Below, piece by piece: positions 1 to 64,000 of a stretch of DNA of 64,000 bases. Where the stretch lies: the NCBI RefSeq assembly GCF_963675165.1, contig NC_087379.1, forward strand, positions 7,780,339 to 7,844,338. The letters are read 5' to 3'. The position numbers and the translations under genes are program-made. The notes under the pieces were generated by a model. The model was given only the letters and a program-made list of their open reading frames with translations. It had not been told where the DNA came from and did no database searches. Numbering within the stretch: the stretch's first letter is position 1; every line of letters starts with the position of its first letter. This stretch comes from Halichondria panicea. Lineage: Eukaryota; Porifera; Demospongiae; Suberitida; Halichondriidae.

Positions 1-1530
1 TCAGACCAGTGTGTGTGCGTACCTCAAGAACCAACAGTAAGCTCCATTGTGTACTGTGTAACCTCTTGATTTCAGACCTGTGTGTGTGCGTACCTCAAGA
101 ACCAACAGTAAGCTCCATTGTGTACTGTGTAACCTCTTGATTTCAGACCTGTGTGCGTGCGTACCTCAAGAACCAACAGTAAGCTATTGTGTACTTTGTA
201 ACCTCTTGATTTCAGACCAGTGTGTGTGCGTACCTCAAGAACCAACAGTAAGCTCCATTGTGTACTTTGTAACCTCTTGATTTCAGACCAGTGTGTGTGC
301 GTACCTCAAGAACCAACAGTAAGCTCCATTGTGTACTTTGTAACCTCTTGATTTCAGCCCTGTGTGTGTGCGTACCTCAAGAACCATCAGTAAGCTCCAT
401 TGTGTACTTTGTAACCTCTTGATTTCAGCCCTGTGTGTGTGCGTACCTCAAGAACCAACAGTAAGCTCCATTGTGTACTTTGTAATCTCTTGATTTCAGC
501 CCTGTGTGTGTGCGTACCTCAAGAACCAACAGTAAGCTCCATTGTGTACTGTGTAACCTCTTGATTTCAGACCAGTGTGTGTGCGTACCTCAAGAACCAA
601 CAGTAAGCTACATTAATAGTTCTACGCACGTGCTGTGGAATATTCTGTCTCTTTGATTTCAGACCAGTGTGTGTGCATACCTCAAACCAATTGCAACAGT
701 AAGCTACATTAATAGTTCTGCATGTGCTGTGGAATATTCTGTCTCTTTAATTTCAGACCAGGGCTCTAGGGTTAGGGTTAGGGTGTGTGCATACCTCAAG
801 AACCCACAGTAAGCTCCATTAATAGTTCTACATGTGCTGTGGAATATTCTGTCTCTTTGATTTCAGACCAGTGTGTGTGCGTACCTCAAGAACCAACAGT
901 AAGCTACATTAATAGTTCTGCATGTGCTGTGGAATATTCTGTCTCTTTGATTTCAGACCAGTGTGTGTGCGTACCTCAAGAACCAACAGTAAGCTACATT
1001 AATAGTTCTGCATGCGCTGTGGAATATTCTGTCTCTTTAATTTCAGACCAGGGCTCTAGGGTTAGGGTTAGGTACGGTGTGTGCATACCTCAAGAACCAA
1101 CAGTAAGCTCCATTAATAGTTCTTCATGTGCTGTGGACTATTCTGTCTCTTTGATTTCAGACCAGTGTGTGTGCGTACCTCAAGAACCAACAGTAAGCTC
1201 CATTAATAGTTCTACATGTGCTGTGGAATATTCTGTCTCTTTGATTTCAGACCAGTGTGTGTGCGTACCTCAAGAACCAACAGTAAGCTCCATTAATAGT
1301 TCTACATGTACTGTGGAATATTCTGTCTCTTTTATTTCAGACCAGTGTGTGTGCGTACCTCAAGAACCAACAGTAAGCTACATTCATAGTTCTACATGTG
1401 CTGTGGAATACTCTGTCTCTTTTATTTCTGACCAGTGTGTGTGCGTACCTCAAGAACCAACAGTAAGCTCCATTAATAGTTCTACATGTGCTGTGGAATA
1501 TTCTGATTTCAGACCAGTGTGTGTGTCTAG
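1..1530. repeat. Tandem array of about 19 microexon-like units
   Basis: About 19 copies of one unit, period about 71 bp up to position 600 and about 90 bp after that. Each unit has a pyrimidine-rich stretch ending in ttgatttcag, a 32-nt block accagtgtg...aaccaaca, then gtaagct. Every unit therefore looks like an intron acceptor, a 32-nt exon and a donor, separated by intron-like spacers of about 39 or 58 nt. Because 90 is a multiple of three, the right half stays open for 260 codons (785-1567), encoding a roughly 30-residue repeat; this may be a by-product of the repeat. Two units (near 768 and 1058) carry TTAGGG-type repeats. The array runs off the left edge. It could be part of a gene or a plain satellite. 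Confidence 0.85.
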
Positions 1531-1598
1531 TACAAGCCCTCCTAGAAACAGTGAGTTCCCTTGGTGATAGCAAGCTAGGGTGTGTAATCCGCTCGCCT

Positions 1599-1674
1599 TA
1601 AAGTACTCCAAAATATGAGAAGAGACGAAATTGCTAGTAAAGTGTTTAAACATTGCCTAGAGAAGGAACAATGA
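1599..1674 (+). pseudogene. Truncated 3' end of a DEATH-domain exon
   Basis: This stretch matches 22464-22532, the end of the DEATH-domain exon, almost base for base, including the final ...KHCLEKEQ and the TGA stop at 1672-1674. Homology starts abruptly at about 1599, just after the tandem array, so only the last helix of the domain remains. It marks the left edge of segmental-duplication unit 1. The sequence after the stop continues to match the flank of the 22.5 kb copy. Confidence 0.75.
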
Positions 1675-2330
1675 ACTGTACACTTGATTATAATTATTGT
1701 TATTTTAGCATTATTTGTTTTGTGCCTGTTATTTATGAATCGGTTTGCTTGTATTATAATTTGTGAATGTCTTGATACATAATTTGTATATAATTATGTG
1801 CAGTACCAGTAACGTATTTAATTATTATGATGGTTATAATTATATATCCCCATGCCATGCACGGATTGTTGGCTGTGTATATTGTTTATACCTTATATCA
1901 CCTCATGTATTAATATTCTGTCTACATTCCTTGTATGTACCGTTACATTCTATTATAGCACCAGCCTCGGTTAGGACGCCCTCTTTTATAACGCCTATAA
2001 TTATACTACCATATAAAATCACGTACATTGTTTTTAGAAAAATAATTATTTTTTACTGGTTCTATAATTAGAACGATTACGGTATTCATGTATAAGTATA
2101 CATTACCCAGCAGGTCACAAATTGTTAATTGTTAATTCATATAATGCCAAGACACAATAATGTCATCAGCTAGCTACTAAACACATACAGCTCTCAAAAT
2201 GACAACTGAACGATCTACTAGTAGCTACACGATAACAATAATAAACTAGATAGCTGGCTAGATAATCACTCGCTAAAATGCTGATACTAGAGCTAATAGC
2301 AGACAACTCAATTGAAATGAGGTTAAGTTG
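1675..2330. other. Noncoding flank shared by both duplication units
   Basis: AT-rich sequence matching 22533-22935 and 23570-23760. The second copy has an extra block of about 640 bp (22936-23570) that is absent here. I see no coding exon. The pair cttaacctcatttcaattgagt and its flank is conserved in both copies and probably lies downstream of the minus-strand selenoprotein K gene. Confidence 0.6.
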
Positions 2331-2449
2331 AAATCGTTATCCAAAATTCATAGTCCAAATCGTTGCAGTAGGTGAGAGGGGGCTTTACTCAGTCTTGCTT
2401 GGTGGGGGTTCGGATTACTGTTGGGCCCAGGAAAGAAGTGTTGAACTAT

Positions 2450-2670
2450 CAGCATTGCTCAGACTCCAGATACTTTAGTTCTCAAAAAGGTCATAGGTGG
2501 TGGTTGAGAGTGTGGTGTCCTCGGAGGGTGAGGTTGGGTCGGTGGTGCCACTGCTGATAGGGGGCTCATATCGGAGGTGATGTCATTACTGTAGAATGGA
2601 GCATCTGCTGACCACATGTTGGTGCTGTCCCAGTTAGGACTGGTGCTCTGCAGAGAGAGGGGGGGCATCA
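2450..2670 (-). other. Probable 3' terminal exon or UTR of selenoprotein K (copy A)
   Basis: On the minus strand a pyrimidine tract ending ctctctgcag (about 2652-2663) precedes sequence conserved with copy B (24064-23825). In copy B this is open for 79 codons, ending SKTE. In copy A a 4-base deletion relative to copy B shifts the frame. The block is either 3' UTR, where a SECIS would be expected, or the end of another minus-strand gene. Confidence 0.35.
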
Positions 2671-2789
2671 TGATCAGATAATATACACAGTGTAGGTCTG
2701 CTAAAACATACAGTACATTATACAGTACAAGTTTGTGTGTGGTCAATGTACACTATAAAATCCTAACATGTGTGTATCAACTTTCTAAC

Positions 2790-2945
2790 ACAACACCCAC
2801 ACCACCCACACCACACACACAATACCTTCCTCATCCACCACCCACACCACACACACACAATACCTTCCTCATCCACCACCACACACACACACACCACACC
2901 TTCCTCATCCACCACCCACACACACAATACCTTCCTCATCCACCG
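2790..2945. repeat. CA-rich minisatellite with ccttcctcatccacc units
   Basis: Imperfect repeats of cacacacacaataccttcctcatccacc occupy the intron just downstream of the selenoprotein K TGA exon. One unit contains the exon's own last bases and donor, so the repeat seems to have grown from the splice junction. Confidence 0.7.
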
Positions 2946-3398
2946 CCCATGGGGGGAGGTCCAGCACCACCACCAGCACCCTTACCAACACGACCAATAC
3001 GTCTCCCTTGATCAGCACTGCACACACAAAGGTAGGAATAATAAATACTAGGTAGGCATAAAATTGGCAACACAAAACAAAACAGTATAAGAGACACTAT
3101 AAACGCACACTCCAGATCGCCTATAGTCTGTGCTGCGTGATGGTCCAGTAGCACTAGCTCCAGGGCTTATTAGAGTCTTGAAGCTGTGAGAGCAGGGAGG
3201 GTTGAAACACACTGGCATGATCAGGGTGTGTGTAACTTACAACAAGACAAAGAAGTTAATGACAGCCCAGAACAAGTCAACGATACCGTCCACACTCAGC
3301 CATGACCTGTTCTCAAGGACTTTACCTGCACACAGTAGAGTATGGAGTGTGTGTCAGCTAATATCACACTCACACTTACCTCCTGATAAATACACCAT
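2931..3398 (-). CDS. SELENOK: Selenoprotein K, with in-frame TGA for selenocysteine
   Basis: Four short minus-strand exons join in frame: 3398-3380 (starts MVYLSGG), 3325-3241, 3183-3109 and 3017-2931. All have GT-AG boundaries with matching phases 1, 2, 2. The product has the selenoprotein K layout: a short MVY start, one transmembrane helix (about residues 20-36, LFWAVINFFVLLFF), an Arg/Gly-rich tail and the C-terminal PPPMGGG-TGA-GR, which matches the family ending GGUGR. The TGA at 2936-2938 is codon 87, close to the family length of 91-94. SelK is an ER membrane selenoprotein that acts in ER-associated degradation and in palmitoylation with DHHC6. A donor follows at 2930, so the stop codon and 3' UTR are probably in a downstream exon near 2660. 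I could not identify a SECIS element with confidence. The start lies 200 bp head-to-head with the ankyrin-ZU5 gene. Confidence 0.8.
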
Positions 3399-3598
3399 AG
3401 CTTCCTTGAATCTTCTTGTATGGAACTACTTGCACCACTTGTACACGTACACATACTAGAACTCAGCTAGCTAGCTAGCTCTTCCATCTATTGTATGGAG
3501 ACCACGCCCCTTCTACTGTGGGTGGCAGTAGAAAGGCGTGGTCTTAATCTCGTGAGGGCAAACAAACAACAAAGGGGCGTACCTGCTACCTGATAATA
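3399..3598. promoter_or_regulatory. Bidirectional promoter region, selenoprotein K / ankyrin-ZU5 A
   Basis: Only 200 bp separate the two divergent start codons. The interval contains the inverted pair gaccacgcccc (from about 3501) and aggcgtggtc (about 3533-3542), and the same pair is kept in the copy B interval (about 24800-24838). Conservation in both units suggests a shared regulatory element. Confidence 0.5.
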
Positions 3599-6500
3599 AT
3601 GGCCGACATACTCAGTGCTGCCAGGGCTGGTGACTTGAGTGCTTTGCGAGATGCTATCAAGAGGGGAGAGGATGTCAACAGTGTGAAGGTAAGCTGGTTT
3701 GCAGAGCTAAAGCTGTGAAAGTCTATTTTTGCTGTCATGCTATAAATTTAATACCTACCCAATCAAAAGTTGATTTGGGCGCTGTAAACTACGCTCACTG
3801 CACACTCAGTTTGGGGCAAATGGTAAATTCCAAAAAATAAGTGTAACTATGATCTATCACACAGATGTGTTGTCAAAAGTTATTATTATGCTCTCACTCT
3901 TGTAGGATTGGTGGACTCCACTCATGGTGGCAGCCAGGGGAGGGCACACTGACTGTGTTATACAGCTGCTCTCCTCAGGAGCAGTGCTGGACCTGGCTAA
4001 CAAGGTGAGTATCTGATACTAAACTGATGGTCTATAGGAGTTATAATTATACATGGACATTGCCTTAAAATCACCTCTATGCTGAATAATTGTTGACAAG
4101 CATTCCATGGAATTGATTGGGTTGACTATTATTTTGGTTTGTGTGGATTTTAATCTACCGTCACTCAACTACGAGCTAACTTGCTGAAAGATTAGAGTTA
4201 GTGTTATGTACTTTTGTGTGTGTGGATGGATGACGTCAGATGCAACCACTCTATTATAGTAAATATTGCCAATCCTTACTTTATTTGTAATTACAGCACC
4301 AACTCTGACTGAATTCCATTATTTAAGTCCTCCAACGGTTGCTGTAATTAAAAGACGTAATTATTTGTGATGTCAGGCTCAAGGCAGTCGGCTTTTCTTT
4401 TATTATGCACATGCATTTGATTTGTAGAGCTGCTGTAAAATACAGAGACGAAAAATCAAACCGTACAGTTGGTCCACTGCATACTGAAAGATTGCACTCA
4501 ACACTAGAATAGCTGTGCGCTTAAGCGCCACCATAATATTTTTGAGGTTATAAAAGTTGATTTAGGCGCTGTAAACTACGCTCACTGCACACTCAGTTTG
4601 GGGCAAATGGTAAATTCCAAAAATAAGTGTAACTATGATCTATCACACAGATGTGTTGTCAAAAGTTATTATTATGCTCTCACTCTTGTAGTATAGGCAG
4701 ACTCCACTCATGATGGCAGCCAGGTATGGTCACACTGACTGTATTAGAGAGCTGCTCTCCTCAGGAGCCGTGGTGGACCTGGCTAGCAAGGTGAGTATCT
4801 GATTGTGTTTATAGGCAGCATGTTTGTGACCATTAATTTTCATCATTTGGTAAATGAAATATTTGCGCATGTACTTACAATTATGCACATTGCCAGTATT
4901 TTAATTGTTACGTTTTGCTTATAATTTTACGCTTATCTTGCTTAATTATTTGTGTCTAAGTTGACGAACTGGGCTGCATACGTTTTCGTGGATATGTTGT
5001 ACACAAATGAATAATTATGATACGTACGTAGCACTTAAAAAGGTTGTACAGTTTAATAACATAGCTGGATAGTTGCATTTTTGCTCTTTGCCAATCCCTT
5101 TCCTTTACTTTATTTATGGTCTATCGCACAGATGTGTTCTCAAAAGTTACTGTATGCTCTCACTCTTGTAGGGTGTCTGATTTGCTAAATTTTCTGTGAC
5201 GTACATACGTATATATACATGCAGTTGTAGGTGTACTGTCATCATTGTTAAGTACATGTACTGACAATCACATGCATGACTGTACATTTCCTTAGTGCTT
5301 TAAACTGATGTCCCAGTCATTTGTACCTTAACAGATATCCCCAACCTCTTAATATGCAATTACCGTTGCCAGTATTGCTCTGTCAGCAAATTACATGTAA
5401 TACGCATTAGACCACTTTACCTCTTACAATGTACGTCTCATCCCTTCATATCATCATCATCACAGTATGGAGAGACTGCTCTGATGGTGGCCAAGGAATC
5501 ACCTCACTCTAACCCTTCAGTAATAAAGCTGCTGGAGGAAGCTACTGAATCACATGTGAGTCCATACCTCAATAATGCACACACTGATCACGAGTGTTTT
5601 AGTTTACATAATTATGTACATGTTCATCAATGAAATAACGGCATCGTTTTCTTTTCCCGATTTTTGATTATTTTCACTGATGAGCTCGTACTTTTCTTTG
5701 ATACAGTAATACTGTCAGTGATGTAATTTAGTGGTCTTAACTGTATTACAGTTCCAATATTACACACACCCAAACAAGCATGAATACCATTACATGTGCC
5801 CCCCCCCCCCCACACACACACACACACACACAGTCACGTCCACAGTCTGTTCCAGTCCTCCCCAGGAACTGGACTGTTGTAACTGACACAGAAACGTGAG
5901 TGGCTATTGCACAGTTGAGTCACTAGCTTTATGAATGTGAGTCAAAATAGGAAGAAGCCAGTCTACCAGAACAAGGCAGCAGGGGAAACCGTCTCTACAC
6001 CACCTGGATGTAAGTGTGTGCTTGTGCTGTATCCAGCACATGGTTCTGTGTGTTTACCTCCTGTGTAGATCCCCTGCACCAAACCTCCACACACCCTGAT
6101 GTCACTTTTTACGACAAGCCTCAAGAGAAGGAGTTCACCTCCAGTGGTGGTTATGCTGACTTTGATAATGGAGTTCACGTGACTGTTCCAGCTAATGCTG
6201 TCCCAGCAGGGACCTCTGTGGGCATTAAAGTCCAACCCAGCCTTGCCTCCAAAGAGGTATTTGTGATGCCTGAGGGCATTCAGTCTGCCAGTCCGTCCTA
6301 CTTGATCTCTGGTGAAGGTCTAAACGGAGAGGTGACCCTGAGCATGGAGCATCATGTACGAGTGTCCACCCAACAAGAAGCTGATGACCTCCTCTTTCTC
6401 CAAGCTGACTCGTCTCCCAAGAGATCTGGTTCTCATAGTGTCTATGAGTACCAGAAAATACCAGAGGGGAGGTCGGAGTTCTCTCCTGGAGGGAACACTG

Positions 6501-8979
6501 GGAGACTGACGCTGGGCACACGGCTGAAGAACTTCTTCAAAATTGGACGGAAAAATAGAGGTTAATACTTAGAAAAATGAATGACTTCCAATTGACCGAT
6601 TATATTATATGTACAGGCAAGACTGACAGTAACCTCTACACTGTCAGAGTCTACCGGTCTCCTCTACAAACAACTGAGGACAGGATAGCCATCATTGTAG
6701 TCAGTCTCTGTGGGAGCTTATACGCTAAGGTAAGATTGCTCAATTGAAATGTGCTCATTTTATGTATCTACAGTTTCTGGAGACACTTGATACAGTGTTG
6801 ATCCCACGAGACTATCCTGAAGTGTCTTCAAAGTCAATTGACAGGACAAGTCAAGGACCACTGACGTTTGTTGATATGTGTGCCACTCTCAACATTCCCC
6901 CAGTGCTGGGATGGTCTGTGGAACTAGACAAAGAATTGGTAAAATGTGAAGTTGGACATACTCTTAAAATCACATTCTCTTCATTTTCAGATCTTGCGTA
7001 GTGGAGTGGATCAGCCTGAGGTAGAGAAGTACAGACCTGAGGATCTCCACGACTACCCTCCCAGGATAATCTGCAGGCTCTTCCCTGAGAAGAATGCTCC
7101 CAAGAGAACCACCTGTACCATCTCCTTGTCAGGACTACTGCCACAGGTCAAAGTTCACCTATCATTGAAAATACCCACCCCCAAAGTTGCTGTGGATACT
7201 ACTAAACTACAGGTATTCACGTTTGTATAGTGTAGCCTCTTGAAATGGTGTAGTGGGTACCTTTGGCAAACTAAATTTGGTTTACCCCTTTAAATATATA
7301 AAGGCCTTTTTGTTAAATCAACTTGCACATGTATAAGTTAATTAATGCACACACAGTTTTTGTTTACAATGTACATTGTAGTTAAGTCTCATTCCAACTT
7401 GTTTAGGAGGCCACTGATGAGTTGAGAAGGTCTGCCCTGGCAGTAAGTGACACACAACTTGGCTCTACTGTGAAGAGTGTAGTGTCTCTGATGGAGAGAA
7501 TGACTGCAGCTCTGAGGTACCACTCAATTGTCTAGTGGAAGTCTGATTATCACTTTTTTATTCTAAAGGTCATCTTCTCTGAGTGAGCTGACAGCCCACA
7601 CTGACTCCATACGGACAGAGATAGCGTCTGTCCTTGTAGTGACCAGGAGGGTTGTCGAGGAGTGCACAGTACAGAGCATCAGTGAAAACATGGGAGCCAG
7701 TCTCTCTAAGATAGAGACTTTATCTCACCAGCTTTGTCATGTGGCCAAGGTTAAAATCAGATACTGTCTAGGTGAGAACGTGTGTTTATGATATCAAGTG
7801 TTAGCTCTCATTCTCGTAGGTACAGACCAGTCAGAGGAGACAGCTGCTCTTGTTGACCTGGTGGAGAATGGAGCTAATCTGTTGAGAGCTGTGGACTGTC
7901 TACTCAGGGACATCCACACACTCAGTGGAGTCAGTGGTGAGTGTACATTGTCAGCTGTGTATTGAGTATTAAAGGTACCTACCTATTATGTGCACATTGT
8001 TAATCCTCCATTGTTCAATACCACATTCCCTATTCTTGTGTACCGTATAAGCTCTATTTAAGGCGCCACATCAAAAATAGTTACGTTGGTAAAGGTGGCT
8101 CTATTAGGAGGTCGGTTTCGAGGCTGGATGGCACGTCTTTAGAGGGGTGCGTTCTAATTAGAGGTAAAACAGCTTTGCAAAATGGACTGTGAATGTAGAA
8201 ATCCTGCAGCAGTTTTTCTGGTCTTCCAACAAGCCTATGCATAGGTTGCACACGAGAGGTACTGTGGTTCGTTTTGGCTTGAGGGCTGCCCAGATGTGGA
8301 AGAAAGCTAGAATTCTGTGATCTGTTTGCTCATTTTACCTCAACGCGCACGCGTTGAAAATAATTACTCACACATGTGGAGCTCCATTTAGAGTTTCAAA
8401 AATTACTTTGGAGGCTTCATGACGCATCTTTAGAGGGGCGCCTTAAAAAGAGCTTATACGGTATACTGTAAGCCGTGTACTGAGTCTGTTAGTCTGTTAG
8501 TCTCATTTCTTGTACATTGTGTAATTGTACGTGTGCCATAATCCTTTCCACTTCCTCCTATTGTGTACTACCAGCCATATACAGTGTATTGTACATGTAC
8601 TGAGTCTATTTGTTCACATTACATGTACTTAGGTCTCCAGTGTGTGGGCGTATCATGCTCTAACCATTTCCTCTCTCCTGCAGGTAACGCTGGCTACAGT
8701 GTGCTGGTGAGCTGCAGTGAGAAGATAGTCCAGTCACTCTCTGAGGACCCGAAGGCCTTGGCCCTCCACCTCCTGTCAGCTGGGCTCATCACTTTATCTA
8801 TTCTTGAGAAAACCAACGAGTTGAATGAGACCAAGAGAGAGAAGGCCACCAGACTGTACACTGCCCTGCTGGGTGTGGTCAAACACCACCCCCACAAGTA
8901 CCACGAGTTTGTCTCCACTCTCAGACTCAACCCACTACACACTGACTTGGTCACACAATTAGATAGCAAGTACAAGTAG
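3599..8979 (+). CDS. Ankyrin-ZU5-CARD-like protein, copy A (14 exons, 738 aa)
   Basis: Exons 3599-3688, 3906-4004, 4692-4790, 5466-5555, 5834-5895, 5951-6009, 6069-6560, 6617-6729, 6774-6938, 6991-7212, 7407-7516, 7569-7771, 7820-7936 and 8684-8979 join in one open frame. The N-terminus (MADILSAARAGDLSALRDAI...) and the next three exons are ankyrin repeats, two of them exactly 99 nt. The 492-nt exon is a ZU5 domain (DVTFYDKPQEKEFTSSGG..., with the VPANAVPAGTSV core). A conserved region of unknown fold, possibly UPA-like, and helical segments follow. The last exon ends in about 90 helical residues resembling a CARD or other death-fold domain (LALHLLSAGLITLSILEK...). ZU5 plus death-fold proteins (UNC5, PIDD, ankyrins) mediate adaptor or apoptotic signalling; an intracellular signalling or immune role is inferred. 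Intron 3 holds a vestigial acceptor at 5170 with no exon after it. Confidence 0.85.
8042..8463. mobile_element. Inverted-repeat element (accgtataagctc ends) in intron 13
   Basis: The left end accgtataagctctatttaa is mirrored by the right end aaagagcttatacggta, with further internal inverted homology (ttaaggcgcc / ggcgccttaa and tctttagagggg). No coding capacity. A diverged copy lies at the same place in copy B (33079-33500). Its right half is the sequence fused to the end of Dishevelled at 21738-22004. Confidence 0.75.
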
Positions 8980-9764
8980 TTTGTCCACACGTACATTATT
9001 ATGTGTACCCAATAATTCTTTTGTTATTGAGTCTTGAATTTTATGCTGACGTCATATAAATTATTGTTATAAAATTTAATTCTGAACTTGATCTGATTGC
9101 ATGGAGGTATAGCCTATAGCTTCAGCTCTATAAAAGCTTTAATTGATTCCAGGCCGCTATCAAAAATGGGCCTGCATGGGATTAATTATGAGGCAATTCT
9201 CCGCAGGCTGGGTCACCCCTAGCATGCAATGCAGTACATGTACAGTGTTAATAACAAATTAAATTAAAGCAATTGATTTAGCGGTTGAAATAAGATACAG
9301 CACAAAGTGTCTTAACACGACACACACACGTATATACATGACATTAACAATGGATAATAGTCTGGTAGATAGCTAGTTGTAACTGTTTCGTTTGTTGTCA
9401 GGTGTAGCCATTAGATATCAAAAGAAGGAGAACGATGACTCACCACTGGCTGTTTCATCTCCCTCAAATAAGAAACAGAAATCTGTGTCTGTGTGTGTGT
9501 GTGAGGGGGTAGGTGCATGGAGGAGTCATCAAAAACAGGTTTTTTTTTAAAACAGAAGATTTGGGCCCGAAAGTAATTGCTGATCTAAGCACACCATATA
9601 ATTATTGTAGCAAAAACAAACAGCTACTAAATGGTTTGAAATTGGACGTTCACAACACAAGTTATGGACCATGAAAGTCAGCATGGCAAAAAGCAACACA
9701 ATTTGCTACTATGTACAGCACACGCCATAAGCTGCAATAACTCATTTCTATTATAAAAGCATAC
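8980..9764. other. Convergent intergenic region
   Basis: This lies between the ends of ankyrin-ZU5 A (+) and the coiled-coil gene (-). It contains a (tg)n tract near 9490 and a fragment of the cctcgatcccaggcc foldback family near 9150-9180. A conserved minus-strand block at 9425-9470 (ending ccagtg before gtgagtc) may be a small additional 3' exon of the coiled-coil gene. I see nothing else coding. Confidence 0.5.
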
Positions 9765-12186
9765 CTGTGGCTCCAGTGGTTGTCTTGCTGACGTTAGGTG
9801 CCTCATCTTGTGAGAACAAGTTGAATCCTCCTCCATCATCATGAGCAGACTCTGAGCCTAACCTAGCAAACATGTCCCCAGTAGCACTCGTATCTATGCA
9901 ATGAGTGCATTGTCAATAAATACATGGATAGTGAAGTACCTGGCTGATTCCCTAGTCCGGATAGAGAGCCTTCCATTCCATAAAACAATCCATTGTCATC
10001 TTCTCCAGTAAACTGCAAAAGCGTGTGTGGGTGAATGAGTGGGCATGCATGAAGACTACATGTATACATTACTGCAATAAAAATTATTGTATATATGTAA
10101 CAACACCGAGAGAGTGAGGAAGAAAAGGGGCCTGAGGCAGTGGGGGATAATGGGGAAAACGAGAGAGTGCATGGGGGACATAATTATACAGGGAAGAAAA
10201 AGGACAAAACACAAATGAAATGCACGCGATGAGCATCATACTGACATACCTCAAGTTGTTGCTGGTCATTCACAGAGCTCTCCTGATAGTGTCCAGTCTG
10301 CCCAAAGTCACCAGCATAGTCTGTGCACTCCTGACCACTGTCACTGGTGAACAGAGTAGCAAATGATGTACTCTCCTGAGAAGTACTGCATAACTCAAAA
10401 CCACCCGACTCCTGCTGCAATGTTTGATTATCCATTTCAGCCACAGAATCTTGAATTTCAATGCCTACATTATTTGTTGCTTTTGATAGAGACGATGGTT
10501 GCATGGGAGCTTGGTTATGTCCAGCTTGTGGTACAGTGGTAGTTGGTGTTTGCACTGCTGATGAGGACTGACTTGTCGCTAAGGTTGATACAGTAGGCCT
10601 AATATTCGGTGTACTAAGAGTCACTTGAGGTGTTGACCTGGCAGTGGGTGGAGTGAACGATAGCAACCTTGGCCTCTGTTGTACTGGCGTGTGTAATAGA
10701 GGTATGGACGGTCTAGGAGGTGTACTAATGGCCAGGGTGGGGATCTGGAAGTTTGAGCGAGGTCGATTAGTAGGTACTTTGAACACTGGTGATTGAAATG
10801 CTCTGGGGGATTGTGATATGGAGGCTCTGATAGCGGGTACACGTGAGGGCATGGTTAGTTTAGGGATCTCAAGTTGGTAGCGTGCTCGTGATGGAGTGCT
10901 TTGTTTCGGTGGTACTGTCAATGGTAGGATTGTTGGTGGGAGTATTCCAGGAGTACGTGGGCGTTGGGGTGTGTGGGTTGATTGAGTAACCATAGTTACA
11001 GATGTAGATTCCTCAGTGTCCATACGATTATCCTGTACGTAAATAATAATCATAGCAAAAGATAAAATTAATTATTACCTGTACTACTTTATTCTGACTG
11101 TCTCGTTTCTCTTTTTCTTGTTGTTTTTTCATCTCTTCAGCTTTGATCTTCTCACGTAGGACTTCAATATCTTTCTCTAGTAGAGTAGCTTGCTGAGGGT
11201 TGCCTGTCGTCATTTTCTGCCTCACTTTAGTTGTCTCCACATGAAGCTCAGCCCTGTCAAAGATAGTAATACAATAATGTCCATAGCAAAGACAACCTAC
11301 ATTTTGAGAACAAATGCGACCAGGGAAGTTCTCTCTCCTATGGAAACAAGATACAGTAATATCAGTATATATACAATGTACATAATTATATACAAGTACC
11401 TTTTTGCTTTAGAGCAAAGATGGCTTCTTTTGTTTGGTTGATGTTCGTTTCCAGAGTTGAATCTACAGAGAGGCAAGTGATAAGTAGCAATAAACAGATT
11501 GTCAATAATCTCACTCTCTTGGCGAAGATTGTTCAGCTGTGTCTCAGTTGCCTGGATGCCCTGAGCTTTCTCTGTGCTGTTGTACTGAACTCTGTATCTC
11601 TCCCAGACACTCTCATACTTGGACAAGGATTCATTTTGCTCCCATCTGAAAAATGCAGTCTCATAATCATAATTAATTAATGCAACTTGTGTGTACTTCT
11701 CTGACTCCACTTCTTTCTGTGTTGTGAGTAGTTTCCCCTTCAGTGCATCCTCGTGATCAGCAAGGACAATAGCAGTGCATTTCAAACTTTGGTGGATTAA
11801 CTTTAATGTTGATACAAGCAATGGAAGTCACTACCTTTCACAGTTGTCTCTGTTGATGAGGAATTGCTTGTGGAGTTGTTTTGCATGCTCGTCCAAATCA
11901 CTGATTGTTTTCTGAAACTGGAGTATCTGCTTCTGCTTTTCTTTGAGTTGAAACTGGCAGGCTAAATAAAACTCAGAATAATTATTTTATACGACAATTT
12001 ACAATCAGTTTACATTGTGCTCTTTCTTGCTCGGCTTTGATAGCCTTCAATTGATGGTCGTTCTCGAATTCTGCAAAACAAAGGAACGATTAATTTTAAT
12101 ACAATGAGCATAATGCATATAACAGAACCTGTATTCTTCAGTATTTGGTCTAAGCCAGAGCCAGCTTCCTGTGCAGAGGTAGCCAT
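9765..12186 (-). CDS. Coiled-coil protein resembling SIX6OS1, copy A (about 585 aa)
   Basis: Minus-strand exons 12186-12129, 12070-12014, 11961-11835, 11786-11496, 11462-11400, 11253-11079, 11032-10250, 10012-9940 and 9893-9765 join in one frame. The start is MATSAQEAGSG; the stop probably lies just past 9765. Residues 1 to about 240 are coiled coil, with WEQNE...KYESVWERYRVQYNSTEK and a later LLEKDIEVLREKIKAEE segment. The large exon is Pro/Ser/Thr-rich with repeated TP motifs, and the tail is acidic with GFNLFSQDE. Order, length and motif style recall SIX6OS1/C14orf39 of the synaptonemal complex central element (human about 587 aa). This is recalled resemblance, not a search result. A 41-nt intron-like stretch near 11650 must be read through to keep frame. 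The gene is divergent to Dishevelled, with about 510 bp between starts. Confidence 0.7.
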
Positions 12187-12699
12187 TATTGTATTACTAT
12201 GACAGCATCCTCTTCCACTCCTTTGTTGCCTTCTTTGAGCTACGACAACGTCCTCTTCCGCTTTTTTGTTGCCTTCTTTCAGCTTTTAATTAACCCTCAT
12301 GCACAAACCGCATGCATTTATAATTACAATTCCAACGATTCTTATAATACTAGCCAGAGAGTTGTGTAGGTCTAAAGAGAGAGTACTGAACAGCGTTGCT
12401 ACTACCACACGGAGAAGGTGAAGCGGCCCGAATAAAGCCAATCGCTCTACAGAAGAAACCAGTGGCAGTGAACACAGCTAGCAGACAAGGACAAAGAGAA
12501 TTATTATTGATTTTGATAGGAGGTGATTTGTCACATACGTTAATAACTAAATGCTCTCACTGGTTCACCTAGTACCTATATAAGCACACGCTTGATGTGT
12601 TGTGAATGACTGCATTACCATTCTAGTGATCCTGAAAGTGAATTTATTAATATAGCAAAACTTTCTCTCTAGCTGCTCGATCAAAACGCCAGCCATATT
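12187..12699. promoter_or_regulatory. Bidirectional promoter region, coiled-coil gene / Dishevelled
   Basis: About 510 bp between divergent start codons, conserved in unit 2 (37638-38191). Near the minus-strand start it has two copies (three in unit 2) of a roughly 45-bp repeat, tttgttgccttctttgagct plus acgacaacgtcctcttccgc. A stretch ctatataagcacacg, a possible TATA-type element for the plus-strand gene, sits near 12575. Confidence 0.5.
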
Positions 12700-15600
12700 A
12701 TGGAGGAAACGAAAGTCATATACTACATTGATGACGAGGAAACCCCGTACCTGATGAAGATAGGTAAGCCACCAGAGCTGGTTACCCTTGGAGACTTCAA
12801 GGGACAGCTCAATCGCACATACATCAAGTTCTTTTTCAAGTCAGAAGACGATGATTTTGGGTGAGTTTAAAAATGGGACGTTATATTTTATTTTGATGCT
12901 CTTGGAGAATAATTATGATAGGCACAAGGTCCATTGATTACTAGCTTGAGTCAATTAAGTTCCTTGTAGGGAATTGCAATTCAAATACACACTGTTGATA
13001 AACTATATTTGTGTGTGCTTTCATCCTAATCTAATAATGGCCCCATTCACAACCCCATTCCATTTCACACCTCAAGGTCTTAATGGATCCATTTCGCACT
13101 ATTCACACACACACTAGCTCTCCTTATGTTGTCTGTGTGTAGCCAGGCCCCCATTAGGATATGTTTGACTCAATCAGGTTTACTTGTACCGCACTGCATA
13201 GCTTGGCAGTGATGTGTGTTTCTTGGAAATTTCTCGTACAAAAAGCAAATTTTTGGGCACTTGCTTTCTTATTAAAACACCTGCTGCTGTGTTGGTCAAT
13301 GTGTGGCAGGAAGGTAATATAATCATTGGTACTTAATGACATCCTTAGTGGATAGCCTGAACTATATGTTGTGGTGTTGAGGTCACTTTGATGTTTCCTT
13401 TGATCTCTGACCCACATCCAGGGGTAGTTGTGATCTAAGAGAGGCTCTGTCTTTATTCATAGTTTGTACAGCTGATTAGTTGCCAAGTAACTACTATTAA
13501 CTCTTTAGCCTATTAACTCTTTTAGCCTTGGCCTGTATATAGAAACTGTGAACTGTATGTCTACCTTTGATGACTCTGGCCATCATTGTCATTATAGAAT
13601 GTATATAGTAGTATATAGCGGGTAGATGAGGTAGACACATTCCCATAGCTAGCACTGTTGATTGGGATTAATGTCAGGAATTTCCAATAATGAGTTCACT
13701 CTTCTTTTGGCGGCTGTTGTTTCATGTGTTAGTAGTTATTGTTACAGTGTATCTGTATCTGTAGTCCTGTCTCTTTGAAGTTGATTATCTGTGATCTTGG
13801 AACAGTGTTTGTTTTATCGCACTCAGCTGAAGTCTGTAGGAGAAAGGATAATTGTTTAGAATGTTTTATGTATCAGATGTCAGTCAAAATATGCAATATA
13901 TACTATACAGTAGTCTATCCTTTGTACTGACAATTGGCATGTACTCTATATAGCTAGTGTAGCTAGCATGTAGCATATCTCTGAGATGGCTTATGTGTCA
14001 TCTGTATGTGGGTGTGTGTGTGTGTGTTTGAAGAGGACCAGTTTCCCTGGAGCACCTAGGCAAGGGTTGCTAGTGGATACTGTCTAGCTGGCTGTGAAAT
14101 GGCTTAGTTTGATAATAAGTCTACTGAATTGAAAGGTGGATCAGATTCCAGTCGATATTACTATATACAGCTGTGTATCTCTTAGACTGACTGTGTGTGT
14201 CTTAAACTTCAGCTGGTGCTGTTCATTCATCTTTTGTTGGGGTATTTGGCAGGTGCTCCAGCACTTGTAGGGCTCCCAATGCTTTGGTCCTATTGAGCAT
14301 AATAGCCTCAGAGGGTAGTCTGCTACACTGGCTGTGTGTGCCCCCATGATTTCAGGTCAGCATACCCAGGGAAAATGGAATTAATTAAATTACTAATGAC
14401 ACAAATTCAGTTAGCTAATTATAGACTAATACAAAACTCCTCTGTCTGTTGTGTGTGGAGCATATTAGTTCAAGGGATTCCACAGGTAACAAGATAGTTT
14501 TTATATATGCGGGGAGAGATGCCCATACATTTTTTGTTATTTTTCACATCACTGTGGCTTCATTATGTATGCAGTGTTGTTAAGGAAGAACTGGCTGAAG
14601 ATGATGCTCTACTGCCCCAGGTCAATGGTCGCATCGTGTGCTGGGTAAGTGCCTCACTATATTACGGTGTGTGTGTTATGTCTATGTGTTATGTGGTGCT
14701 TAAGTTCAAAGCATATTTTGTGAAGGTTTTAGTGATCACCATGGCCACTGTTCTGTGGTTAATTGCTGGCTATATATAGATAGTCCAGACCCTGTTCTGT
14801 GTTTTCTCTGTGTGTGTGTATTCCAATTAGCTCTAGTAGAATGTGTTTCTCACACTTATGGCTGGTGTTGCTAATATCACCACCTTAACACTCCAGCCAG
14901 GTGGTGTTGCCAGTAGTTGCCTACCATGCACACTCCTCTCCCCCAGTAGTTGCCTACCACACTCCTCCCCCCCAGTAGTTGCCTACCACACTCCTCTCCC
15001 CCAGTAGTTGCCTACCACACTCTTCCCCCCCAGTAGTTGCCTACCACACTCCTCTCCCACAGTAGTTGCCTACCACACTCCTCTCCCCCAGTAGTTGCCT
15101 ACCACACTCCCCCCCCAGTAGTTGCCTACCACACTCCCCCCCCCCCCCCCAGTAGTTGCCTACCACACTCCTCTCCCCCAGTAGTTGCCTACCACACTCC
15201 TCCCCCCCAGTAGTTGCCTACCACACTCCTCCCCCCAGTAGTTGCCTACCACACTCCTCCCCCCCAGTAGTTGCCTACCACACTCCTCCCCCCCAGTAGT
15301 TGCCTACCACACTTCTCTCCCCCAGTAGTTGCCTACCACACTCCTCTCTCCCCCCAGTAGTTGCCTACCACACTCCTCCCCCCCAGTAGTTGCCTACCAC
15401 ACTCCTCTCTCCCCCTCCAGGTGGTCACAGAGTCCAATGTGTCAGGATCTGAGGCAGGTGGCTCCAAGGGAGACTCTGAATCTGTGTAAGTATTCTACCT
15501 CCTAGTATTTGGCAATATTGATATAGAGGGTGTTGCATTGCAAGGCAGGTTAGATAATTTGTTTCTTGATGTGTGTATTAGTTCTGGTTAGGTTTGGCAT

Positions 15601-18473
15601 GTGTGTAGTGTTCAAACAAGCCAGCAACGATAACTGTACAAGCTGACGGGATCAAATAAAGGCGCTGGCCACCACCTTCATGCATATATTGCTGTATACA
15701 TCTCCTGTTTAGTAGTCAGCTTGTACAGTGGTTATGATTGATGTGGTCCATGGTCTGGTGGTTGTGGTTGTGGTGCTGTATAATCACATGATGTGTCTTT
15801 GATCTCACAGGAGAGGAGATAAAGAAGCTGACGGAATGTCTATTATCTCAGGGAGTAAGTACATCTTGGCAAATTATATATAAGCTATGCCTAATTACAA
15901 TGGTCACGATGTGCATTGCCAAAATCAAAAATTCCTAGAATTTGTAATTTAAATAATTTATTCTTTAACTTCCGCTATTCCTTGGTGACATGTACATGAT
16001 TGTATGCCCACAAGCTACAATATTATATCCCCAACATTGCCATGTAATTACACACGTATATTTTCCGCCCACTCCACACAGCCTCTAAGGCCTCGCGTCG
16101 TCACCATCACAAGCATCGTCACAGCTCCTCGGGTCGACAGCACCGCTCACACAGACATCGCGTGGGTGGGGGAAGCACAGTGAGTGGCACTGATCTAGAG
16201 TCTGCCACAGACTTCACCACGGAAACAGAGACCTCCTGCTGCGATACTGAAGACGCTACAAGGTAAGCTTATAATGTATGAATCTGCACACACGATATTT
16301 ATCCCATCATAATAATTATTATCGCTAGCTTACAGTGATACCTTCAAGTATGGTACAATTGTGTATTTTAAGTTTCAAAGGGGGCCTCTCACACACACAC
16401 ACACACACACACAACGCCATCTCCCTCCACACACACACACACACAACGCCCTTCACACACACACACACAACGCCCCTCACACACACACACACACACACAC
16501 AACGCCCTTCACACACACACACACAACGCCCCTCACACACACACACACACAACGCCCCTCACACACACACACACACACAACGCCCCTCACACACACACAC
16601 ACACAACGCCATCTCCCTCCACACACACACACACACACAGCGCCCCTCTCACACACACACACACACACACACAACACACTCACACACACACACTTTAGCC
16701 GTGTCAGCTCCAGCACTCTCACATCACTTAGACCACGCAAGAAGATTCTCACCAAACACCGACCCAAACTACCTCGAGTAAGTCTGTCCCTTTATTACAT
16801 ATGTTCGTGCGTGTGCCTGTGTGTGTGTGTGTGTGTGTGTGCATGTGCGTGGGTGTGAGTGTGTACTAAGCCAGATTCAAGTGTACAGTGTGAATGAGAT
16901 AACAATGCTCCAAACATACCGATTTCCATTTAGCGATTCATGCTTTGGTGAGAAAATCCCACATTGTATAAGGTCTCAGCTTTTAGCTCCTATTAGCGTG
17001 AACTATTGACTGGGCACTCAGACCATTTTATGACCCATTGTCTTGCAAGGTATACAAATCCCCCTTCACTACAAGGGTATTAGCAGTCATCAAAGCTGAA
17101 CAAGTGTTAGAACACATACAGCCCTCTTGTTCACACAGAGGTAGTCTCTGTACTTGATTGCTTTGACTCGTGGCATACTAGGGCAAGATGAACGAATTAA
17201 AGGATTTGATTGCCAAGTATTTTGTTTGGAAACAGTTACTTTTGATGTATTTAACTTGTGATGGGCTTGTGGTCTCAGCATATGTTGTGGTAGTGTGTGT
17301 GGTGTGGGATAAGGCTGCCCCAGACCGCAACACAATTCCTCAAGAAGCTGTGCAGTTTATACTTAATATATGTTACTTGATATTCTGACCTTTGTCTGTA
17401 TACCATATAGCGGGTATATTTCGAGGGTATAAATGTTTGTGGTTTTCGCGGATTAGGCATGTACCGCGAATTTAACATCACATGCATGCATGCTGCAAAA
17501 AGGCGCTATTCCACGAAAATTAAATCTGCGAAAACCTTTCTAAAGGCATTTCCGCGAAGATTTGTACCCTCGAAATATACCCGCTATACAGTACCTTATG
17601 CACTACACTGTTGTGTGTGTGGGGGTGGGTGTGTGTGTGGGTGTGTACTGACTCCCCCTCTCCTCCTCACAGAGCATCTCCACCAGCACCATAACAACCA
17701 CCACAATGACAGATCTCTCCACCACACAGATTGTTAAAGTCACACTCAATATGGGTAAGTAGTTCTACTTTAATTATATACAGAATACGTTATTCGTGGC
17801 GATGGATGGATTCTCTCTTAATTCTTGTTTATAAAACAGTAGTTTATCTTTTACACACTATTATAATTTGTACAAATTGGAGCAGATTATAATTATGATT
17901 TCTGTATAGAGTGATTAGACTGGTTAGTGTAGTACTCAGTGAATCACCATCATCACATGCGAACAGTTCAAGTATGACAGTGTGTGTAATGGTTTGTTTC
18001 TTCTCCTGCAGACACTGTTAATTTCCTTGGTATCAGTATAGTGGGACAGACCAATGAAGAAGGAGCAGGAGGCATCTATGTGGGCTCAGTCATGAAGGGG
18101 TGAGTATCGCTATGTGTGCATCTATTGTAACTAGAGCTCTTTGTTACATTGCAACAGAACTTTTATTCAACATAATTATTCTAACGGCCCTAACTTTAGT
18201 ACCGTTGATCCGATATCAAAAATTTTATAATTTTCTGAAAGCTTAGAAAAAGACCTTTCAAATGGTGTGTTTCAATCCAAAATTTTGTCAGGGCCATAAT
18301 TTGTCATTTTTCGGCCTTGGACCATGGGCCAAATTGGCAAATACTTTTATCTCTCAAATATGAAATTTGATGACAACTTTTGAAAGGTCTTTTTCTAAGC
18401 TTTCAGAAAATCATAAAATTGTTGAAATTGGATCCACGGAATTCAAGTTATGGCAGCTGAAAGAGTTCCCAAA

Positions 18474-18558
<85 letters not shown>

Positions 18559-21500
18559 GGAGCAGTGGCAGCTGACGGGAGGATAGAGCCTGGGGACATG
18601 TTGTTGGAGGTTAACGACATCTCCTTTGAGAACATGAGCAATGACGATGCTCTGAGGACACTCAGGGAGATTGTACAACACCCTGGGTAAGTCATCCATA
18701 CCATACAGTAACAGTAGTGAGGGTCAAGTACTGGCAGTACTGGCAGCTTCTTTCTTCCTTGATCTCTCCCACTCTCTCTTCTTTCTTCCCTGGTGGCACT
18801 GCACATGTAGTGCAGCTAGCTAATGCTTCTCTTGTATGTAATTACATTACTCAAATTTATGGTGCTATTCTGATGTACAGTGTAATGGTGGGCATAATAT
18901 TGCATGGTTGTGTACAATTACATCACTCTGACTCTAGTAATATAATTAAAGGAAGGATACAGTTACAGTGTATTAGGCATAATTATTGCCCCCCTCCCAC
19001 TGTTGTGTGGCATGCTGACTGCCTTGACCCCTCCTCCCTCCTACAGGCCCATCACACTGACAGTGGCCAAGTGCTGGGAGCCAGAGCCAATAGTGCCCAA
19101 CTTTGAGCCAAGATGTGAGTACACAAAACATCTGCTTCATATCATCATTAAGACTTCAAACATAACGAAATGTTTCGTCTAATTGTTGTTAGATGTGTGT
19201 GTCCATGGTACCTGTTATATCCACTGTTTATACAAATAATAACTATTATTATTATGACCAGTTGTTTTCTATATTCCAATCTTGTTATTTCTACTTGTGC
19301 AGTGGAGCCAATTCGTCCTATTGACCCGTCAGCCTGGGTCATGCAGACCAATCAGCATCAAGCTGACTACCAAGCCTATCGTCGCCAGTTTGCCGGGAGC
19401 CCCACTCTGAGTACTATGACCTCAAACTCCTCCCCAAGCCTCACCTCATCCATTCCTGAATCTGAACGTGAGTACATCACTCCCAGTATTAATCAGGTTT
19501 CAAATAATGCGACGTTCTTTTGATTGCTTTTTCGCATAATTCGCAATTAAAAGACATGCAAGAGTGAGCATGCGCGTGTATTTTCCCATGTGTTGTATGC
19601 ATCGCAATAGTTAGAAATGCGATCAATGCTTGTACCAGTGTCATTCACAATCAATTAACCTAGTATTCGAAACCTGATATAAGATACGAATAGCAAGCAT
19701 TTTCCACATCACAATATACCCCCCCCCCACACACACACACATCACAATATACCCCCCCCCCACACACACACATCACAATATACCCCCACACACACACACA
19801 CACATCACAATATACCCCCCACACATCACAATTACCCCCCACACACACACACATCACTATACACTCCCACACACACACACACACACACAGGTGATCTGGT
19901 GAAGCTCACACTGACCACGCCCATGTATAGGATAGCGAAGGCACTGGCCACACCTAAATCTGGACTAGAAGTAAAAGATCGAATCTGGCTCAAAATGACC
20001 ATTCCTAAATCCTTTATTGGTAAGTCAATATCTCAACCCCACACACGTGTGAAGTGTAAGGCTGCTGATTACTATTTTATAGCATCTATGTAAATATTGT
20101 GATCCTTCCCGTAACTGTGCCCTTTGATAATTAAAAGTTCACACGCCACGCTGTGACACACGCATACCTTTGCACCATAAAAGCCTAGACGTGTGCCTAT
20201 GGCTGCCCACATTATAATTATACCAAATAGCGGGTAATTTTTGTGGGCAAGCTGACCTCGACGAAATTTTACCCACGAAAACCTAGGCGTGGTTTACCGG
20301 AAATCATGTAATACGTACATTGCCCATAATGAAGCAAAAAATAACATTTTAGCTAATTTTTTACCCCACGAAAATCATCTGCTATGCTGTAGTTGATGTC
20401 TATAACTGTATCCATCTTACCCCCCCCCTCTCCCGTGTAGGCTCTGACCTGGTGGACTGGTTGCATACCAATGTGGATGGATTCATCGATCGCCGCCATG
20501 CTAGGAAGTACGCCGCTCTCATGCTCAAGCATGGTTTCCTACGTCACACGGTCAACAAGATCACATTCTCTGAGCAATGCTATTACGTGTTTGGGGACTT
20601 CAAGGCAGCTGCCAATTCACTGCCCTCAGGTAAGCACTTGTACACATACAGTGTGATGCTACGGACATACATGTAGAGGTATAGAGTAGTGCTTTAAGAA
20701 CATAGATGTGAGGGGCTATTAAATAAGCTGGAAATGAAATTATCGATAACATAGTGGAGTACAACTGTAGCGATTTGTACTTGCTAAGAGGCTCTTGTGG
20801 CCATCTTTTTGTAACTCTGACAAATAAGTTGTGTCAGGAGTAACCTATTCCTAGGTCCTAGCTTGACAGCATAAATATCACTATTTTAATATTACTTGTT
20901 GTATGGTCTCATAAATTAGCGTGTGAGAGAGTTCTATATAATTTATATTCACACAAACTCCTCCTCCTTCAGAATTCAGCCACCTTGCCCTCAGCAATGA
21001 CTCGGGAGACGCGGACACTCTGGGTCCGTTGCCAGGACAACACGGAGGCTGGGGTTCATCTGATGGAGAGTTCTCTGTTGCATACGAGTATTACCAGCAC
21101 AAGCAGCCAGGGCAGATGTCCAACTCCAGCAAATCAAGCTCCCCATCTCCTGGTGAGTGGTGATTGAACCATCTAGCTAGTATCAGGATTCATACTTCAC
21201 AACTTTTACATCTTTCTTCCTCACTATCCAACACTCTCTCTCCTTTTCTTTCTAAGCAAGCCACTTAAGTATACACTGTACATGTATATTATGCTAGCCT
21301 CGATCCCAGGCCTCTTGGTGAAAAGAGGCCTGGGATCGAGGCTAGTATAATATTCGTCTTCTTGAAAGTGACCTGGAATCGGGGCTAATATTATTATACT
21401 GTCATAATTATACATGTATAGTTCACTTCTGTTACAACCCCGCCCCCTTCCTCTGCAGGAGACAAACAGCAGATGTATGCTAGCAGGTCATCTGGTAGCA

Positions 21501-21775
21501 GCTCGGCCAGTGGCACCTCTAACTCTCAACAATCTCGTCAACAACGCCCCTCGAGCGGAAACTCTAACTCTAATAACCGTGGCAACATGGCTGTTCATCC
21601 GTACAATCCTAACATACGTCGTTCACCGTCAATAAGCTCGTCAAGCGAGTTTACGAGTGTCTCCCAGCAACAGATGCCCCCACCCCCGCCATACCAACAT
21701 CCTCAAGGAGTTGGGGTTCTTGTGGAGCCAGACCGTGCAGCAGTTTTTTGGGTCTTCCAACAAGCCTGTGCATAG
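12700..21775 (+). CDS. DVL: Dishevelled, Wnt signalling scaffold (15 exons, 648 aa)
   Basis: Exons 12700-12860, 14575-14644, 15421-15485, 15811-15854, 16082-16262, 16699-16777, 17673-17754, 18012-18099, 18558-18686, 19047-19114, 19303-19467, 19891-20019, 20441-20629, 20973-21152 and 21459-21775 give 1947 nt in frame. DIX domain at residues 1 to about 80 ([17 protein letters not shown]...[18 protein letters not shown]); His/Arg-rich basic region with Ser/Thr clusters about 117-200; PDZ about 215-310 ([32 protein letters not shown]); DEP about 380-480 ([38 protein letters not shown]). Dishevelled polymerises through DIX and binds Frizzled through DEP/PDZ. Usual length is 650-740 aa. The C-terminus is odd: from about 21738 the frame enters transposon sequence and stops, so the usual conserved Dvl C-terminal end is missing. 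Confidence 0.95.
14925..15420. repeat. Minisatellite of acceptor-like units in Dishevelled intron 2
   Basis: About 17 copies of a roughly 28-30 bp unit, agtagttgcctaccacactcctc followed by a C-rich tract and cag. It ends directly in the true acceptor of exon 3 (ctctccccctccag before 15421). The same array with about 14 units abuts the matching exon in unit 2 (40928-41345). Confidence 0.9.
16388..16692. repeat. (CA)n with aacgcccct interruptions, Dishevelled intron 5
   Basis: Long CA-repeat blocks separated by acaacgcccctc or acgccatctccct units, running up to the acceptor of exon 6 (cactttag at 16691-16698). Simple-sequence expansion; the open frames across it are not genes. Confidence 0.9.
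17402..17594. mobile_element. MITE, atagcgggta family
   Basis: Ends accatatagcgggtatatttcgag and its mirror ctcgaaatatacccgctatacagt enclose a short noncoding core with gcgaat/ttcgcg inverted homology. It lies in Dishevelled intron 6. Relatives are at 20221, 35303, 51772 and 52593. Confidence 0.75.
18181..18556. mobile_element. Foldback element plus (CA)n in Dishevelled intron 8
   Basis: Inverted arms ttttctgaaagcttagaaaaagacctttcaaa (about 18232) and tttgaaaggtctttttctaagctttcagaaaa (about 18378) flank a core of about 120 bp. The element ends in ggcagctgaaagagttcccaaacc, followed by a pure CA repeat up to the exon 9 acceptor. Related fragments with ttacggccattgaa and ttggggactcttttagctgcc lie at 60240-60980. 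Confidence 0.7.
19715..19890. repeat. atcacaatataccccc / (CA)n repeat in Dishevelled intron 11
   Basis: Repeats of cacatcacaatatacccccccc with CA tracts of varying length lead straight into the acceptor of exon 12 (acacacag before 19891). Confidence 0.85.
20221..20392. mobile_element. MITE, atagcgggta family (diverged)
   Basis: Starts taccaaatagcgggtaattt, has ccacgaaaa and aaattttacccacgaa motifs, and ends ccacgaaaatcatctgctatgctgtag. It lies in Dishevelled intron 12. Confidence 0.6.
21293..21345. repeat. Short perfect foldback (tagcctcgatcccaggcc family)
   Basis: tagcctcgatcccaggcctc, a short loop with ttggtgaaa, then the reverse complement ending gaggcta. The same family occurs near 9130-9190, 34160-34205 and 48350-48480. 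Confidence 0.8.
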
Positions 21776-22004
21776 GTTGCACACGTTAAAGAGGTACTGT
21801 GGTTCGTTTTGGCCTGAGGGCTGCCCAGATGTGGAAGAAAGAATTCTGTGATCTGTTTGCTCATTTTACCTCTAATTACCAACGCGCCGTCTAAAAATAA
21901 TTACTCGCACATGTGGAGCTCCATTTGGAGTTTCAAAATTACCTTGGAGGCTTCATGGCGCATCTTTAGAGGGGAGCCTTAAAAAGAGCTTATACGGTAT
22001 ACGT
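21738..22004. mobile_element. Right half of the accgtataagctc inverted-repeat element
   Basis: gcagcagttttttgg...cttccaacaagcctgtgcatagg and the following 230 bp match the right half of the element at 8042-8463 (from about 8205), ending gagcttatacggtat. It begins inside the last exon of Dishevelled and provides its final codons and the TAG stop. The left half is missing, so this looks like a recombination breakpoint within the element. Confidence 0.8.
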
Positions 22005-22209
22005 GTACTGATCGAGTCTGTTAGTCTGTTAGTCTCATTTCTTGTATTATATTGTGCATATGCCATATTCCTTCCGCCATTGAGTCTATTTGTTTACATT
22101 ACATGTGCTATACATGTGTGGGCGTATCATTTCCTCTTTCACACAGATATAGTATTGTAATCCACGTACACCATTTCCTTTGCTGACCCTCACCCTATCC
22201 ACACTACAG

Positions 22210-22532
22210 GCCTGGCAGAGAGGATAGACATTGAACACCCTCTACTCAACAACGAGATTGAGACAACAGAGTTCGTTTATTTGGCGGCTTATTTCGACAA
22301 CGTGATAATGTACAGTCTAGCGTTGGGACTCACTCCTGCTCAGCAAGCTGATGTGAGGCAGATTAAAGTTTTTGAAGACACACAAACGGCCATGATGGAG
22401 TGCTTGCCCCTGTGGCAGAGGAGTAACCCAGCTACTGCAACATATAGAACTCTTATTAAATTACTCCAAAAGATGAGAAGAGACGAAATTGCTAATAAAG
22501 TGTTTAAACATTGCCTAGAGAAGGAACAATGA
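22210..22532 (+). CDS. Orphan terminal exon encoding a DEATH domain
   Basis: The acceptor ccacactacag (to 22209) opens a 323-nt exon that, with incoming phase 1, reads GLAERIDIEHPLL... to a TGA at 22532. Residues from FVYLAAYFDNVIMYSLALGL through PLWQRSNPATATYRTLIKLLQ to IANKVFKHCLEKEQ have the helix pattern of a DEATH domain. The 160 bp upstream match intron 13 of the ankyrin-ZU5 genes, so this is the last exon of a lost paralogue ending in DEATH rather than the CARD-like domain. Copy C keeps a remnant (58518-58559, 58858-58986). No 5' exons for it are nearby. In-frame splicing from Dishevelled exon 14, which also ends in phase 1, is possible. Confidence 0.7.
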
Positions 22533-22940
22533 ACTGTACACTTGATCATAATTATAATTATTGTTATTTTAGCATTATTTGTTTTGTGCTTGTTATTTAT
22601 GAATCGGTTTGTTTATATTATAATTTGAATGTCTGAATACATAGATTGTATAATTATAATTATGTGCAGTATCAGTAACGTATTTAATTATTATGATATC
22701 CTCATGCCATGCATGGATTGTTGGCTGTGTAATAACAGCTAGTAGTGTTTAATGCTTATAACCTCATGATTGTAATTCTGTCTACATTCCTTAATTGTAT
22801 GTACCATAATCATTCTAACCAGCCTCAGTTATAGGACGCCCTCTTTTTGTTTCGTGCTATTTTTTACTGGTTCTATAATTAGAACGATTACGGTATGCAT
22901 GTAAGTATACATTACCCGGCAGGTAAAAATTGTTAACCCT

Positions 22941-23560
22941 ATATGCCCTTGGGCGGCCACGGGTTATAGTAGTCTGTCTGTTTGTCTGTTTGTTTGTTTG
23001 TTTGTAACGAGTATATCTACTCACCTGGATGCCATAGCACTGCGTTTGCAGCATAGGTAGTCTTCACACAACAATATCTTGGTTTAAATAGTGGTAGATT
23101 TTGATGTTAAAGCTTCTTTGTCGAGTAAAAGCGAGCAAAAGCTAAGAAGCTGAAACTTGCCACGTGGCCTTGAGTCAAGGTACGGGATCACTTCAGCTAA
23201 AAATATATAGTCATGGCTTGATTATGTATTTTCAGCTGAAGTGATCCCGTACCAGGAACAATTGAATACGGTCAAGAAAAAGTAGAATTGTGTGACTAAG
23301 GTTGTTGACTGACTCTGGATCCTATACGTACTCCAGCCTGGAAGGAGCCATACTTCTCTTAGTCTAAGACTCCAGGCTTCTTTGCTGTGATCCCAGTCCA
23401 TGTGCACGTTGTTACTTTAGTTTTGAGTTTAGTTTTATTGCTCCTGAGTTGCTGTGCAAGTCATACATGATAACAACATCACTATATGCACTGCATTATA
23501 TTTCTGGTTGCTTTTTAATCATGTCACCAGCCGAGGGTTTGCACTTTAGTGCTCTAGTTA
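22941..23560. mobile_element. Insertion specific to unit 2 (gggcggccacgggttatag repeat)
   Basis: About 630 bp absent from the matching place in unit 1 (near 2125). It begins gggcggccacgggttatagtagt, has a (tttg)n tract and agattttgatgttaaa...aaaagcgagca, and contains a foldback (gtacgggatcacttcagct at about 23181, mirrored as agctgaagtgatcccgtac at about 23234). A second copy of the first 250 bp is at 40446-40690. Probably a non-autonomous transposon; no coding region. Confidence 0.65.
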
Positions 23561-23824
23561 ATTATTAAACGGTTAATTCATAATGCCAAGACACAATAAT
23601 GTCATCAGCTAGCTACTAAACACATACAGCTCTCAAAATGACAACTGAACGATCTACTAGTAGCTACACGATAACAATAATAAACTAGATAGCTGGCTAG
23701 ATAATCACTCGCTAAAATGCTAATACTAGAGCTAATAGCAGACAACTCAATTGAAATGAGGTTAAGTTGAAATCGTTATCCAAAATTCATAGTCCAAATC
23801 GTTGCAGTAGGTCAGAGGGGGGCT

Positions 23825-24080
23825 TTACTCAGTCTTGCTTGGTGGGGGTTCAGATTTATGTTGGGCCCAGGAAAGAAGTGTTGAACTATCAGCGTTACTC
23901 AGGCTCCAGATACTTTGGTTCTCAAAGAGGTCATAAGTGGTGGTTGAGAGTGTGGTGTCCTCGGAGGGTGAGGTTGGGTCGGTGGTGCCACTGCTGATAG
24001 GTAGGGGGCTCATATCGGAGGTGATGTCATTACTGTAGAATGGAGCAGTGTTTGTTGACCACATGTTGGGGCTGTCCCAG
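23825..24080 (-). other. Selenoprotein K 3' exon or UTR, copy B
   Basis: Minus-strand block matching 2450-2670. Open here for 79 codons (ending SSTLLSWAQHKSEPPPSKTE), with an acceptor-like cctctgcag at about 24095. In copy A a 4-base deletion breaks the frame, so it may be untranslated. ATGA ... TGAT bases are kept in both copies, but I cannot fold a convincing SECIS. Confidence 0.35.
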
Positions 24081-24100
24081 TTAGGACTGGTGTCTGCAGA

Positions 24101-24104
<4 letters not shown>

Positions 24105-24135
<31 letters not shown>

Positions 24136-24243
24136 ATGATCAGAATAGTATCAGAAAAATCCACTCCCACCACCCACGACCACACACACACACACACACA
24201 CACAACGCCCACACCACACACACAGACCACCCACGCCCCCCCC

Positions 24244-24313
<70 letters not shown>

Positions 24314-24330
24314 ACCCACACACACAATAC
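24105..24330. repeat. (GA)n and (CA)n simple-sequence tract
   Basis: gagagaga tract from 24105, then CA-repeat blocks up to 24325, replacing the shorter CA-rich minisatellite of unit 1 next to selenoprotein K. Confidence 0.95.
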
Positions 24331-24709
24331 CTTCCTCATCCACCGCCCATGGGGGGAGGTCCAGCACCACCACCACCCTTACCAACAAAACAGTATAAGA
24401 GACACTATAAACGCACACTCCAGATCGCCTATAGTCTGTGTTGCATGATGGTCCAGTAGCACTAGCTCCAGGGCTTATTAGAGTCTTGAAGCTGTGAGAG
24501 CAGGGAGGGTTGAAACACACTGGCATGATCAGGGTGTGTGTAACTTACAACAAGACAAAGAAGTTAATGACAGCCCAGCAAGTCAACGATACCGTCCACA
24601 CTCGTACTCAGCCATGACCTGTTCTCAAGACTTTACCTGCACACAGTAGAGTATGGAGTGTGTGTCAGCTAATATCACACTCACACTTACCTCCTGATAA
24701 ATACACCAT
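24331..24709 (-). pseudogene. SELENOK: Selenoprotein K pseudogene (copy B)
   Basis: The first exon (from ATG at 24709, MVYLSG) and the third exon are still recognisable. The second exon has a 6-base insertion and a 2-base deletion relative to copy A (gacttgttctggg became gacttgctggg), which shifts the frame inside the transmembrane helix. A deletion of about 100 bp removes the acceptor and first codons of the last exon. The GGG-TGA-GR end survives at about 24331-24340. So only copy A can make the selenoprotein. Confidence 0.75.
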
Positions 24710-24885
24710 AGCTTCCTTGAATCTTGTTGTATGGAACTACTTGCACCACTGTACTTGTCTACACGTACACGTACTCGAACTCAGCTCCTATTTGTGTGGA
24801 GACCACGCCCATTCTACTGTAGTGGGTGGCGTGGTCTCGATCTCGTGAGGGCAAAAAAGGGGTGTATCTGCTACCTGATCAAATA

Positions 24886-27800
24886 ATGGCTGACATATTC
24901 AGGGCTGCCAGGACTGGTGACTTGAGTGCTTTGCGAGATGCCATCAGGAGGGGGGCTGATGTCAACAGTTTTAGGGTAAGCTGGTTTGTGGGTATGTAGA
25001 GCTGAAGCTGTGAAAGTATATTTTTGCTGTCATGCTATAAATTTAATACCTACCCAATCAAACTCAACCAATGATGTAATGCATAATGCATACTTAAATA
25101 AATGTACGGCATTTACATTGAACTTCCTGGTCTTGGCCGTTCAACTGTACCTTAGTACAGCGCCAACTCAGCTACGACTCAGACTGAACGCAATTAATAA
25201 TTTTTATGGCTTATTAAAAGGCATACCAAGGCAAGTCACCTTTACTTGGCCTATACCATTCTTATGTGCATGCCTTTGATCAGCACTCCTGACTATCGGG
25301 AAGTAGCTTCCTACAGAGATGAAAAATCACACAGTAGATCCACCTGCGAGCTAGCTTGCTGAAAGGTTAGAGTTAGTGTTATATGTACTTTCGTGCGTGC
25401 ACTGGTGGATAACGTCAGATACAACCACTCTATTAAATAATTCCAATCCCCTCTATGACACCGATGTGTTGTCAAAAGTTACTGTATGCTCTCACTCTTG
25501 TAGGATGGGTGGACTCCGCTCATAAGTGCAGCCTTTAATGGTCATACTAACTGTATTAGAGAGCTGCTCTCCTCAGGAGCAGTGGTGGACCTGGCTAACA
25601 AGGTGAGTATCTGATACTAAACTGATGGTCTATAGGAGTTATAATTATACATGGACATTGCCTTAAAATCACCTCTATGCTGAATAATTGTTGACAAGCA
25701 TTCCATGGAATTGATTGGGTTGACTATTATTTTGGTTTGTGTGGATTTTAATCTACCGTCACTCAACTACGAGCTAACTTGCTGAAAGGTTAGAGTTAGT
25801 GTTATGTACTTTTGTGTGTGTGGGTGGATGACGTCAGATGCAACCACTCTATTATAGTAAATATTGCCAATCCTTACTTTATTTGCACCAACTCTGACTG
25901 AATTCCATTATTTAAGTCCTCCAACGGTTGCTGTAATTAAAAGACGTAATTATTTGTGATGTCAGGCTCAAGGCAGTCGGCTTTTCTTTTATTATGCACA
26001 TGCATTTGATTTGTAGAGCTGCTGTAAAATACAGAGACGAAAAATCAAACCGTACAGTTGGTCCACTGCATACTGAAAGATTGCACTCAACACTAGAATA
26101 GCTGTGCGCTTAAGCGCCACCATAATATTTTTGAGGTTATAAAAGTTGATTTAGGCGCTGTAAACTACGCTCACTGCACACTCAGTTTGGGGCAAATGGT
26201 AAATTCCAAAAATAAGTGTAACTATGATCTATCACACAGATGTGTTGTCAAAAGTTATTATTATGCTCTCACTCTTGTAGAATGGGGAGACTCCACTCAT
26301 GGGGGCAGCCAGTGGAGGGCACACTGACTGTGTTAAAGAGCTGCTCTCCTCAGGAGCAGTGGTGGACCTGGCTGACAAGGTGAGTATCTGATACTAAACT
26401 GATGGTCTATAGGAGTTATAATTATACATGGACATTGCCTTAAAATCACCTCTATGCTGAATAATTGTTGACAAGCATTCCATGGAATTGATTGGGTTGA
26501 CTATTATTTTGGTTTGTGTGGATTTTAATCTACCGTCACTCAACTACGAGCTAACTTGCTGAAAGGTTAGAGTTAGTGTTATGTACTTTTGTGTGTGTGG
26601 ATGGATGACGTCAGATGCAACCACTCTATTATAGTAAATATTGCCAATCCTTACTTTATTTGTAATTACAGCACCAACTCTGACTGAATTCCATTATTTA
26701 AGTCCTCCAACGGTTGCTGTAATTAAAAGACGTAATTATTTGTGATGTCAGGCTCAAGGCAGTCGGCTTTTCTTTTATTATGCACATGCATTTGATTTGT
26801 AGAGCTGCTGTAAAATACAGAGACGAAAAATCAAACCGTACAGTTGGTCCACTGCATACTGAAAGATTGCACTCAACACTAGAATAGCTGTGCGCTTAAG
26901 CGCCACCATAATATTTTTGAGGTTATAAAAGTTGATTTAGGCGCTGTAAACTACGCTCACTGCACACTCAGTTTGGGGCAAATGGTAAATTCCAAAAATA
27001 AGTGTAACTATGATCTATCACACAGATGTGTTGTCAAAAGTTATTATTATGCTCTCACTCTTGTAGGCTGGGGTTACTCCACTCATGTGGGCAGCCAGTG
27101 GAGGTCACACTGACTGTACTAGAGAGCTGCTCTCCTCAGGAGCAGTGGTGGACCTGGCTACCAAGGTGAGTATCTGATACTAAACTGATGGTCTATAGGA
27201 GTTATAATTATACATGGACATTGCCTTAAAATCACCTCTATGCTGAATAATTGTTGACAAGCATTCCATGGAATTGATTGGGTTGACTATTATTTTGGTT
27301 TGTGTGGATTTTAATCTACCGTCACTCAACTACGAGCTAACTTGCTGAAAGGTTAGAGTTAGTGTTATGTACTTTTGTGTGTGTGGATGGATGACGTCAG
27401 ATGCAACCACTCTATTATAGTAAATATTGCCAATCCTTACTTTATTTGTAATTACAGCACCAACTCTGACTGAATTCCATTATTTAAGTCCTCCAACGGT
27501 TGCTGTAATTAAAAGACGTAATTATTTGTGATGTCAGGCTCAAGGCAGTCGGCTTTTCTTTTATTATGCACATGCATTTGATTTGTAGAGCTGCTGTAAA
27601 ATACAGAGACGAAAAATCAAACCGTACAGTTGGTCCACTGCATACTGAACGATTGCACTCAACACTAGAATAGCTGTGCGCTTAAGCGCCACCATAATAT
27701 TTTGGGGGTTATAAAAGTTGATTTAGGCGCTGTAAACTACGCTCACTGCACACTCAGTTTGGGGCAAATGGTAAATAAGTGTAACTATGATCTATCACAC

Positions 27801-30800
27801 AGATGTGTTGTCAGAAGTTATTATTATGCTCTCACTCTTGTAGGATGGGTGGACTCCACTCATGGTGGCAGCCAGTGAAGGTCACACTGACTGTACTAGA
27901 GAGCTACTCTCCTCAGGAGCCTTAGTGGACCTGGCTGACAAGGTGAGTATCTGATACTAAACTAATGGTCTATAGGAGTTATAATTATACATGGACATTG
28001 CCTTAAAATCACCTCTATGCTGAATAATTGTTGACAAGCATTCCATGGAATTGATTGGGTTGACTATTATTTTGGTTTGTGTGGATTTTAATCTACCGTC
28101 ACTCAACTACGAGCTAACTTGCTGAAAGGTTAGAGTTAGTGTTATGTACTTTTGTGTGTGTGGATGGATGACGTCAGATGCAACCACTCTATTATAGTAA
28201 ATATTGCCAATCCTTACTTTATTTGTAATTACAGCACCAACTCTGACTGAATTCCATTATTTAAGTCCTCCAATGGTTGCTGTAATTAAAAGACGTAATT
28301 ATTTGTGATGTCAGGCTCAAGGCAGTCGGCTTTTCTTTTATTATGCACATGCATTTGATTTGTAGAGCTGCTGTAAAATACAGAGACGAAAAATCAAACC
28401 GTACAGTTGGTCCACTGCATACTGAAAGATTGCACTCAACACTAGAATAGCTGTGCGCTTAAGCGCCACCATAATATTTTTGAGGTTATAAAAGTTGATT
28501 TAGGCGCTGTAAACTACGCTCACTGCACACTCAGTTTGGGGCAAATGGTAAATTCCAAAAATAAGTGTAACTATGATCTATCACACAGATGTGTTGTCAA
28601 AAGTTATTATTATGCTCTCACTCTTGTAGGATGGGCGGACTCCACTCATATTGGCAGCCAGTGGAGGGCACACTGACTGTGTTATACAGCTACTCTCCTC
28701 AGGAGCAGTGGTGGACCTGGCTAGCAAGGTGAGTATCTGATACTAAACTGATGGTCTATAGGAGTTATAATTATACATGGACATTGCCTTAAAATCACCT
28801 CTATGCTGAATAATTGTTGACAAGCATTCCATGGAATTGATTGGGTTGACTATTATTTTGGTTTGTGTGGATTTTAATCTACTCACTCAACTACGAGCTA
28901 ACTTGCTGAAAGGTTAGAGTTAGTGTTATGTACTTTTGTGTGTGTGGATGGATGACGTCAGATGCAACCACTCTATTATAGTAAATATTGCCAATCCTTA
29001 CTTTATTTGTAATTACAGCACCAACTCTGACTGAATTCCATTATTTAAGTCCTCCAACGGTTGCTGTAATTAAAAGACGTAATTATTTGTGATGTCAGGC
29101 TCAAGGCAGTCGGCTTTTCTTTTATTATGCACATGCATTTGATTTGTAGAGCTGCTGTAAAATACAGAGACGAAAAATCAAACCGTACAGTTGGTCCACT
29201 GCATACTGAAAGATTGCACTCAACACTAGAATAGCTGTGCGCTTAAGCGCCACCATAATATTTTTGAGGTTATAAAAGTTGATTTAGGCGCTGTAAACTA
29301 CGCTCACTGCACACTCAGTTTGGGGCAAATGGTAAATTCCAAAAATAAGTGTAACTATGATCTATCACACAGATGTGTTGTCAAAAGTTATTATTATGCT
29401 CTCACTCTTGTAGGATGGGCGGACTCCACTCATGGGGGCAGCCTATATAGGTCACACTGACATTGTTAGACAGCTACTCTCCTCAGGAGCCGTGGTGGAC
29501 CTGGCTGACAATGTGAGTATCTGATTGTGTTTATAGGCAGCATGTTTGTGACCATTAATTTTCATCATTTGGCAAATGAAATATTTGCGCATGTACTTAC
29601 AATTATGCACATTGCCAGTATTTTAATTGTTACGTTTTGCTTATAATTTTACGCTTATCTTGCTTATTTGTGTCTAAGTTGACGAACTGGGCTGCATACG
29701 TTTTCGTGGATATGTTGTACACAAATGAATAATTATGATACGTACGTAGCACTTAAAAAGGTTGTACAGTTTAATAACATAGCTGGATAGTTGCATTTTT
29801 GCTCTTTGCCAATCCCTTTCCTTTACTTTATTTATGGTCTATCGCACAGATGTGTTCTCAAAAGTTACTGTATGCTCTCACTCTTGTAGGGTGTCTGATT
29901 TGCTAAATTTTCTGTGACGTACATACGTATATATACATGCAGTTGTAGGTGTACTGTCATCATTGTTAAGTACATGTACTGACAATCACATGCATGACTG
30001 TACATTTCCTTAGTGCTTTAAACTGATGTCCCAGCCGGTTTTAATTTTTATGTACTGTACGAGGTTGTTGTGCTTGTGTTCTCACTCTAGGATGTGGTTG
30101 GAAATGTAGAGCAGTGAATGTCTGTATTGTTCAATGTACATTCATATTGTGTTGTCACTGTCTCCACTCCTGCAGGATGGGGACACTCCACTCATGGAGG
30201 CAGCCAACTGGGGACGTGTAGATACAGTAAAGACCCTTCTCTCATCAGGGGCTTCTGTTCTCTGCACTAATAATGTGAGCACATGTACTTTATAGAGTAC
30301 ATAGTTGCGTAGTTATACTTAACAAACAGCTTTACATGTACTGTACACCTATACCTCTTACAGTAGTTAATGACTGAACAGAGCTGTCATTTGTACCTTA
30401 ACAGATAACTCTTAACGTGCTATTACCATGCCAGTATCGCTCTGTCAGCAAAGTACATGTCATACGCATTAGACCACTTTACCTCTTACAATGTACGTCT
30501 CATCCCTTCATATGATCATCATCACAGGATGGACAGACAGCTCTGATGAGAGCCAAGGAATCAGAATACTCTAACCCTTCAATAATAAAGCTGCTGGAGG
30601 AAGCTACTGAATCACATGTGAGTCCATACCTCAATAATGCACACACTGATCATGAGTGTTTTAGTTTACATAATTATGTACATGTTCATCAATGAAATAA
30701 TGGCATCGTTTTCTTTTCGTTTACTTTGCCGATTTTTGATTATTTTCACTGATGAGCTCGTACTTTTCTTTGATACAGTAATACTGTCAGTGATGTAATT

Positions 30801-33800
30801 TAGTGGTCTTAACTGTATTACAGTTCCAATATTACACACACCCAAACAACATGAATACCATTACATGTTCCTCCTCCCCCCCACACACACACACACACAG
30901 TCACGTCCGCATTCTGTTCCAGTCCTACCCAGGAACTGGACTATTGTAACCGACGAAGAAACGTGAGTGGCTATTGCACAGTTGAGTCACTAGCTTTATG
31001 AATGTGAGTCAAAATAGGAAGAAGCCAGTCTACCAGAACAAGGCAGCAGGGGAAACCGTCTCTACACCACCTGGATGTAAGTGTGTGCTTGTGCTGTATC
31101 CAGCACATGGTTCTGTGTGTTTACCTCCTGTGTAGATCCCCTGCACCAAACCTCCGCACACCCTGATGTCACTTTTTACGACAAGCCTCAAGAGAAGGAG
31201 TTCACCTCCAGTGGTGGTCATGCCGATTTTGATAATGGAGTTCACGTGACTGTTCCAGCTAATGCTGTCCCAGCAGGGACCTCTGTGGGCATTAAAGTCC
31301 AACCCAGCCTTGCATCCAAAGAGGTATTTGTGATGCCTGAGGGCATTCAGTCTGCCAGTCCGTCCTACTTGATCTCTGGTGAAGGTCTAAACGGAGAGGT
31401 GACCCTGAGCATGGAGCATCATGTACGAGTGTCCACCCAACAAGAAGCTGATGACCTCCTCTTTCTCCAAGCTGACTCGTCTCCCAAGAGATCTGGTTCT
31501 CATAGTGTCTATGAGTACCAGAAAATACCAGAGGGGAGATCAGAGTTCTCTCCTGGAGGGAACACTGGGAGACTGACGCTGGGCACACGGCTGAAGAACT
31601 TCTTCAAAATTGGACGGAAAAATAGAGGTTAATACTTAGAAAAATGACCAATTGACCGATTATATTATATGTACAGGCAATACTGACAGTAACCTCTACA
31701 CTGTCAGAGTCTACCGGTCTCCTCCACAAACAACTGAGGACAGGATAGCCATCATTGTAGTCAGTCTCTGTGGGAGCTTATACGCTAAGGTAAGATGGCT
31801 CAATTGAAGTGTGCTCATTTTATGTATCTACAGTTTCTGAGGACGCTTGATACAGTGTTGATCCCACGAGACTATCCTGAAGTGTCTTCAAAGTCAATTG
31901 ACAGGACGACTCAAGGATCACTGACGTTTGTTGATGTGTGTGCCACTCTCAACATTCACCCTGTGCAAGGATGGTCTGTGGAACCAGACAAGAAATTGGT
32001 AAAATGTGAAGTTGGACACACTCTTAAAATCACATTATCTAATTTCAGATCTTGCGTAGTGAAGTGGATCAGCCTGAGATGGAGAAGTACAGACCTGAGG
32101 ATCTCCACGACTACCCTCCCAGGATAATCTGCAGGCTCTTCCCTGAGAAAAATGCTCCCAAGAGAACCACCTGTACCATCTCCTTGTCTGGACTACTGCC
32201 ACAGGTCGAATTGTACATACGATTGACAGCACTCACCCCCAAAGTTGCTGTGGATACTACTAAACTACAGGTATTCACTTTTGTACAGTGTAGCCTCTTG
32301 AAATGGTGTAGTGGGTACCTTTGGACTAAATTTACCCACTTGATAGCTCTTTGTTAAATCAACTTGAACATGTATAAGTTAATTAATGCACACACAGTTT
32401 TTGTTTACAATGTACATTGTAGTTAAGTCTCATTCCAATTTGTTTAGGAGGCCACTGATGAGTTGAGAAGGTCTGCCCTGGCAGTCAGTGACACACAACT
32501 TGGCTCTACTGTGAAGAGTGTAGTGTCTCTGATGGAGAGAATGACTGCTGCTCTGAGGTACCACTCAATTGTCTAGTGGAAGTTTGATTATCCTTTTCTA
32601 AAGGTCATCTTCTCTGAGTGAGCTGACAGGCCACACTGACTCCATACGGACAGAGATAGCGTCTGTCCTTGTAGTGACCAGGAGGGTTGTCGAGGAGTGC
32701 ACAGTACAGAGCATCAGTGAGAACATGGGAGCTAGTCTCTCTAAGATGGAGACTTTATCTCACCAGCTTTGTCATGTGGCCAAGGTCAAACTCAGATACT
32801 GTCTAGGTGAGAACATGTGTTTATGATATCAAGTGTTAGCTCTCATTCTCGTAGGTACAGACCAGTCAGAGGAGACAGCTGCTCTTGTTGACCTGGTGGA
32901 GAACGGAGCTAATCTGTTGAGAGCTGTGGACTGTCTACTCAGGGACATCCACACACTCAGTGGAGTCAGTGGTGAGTGTACATTGTCAGCTGTGTATTGA
33001 GTATTAAAGGTACCTACCTATTATGTGCACATTGTTAATCCTCCATTTGTTCAATACCACATTCCCTATTCTTGTGTACCGTATAAACTCTATTTAAGGC
33101 GTCACGTTAAAATAGTTACGTTGGTAAAGGTAGCTCTATTAGGAGGTTGGTTTCAAGGCTGGATGGCGCGTCTTTAGAGGGGTGCGTTCTAATTAGAGGT
33201 AAAACAGCTTTGCAAAATGGGCTGTGAATGTAGAACCCCTGCAGCAGTTTTTTTGGTCTTCCAACAAGCCTGTGCATAGGTTGCACACGTTAAAGAGGTA
33301 CTGTGGTTCGTTTTGGCTTGAGGGCTACCCAGATGTGGAAGAAAGAATTCAGTGTGATCTGTTTGCTCATTTTATCTCTAATTACCGCGCACGTTGAAAA
33401 TAATTACTCACACATGTGGAGCTCATTTAGAGTTTCAAAATTACTTTGGAGGCTTCATGGCGCATCTTTAGAGGGGCTCCTTAAAAAGAGCTTATGCCGT
33501 GTACTGAGTCTGTTAGTCTGTTAGTCTCATTTCTTGTACATTGTGTAATTGTACGTGTGCCATAATCTTTCCACTTCCTCCTATTGTGTACTACCAGCCA
33601 TATACAGTGTATTGTACATGTACTGAGTCTATTTGTTCACATTACATGTACTTAGGTCTCCAGTGTGTGGGCGTATCATGCTCTAACTATTTCCTCTCTC
33701 CTGCAGGTAACGCTGGCTACAGTGTGCTGGTGAGCTGCAGTGAGAAGATAGTCCAGTCACTCTCTGAGGAACCGAAGGCCTTGGCCCTCCACCTCCTGTC

Positions 33801-34002
33801 AGCTGGGCTCATCACTGATCGTGTGTTGCAAGAGACTAACCAGCTAAACGAGATCAAAGCTGACAAAGCCACCAGACTGTACACTGCCTTATTGGATGTG
33901 GTCAAACACCACCCCCACAAGTACCGCGACTTTGTATCCACTCTCAGACTCAACCCACTACACACTGACTTGGTCACACTATTAGATAGCAAGTACACGT
34001 AG
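24886..34002 (+). CDS. Ankyrin-ZU5-CARD-like protein, copy B (19 exons, 903 aa)
   Basis: Exons 24886-24975, 25504-25602, 26281-26379, 27067-27165, 27844-27942, 28630-28728, 29414-29512, 30176-30274, 30528-30617, 30901-30962, 31018-31076, 31136-31627, 31677-31789, 31834-31998, 32049-32270, 32448-32557, 32604-32806, 32855-32971 and 33707-34002 total 2712 nt in frame. Seven 99-nt phase-0 exons each encode one ankyrin repeat of the form [33 protein letters not shown]. They are followed by a degenerate terminal repeat, the ZU5 exon (nearly identical to copy A) and the CARD-like exon (ITDRVLQETNQLNEIKADK..., diverged from A over the middle helices). Five exon-intron units are near-perfect tandem copies in their introns. 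The role is probably ligand-binding ankyrins coupled to death-fold signalling, by inference from the architecture. Confidence 0.85.
25504..29513 (+). repeat. Tandem array of ankyrin exon plus intron units
   Basis: Six 99-nt ankyrin exons start at 25504, 26281, 27067, 27844, 28630 and 29414, spaced 777-786 bp apart. The five introns between them are 678, 687, 678, 687 and 685 bp. These sizes are explained by two different 9-bp indels, a 2-bp indel and a few substitutions; otherwise the introns are essentially identical. Intron 2 of copy A (4005-4691, 687 bp) is also nearly the same sequence. Confidence 0.9.
33079..33500. mobile_element. Inverted-repeat element, copy B intron 18
   Basis: Same element and position as 8042-8463. 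The right end has decayed (agagcttatgccgtg instead of agagcttatacggta). It was present before the segmental duplication. Confidence 0.7.
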
Positions 34003-35009
34003 TTTGTCCGCACGTATATACACATAATTATTTTTTGTCTTTTTGTTTATTATCCTTGATTTAATTTTGTCTGAGTCTTGAATTTTTATACTGAATTACA
34101 TTCTTAACACAAAATTATATAAACTCTGCAGCAGATATTGCATGCATGGATGCCTAAAATTGTAGCCTCGATTCCAGGCCGTTATCAAAAAAGTCCTGGG
34201 ATCTAATGCTTTACATGACTGCATTAATTGTCATTTGGGATACTAAGCGTTGAAAACATTTCGTAGATCAGTCCATTTCAGTTGTAGCTCTTTCATAGCT
34301 CTATTGATGCATTTTATGAATATATACCCAGTAATTATGCACCACCTGCAGCTTAATTGTACATTGTACATGTACAGCTTAGAATAATGATGTAATCCTG
34401 AGCCACCTCCTAGCGTTTATAACAAAGCAATTGATTTCACCCCCTAGCTAGCGTTTATAACACAAATAAACAGTAATTGAAATAAGATACAGCACGAAGT
34501 ATCTTAATTAATTGACACGACACACACACATATTATATACATGACAGATAGAATGAATTTATAATAGTCTGGTAGTAGCAGTAACTATTTAGTTTGTTCA
34601 GTAGGTTGTGAGGTGTAGCCATTAGGTATCAGAAGAAGGAGAATGATGACTCACCACTGGCTGTCTCATCTCCCCCGAATAGGAAACAGAAATCTGTGTC
34701 TGCGTGTGTGTGAGGAGGTAGATGGAGTCATCGAAAACAAGCTTTAATTTATGTAATTTTATAGCCAACGCTTTTTGAAAACAGAAGATTTGGGCCCGAA
34801 AGTAATCGCTGACCTAAGTACACCATATTGTAGCACTACCAAACAGCTACTAAATGCGATTTGAAATTGAACGTTCCCAACACAAATTATGGGCTTGTAT
34901 GGCAAAGAGCAACACAAATTGCTACTACTATACACAGCACACACCGTAAGAAGCGCATTTCTATTATACAACATACTAAAAGTAGCCCCATGCATGCAAA
35001 TGAGTTTAC
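34003..35009. other. Convergent intergenic region, unit 2
   Basis: Matches 8980-9764 with several insertions and deletions. It includes a cctcgattccaggcc foldback fragment (34165-34205) and a conserved block at 34640-34680. No coding exon seen. Confidence 0.5.
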
Positions 35010-37637
35010 CTGTGGCTCCAGTGGTTGTCTTGCTGACGTCATGTGCCTCATCTTGTGAGAACAAGTTGAATCCTCCTCCATCATCATGAGCAGACTCTGA
35101 ACCTAACCCAGCAAACATGTCCCCAGTAGCACTCGTATCTATACAATGAGTGCATGGTCAATAAAGACATGGATAGTGAAGTACCTGGCTGATTCCCTAG
35201 TCCGGATAGAGAGCCTTCCATTCCATAAAACAATCCATTGTCATCTTCTCCAGTAAACTGCAAAAGCGTGTGTGGGTGAATGAGTGGGCGTGCACGAAGA
35301 CTATACCGTATAGCGTGTAATTTTCGTGGGGCAAAATATTCGTGGTTTTCGTGGTTGGAGGTCTGACCACGAATATTTTACCCACGAATGAAGCGACCTT
35401 GCCTACCTTTACCTGCAGTGCAAGCAGCAACCACAAAAATATTACCCACGAAATTTCTCAATATTGCTGAACCACGAATATTTTGTCCCCCGAAAATTAC
35501 CCGCTATACGGTACATTACTGCAATAAAAATTATTGTATAATTATAATTATGTAACAACATCGAGAGAGTGAGGAAGAAAAGGGGCCTGAGGCAGTGGGG
35601 GGGATAATGGGGAAAACGAGAGAGTGGGGGACAAAATTATACAGGGAAAAAATAGGACAAAACACAAATGAAATGCACGCGATGCACGAGCACCATGCTG
35701 ACATACCTCAAGCTGTTGCTGGTCATTCACAGAGCTCTCCTGATAGTGTCCAGTCTGCCCAAAGTCACCAGCATAGTCTGTGCACTCCTGACCACTGTCA
35801 CTGGTGAACAGAGTAGCAAATGATGTACTCTCCTGAGAAGTACTGCTTAACTCAAAACCACCCGACTCCTGCTGCAATGTTTGATTATCCATTTCAGCCA
35901 CAGAATCTTGAATTTCAATGCCTACGTTATTTGTTGCTTTTGATAGAGATGATGGTTGCATGGGAGCTTGGTTATGCCCAGCTTGTGGTACAGTGGTAGT
36001 TGGTGTTTGCACTGCTGGTGAGGACTGGCTTGTCGCTAAGGTTGATACAGTAGGCCTAATATTCGGTGTACTAAGAGTCACTTGAGGTGTTGACCTGGCA
36101 GTGGGTGGAGTGAACGATAGCAACCTTGGCCTCTGTTGTACTGGTGTGTGCAATAGAGGTATGCACGGTCTAGGAGGTGTGCTAATGGCCAGGGTGGGGA
36201 TCTGGAAGTTTGAGCGAGGTCGATTAGTAGGTACTTTGAACACAGGTGATTGAAATGCTCCGGGGGATTGTGATATGGAGGCCCTGATAGCGGGTACACG
36301 TGAGGGCATGGTTAGTTTAGGGATCTCAAGTTGGTAGCGTGCTCGTGATGGAGTGCTTTGTTTCGGTGGTACTGTCAATGGTAGGATTGTTGGTGGGAGT
36401 ATTCCAGGAGTACGTGGGCGTTGGGGTGTGTGGGTTGATTGAGTAACGATAGTTACAAATGTAGATTCCTCAGTGTCCATACGATTATCCTGTACGTAAA
36501 TAATAATCATAGCAAAAGATAAATTATTACCTGAACTACTTTATTCTGACTGTCTCGTTTCTCTTTTTCTTGTTGTTTTTTCATCTCTTCAGCTTTGATC
36601 TTCTCACGTAGGACCTCAATATCTTTCTCTAGTAGAGTAGCTTGCTGAGGGTTGCCTGTCGTCATTTCCTGCCTCACTTTAGTTGTCTCCACATGAAGCT
36701 CAGCCCTGTCAAAGATAGTAATACAATAATGTCCATAGCAAAGACAACCTACATTTTGAGAACAAATGCGACCAGGGAAATTCTCTCTCCTATGGAAACA
36801 AGATACAGTAATATCAATAAATAGTACATATACAATGCATGCATATATAAGTACCTTTTTGCTTTAGAGCAAAGATGGCTTCTTTTGTTTGGTTGATGTT
36901 CGTTTCCAGAGTTGAATCTACAGAGAGGCAAGTGATAAGTAGCAATAAACGGATTGTCAATACTCTCACTCTCTTGGCGAAAATTGTTCAGCTGTGTCTC
37001 AGTTGCCTGCATGCCCTGAGCTTTCTCTGTGCTGTTGTACTGAACTCTGTATCTCTCCCAGACACTCTCATACTTGGACAAGGATTCATTTTGCTCCCAT
37101 CTGAAAAACGCAGTCTCATAATTATTAATTAATGCAACTTGTGTGTACTTCTCTGACTCCACTTCTTTCTGTGTTGTGAGTAGTTTCCCCTTCAGTGCAT
37201 CCTCGTGATCAGCAAGGACAATAGCAGTGCGTTTCAAACTTTGGTGGATTAATTTTAATGTTGATACAGCAATGGAAGTCACTACCTTTCACAGTTGTCT
37301 CTGTTGATGAGGAATTGCTTGTGGAGTTGTTTTGCATGCTCGTCCAAATCACTGATTGTTTTCTGAAACTGGAGTATCTGCTTCTGCTTTTCTTTGAGTT
37401 GAAACTGGCAGGCTAAATAAAACTCAGAATAATTATTTTATACGACAATTTACAATCAGTTTACATTGTGCTCTTTCTTGCTCGGCTTTGATAGCCTTCA
37501 ATTGATGGTCGTTCTCGAATTCTGCAAAACAAAGGAACGATTAATTTTAACACAATGAGCATAATGCATGTAACAGAACCTGTATTCTTCAGTATTTGGT
37601 CGAAGCCAGAGCCAGCTTCCTGTGCAGAGGTAGCCAT
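35010..37637 (-). CDS. Coiled-coil protein resembling SIX6OS1, copy B (about 584 aa)
   Basis: Exons 37637-37580, 37521-37465, 37412-37286, 37238-36951, 36917-36855, 36705-36531, 36489-35707, 35257-35185 and 35138-35010 keep the frame of copy A. The only length change is a 3-base, in-frame loss in exon 4. Coiled coil, Pro/Ser/Thr-rich middle and acidic GFNLFSQDE tail are all intact, with scattered substitutions. An MITE sits in the intron at 35303-35513. Unlike selenoprotein K and the third ankyrin-ZU5 copy, both copies of this gene remain open. Start by homology to copy A. The SIX6OS1 assignment is tentative. Confidence 0.7.
35303..35513. mobile_element. MITE, atagcgggta family (fullest copy)
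   Basis: Left end ataccgtatagcgtgtaattttcgtgggg mirrors right end cccccgaaaattacccgctatacggta. The internal part repeats ccacgaatattttacccacgaa and its complement. Absent from the same intron in copy A (near 10050), so it inserted after the duplication. Confidence 0.85.
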
Positions 37638-38191
37638 TATTGTATTACTATGACAGCATCCTCTTCCACTCCTTTGTTGCCTTCTTTGAGCTATGACAAC
37701 GTCCTCTTCCGCTCCTTTGTTGCCTTCTTTGAGCTACGACAACGTCCTCTTCCGCTTCTTTGTTGCCTTCTTTGAGCTTTTAATTAACCCTCATGCACAA
37801 ACCGCATGCATTTATAATTACTAATTCCAATGATTCTTATAATACTAGCCAGAGAGTTGTGTAGGTCTAAAGAGAGAGTACAGAACAGCGTTGCTACTAC
37901 CACACGGAGAAGGTGAAGCGGCCCGAATAAAGCCAATCCCTCTACAGAAGAAACCAGTGGCAGTGAACACAGCTAGCAGACAAGGACAAAGAGAATTATT
38001 ATTGATTTTGATAGGAGGTGATTTGTCACATACGTTAATAACTGAATGCTCTCACTGGTTCACCTAGTACCTATATAAGCACACGCTTGATGTGTTGTGA
38101 ATGACTTGCGTTACCATTCTAGTGATCCTGAAAGTGAATTTATTAATATAGCGAAACTTTCTCTATAGCTGCTCAAAACGCCAGCCATATT
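37638..38191. promoter_or_regulatory. Duplicated bidirectional promoter, coiled-coil gene / DIX-RING gene
   Basis: Near-identical to 12187-12699, with three rather than two copies of the 45-bp repeat at 37655-37780. The DIX-RING gene therefore starts under a copy of the Dishevelled promoter. Confidence 0.5.
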
Positions 38192-41100
38192 ATGGAGGAA
38201 ACGAAAGTCATATACTACATTGATGACGAGGAAACCCCGTACCTGATGAAGATAGGCAAGCCACCAGAGCTGGTCACCCTTGGAGACTTCAAGGGACAGC
38301 TCAATCGCACATACATCAAGTTCTTTTTCAAGTCAGAAGATGATGATTTCGGGTGAGTGTAAAGGAGACGTTGTAATACAGTATTTGTAGAGCTTAGTTT
38401 GCTAGTTATAGTAGTACTGCATGTATGCTATAGCACTACACCGCTTTCGATCAGGAATATCAAGCGTAGCTAGTCTGCATGATTGCTATTCAGGTGTCTA
38501 TACACACACTTCAAAACTACAGTATATTTGTGTTGAGGTTGACCTTCATAATGTTGTCATAACTTTCACTGAAATTCATATACCATTGGATTCCTTGTTA
38601 AAAAGCGCTTCTATCTATATACTGTAGAGCTGATAACCTTCAACCAGCTAAAAGTTTAGCATTTTCTCTGGCATACTTGTCAACCACATAATTTAAAACC
38701 ATAAATGAAGCCATAATTGACCACATAGCTTCCAGGGCCGAACTCAACGCAAATAGACTTTAAGTCATGTCGCCAGGTATATCTATCTTCGGGTTGAATA
38801 ATGCATGTTTCGTCAGTGATTTTGTTCGAGGACATCATGCTAGAGTAATTGTTGACCTATTTTGGTGTCTTAAATTAAATTAGGAAAAAATATACTGTGA
38901 GTCTGGTACAATTGCCAACGCGAGTTTGTGCGGACTCTGCAGGTACTTTTTTACACTATACAGTTGTAAATAATTTATATAGCACTACATTGTATTAAAG
39001 AAAGCTAGCCTCCAGTCTATTGTTTTATTTTTATTATAGTCAAACAGACTATCTCATGGTACCAAGATAAGATTCAAGCACTATAAAATTAATGCAGTGG
39101 AACCTCCGAATAAAGGACACTTTGGGAGCAGAGCTTTGTCCTCTTTTCGAAGGTTGTCCTCCGGTGGGAGGTTCATTCATAGCCATATCAAGGAATTATA
39201 GATAGTATGTTCATGTATTGTTCATGTATATAGTATGGACCCTATTTCTAGTTCAAGAAGCTAAGGAACTTGCTAAAATCAAAGATATAAAACAACCTCC
39301 TTCTCGTCCTCTGTCCGGAATCAAGAAGGAGGTTGCTTTTGTGTACTTACATAGTAATTTCAATCAGTGCCATAGCTAGTGTCCTTTATAGAAAGGTTGT
39401 CCACTAGTAAGAGGGTCCGTTATGGGAGGTTCCATTGTATAAAAACAATTCTACTGCTTCCAGAGGAGAGGAGTATAGTCAGGGTCAAAAGTTCAAAATC
39501 AAAATCTACTTCGGGGGACATTTTAATGACATTCCGATCGTGTAATCTTCCTTTAGTACCTCCAACCCTTGTAAACTTCACTGTGGTTGGAGGTAACAAA
39601 GAAAGAAAACAATTGAAATGCAAGTGCATAATTAGTCTCGCGAGCAGACGTGGGAGGGAGGTAACGTTCCCTCCCTCCCACGTCTGCTCGCGAGACTAGT
39701 GCATAATCTACCTATGTATAAGGTCGAAGGTGAGTCTAGTAGTCCAGTCCAGTGTATAGATACACCCCCCCTCTTGTCTGTTTTGGGTGTGGAGCATATT
39801 CAGGGATTCTACAAGTAACAAGATAGTTTTTATAATGATGCCCATACATTTATTGTTATTTTTCACATCATGGTTATATTCACTGTGGTTTCATTATGTA
39901 TGCAGTGTTGTTAAGGAAGAACTGGCTGAAGATGATGCTCTACTGCCCCAGGTCAATGGTCGCGTCGTGTGCTGGGTAAGTGCCTCACTATATTACGATG
40001 TGTGTTATGTCTATGTGTTATGTGGTGCTCAAGTTCATTATATGCCTCGAGGCGTAGCCGCATGAGGAAGCTGACTGAGTGTGTGTATTCCAGCTGTAAC
40101 TGCTAAAAACGATTGCAATGCAACGACAAATAACAGCTTCTCTATATATACATGTATAAGGCTTCTAGCCATGTTCTCTTGGATTTTGATTTGTGGATTT
40201 GCAAACTAAAGCTTCTTTTTCTAGTTTTACTTACAGTGAAGGCTGTTGCAGTCTCTTCAGAATTGTTCCTAGCATCATCTGCTCGCACAAAGTTTCTCAA
40301 TTTATGAGTTAGCCTTATACTAATGCACTAGCTATTTGTTAGCTACAAGAGTCAGAAAAGGCACTGCAAAGCTGTACTGCCAGAGCTGCAGCAGCCATTG
40401 CGAACTTACCTATTGCAGATACACTCCTTTTTAATCTGAGGCGTGTGGGCGGCCACGGGTTATAGTAGTCGTTTAGTTTGTTTGTTTGTTTGTAATTTCT
40501 GAGTCTACTCACAATAAGTTACTACTTTTTTTAATAGTGGCAGATTTTGATGTTAAAACTTTATTGTCGAATAAAAGCGAGCAGAAGCTAAGGAGCTTGA
40601 ACCTTGCACAGCTAACACGCGTCGTTTATTCGAGGTACTGTTTAAGTGATCTCGTACCAGGACCAATGGAACAGGGTCGCTAAAGTCAAGAGCACATTAT
40701 AGAAGGAGCGTCTAACTCTGCATGGGTTCGGAAATCGCATCTCGTGTGTTTTTCTAAACGCCGCATTGCCTTATGAAAAGTGTGTAAGTACTGTGTACAT
40801 CAATTACAGGCTTTTGGAGGCCTCCTTCTGTGTCTGTATATCCTAGTAAAATGTATTTTCTCACACTATGGTTGGTGTTAATTCAGCTTGCTAATAACTA
40901 TCACCACCCACTATAGCCAGGTGTCTTGCCAGTAGTTGCCTACCACACTCCTCTCCCCCCAGTAGTTGCCTACCACACTCCTCTCCCCCCAGTAGTTGCC
41001 TACCACACTCCTCTCCCCCAGTATTTGCCTACCACACTCTTCCCCCCCAGTAGTTGCCTACCACACTCCTCTCCCCCAGTAGTTGCCTACCACACTCCTC

Positions 41101-44100
41101 CCCCCGAGTAGTTGCCTACCACACTCCTCTCCCCCAGTAGTTGCCTATACCACACTATTCTCCCTCAGTAGTTGCCTACCACACTCCTCCCCCCCAGTAG
41201 TTGCCTACCACACTCCTCCCCCCCAGTAGTTGCCTACCACACTCCTCTCACCCAGTAGTTGCCTACCACACTCCTCTCACCCAGTAGTTGCCTACCACAC
41301 TCCTCCCCCCCAGTAGTTGCCTACCACACTCCTCTTCCTCTCCAGGTGATCACAGAGTCTAATGTTTCAGGATCAGAGGCTAGTGGCTCTGAGGGAGACT
41401 TCATAAAATTTCAATCCAAGGACCTACTGTTTGAAGCAAAAACTCACAGCAGTCCCAATAAGTAGGCAATACAAGTAGTAGCTATAGCTAGTATGCTGTG
41501 CAATGGTGTGTACTTGTACAATGTTGTTGCTAACTACTGTATAGGTTTTGAATATTAATAGATCCCATTTGAGTGCATTTAGCAGGGAACTATGAGCTAT
41601 AGTACCCGTACTATAGATTGCTCTGGGCTACAAACTACAACATTATACATTGTATTGTCATTTACAAGAAGATACACATATAAATTATTGTAGCTAGAAT
41701 CCCAGCATGATGCTTAGTCTAGTAACATAATAACAGAACTAGAATGGAAGAGAGAAGCTCTAGAGTATTTTTTGGCTTTGTTCGAGAGTAGTAGGAGCCG
41801 TTCGTTTCTTGGGCAGTGTGCTGTACTTTTTGCTGCAAGGCTGCATGGGGGAGGAGCTGGATGTATGGAAGTGCTGGGATTCTAGCTTTGGCTTCTTCTT
41901 TTGGCTTTGTTCAAGAGTAGTATAGGAGCCGCTCGTTTGCTGCAAATTCTAGCTTAGGTGTCTTCCTTTCGCTATGTGAGAGTAGTATATGAGCCGCTCG
42001 TTTCTTGGGAGTGTTATTTGCTGCAAAATTGGGGGAGGAGCTGGACGTTTCCGTTTTGTGGGTGGAGCTAGATCCAGGACTATAATTTTATAAACTGAGG
42101 TGGAGGAACAGGGTTAACTTGAATAGAGACCACAGATTTAGTAGAGACACAGAGATGCCAACTTCAGATACAAAAGAAATGATGCGGTTGCTAGGTTGGC
42201 TGTTTATATAGGTTGACTGTTGCTAATTATAAGCTAGTGCATTTCTAGTAGCCAATAGGTTTTGCGATCTAAATCAGTTAGAACATGTGTATTCGGTATC
42301 TATGGTTATAGTGTCCCTCATCCCTCAGGCGTCATGCCCATGTTCTAACTATAACCTAGTGTATGTGTACTGTTACTACCTCCTTGCAGTGGAGGTGTGA
42401 AGTTCCATGGTAGTCTGAGATCACCTGCCCCCCTAGTGCCACAGGGCACACAGAGAGGACCTGTGGTGAGGCAGATACTTATATACGATGTAGCTTCATG
42501 AACAGTGTCATGCAGCCTCCTTCACAAGGCCTAACAAGGAGGCCTGCTACTGACCGCTTGTGCATGCGCAAAATTATTGAATAATTTCCCTGTAGTAATT
42601 ATTTCCCATTAAACTGAAATTTTACCCGAAAAATATCCTGAATAACATACAGACAAAGAATACTATTAAAGTCATACACAGAACTATATAGCTAGCTAGC
42701 AGAGACAGATCTGTACGTTTGGTTGCAGCAGCTATTTCTTTCTGATAGAGTTTACATGTATACTTTCACCAAGGTTAGTATAGGCGTGGCCTGTCCATAT
42801 AGGCTATTGTCAGCCTTCCCTCCGTTCAGACGATTATCATCCACACTGTTGCAGGCTGTGAGTCTTTTGTTAACATAGCAGGCTAAGGGTAGCTATTAGA
42901 ATACTACCAGATGGGCTAGAAACCTTCAATCGAACTTCTATCTACTTTCTTCAATCCACTTCCGTTGTGATGTCAGTGTTTTATTGAGCATAATTATACT
43001 ATGATATTTGGAGTCCCCAGTTTCTGGGGATTATGTGGTGCATGCGCAAACAGTCGATACCAGGCCCATCTTCAGTGCGGCCGGGAATCGAGGCTAGAAC
43101 AGTGTATGCATGTAATAAATGTCCACTATAAATGTGTCGTGTCCATTCATCCATCAGGTGTACCCTGCTCCCCTGCGTACTGGCAGTGCTACCCACCACC
43201 CACCGTCTGCCTCTCTGCCAGTTGGAGTTTTGATTACTGCTGGAGGTGGTAAGATCTTTGTTACGTGTTTGGTATCTTTGTGGTATACCATTTTCTTCTG
43301 AAGTATCTTTGTGAAGTAGTTAGGATTACCTTTCCATTTACATGTAGATGCAATGTGCGATCTAGGTAAGTCTACCTTTACATGACTGTATTTTATATGG
43401 GTGCATATTGTACAGTATACCAACTCTGAGCAATAGTCAATTCTTATGTGAAGTATGCCCACCTCCAGCAGTGGCGGATCCAGAGGGGGTTCTTTGGGTT
43501 CAATTGAACCCCCCTTTGAGAAAGAAGTGAGTGGGAGACTCAAGCAACTAGTTAGCAAGTTTTTCCTTTCTTACTAGCTTTCACATGCACTTCTCACTTA
43601 TCTTTAGTCCTTGTTAGTCCTGCGAAGCTTTGTCTGTGCAGTTTCAGTGACTATGAAGGCTAAAAACTCTCCAGCGTGAGCGTAGTGCATGCAGATTGCT
43701 TATGAAAAATGATGACCTCTTTTTTTAGGAAAAAATTCGGTGCGCATGCTCACTGTTTCAAAGAAGTGACGACATTTTTTTTAGGTAAATTTAACAGTCC
43801 TTGACCGCTCAGAGCCATGGAACCCCCCTTTCAAGAATCCTAGATCCGCCACTGTCCAGGTAGTGTAGGTATGGCTGCTGAGCTGTGCTTCCTGTGTGAG
43901 GATCCAATAGACATTAAGTTTGAGCCATGTGGTCATGCTGTCATGTGCTCAGCATGTGCACAGAGAACCAGAAAATGCCCCATTTGCAAAGTGAGGATTA
44001 AGTCAAAGTCCATAGAAAACCCTTCGTAAATTTACCTCGCACCTTAAAGGCTTCCCACTTAGTATCATACAGTTCATTTAGTCTAGAGAGTAGATTACCA

Positions 44101-46178
44101 CAAATGTGTGAGTAGTTGTACTTAAATGTAAATATCTTTTGATTGGAGCATTTCTAAGAAATGGTGTTGATACTTGTGTGTAGATAAATGACTGAACTAC
44201 AACATATCCAAAAATGTTTCCATGGAAACATAAGGTGGTGGGTTTGTGGTGATTAATAGAACAACAGCAAATTGTTATAGTGGGTAATCGGTTAGAGTAA
44301 TAAAACAGTAATCTTGTACAGCTAAGGTCCTAGACTTCATCACATAATTGTTCAATGGTTTAGGTATCCTGGCCATCCCTTTATGGGTGTTACAAATGTT
44401 CACATAATTCATGATTTACTGGTTTTCAGGTACACTTTTGGTTAGAGTAATAACTTTTAAAAAATTAATAGCTTAGCTTTAAAATTTTTATAGTAAGTTT
44501 ACAGATAAATGGGCTACATTTTGATACCAAGAACATCTTCCATTGCTGAGATAACATGACATCAACAGCTGCAAACCACAAACCAATGAATCGATGCTTT
44601 ATCAACCACAAACGTAATTAAGAGTGGGCGTACAGTTATTGTACGCCCACTTACGTGGTTAATTAAAGTGTCATCGATTTGTGGTTAGCAGCTTGTGATG
44701 TCATCAAAACAGTAAAATAGTAGAATATGTAGTTTTTCAGTGATATTTCAACAATGGAATAAGCATAAAGGATGTTCTTGGTATCAAAATGTAGCCCATT
44801 TATTTGTAAACTTACCAGAGAACTTTTAAAGCTAAGCTATAAAATTTTCAGAAGATATTACCAAAAGTGTACCTAAAAACCGGTAAATCATGAATTATAG
44901 ACACTGTGAGCATATGGGATGGTCAGGAAACCTAAACCATTAAACGATTATGTGATGAAGTCTAGGACCTTAGCTGTACAAGGTTAGTGTTTTATTACTC
45001 TAACCGATTACTCACTATAACAATTTGCTGTTGTTCTATTAATCACCACAAACCCACCACCTTATGTTTCCATGGAAACATTTTTGGATATGTTGTAGTT
45101 CAGTCATTCATCTACACACGGGTATCAACACCATTTCTTAGAAATGCTCCAATCGAAAGATATTTACATTTAAGTACAACTACTCACACATTTGTTGTAA
45201 TCTACTCTCTAGACTAAATGAACTGTATATGAATTTCGTGGAATGGCCTCTAAAAGCATTTCGTTGAATAAATTTTGTGGGTTGACTGCTAACCTGAAAC
45301 ACTCCCAGGTCACGCCTTTTAATCTTTGCACATTATAGCAGATAATTCTAAATAACAATTTTCCTGGAGTTTTGTGCTAACCCGAAAACAGCGAAAATTA
45401 AGCTCCTCGAAAATTTCGTACTGTACGGTACTTTTGTTGAAGAGTACAATTTGCAGATGTTGCAGATTATGATTATCCCTTACACAGGCTGCAGTCAAGA
45501 CTATCTCCAAGCTGTCCAAGGTTTGTGTGATGTGTAATGAAGAGGAGGCCACAGCCACTGTCAAGCCATGTGATCACACCTTCTGTCCAGGTACTGGTAC
45601 TTAATGATAGGTATATGCATCACTCAGAAACAGCCTCTCTGTGTGGTTTATAAGCCCCCACTATCCTCCACAGTCTCACCTTTCTTTCATATGTACTAGC
45701 TTTCATTTACTGTCTTCTCCCTCTCTCACTGTATAGAATGTGCCCGGAGGATGAAGACATGCTTCGAGTGTCGAGTGCTTATTACTGCAAAAGAGGGACT
45801 ACGTACGTAAACTGCATTACAAGTTTACACAAGCTGTGTTGTTTAATTAGATAACCTCTATAACTGTATAGTACATGTACTTAGCAATATTGTGATTTTG
45901 TGTCAAATAATACCTCCCCCCCCCACACACACACACACACATACACATACATCCACCCACCCACACACACACACATACACACAGCCCCCGTCTCGGCCAC
46001 TAGTGTTCATCCGCTGGCCAGCCCTGACTCTGAATCTAAATGTCCTATTTGTCTGACAGAGCCTAAGAACACGTCCTTCCTGTGTAGACACCAGACATGC
46101 TGGGACTGTGCACAGAAGGTCGACCATTGCCCCGTGTGCAAGAAGTTTGTGACTCATAGAATTCAGTTGTTTCAGTGA
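38192..46178 (+). CDS. DIX domain fused to triple RING fingers (9 exons, 335 aa)
   Basis: Exons 38192-38352, 39906-39975, 41346-41461, 42390-42465, 43158-43248, 43860-43990, 45488-45590, 45737-45802 and 45985-46178 give 1008 nt in frame with phases 2,0,2,0,1,0,1,1. Residues 1-77 are a DIX domain almost identical to the Dishevelled of unit 1. A linker (to about 171) follows. Then RING1 (C181, [17 protein letters not shown]...CPIC), RING2 ([18 protein letters not shown]...CFEC) and RING3 ([20 protein letters not shown]...[15 protein letters not shown]) resemble the C-terminal three RINGs of Mind bomb E3 ligases. Inferred role: a ubiquitin ligase able to join DIX polymers of Dishevelled/Axin. 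Homology to Dishevelled stops in exon 3 near 41399. Weak point: the exon 3 donor (gtaggc) overlaps a TAG stop; gtttga at 41429 is an alternative in the same phase. Otherwise there are two genes: a short DIX protein, and a RING protein starting at M43871. Confidence 0.7.
39094..39437. mobile_element. Inverted-repeat element (cagtggaacctcc ends)
   Basis: Left cagtggaacctccgaataaaggacac mirrors right gtccgttatgggaggttccattgta, enclosing about 300 noncoding bases in intron 1 of the DIX-RING gene. A partial relative is at 59655-59852 (gtgaaacctcc ... cagaggttccactgg). Confidence 0.75.
39633..39698. mobile_element. 66-bp near-perfect palindrome with target duplication
   Basis: tagtctcgcgagcagacgtg...cacgtctgctcgcgagacta, flanked on both sides by agtgcataat (39623-39632 and a copy overlapping the right end). 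The 9-10 bp duplication suggests a transposed foldback, similar in style to 51065-51118 and 55189-55517. Confidence 0.75.
40446..40690. mobile_element. gggcggccacgggttatag repeat, second copy
   Basis: Matches 22950-23200 (gggcggccacgggttatagtagt, tttg repeats, gcagattttgatgttaaaa, aaaagcgagcagaagctaag). Lies in intron 2 of the DIX-RING gene and is absent from Dishevelled intron 2. Confidence 0.7.
40928..41345. repeat. Minisatellite of acceptor-like units in DIX-RING intron 2
   Basis: About 14 copies of cagtagttgcctaccacactcctc plus a C-rich tract, homologous to 14925-15420, ending at the exon 3 acceptor ctcttcctctccag. Copy number differs from the Dishevelled copy. Confidence 0.9.
43469..43854. 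mobile_element. Inverted-repeat element (cagtggcggatc ends) abutting the RING1 acceptor
   Basis: Ends cagtggcggatccag and ctagatccgccactg, with further inverted homology (ttgaaccccccttt / ggaaccccccttt). Flanked by the 5-bp direct repeat tccag at 43464-43468 and 43855-43859. The right copy of that repeat contains the AG acceptor of the RING1 exon, which starts at 43860. Confidence 0.8.
44070..45225. mobile_element. 1.16-kb palindromic mariner-like MITE in DIX-RING intron 6
   Basis: Two arms of about 570 bp are reverse complements along nearly their whole length (cagttcatttagtctagagag at the left end, ctctctagactaaatgaactg at the right), meeting at about 44640 in gtgggcgtacagttattgtacgcccac. 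TA dinucleotides flank both ends, and the termini begin CAGT, as in mariner-type elements. No transposase frame is visible. The intron transcript would form a very long hairpin. Confidence 0.85.
45230..45432. mobile_element. Probable decayed MITE (ccgaaaa / tacggtac type)
   Basis: Contains atttcgtgg, taaattttgtgggtt, cgaaaacagcgaaaatt and ends ctcgaaaatttcgtactgtacggtac, recalling the atagcgggta family. The ends no longer match well. Confidence 0.4.
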
Positions 46179-46550
46179 CAATTTAGTATTTGTTTTGTTT
46201 AATTGTTGTTCTTTCTTTTCTGACTTTGTCATGCAGACTTTTTTATGCGATGTGTTTTAAGGTTTTAGGTACACGTGCAGTGAACATTAGACAACTTTTG
46301 TGTGTAGTGTTAATTGTTGTTTCGTTATTTATGTCAATTGTTAGTTATCAATGAATTAATGGTAATAGTATAATAGCACTGCACACGGTCAGTGAGCAGA
46401 CTATAGATGATTTGTGCCCCAGTATAGGAATTAAGACAGGGAGTCAAAGACATTTTAAGTCTCATACTATGCAGCTGGTCTCGAGGCTAGTCTGGACCTC
46501 TATTATATACTGGATCTCATCCATAAATTGTCAGAGGAATTGTAATTATA
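46179..46550. other. Downstream region of the DIX-RING gene, no feature seen
   Basis: AT-rich, probably 3' UTR and intergenic DNA. No reliable exon, repeat or RNA gene seen. Confidence 0.4.
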
Positions 46551-46554
46551 GGAA

Positions 46555-46690
46555 AATTAATATACATCCGGTATTGCATGGGCGCGCGGGAGGGGTCTAA
46601 TGCGCAATGCAACACTTGATTTGCCACGGGATCGGAGCTCATCATTACTCGATTATCAACTATCAATGAGCTCAATGGCCTCTGCACCAC
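46555..46690 (+). repeat. Left copy of a direct repeat flanking a LINE fragment
   Basis: tatacatccggtattgcatggg...gggaggggtctaatgcgcaatgca, then cacgggatcggagctcatcattactcg and atgagctcaatggcctctgcaccacctatggttac. A second copy lies at 47887-48059. In the right copy the frame from atgagctcaatg continues MSSMASAPPMVTPPAAPPP, which could be the first exon of a gene; I found no partner exon. Confidence 0.65.
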
Positions 46691-46879
46691 CTATGGTTAC
46701 CTATGGTTACCTATATTGTTATAGTTACCTACGGTTACCTATATGGTTACCTATATTAATAATAATAAATAATAATCATTGAACACGCCAGGAATAGGTG
46801 TACATAATTATTATAATTATTACATGTATAGTAATAGTATAGTACTAGCTATAGTGCAAGAATTGTTAGTCCAACTTAA

Positions 46880-47870
46880 AGTCAATCGCAGCAGATAGAG
46901 TTAATTATCATTGATGTATCTTCATCACGCGAGTTGAATGAAATGCGGCCAAGCTTGACATCCCAAACAAAGTCCGCACAAACCATGTCGTCACTGCTAT
47001 AAACTTTTATAAAATTCCGTTTGATCAGGTTGTTAGCCCCGACTGCTGTGAATGCATGGCTAGACGCCCACGAGAAAACCGATCTAATGAGGGTGGATTT
47101 CGATGCTAAAGCACGTGAAATGAAGTAAAAAAAAAGATCTGGTATATATTCTATTAAACAAACTCTGAACTCTAGCAACACAGTGGAGAATTCTTGTGTG
47201 ACATTGACGAGGCAATCTCCAAATTTTCATCAAAATATTGTTAAAAGCGGTTTCAAGAGCACGAATTTTCTTACTGTCAATTCTCCACAAAACACAACCA
47301 TAATAATTACAGTGAAAGGCAGTGGGTCATAATTAGCTTAGTTTTCACTCTCATATCACACCCACTAAATGTATGGAGCAGGTAGTTAGCTTTCCTGCAC
47401 ATAGCGGAAGTTACTTGTGCAATATCAACTTCGTCATCCAACTTGCGATGAAGGGTGTGGCCAAGGTGGGTCACTATGTCTGTAAATTGAAGAGCAACTT
47501 CATTGAACCTGAATACTCCGTTAGGTAGTGTGCTGAAACAAATAAGTTGAGTTTTGCTGGCATTAAAAGTTATATCGAATTCAGAGGCAAATACTTCACA
47601 TTCTTTCAATAAGATACGCATGGCAGATGGTGAGGGGGCCAGAAGGGCTATATCGTCAGCATATAACCAAGTGCACAGACAGAGTGCCCACCAAGTTGGC
47701 AACCAATTCCGAGTCGAGATAGTCTTTGCAGGAGCTCGTCAATATAAAACCGTGAAAAGGATTGGAGAGAGAACACCACCCTGACGTACAACATTCGAAA
47801 CATTAAAAGATGCTGAAGTATCTGCATTCCAGCGAACAACTAGTTCTTGGTCCCTGTACCAAAATTAATA
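46880..47870 (-). pseudogene. Decayed non-LTR retrotransposon (reverse transcriptase fragment)
   Basis: On the minus strand, pieces in different frames read ...YIDELLQRLSRLGIGCQLGG (near 47700), then YADDIALLAPSPSAMRILL (47660-47610), with the YADD reverse transcriptase core and FNASKTQLICF downstream, then RALETAFNNILMKIWRLP and LNSRDEDTS-type C-terminal pieces. Frame changes and stops show it is dead. The order (RT fingers, YADD, thumb, C-terminal region) fits a CR1/Jockey-like LINE; the 5' part is missing. Confidence 0.75.
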
Positions 47871-47886
47871 TAAAAATAAAAAATAA

Positions 47887-48117
47887 AAATATACATCCGG
47901 TATTGCATGGGCGCACGGGAGGGGTCTAATGCGCAATGCATGGACTATGAGCATTAGTAGGCTTTGCAGCAAGAAGCTGAGGAAATTTAACACGGGATCG
48001 GAGCTCATCATTACTCGACTATCAATGAGCTCAATGGCCTCTGCACCACCTATGGTTACGCCGCCGGCAGCACCACCACCGGCAAATTGCTTTTTGTTTT
48101 TGCTGACTCAGCAGTAG
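47887..48117 (+). repeat. Right copy of the LINE-flanking repeat, with possible first exon
   Basis: Repeats 46555-46690 with small differences. From ATG at about 48024 it reads MSSMASAPPMVTPPAAPPPANC, proline/alanine-rich, to a stop at 48117. It may be a 5' coding piece of an unrecognised gene or part of a repeat. Confidence 0.45.
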
Positions 48118-50000
48118 AACATGACTGTATCTAGGCGAATCTAGCTATGGGTATTATGTGCTGGTCCAGTAACCATCATAGACACCAAACACAACTAGCT
48201 GTCAACAGATTCAGCGACAGAAACTGTGCAGAAATATTGTCTCATGAATCAGTCGCCCTCTATAACACAGACCCGTGATTAGGCCGCCCAACTTTTAGAG
48301 GGCGGCTAAAATAGAGACTATCAAAAGTCATTGACTGCCAAGGACCTTAGCCTCGATCCCAGGCCTTACTTTTTCTTGCTGTTGTCACTGTTCATCCATA
48401 AATCATAAGAAAGACATAGTGAGGCAGCAAAGAAAGAAATGGGCGTACAGTTAAAGAAAAAGTAAGGCCTGGTTCGGGAAATCGCGTGATCCACAAGGAT
48501 TTTTATGAACGTGGGCGATATGTAGCCCACAATCACGTAAGATATTCTCCCACGCATTCAGAGTTAATTAATAAGACTGTACGTACTGAGACAACCACCA
48601 AGCTGTGCTGCAAGTCAGATCAGAGAACCAGCGTGGCCAGCTCTGGTGGAAGTAGCTACCTGCTATATGATAATGATGACTAGATCTATACTATCAGTAG
48701 ACTATAGTATGTAGAAAGACACAAGAAAAGGTGCATAGTCTGATATAATCTGAACACATAACTAGTAGAACATCTAGCTAAGCCTAAGGTATAGCTAGCT
48801 ATAGTGCTTGCAAACTTCCAGTTCCAAGTCCATGTCCAGCTTGCTGCAGGCAAAGTTTTATTAGTCATAGATCTCTGCGTGGGCAGTCCAACATCTCTAG
48901 CTCAGCATGCCCACGCTCATTTTCACCCTTCACTTCCCGATACAGGCTCTCCTTTTTCCTAACTCTACGTCTATTTCTTTCTTTATTCCTCCAATTAATA
49001 CCGTATTTTATCTCATTGAATGATTAATACAGTATTTTATCTTATTGAACGATTATGATAAAGATTGTGATAAAGAACAGAAAAAGGAGAGCCTGTGTAG
49101 AGGCTACAAGGACCTAGCCTCGAATCTATATTTTAATCGGCCTGGTCCCAATAGTACATGTAAAAGAAACGGGATCACGTGAGCTTATGCTTGCACCGTG
49201 AGGCCTCTGGGACCGTGCGCGTTGAAGATATTACAACACTTAGCTTCTTCTTTTTATTTGTGGGGTAAGAACTGACTTATGAATTGCATCTATTGTAAAT
49301 GAATGATCATAGTAGTAGTATAATGATGGTATTTTATTGCTTCAGCTATATTATATTGGAAGTGGGGATAGCATATACTTCTTGAGTTATTGGCCGATAT
49401 GTTGATTTCCACTAGCCATCTTTGCGGGGTAGCATCTCCATAATTAAGCTGAGTTTATATTAGAGACTCGGCATTATTAAAGATTAATGTCCATATTATT
49501 GCTTCCAATCCATTAGATTTTGAAAATCACTATTCATGCTCTGATTTTGTCACCGCAGTGTCGATGTGTACGTGTGGCAAGAACTTGGACTGAGAAATCA
49601 CTGGAAGAACATTGATAATTCATGTATAATTATGTTTAGACCATGCTTATACCTTTTATTGATTGTTCATTGTTGTCTATGCATGATCATAAGCTTGCTT
49701 AAGCTTTTAGTTTAGTATAAACTGCCAATATATTAGTGCACAAAAAGTTTATTGCAAGCTCAGCACTTTAAGCTGCATCCATGGTTGCGGCTATAATTGA
49801 GGTTGTAGCAAGGACGGTCCTTGTGAATAGTGCTAATTGCCTGTGTTTCCAATCCCCTTCCTCTACTATCTATGCTGCAATCCAGTGAGTTTTTCATGAT
49901 AGATCTGATGTTTTGCATGATAGATCTAGATGTTCTGTTCTAGCTAGATCTATGCAGTAAGGATGCATTCATACTTCAGCTATGCTAGCACATCAATATA
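48118..50000. other. Gene-poor stretch with foldback repeats
   Basis: Contains a foldback of the cctcgatcccaggcc family at about 48352-48475 (ccaggccttactttttctt ... aaagaaaaagtaaggcctgg). A second at 48950-49097 has aggctctcctttttcc mirrored by gaaaaaggagagcct. I see no exon, tRNA or other RNA gene. Confidence 0.5.
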
Positions 50001-50437
50001 ATTATTATGGTTCTTGTGCAGTCGATAACGAAGAAGCACATAGTGAGCGTTCTCCGGTTCGGGAAGAGGAGCTGGGCCACAGACAAGTTCTCCTACTCAC
50101 AATGCTACCTGCAGACTGAGCCGGTACCTTTTTATAGCCGCAATATAAATTCATTGTTTCTGGCGATTGTTTTCTTTTTCATTATCTGCCGGGTTTTGAA
50201 TTAGCAGACGGTCCAGCGTTGGAAGACAAAGGTTCAAAGGCCGAAGGTCCCCCCTCCCCCTTTTCTTCAAGTTCATCAGGTGGATCATGTATATGTATCA
50301 CTCTCGCTGTGCATCGAAAGTTTTCCTGCAAGTATGAAGGGAAAGAAGAAAGAGATGCCACAAGATATGATTCATGATCCGCCACCACCACATGCATCAC
50401 TGGGCCACAAACAAGTTCTTATGCCCACAATGCTACC

Positions 50438-51049
50438 CAGGGGCGTAGCTACCATTGTTTCCTGGTTGCCCAGAAACCCCCCCCCAGGAGCTGCTGAGAA
50501 AATTGGGCAGGGCTCCCTATAATTGAAATCATGCAGCCCTGCCCATCTTTTCACACGTGGCAAATCAATAATCAGAGCAGCACCGTGAAGCGTTTCACTT
50601 TGGCTTTGTCTCAGCTAGTTAGTCTCACAGCTAGCTAGCTACCTCAAACAAAGAAGACCAAGACTTAAGTTCTAGATCTAGTATCAATCCTGAATGCTCC
50701 AGTATTCTCAGACTCAGCTCTAAGCACAACTTTATTCAGGAAGTGTACAAGTTTAGAACAATCTCAGCCACATGAAACCTCTCAGGTAAATGACATTTAA
50801 TTGTTGCTCAGCTAGACTAGCAATACACAATTGGCACCTGCATGCCTAGTATGTTACGTCTATAGCTAGCTAGCTTCTCACAAACATGTAAAAAAAGTCA
50901 TGAACAATAGATAGTCAATAACAGTAGGTGTGCCCCAATCAAGAGGGTGTGGTACCGGAAGTGGGCGTGCCCAAAAAAATTTCGCGGCGCTATTGCGCCG
51001 CTGATTTTTCTGCAGAAACCCCTGTCTCAAAAGTCTGGCTACGCCCCTG
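50438..51049. mobile_element. Inverted-repeat element (caggggcgtagc ends), hAT-like
   Basis: Left end caggggcgtagctacca and right end tggctacgcccctg are inverted copies. Flanks share tgctacc, consistent with a 7-8 bp target duplication. The interior has aaacccccccccagg / ggggtttctgcag parts and no transposase frame. The termini resemble those of hAT-type non-autonomous elements. Confidence 0.7.
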
Positions 51050-51064
51050 CTACCTGCAGCCGAG

Positions 51065-51118
51065 TAGACTCGCAAGCCGTCACTGTTGCACGCGAACAGT
51101 GACGGCTTGCGAGTCTAG
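51065..51118. mobile_element. Short perfect hairpin with target duplication
   Basis: agactcgcaagccgtcactg, a 7-base loop, then cagtgacggcttgcgagtct. Flanked by gcagccgagt on both sides (10-bp direct repeat), so it looks like a transposed foldback. Confidence 0.75.
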
Positions 51119-51452
51119 CAGCCGAGTGGTCCGGTCACCGTAAGTAGAGCTAGCTAAATGCACAGTTTCACTATAGCTAGCTGCAGCCTAAATTATACTC
51201 CTTAAATTAAATTAAACGGCTGCACAATGACTTTTTTCAAGCTTGTAAATTCATTTCCTTCCCCACAGACTGAGTTCTCGTAAGGAGGGGAACTCGTCTT
51301 GGTGCCGGAGACCACTCTACATTGAACATCTACAGCTGGTTTATCGTAAGTAAATAAACTGCAAAACGTTGCATTGACATAGTATTTTCCACTGTTTAGC
51401 TCACATGCCAAATTAATTACTGAGTGATTTTAATGAGGACTTCCTCTCCTGT

Positions 51453-51652
51453 CAGCTCATCACTGTGTCCATTCTTGAGAAAACCAACGAGTTGAATGAG
51501 ACCAAGAGAGAGAAGGCCACCAGACTGTACACTGCCCTGCTGGGTGTGATCAAACACCACCCCCACAAGTACCACGAGTTTGTCTCCACTCTCAGACTCA
51601 ACCCACTACACACTGACTTGGTCACACAATTAGATAGCAATTTTACACGTAG
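51453..51652 (+). pseudogene. Fragment of the CARD-like exon of an ankyrin-ZU5 gene
   Basis: cctgtcagctcatcactgtgtccattcttgag... matches the 3' two thirds of the CARD-like exons, closest to copies A and C. Homology starts abruptly in mid-exon. The stop is altered by an insertion (agcaattttacacgtag). Remnant of a further paralogue between copies B and C. Confidence 0.8.
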
Positions 51653-51771
51653 TTTGTCTACACGTATATATATGTACATGTATGTATATTATTATTATGA
51701 TTGTGTGTTTGTTTATTTTTTGTGTCTTGAATAAGTATATATTTTATAAGACTGCTGACATTGATAAAAGT

Positions 51772-51945
51772 TACCGTATAGCGGGTAATTTTCGGGGGAC
51801 AAAATATTCGTGGTTCAGCAATATTCAGACATTTCATGGGTAATATTTTCGTGGTTTGGAGCTTGTACTGCAGGTAAGGTAGGCAAGGTCGCTTCATTCG
51901 TGGGTAAAATATTCGTAGTCAGACCTCCAACCACAAAAAACGACA
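51772..51945. mobile_element. MITE, atagcgggta family (3' truncated)
   Basis: accgtatagcgggtaattttcggggg then ccacgaatattt-type blocks in the reverse order of the 35303 copy; the far terminus is missing. It lies just before the first exon of copy C. Confidence 0.7.
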
Positions 51946-52592
51946 GGAGGTTTGTAAGCGGCCTGTACTCGATACTAATGAAAGTCAGTCAGTAGGAGGG
52001 GGTAATTTTGTGCATGCGCAAGCTGTCAGCAGGCCTGAAGGCTAGGAAAATGGACGTACACGTACACAGGGCTGCCAGGAATGGTGACTTTAGTGCCTTG
52101 CAATATGCCATCAAGAGGGGAGATGATGTCAACAGTGTGGATAGGGTAAGCTGGTTTGTGGGTATGTAGAGTTGAAGCTGTGCATGGGTTGCTATTAATT
52201 TGTCGTGCTCTTAAGGATTTCGATGTCGCTTGATTCCATGCTTTCCCAAATATTGCCTGTCTACCTGTAAGATCTTCGGTCACCATACAGCCGTATTCCA
52301 GGTTCCATATAATGAGTGAGCAAACCACTTCAGAACCATACTGTGGTGATAGATAGTTGATGCATGTGCTCTGTCACCAGAATATAAACTGTGGAAGAAT
52401 TCCATGGAAAATTGTGGGACTTTGTTTGTGGGAAATTGTGAGTATTATTTTGGCTTATGTGTGGGATTTAATCTGCTGAATTAGAGTTAGAGTTAGGTTA
52501 ACTCGCTTATTTCCAACCGAGTGTATTTTTAGAGGAGGTCATTTCATCTAGTTTGTGGTAAAGGTCACCAATGAGCATGCACAATTCAAAGA

Positions 52593-52798
52593 ACTATCGT
52601 ATGCCGGGAAATTTTCTTGAGGTGCAAAATTTCGCGTTTTTCGAGAGACAGCAGTTGACGTGAAAATTAAAACTGGTGGTTGTGGTTTCCTGGCATTGAA
52701 AAACAAATAATTATTACAACCCACAAACATTTCTGAGGGCTCTCTCGAGCCAAATAGCAAAAATGTACACCTGCAAAAATTTCCCACTATACGGTAGT
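52593..52798. mobile_element. MITE, atagcgggta family (diverged)
   Basis: actatcgtatgccgggaaattttcttgagg at the left and aaaaatttcccactatacggtagt at the right are inverted relatives of the family ends. In intron 1 of copy C. Confidence 0.65.
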
Positions 52799-55188
52799 TC
52801 GTTCATAATGATTTCGTTATGCCTATTGTGTAAACCTAACCACGCATATAGTGGAAATGGTCTGGTCATAGCTAATAAACTGCCTTATGTACTTTCGTGC
52901 ATGGGTGGATGACGTCAGATGCAACCACTCTATTATAGTAAATAATGCCAATCCTCTTCCTTTACTTTATGATCTAGCATGCTCTCACTCTTGTAGGATG
53001 GGTGTACTCCACTCTTGTGGGCAGCCAGGGAAGGTCACACTGACTGTGTTAGAGAGCTGCTCTCCTCAGGAGCCGTGGTGGACCTGGCTAACAAGGTGAG
53101 TATCTGATACTAAACTGATGTGTCTATAGGCAGCATGTTTGTGACCATCACATCATTTGATATATAATAATTAAGGAATTATTTGCAGTATGCATTTTAC
53201 ACACACATATTTTTATGCTTATCTTGCTTCTTTACGTTAAGTTGCATACATTTCCTTGGTATGTTGTACATTTTTTTAATGACTGTACTTTTGTTAAATG
53301 GAGGCTGCAAAAGATAAATACACTTTAATAGCGTAGCGCATCACAGATAGTTATTTTTTGCTCGTTGCCAATCCCGTTCCTTCACTGGTCTATCACACAG
53401 ATGTGTTGTTAAAATTTACTGTATGCTCTCACTCTTGTAGAATGGGTGGACTCCACTCATAGAAGCAGCCAGTGGAGGTCACACTGATTGTGGTAGACAG
53501 CTGCTCTCCTCTGGAGCCGTGGTGGACCTGGCTAACAAGGTGAGTATCTGATACTAAACTGATGTGTCTATAGGCAGCATGTTCGTGACCATCACATCAT
53601 TTGCTTGTGGGTCCCTATGAGATCCCTAAGGCACTAACATTGACATGATTTACTAGTGTGTCGTACTGCATGTCCTTAATTTTGTATGTACAGCCATTGA
53701 TGTGGCCGGTATTTTCCATTTTCTGAACACTGAGCACCATGCAGCAGCTTTAATATTCTTATAGGCGCTACATACATGTACAGTTGTAGGTACGTGTTCT
53801 GGTAATTACATCCCCCTGTGCATTTAGTGTCTTAAACTGACTCACTGATCCAGACTGGGTGCATGTCTATTCATAGATAAAGTAAAGGAAAGGGATTAGC
53901 AACGGAAGTAACTCATGTGATCATTTACATTTGGTTGTATGTAGATAACTGGTATAAAGTTCAATCCTTGATGCATTTGATTTCCGTAGCCAATTATTAA
54001 TATGTTTTGTCTACTTATCTTATTTGTATCCATGTGTACATGGATACATTTCCTGTGTACTTTTATAAATGGGGGCTGCAAAAGATGAAAAAGTTAATAA
54101 CAAGCACATCATGGATTAATTGCGTTTTTGCTTGTTGCCAATCTCCTTCCTACTTTATTTATGGTCTATCACACAGATGTATTGTCAAAAGTTACTATAT
54201 GCTCTCACTCTTGTAGGATGGGTTGACTCCACTGATGAGGGCAGCCAGTATAGAGGTCATACTGACTGTATTAGAGAGCTGCTCTCCTCAGGAGCAGTGG
54301 TGGACCTGGCTGACAAGGCGAGTATCTGATACTAAACTGATGTGTCTATAGGCAGCATGTTCGTGACCATCACATCATTTGGAATTATTACATTGAATTA
54401 CAAAGATTGCTGGTAATTCAATTAAAATCACCGGTTACCTTAGTAACACATTATACAGTACATGCAGTTGTAGGTGTACTGTACATTATTGTTAAGTACA
54501 TGTACTGACCATTACATGTCATGTTCATTTCCTTGTTAATTTTTTTGCTTTAAACTGATGTACCAGCCATTTTTAACATGTACTGTACTAGCTGGCTTAA
54601 TACGTATGACTTTTGTGCTTGTGTTGGATGTGGTTGGAAATGTAGAGCAGTGAATGTCAGTGTACATTCATATTGTGTTGTCACTGTCTCCACTCTTGCA
54701 GGATGGGAACACTCCACTCATGATGGCAGCCCTCTGGAGACGTGTAGATACAGTGAAGAAGCTTCTCTCATCTGGGGCTTCCCCTCTCTGCGCTAATAAA
54801 GTGAGCACATGTACTTTATAGAGTACATATATAGTTGCGTAGTTATACTTAACAAACAGCTTTACATGTACTGTACACCTATACCTCTTACAGTAGTTAA
54901 TGACTGAACAGAGCTGTCATTTGTACCTAAACAGATATAACCAACCTATTAATAGCAATTACCATTGCTGGTATTGCTCTGTCAGCAAAGTACATGTCAT
55001 ACGTATTAGACCACTTTACCTCTTACAATGTACGTCTCATCCCTTCATGTGATAATCATCACAGGATGGACGGACAGCTCTGATGAGAGCCAAAGAATCA
55101 GGTTACTCTAACCCTTCAATAATAAAGCTGCTGGAAGAAGCTGCTGAATCACATGTGAGTTCATACCTCAATAATGCACACACTAATC

Positions 55189-55517
55189 TAGACTGGCGGC
55201 GACAGCCCCTCGTGTACTGCGAGGGACTGGCAAACTGTCTATCAGTCACTCGTCTCAGCTGCAACGAGCATTGCAGCCTATCAGATTGCTCAACGTCATA
55301 TTAGCCCTGTAATTGTAACCGCACTTACACTTCAGGGGATTCAGTGCATTCCATAGTAGCTGAATCTCATAGCAAAATTTAACCACATTATCTATAACGA
55401 TATTCATGTTTAGTAGTGTCATACGATCTATTACACTTCCGCTGAGACGAGTGACTGATAGGCAGTTTGCCAGTCGCTCGCGCTACACGCGCTCGGGCGG
55501 CTGTCACCGCCAGTCTA
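55189..55517. mobile_element. Foldback MITE (tagactggcgg ends) replacing an exon of copy C
   Basis: tagactggcggcgacagcc at the left is mirrored by ggctgtcaccgccagtcta at the right, and the inverted homology runs on through gactggcaaactg and atcagtcactcgtctcagc. Flanked by acactaatc on both sides (55180-55188, 55518-55526), a 9-bp target duplication. This suggests a Mutator-like or hAT-like origin. Confidence 0.85.
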
Positions 55518-58028
55518 ACACTAATCATGGGTGTTAAGTTTAAGATCAATGATGTACACGTACATATGAATAATATATCGTTTTTTTTTCATTAGGAATT
55601 AATGAATTAATTTTCTTTAGGAAGAAGCCAGTCTACCAGAACAGGGCAGCAGGGGAAACCCTCTCCACACCACCTGGATGTAAGTGTGTGCTTGTGCTGT
55701 ATCCAGCACATGGTTCTGTGTGTTTTACCTCCTGTGTAGATCCCCTGCACCAAACCTCCGCACACCCTGATGTCACTTTTTATGGTGAACCTCAAGAGAA
55801 GGAGTTTACCTCGAGTGGTGGCCATGCCGACTTTGATAATGGAGTTCAAGTGACTGTTCTAGCTAATGCTGTCCCAGCAGGGACCTCTGTGAGCATTAAA
55901 GTCCAACCCAGCCTTGCCCCCAAGGATGTGTTTGTGATGCCTGAGGGAATTCAGTCTGCCAGTCCGTCCTACTTGATTTCTGGTGAAGGTCTAAACGGAG
56001 AGATGACCCTGAGCATGGAGCATCATGTACGAGTGTCCACCCAACAAGAAGCTGATGACCTCCTCTTTCTCCAGGCTGACTCGTCTCCCAAGAGATCTGG
56101 TTCTCATAGTGTCTATGAGTACCAAGAAATACCCAAGGGGAGGTCAGAGTTCTCTCCTGGAGGGAACACTGGGAGACTGACGCTGGGCACACGACTGAAG
56201 AACTTCTTTAAAATTGGTCAAAGAAGAAAAAAAGGTGAATATTTGAAAATGTGAATGACTTCTATTTTAACATAATGCATGTACAGGCAAGACTAACAGT
56301 AACCTCTACACTGTCAGAGTCTACCGGTCTCCTCCACACACAACTGGGGACAGGCTAGCCATCATTGCTGTCAGTCTCTTTGGGAGCTTATACGCTAAGG
56401 TAAGATTGCTCAATTGAAGTGTGCTCATTTTATGTATCTATTAAATGTACAGTTTCTGGAGACGCTTGATATAGTGTTGATCCCACGAGACTATCCCAAT
56501 GTTTTGAGAGAAGCGGCTGACAGGACAACTCAAGGACCACTGACGTTTGTTGATATGTGTGCCACTCTCAACATTCACCCAGTGCAGGGATGGTCTGTGG
56601 AACCAGACAAGGAATTGGTAAAATGTGAAGTTGGATACACTCTTGAAATCACATTCTCTTCATTTTCAGATCTTGCGTAGTGGAGTGGATCAGCCTGAGA
56701 TGGAGAAGTACAGACCTGAGGATCTCCACGACTACCCTCCCAGGATAATCTGCAGGCTCTTTCCTGAGAAGAATGCTCCCAAGAGAACCACCTGTACCAT
56801 CTCCTTGTCTGGACTACTGCCACAGGTCAAAGTTCACCTATCATTGAAAATACTCACCCCCAAAGTTGCTGTGGATACTACTAAACTACAGGTATTCACG
56901 TTTGTACAGTGTAGCCTCTTGAAATGGTGTAGTGGGTACCTTTGGCAAACTAAATTTTACCCTATTAATAGAATTTTCCTCTTTTGTATACCATCATGCG
57001 TGCTTGTACACCTCCCTCCTAGACTGCACTGTTGAGTACTAGTGTATGAGAACCTGACCAAACTGTTATACTGATTGTCTCCATATTGTACAGGAGGTGT
57101 GAGAGGTGTGGTCACTGGCTCGGACTGTATACAGGTATCCTGCATGTACTGCTTATATACAGTTTAGCTGTAAATGGGTAATAATCAGTTTGCAACTGAA
57201 GTTGATGCAATTAAGTATTTACATTTTGCTTTATGCACTGAAACACAGTGATTCTCACAGTCTAAGTGTACCTGCTTCCTCAGGTTGAGGCTGGCGTTGC
57301 ACGGAAGGTTCCGACTGTAGCCAGCACTGTGGTGGACATTAATGTACGTTTATTTTGTACGTACTTACATTGTAATTATAGCTGTGAGTTAGCACAATTA
57401 ACCGTGTATATACACTGCTAAATGTTGCTTGGCTGACCTACATTGTATGCATGTCCATGTTACAGTACTGTATGTTGGCAATCTCATTTCTTTTTGCTTA
57501 ATTATCTTCTGTAGGAAGCCACTGAAGTACTGAGGAGAACAGTTGGTGAGATGACCACCTCACAGCTTGACTCTACTGTGGAGACTGTACTGTCACTAAT
57601 GGAGAAAATGACAGCTGCACTTCAGTGAGACGTCTACTGTTTTAATGGTAGTGCTGTATTCACAATATGTCCCACCTCAGGTCATCTTCTCTGAGTGAGC
57701 TGACAGCCCACACTGACTCCATACGGACAAATGTTAGGTCCATTCGTCGACTGGCCAGAAAGATTGTCAAGGAGTGCAACATTGGAGCCAGTCTCTCTAA
57801 GATGGAGACTTTATCTCATCAGCTTGGACGGTTGGCCGAGGACAAACTCGAAGACTGTCAAGGTGAGAATACATTGTACCAGGCAGGGTTTGGGGCAGGG
57901 GGAGAAAACTTCCCCCCAAAAACGGAATAATGGCATCATCAATTTATTCAACAACAACCAGACTGTACTGTATTAAACACTGTGATATGTACACTATTAT
58001 CTCTGCCCTACTATAATGCATATAATGG

Positions 58029-58305
58029 ACTCAGGGTTTCATCTAGTGGGGGGGGGGGGTCGGGGGTCAGGGATGAACAATCACACTAAAATACTCAGCT
58101 TCCTCCTTGTAGAATATTGACATCATCACAATGTAGGTACATGTAACCACAGTCATAAGGTAGAATCTACGTACTGTCTATGATGTGCAATATGCCACTA
58201 TACACTGTGATGCATTAGCATGTAATAGGGGGTGTGGTCAACAGCGTGGCCAAACATTATGCCACCCCCCCCCAACTTTTGATCCTAGATGAAACCCGGA
58301 TGGTG
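58029..58305. mobile_element. Inverted-repeat element (gggtttcatctag ends)
   Basis: cagggtttcatctagtggggggg at the left is mirrored by ccccccccaacttttgatcctagatgaaacccgg at the right. A further gatgaaactcag relic is at 58379. Noncoding; in an intron of copy C. Confidence 0.65.
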
Positions 58306-58857
58306 AGTGTAGGCCCCAACAATTCAACAATTGTGCGGTGCGCTCTACCGCACATCCTCACACAAATGTTCATCCTAGATGAAACTCAGTACATGTGTAT
58401 GTTGTATACTGTAATATTAACTGTCAGGAGCTTATTTACTCTGGAGCTCTTTGTTGAACTGTATGCAATCCACGTACACCATTTCCTTTGCTGACCCTCA
58501 CCCTATCCACACTACAGGCCTGGCAGAGAGTGTTCAAACAATGCCAAGAACAATTGATGGTAAAATTACATAGTACATGTGTTAGCGTATTATTTGTTTT
58601 GTGATGGACCTGTATTTTTATCAGTTTGAATGCACGTATAATTATTATTTGGATGATGTAATCGGACTATGAATTGTGAGTCACGTGGTCATGTACTGTC
58701 ATGCTCCCTCATGATTGTTATGCCTTGATGCGTATGGTCCATGCAGGGGCACACAGTCATCTGTTTGTGTGTGCATGTGTGTGTGTGTATTCCAGCTGTA
58801 ACTGTTCCTTGTAACTAGCAATAATAATAGAATTGGTGATCTTTACCAAATCACCAA

Positions 58858-58986
58858 ACCATCAAAGAAGAGAAGAGACCCTGCATGCTGGTGCAACTTA
58901 CAGAGCTCTAGATCTTGTGAAACTACTCCTAAGAATGAGGAAATATGACATTGCTAGTAAAGTGTTCAAACATTGCCAAGAGAATG
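58858..58986 (+). pseudogene. Decayed DEATH-domain tail in copy C
   Basis: Reads ...ATYRALDLVKLLLRMRKYDIASKVFKHCQEN before a gtaaac donor-like site, matching the end of the DEATH exon at 22440-22526. Together with the 42-nt piece at 58518 (GLAES), it shows copy C once carried the DEATH exon upstream of the CARD-like exon. Confidence 0.6.
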
Positions 58987-59245
58987 GTAAACTTACATAG
59001 TACATGTGTAGCGTAACATAATCTGTTTTGTGATGGATCCATACTTGTGAGTAGAATTTGAATGCTCCTAATTTATACTAGGGATGCATTTGTGAGTCAG
59101 AAGTATGTGATCCTCTACCTGCCTACATTGTACGAGAGCTTAGCTTACAAGCCCCCTCATAACAATGACCTCAAGGACTGATAATGCATTTATCATACAC
59201 ATGAATTGTGTGACATGACTATGTGCTACTGATTCAATGTTACAG

Positions 59246-60214
59246 TGTTGTACAGTGCGTGAGGTGTGTGCCAAGTTCACCTCCATGCCATTGTCACTGA
59301 GGTGACGAGTACTGTCTCAATACTAGCCCTTTAAAATGTACACATTTACAATCTGGCCACTTTAATTACAAGTGGTTGTTAACGTGAGCTAGTTTTGTAG
59401 TAGCTAATAGCAGATTTACTTCTGTTGGGAAGTCACATTTCTTTGCTACCATTTACTCACTGTACATGCAGGCGTATAAGTCGGTTGTCATTTGAATATT
59501 TCTTCTCTTAATTAGAGTGTGTGAGGAGGAGGTCAAGGCGAGGATGGGATTGGTGGAGTGTGTCAACCACAACCTAGTGGAGCCCTACCATCATCTACGA
59601 GAAACACGGTGACTATGTACTCTGAACCTTCATACCTTGGTTACTACACAAGTGAAACCTCCGAAAATGTGTGCAGCATTTATTTGACGTTTGTTCTCTG
59701 TATTGAACCTGAGGTGGTCCTTTATTCAGTGGTACCTATAATGTAGGAAAGTGATTTTGTAGACTGAAGCAGTGTCCTTTGTAGCTACACAGAGAGATGT
59801 TTAATTGAGTGTCCTTTATTCAGAGGGCCCTTTATCAGAGGTTCCACTGGTATTCATATTGATGTTGGTACTGTGTTTCCTGTGTAGGTGAGTATGAGAT
59901 CAAGTTCACTCTGCTGCTAATGCCCAATGGACCACAAAGGTGAACATCTGAAACTCTCCTGCCTGTACAATTCATGTTGTGTAGTGTAGGCTGTGTGTAT
60001 CACAGTGTTCTATAGTGCATGAAGTTTGAGGTGTACGTACGTATGACATCATTGCCATTGTTTGTCTGGTGTGTTCATGCACTGTATTGGTTTGATTGTG
60101 TGTACACTACAACATTCAGTGATTTGTCATTCCTCACAGACTCACCAGTGGCTCCTTTGACCCTGCATGAGCTAGTGTCTTCACAGCTGAAACTGGAAGA
60201 CCCTCAACTGAATG
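59246..60214 (+). pseudogene. PA2G4: PA2G4/EBP1 gene fragment (C-terminal exons)
   Basis: Four consecutive exon-like pieces match the C-terminus of PA2G4 (EBP1, a methionine-aminopeptidase-fold regulator of growth): about 59246-59301 (VCAKFTSMPLSLR), 59516-59608 (EEEVKARMGLVECVNHNLVEP), 59888-59939 (GEYEIKFTLLLMPNGPQR) and 60140-60214 (LTSGSFDPA then TGA). Introns are kept, so this is a DNA-level copy, not a processed one. The frame stops where the family continues (YKSE...), and no N-terminal part is present. It lies inside an intron of ankyrin-ZU5 copy C. Confidence 0.75.
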
Positions 60215-60239
60215 TGAGTACATACAAATTAATTAGGAC

Positions 60240-60980
60240 AGTCAGTTATTTCATGGGAAATTCCTTTAAACTTGTTCCAAGGTCTGTTTCAAAGCCGTCA
60301 GAAAATTCTAAAAATTGGGAAATTAGATCAATGAGATCAATGATACTAGTTACGGCCATTGAAACCCCCCCTCCGTTTAATTGCTCCTTGGAGGGTGAGC
60401 CGGACTATGTTTAATGACTGGTTAGGCAGCCCCTCTAATTAATTAGAGGAATGCAACCCGCTAGTTAAATAATAATAAGGCATTTCTATTACTCCCCTAA
60501 TTAAGTACTTGGGGGTAAAGACGTGGCCTAGCCACCAGTCATAGCTTCAGCTCAGTCATGCCCTAACCACATGCAGAGAAGTTTACCCTAACCCTTAACA
60601 ACAGATATGAAGAGCAAGCATTACTATACAGTATAGTTATGGCAGCTAAAAGAGTCCCCAAACCATTGAGCTTTTAGAAAATCATTGACAACGATGCTTA
60701 TTTATGGCAAGAGCACTTATCTACTCTTAGTTACGGCCATTAAACTGCACAACCTCCCCCATCCCTTAATTAATGGTTTGGGGACTCTTTTAGCTGCCAT
60801 GCATAACTTGAATTCCCTGTATTTAATGTCTAGAAAGTATGAAGGTCTCTTTAAAAATTGTGAAATTGGATCAGTTACGGCCATTGACAGTTGTTCAATC
60901 CTCCCTCTGTTTAATAAATGGTTTGGGAACTCTTTTAGCTCCCATATAACTTAAATTCTTAGGTATCTAATTTTTAGCGT
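60240..60980. mobile_element. Repeats of the ttacggccattgaa family
   Basis: Several copies in both orientations of agttacggccattga and tggtttggggactcttttagctgcca, related to the foldback at 18181-18480. Noncoding. Confidence 0.55.
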
Positions 60981-61497
60981 ATAGAAAATAGCTAATGCTT
61001 GCTCTTCATATCTGTCTTTCCATATTCTGTTCCATTCCGCATTCCTCCTTTTACAACATGCCTTTCCACTTCCTCCTATTGTGTACTACCAGCCATATAC
61101 AGTGTATTGTACATGTACTGAGTCTATTTGTTCACATTACATGTACTTAGGTCTCCAGTGTGTGGGCGTATCATGCTCTAACCATTTCCTCTCTCCTGCA
61201 GGTAACGCTGGCTACAGTGTGCTGGTGAGCTGCAGTGAGAAGATAGTCCAGTCACTCTCTGAGGACCCGAAGGCCTTGGCCCTCCACCTCCTGTCAGCTG
61301 GGCTCATCACTGTGTCCATTCTTGAGAAAAGTAACAAGTTGAATGAGACCAAGAGAGAGAAGGCCACCAGACTGTACACTGCCCTGCTGGGTGTGGTCAA
61401 ACACCACCCCCACAAGTACCACGAGTTTGTCTCCACTCTCAGACTCAACCCACTACACACTGACTTGGTCACACTATTAGATAGCAAGTACACGTAG

Positions 61498-62580
61498 TTT
61501 GTCCGCACGTACGTACATGTACATGTAATCATGTTATACGATTTAACGATTGTGCGCACATTATTCTTTAGCTTTGTGTGTCTTGAATATAAACTACTGA
61601 CATCGTTTTATATATTATACCAGGCCTAAAAAAAAAACTTGTGTGTCTTTACGAGACTAATGAATTGTCGGTAAGGAGAGGTCCAAACAAAGGGGCGTGG
61701 CTACTAAACCAGCCAATGTCGACCTTTGAACCTTGCATATAAATACACGTTTTAATGGTAAAAAACCGTTAATATTAAATCATAATCTATGGTCGAATCA
61801 CCAATTTTTCTTCAGAGCTTGCAATTGCATATTGAGAGATGAGAGCTAGCTAGCTAGCTAGCGCCTGGGGCTAGGGGGAACAGACTGCAGTCGTTGTGCT
61901 ATAGCTTCCTTGTGGTGAACCATGTATCCTCTACTATCTATGGCACAAGTAAGATAAAATGATAATGTCTCAGTACACAGTGCAATAGCTAGCTGGTAGC
62001 TACATGGTATAGATACATGTCTGATGTAGATCTAGTATCGTAAAGACAGACCCTTTGCACCACCTCCACTCTTGTTTCTTTTTTCCCGCTATGTCCATTT
62101 ACTCCATACGTTTTATACTATCTCACTTGTAATTGTTGTTTCACCATTTCCCAGGCCGTACTGTACAAGTGAAAGCAATCCTTGAGATCTGCAACGTCTT
62201 GGTCTATAAAGAGGCTGGTATCTATTGTCGTTCACTTCTCATTTCTGGATTCTTTACCCATGTTCCTGTGCATCATTACTGTGTGGCTTGTGCTACACTG
62301 AGTGTACATATTTTTATCTTCAAATTTTGAGTGGAGTTCTACTTGGGCTATTGTAGTATTGTCCTTGGGACCGAGGCTATAGGACTGCTCTGCCTCATAT
62401 AAGTGAAGAGGCGAACACAGATGGCAGAATGTTCTTTCACAATAATGATTGTTTTTGTGCAATAAAACAATGTTTGCTGTATTAACTTCAATTACTCGTT
62501 TAGTCTTACAACATGTTAACGTTGGGATGCATGAGCACATTAATTTAATACCCTGTATGGATCTAAATGCATGCACTAGA
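61498..62580. other. Intergenic region after copy C
   Basis: No clear exon. Contains a run of gctagctagctagct near 61850 and otherwise unique AT-rich DNA. Confidence 0.4.
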
Positions 62581-62592
62581 TCTAATTGAGCA

Positions 62593-62698
62593 TAATCCTC
62601 TGGAGCCGCCCCCACATCACAGACAAAAATAATTATAAGGTCAAAGTCCTCTGGAGCCGCCCCCACATCACAGACAAAAATAATTATAAGGTCAAAGT
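62593..62698. repeat. Perfect 53-bp tandem duplication upstream of copy D
   Basis: tcctctggagccgcccccac followed by atcacagacaaaaataattataaggtcaaag occurs twice in direct succession, just before the start codon at 62712. It may duplicate promoter or 5' UTR sequence. Confidence 0.9.
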
Positions 62699-62711
62699 TC
62701 ACGTACGAAAA

Positions 62712-62807
62712 ATGGACATACTTGTAATCAGTGCTGCCAGGAATGGTGACTTGAGTGCTTTAAAAGATGCTATCAGGAGGGGAGAGGATGTCAACAATGA
62801 GGATTGG
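62712..62807 (+). CDS. First exon of ankyrin-ZU5 copy D (partial)
   Basis: MDILVISAARNGDLSALKDAIRRGEDVNNEDW, then a gtaatt donor; 96 nt, phase 0, like the first exons of copies A-C. No second ankyrin exon appears before the window ends. At 63708 the sequence atgagtatctgatactaaactgatg matches the start of the intron that normally follows an ankyrin exon, but the exon itself is not recognisable and the donor GT has become AT. Copy D may be damaged, or its next exons lie to the right. Confidence 0.65.
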
Positions 62808-62839
62808 GTAATTATATATAAGCTAGCTGGTTTGTAGGT

Positions 62840-63182
62840 ACCGTAATACCTCGATTTAAGGCGACCCTCCAAATATGCGACACCCAAGCCGGCCGGAGCT
62901 TCAGCAATTTTCGGACTTCTGAAAGTAGCAACAGCTGCGTTGACAATTATTTTTTATTGTCGCGTTCTAAATAGAGGTAAATGTAGCCGCTCACTAGCCT
63001 CGATTGTAGCCCACAGGAAAATCAATGTTTTTAAGCGGCCTGAAATCAGGGCAAGTTAAATTTACCTCCAATTAGATGCGACCCTCTAAATATGCGACAC
63101 CAGGACTCCAATATTCCAAAAGAAGCGACCTCTGGCTTCGTAATTATTAAAAAGTGTCGCTTTAAATCGAGGTCTTACGGTA
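62840..63182. mobile_element. Inverted-repeat element (accgtaatacctcgatttaa ends)
   Basis: accgtaatacctcgatttaaggcgac at the left mirrors gtcgctttaaatcgaggtcttacggta at the right, with internal repeats of ccctcc/tctaaatatgcgacacc. Noncoding MITE in intron 1 of copy D, distantly similar in style to the element at 8042. Confidence 0.85.
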
Positions 63183-64000
63183 TGTAGAGCTGCTGTGAAA
63201 GTCTGTTTTTGCTAACTGTTTGTAGCCTCGAGACCAGCCGTTCGTTATCTGAAAGAATGCCTGGTCAAGTTCCAATGTACCAATATAATCCACTGTACTT
63301 TCTTGCCGATTTGTGTCCATGTGGACCAACTGAGTTGCATAAATTTCCTTTTTAACTATGGTCATACAGATTGTAATAAATGACTGCGATCTAGGAATGT
63401 GTCATATCCTAGGCAAGGATATTACTATCTTTTGGCAGTACCGGTCTAAGCAGATGTCACATGCCCTGTCACGCTAGAGGGGTTAGGGGTCACGTGACTG
63501 CGGTTAGGTTTGGGGGAGTACTGAGAGGGGCCCCTGCGATTAGCATTAAGCACGTAGGCCCTCATTCAGCCCCCCAACCGGTATATCAACATCGTCGGAT
63601 GGAAAATAGAAAATATAGGTCTTAACCTCTGTGAGTGGGAGGGTGGGAGGCATAAGATTTGAGCAGTCAATTTGTCTGTGGCTCGCTGACTTCAGCACAT
63701 GGAACCATAATGAGTATCTGATACTAAACTGATGTGTCTATAGGCAACATGCTGGAATTATAGTCATTTAGGAATTATTTGCATGTACGTGGACATTGCC
63801 GTCATTTTCACCTACCGTATATCTTCGGACACTCTTCTAGGCAAATTTCGTTGTTCTAATACAACGGAAACTCCGCTACTTTAATATTACTAAATATTTG
63901 GACAATACCTTGAGCAACGTAGCTTTATAGCCGGCCAGTAAGAGTGTTGCAGGTAGATAGCTTTGAGGATTAGCTAGCTTGTGCAACTCTTCTATTAAAC
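63183..64000. other. Right edge, no gene seen
   Basis: Intron-like or intergenic. It includes the relic ankyrin-intron start at 63708-63745 described under copy D. Nothing else recognised. Confidence 0.4.

Follow-up and report, generated by a model that had tools for sequence, protein, structure and literature searches.

Within a window of 64,000 bases of the Halichondria panicea genome (C3:7780339-7844338 of assembly G000, which spans 131 Mb in 39 contigs and is the one genome covered here), we found a plus-strand gene model, hereafter unit 2, that looks from its sequence like an old and maintained chimeric gene, combining the DIX exons of a tandem Dishevelled copy with the six final exons of a triple-RING gene family located nearby. 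We lean toward the view that a joined DIX-RING product is made from this gene.

Gene model and genomic setting of unit 2

The model (38192-46178) comprises nine exons, with a frame open from the ATG at 38192 to the TGA at 46176-46178, GT-AG introns of compatible phase throughout, and a predicted product of 335 aa. Translation reproduced the start, end, exon borders, phases and final 15 protein letters given in a preliminary description of this locus. Exon 1 (38192-38352, 3' phase 2) and exon 2 (39906-39975, 3' phase 0) encode the DIX domain, and exon 3 (41346-41461) is Dishevelled-derived until 41400, after which it consists of about 61 bases of what was apparently a RING-gene intron. Exons 4 and 5 (e4, 42390-42465, with entry phase 2 and homologous to a RING-family exon; e5, 43158-43248) form a linker, followed by RING1 with its eight zinc ligands in exon 6 (e6, 43860-43990), the first and second parts of RING2 in exons 7 and 8 (e7, 45488-45590; e8, 45737-45802), and RING3 with the stop codon in exon 9 (e9, 45985-46178). 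Intron 6 also holds a fold-back element (44067-45228) whose 313-base arms (44067-44379 and 44916-45228) are 96% complementary and which has a second, nested pair.

Searching the predicted product against Pfam, we obtained a DIX match at aa 3-78 that covers the complete model (positions 1-77 of 77; 97.9 bits against a cut-off of 22.2; 3e-28) and three zf-C3HC4_3 stretches (90.9 bits summed, 4e-26), with nothing besides DIX and RING-type families at E<=1, and hence neither PDZ nor DEP. The earlier claim that six further exons carry the frame through matching phases into three RING fingers thus holds. All 24 zinc ligands are intact as read from the translation, and the C3HC4 pattern is complete in each of the three RINGs.

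A genome-wide DIX search returned seven loci. Five form the tandem series on C3; of the other two, the C17 locus lies in a gene with an additional RGS domain (Axin-like) and the last is on C5. Among the tandem copies only unit 2 has the DIX-RING arrangement, while units 1, 3, 4 and 5 continue from DIX into PDZ, DEP and further Dishevelled exons by exon matches. Consistently, tblastn with PDZ and DEP (E<=1e-4) matched only copies 1, 3, 4 and 5 among the window and the fetched stretches searched. The Pfam 'Dishevelled' model PF02377 matched nothing in the genome, nor in the controls, and is therefore uninformative. Unit 1 (12700-21718, plus strand), with DIX, PDZ and DEP exons, served as the comparison copy, and the three other DIX-PDZ-DEP copies lie on C3 at about 83.3, 107.3 and 291.8 kb in window-relative coordinates. 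Intron 1 of units 3, 4 and 5 is 95-97% identical to its counterpart in unit 1, and these four Dishevelled copies are apparently a recent expansion. For Amphimedon, PMC3564985 lists one Dvl, drawn from GenBank rather than from a whole-genome search.

A 29-base minisatellite sits in Dishevelled intron 2 right before the exon 3 acceptor (about 14842-15431 and 40917-41345), and intron 2 of unit 5 is much shorter than in the other Dishevelled copies. Tandem arrays with units of 71/90 bases and about 786 bases occur in duplicated segments (window 1-1525 and 25409-29642). A 160-aa open stretch with no Pfam match at E<=0.01 recurs eight times, three times in the window (6068-6547, 31135-31614 and 55739-56218) and five times outside, upstream of Dishevelled or Death-ankyrin-RING genes; identity to its L030 representative is 86-98%. 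A putative minus-strand gene, noted by eye, starts at about 37637, head-to-head with unit 2.

The junction inside exon 3

The preliminary description had the homology to Dishevelled ending inside exon 3, and we place the break at about 41400. In the other Dishevelled copies, exon 3 ends in GACTCTGAATCTGT/GTAAGT (the slash marking the splice site) in phase 2; unit 2 tracks them up to GAGGGAGACT, whose last base is 41400. From about 41398 onward, unit 2 aligns instead, with many gaps, to the RING-family intron that precedes e4, a remnant that MAFFT alignment failed to place and that was located by gap-tolerant local alignment. The stretch 41390-41560 scores 136.5 against this intron in L030 and L034, 132.5 in L031 and 128.0 in L037, compared with a top shuffle score of 64.0 (200 shuffles each). 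The 63-base tail of exon 3 alone scores 51.5 (L030), 51.5 (L034), 47.5 (L031) and 43.0 (L037), with best shuffles in the same order of 41.5, 39.0, 38.5 and 41.5 (1,000 each), so that the L037 value barely exceeds its own shuffles. The former RING-family intron is thus recognisable both in the end of exon 3 and in the start of intron 3, which rules out a Dishevelled origin for the end of exon 3 and places the join between a coding exon of Dishevelled and an intron of a RING gene.

The RING-family intron preceding e4 is itself of phase 2, and the top-scoring donor in the exonised stretch, at 41462 (TAA/GTAGGC), is likewise of phase 2. It overlaps an in-frame TAG (41463-41465, plus strand) that closes a DIX-only product when the donor is unused. 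On a vertebrate donor matrix this weak donor scores -0.18, where the other donors in unit 2 span -0.68 to 6.18: it resembles two donors shared with L030 (0.02 and -0.68) and lies far under the other five (3.8-6.2). Among the 4,538 GT dinucleotides on the plus strand of the window, 10.8% score at least as high. By naive reckoning, chance would give agreement of phase at the new junction in about 1 of 3 cases and a stretch of 20 open codons with a probability of about 0.4, so the continuous frame is by itself modest evidence. We give more weight to the synonymous bias of the DIX exons together with the divergence of intron 1.

Divergence of the two halves and alternative readings

The claim that the DIX exons of unit 2 are near-identical to those of unit 1 stands for exons 1-2 and for the 500-base 5' flank, and fails for the introns. 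The flank, the last 500 bases of a putative promoter region common to the Dishevelled copies (37640-38191, plus strand), has 479-489 identities with each of the four other copies, the remainder being 7-17 mismatches and 8 gap columns, in agreement with the suggestion that unit 2 carries a copy of the Dishevelled promoter. Exon 1 differs from that of unit 1 at 4 of 161 bases; its 3-4 mismatches are synonymous without exception, and exon 2 of unit 3 has one additional base change. Intron 1 of unit 2 aligns over its first 1.4 kb or so with none of the four other copies, and its end is 76-84% identical to them. Unit 2 is therefore no fresh duplicate of another tandem unit.

We counted codon changes in the DIX half against units 1, 4 and 5, leaving unit 3 out. 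The first 78 codons of unit 2 have 5 synonymous and 0 nonsynonymous changes relative to units 4 and 5, and 4 and 1 relative to unit 1; for the whole stretch of 95 codons before the break, the synonymous and nonsynonymous counts rise to 10 and 3 relative to either unit 4 or unit 5, and to 9 and 4 relative to unit 1. Expressed per site against copy 4, with half-counts rounded for the Fisher tables, exons 1-3 before the break have nonsynonymous changes at 3 of 222 sites and synonymous changes at 10 of 63 (Fisher 2.5e-5), and the first 78 codons at 0 of 184 and 5 of 50, respectively (Fisher 0.0004). By rough reckoning, an unconstrained unit 2 would be expected to have gained several amino-acid changes beside its synonymous share. 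As these contrasts are pairwise and the changes not assignable to one lineage, the sister copies account for some of the constraint; gene conversion of a promoter-exon 1 patch is possible as well.

For the RING half, a genome search with RING1 gave 16 further matches at E<=0.001, of which 11 are 73-78% identical to it (ten on C3 at 7.50-8.03 Mb and one on C15). Exons e4-e9 recur in the ten copies compared (e4 missing in one, e9 in two); the exon counts omit L038-L040, which comprise the copy on C15 and two distant ones. By these matches, e4-e9 of unit 2 belong to a local, clustered family of Death-ankyrin-triple-RING genes. L030, the only member run through Pfam, has upstream ankyrin exons (1e-14 and better) and an upstream Death exon that scores 20.1 bits, below the 22.6 cut-off; a related Death exon in the window (22218-22529) reaches 29.9 bits. 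The exon preceding e4 is alignable in eight family copies. The RINGs had been called Mind bomb-like, and this description suits RING3, whose nearest PDB sequence is MIB1 RING3 (1.4e-9); their derivation lies elsewhere, since the RING half groups with the local family, ruling out an origin from a Mind bomb gene proper. Within the cluster (L029-L038; C3 7.50-8.03 Mb and C15) some copies are apparently damaged, L030 has one base fewer in the exon preceding e4, and one L036 copy has four additional bases in e8. A conserved exon tentatively taken for ZU5 has no Pfam match at E<=0.01 and is left unnamed.

With L030 alone as reference for the contrast between exons and introns, e4, e5 and e6 are identical at 69 of 79, 79 of 88 and 113 of 131 aligned columns (86-90%). 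Introns 4, 5 and 6, at 692, 611 and 1,497 bases, compare with 101, 196 and 123 bases in L030, and only 62, 128 and 31 columns are alignable, with 46, 98 and 26 identities (74-84%). Around exon 6, the conserved block against P029, P030 and P037 (43855-43995) consists of the exon plus 5 bases on each side, and extends to 44015 against P034. Length changes in the linker exons are in frame: e4 is 3 bases shorter than in eight of nine copies, a state shared by eye with P029, and e5 is 9 bases shorter than in nine of ten, the tenth being 2 bases longer than unit 2. Introns 7 and 8, by comparison, are identical to L030 at 141 of 146 and 170 of 181 positions (94-97%), so that e7-e9 have no exon/intron contrast against L030 and their openness may be due to recent conversion; the e7-e8 region, which matches the majority sequence across 169 bases, suggests the same.

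Counted against P030, nonsynonymous and synonymous changes number 5 and 2 in e4, 4 and 5 in e5, 11.5 and 6.5 in e6, and 4 and 5 in e9, with none in e7 and e8. Exon e6 is fast (11.5-13.5 nonsynonymous changes), and e4 exhibits no constraint (5 nonsynonymous, 2-3 synonymous). The synonymous bias is significant over e4, e5, e6 and e9 together (p = 0.008) and without e4 (p = 0.003), and non-significant over e4 and e5 (p = 0.24). Overall, constraint on the RING half is, as far as these counts indicate, weaker than on the DIX half and partly masked by gene conversion.

Several other readings of the locus have to be weighed against a joined product. It is rather unlikely, in our estimate, that unit 2 yields a truncated DIX-only protein of 116 aa that ends at the TAG at 41463 and perturbs Dishevelled polymerisation, with the RING exons separate, either as a short RING gene starting from the exon 6 ATG or as a decaying tail. 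The weakness of the exon-3 donor and its overlap with the TAG speak for such a product, as do the ATG at 43871 in exon 6, which is GTG in ten other aligned copies and could serve as the own start of a RING-only product, and the bias against amino-acid change, strongest in the DIX half and lacking in e4. Exons 4 and 5, however, keep their splice sites and length shifts in threes whereas introns 4 and 5 have changed far more, and they require an upstream exon of 3' phase 2, which is what exon 3 supplies. Also against a DIX-only product, no AATAAA or ATTAAA occurs at 41463-42607, although none occurs at 46178-46700 either.

We judge it improbable that unit 2 is a chimeric pseudogene, transcribed or silent, whose frame owes its openness to luck and to gene conversion by sister copies. 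Some RING copies do look damaged or incomplete: six of the ten examined are open across e4-e9, while P036a lacks e4 and has stops, no e9 match lies beside e8 in P032 and P036b, whose fetched pieces end soon after, and P029 is unclear because its e4 runs into a repeat. The majority sequence in e7-e8, the alike introns 7-8 and the unusual similarity of promoter and exon 1 among copies also point this way. Against it, every splice site is intact, and a fresh junk copy fits poorly because intron 1 is mostly private and no longer recognisable while the DIX domain differs from copies 4 and 5 by five changes, all of them synonymous. An assembly misjoin of Dishevelled and RING copies, which the preliminary description had named as a possible refutation (an error at 41.4-42.4 kb), is very improbable and was dropped as the main reading. 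The array is highly repetitive, and the more distant stretch of e7-e9, introns included, has 91-96% identity with four of the ten copies (those printed), but close to the junction both halves lack a near match in other copies: the DIX exons are about 0.16-0.18 synonymously diverged from the three copies counted, RING1 about 0.29 from seven of ten copies and 0.34-0.35 from the other three, and 85 bases spanning the junction match only themselves in a genome DNA search (which skips common words).

Proposed action and comparison with known systems

Taking the joined product as the preferred reading, we propose that a Dishevelled copy in the tandem array was broken within exon 3 and joined to an intron of a nearby Death-ankyrin-triple-RING gene, the one preceding its six final exons. 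This event would have removed the original donor of exon 3, and a cryptic donor of the right phase in the captured intron would now splice exon 3 to e4, so that the Dishevelled promoter would drive a 335-aa protein with the order DIX, linker, RING1, RING2, RING3.

The DIX domain matches 12 distinct PDB sequences at E<=0.001, all labelled DVL2, DVL1, Dixin or Axin, with DVL2 the best of them (1.7e-27). In alignment with the DVL2 chains, unit 2 has the equivalents of DVL2 Y27, V67 and K68 (position 27 being another residue in two of the four DVL2 chains shown), the last of which we take to be a head-to-tail interface residue. Y27 and V67 are reported interface residues, and in human DVL2 ubiquitination of K54 blocks polymerisation while that of K58 weakens it (PMC4423210); counted on the PDB alignment, the unit 2 equivalents are K43 and K47. 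Head-to-tail oligomers are known for DIX domains, as is a complex of the Axin and Dvl2 DIX domains (PMC7458405). Since the unit 2 DIX is amino-acid-identical to that of two of the four PDZ/DEP copies over 78 codons, its product should join Dishevelled and Axin polymers, entering them head-to-tail; having neither PDZ nor DEP, it could not take a receptor-coupling role.

RING E3 ligases have an E2-binding residue and a basic linchpin after the last ligand, and the residue after the last cysteine in RING1 to RING3 of unit 2 is K, R and K, respectively. In RING3, this K replaces an R found in seven of eight other e9 copies (P029 has K), and CGH has become CRH; both changes could weaken RING3. MIB1 requires its RING3 for known substrates (PMC6713736). 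The MIB1-like RING3 of unit 2 may therefore be pictured as ubiquitinating polymer partners, capping or removing them, and the product would then most likely be a negative regulator, or brake, of signalosomes, by analogy with these systems. Counting against this direction, modification of the Dvl1 DIX domain by K63-linked ubiquitin is listed as a possible enhancer of signalling (PMC3977945). The fuller scheme, a self-assembling DIX-RING ligase that dismantles Dishevelled and Axin polymers, with the donor AATAA/GTAG switching splicing between the ligase and a DIX-only blocker, is doubtful and offered tentatively. If a natural DIX-RING ligase is real, it would provide an in vivo test of whether ubiquitination sets DIX polymer length, and unit 2 would exemplify how tandem arrays make new signalling proteins, as a coding exon is broken, an intron captured and a cryptic donor of fitting phase put to use.

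In searches of open-access full texts we found no DIX-RING protein, in line with the preliminary description, and by its predicted domains unit 2 would represent a combination of DIX with triple RING for which these searches gave no description. A survey of 1,452 DIX candidates in eleven subclades reports DVL, AXIN, DIXIN, SOSEKI and four SAR groups with a kinase, ELMO, DnaJ or no extra domain; it gives Dishevelled, Axin and Dixin as the animal DIX proteins, and the section consulted names no RING effector (PMC12077222). In PMC7042713, neither RING nor ubiquitin ligase turned up when the main text was searched for these words.

Compared with Dishevelled, unit 2 shares the N-terminal DIX, exons 1-3 until the break and the 5' flank, and differs in having three RINGs in place of PDZ, DEP and the later Dishevelled exons. 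With Mind bomb (MIB1) it shares three C-terminal RINGs, the third nearest to MIB1 RING3, whereas its RING1 is nearest to IAP and MYLIP RINGs, its N-terminus is a DIX domain, and it has no MIB/HERC2, ZZ, REP or ankyrin match (Pfam E<=1). The closest likeness in e4-e9, phases and the intron 3 remnant is to the local Death-ankyrin-triple-RING family, which differs by its upstream ankyrin and Death exons (as in L030) and has no DIX. In overall plan, unit 2 resembles the SAR 'Musketeer' proteins (PORTHOS with a kinase, ARAMIS with ELMO, DARTAGNAN with DnaJ), which likewise combine DIX with an unrelated C-terminal effector domain, although the effector in each of these differs from the RINGs of unit 2.
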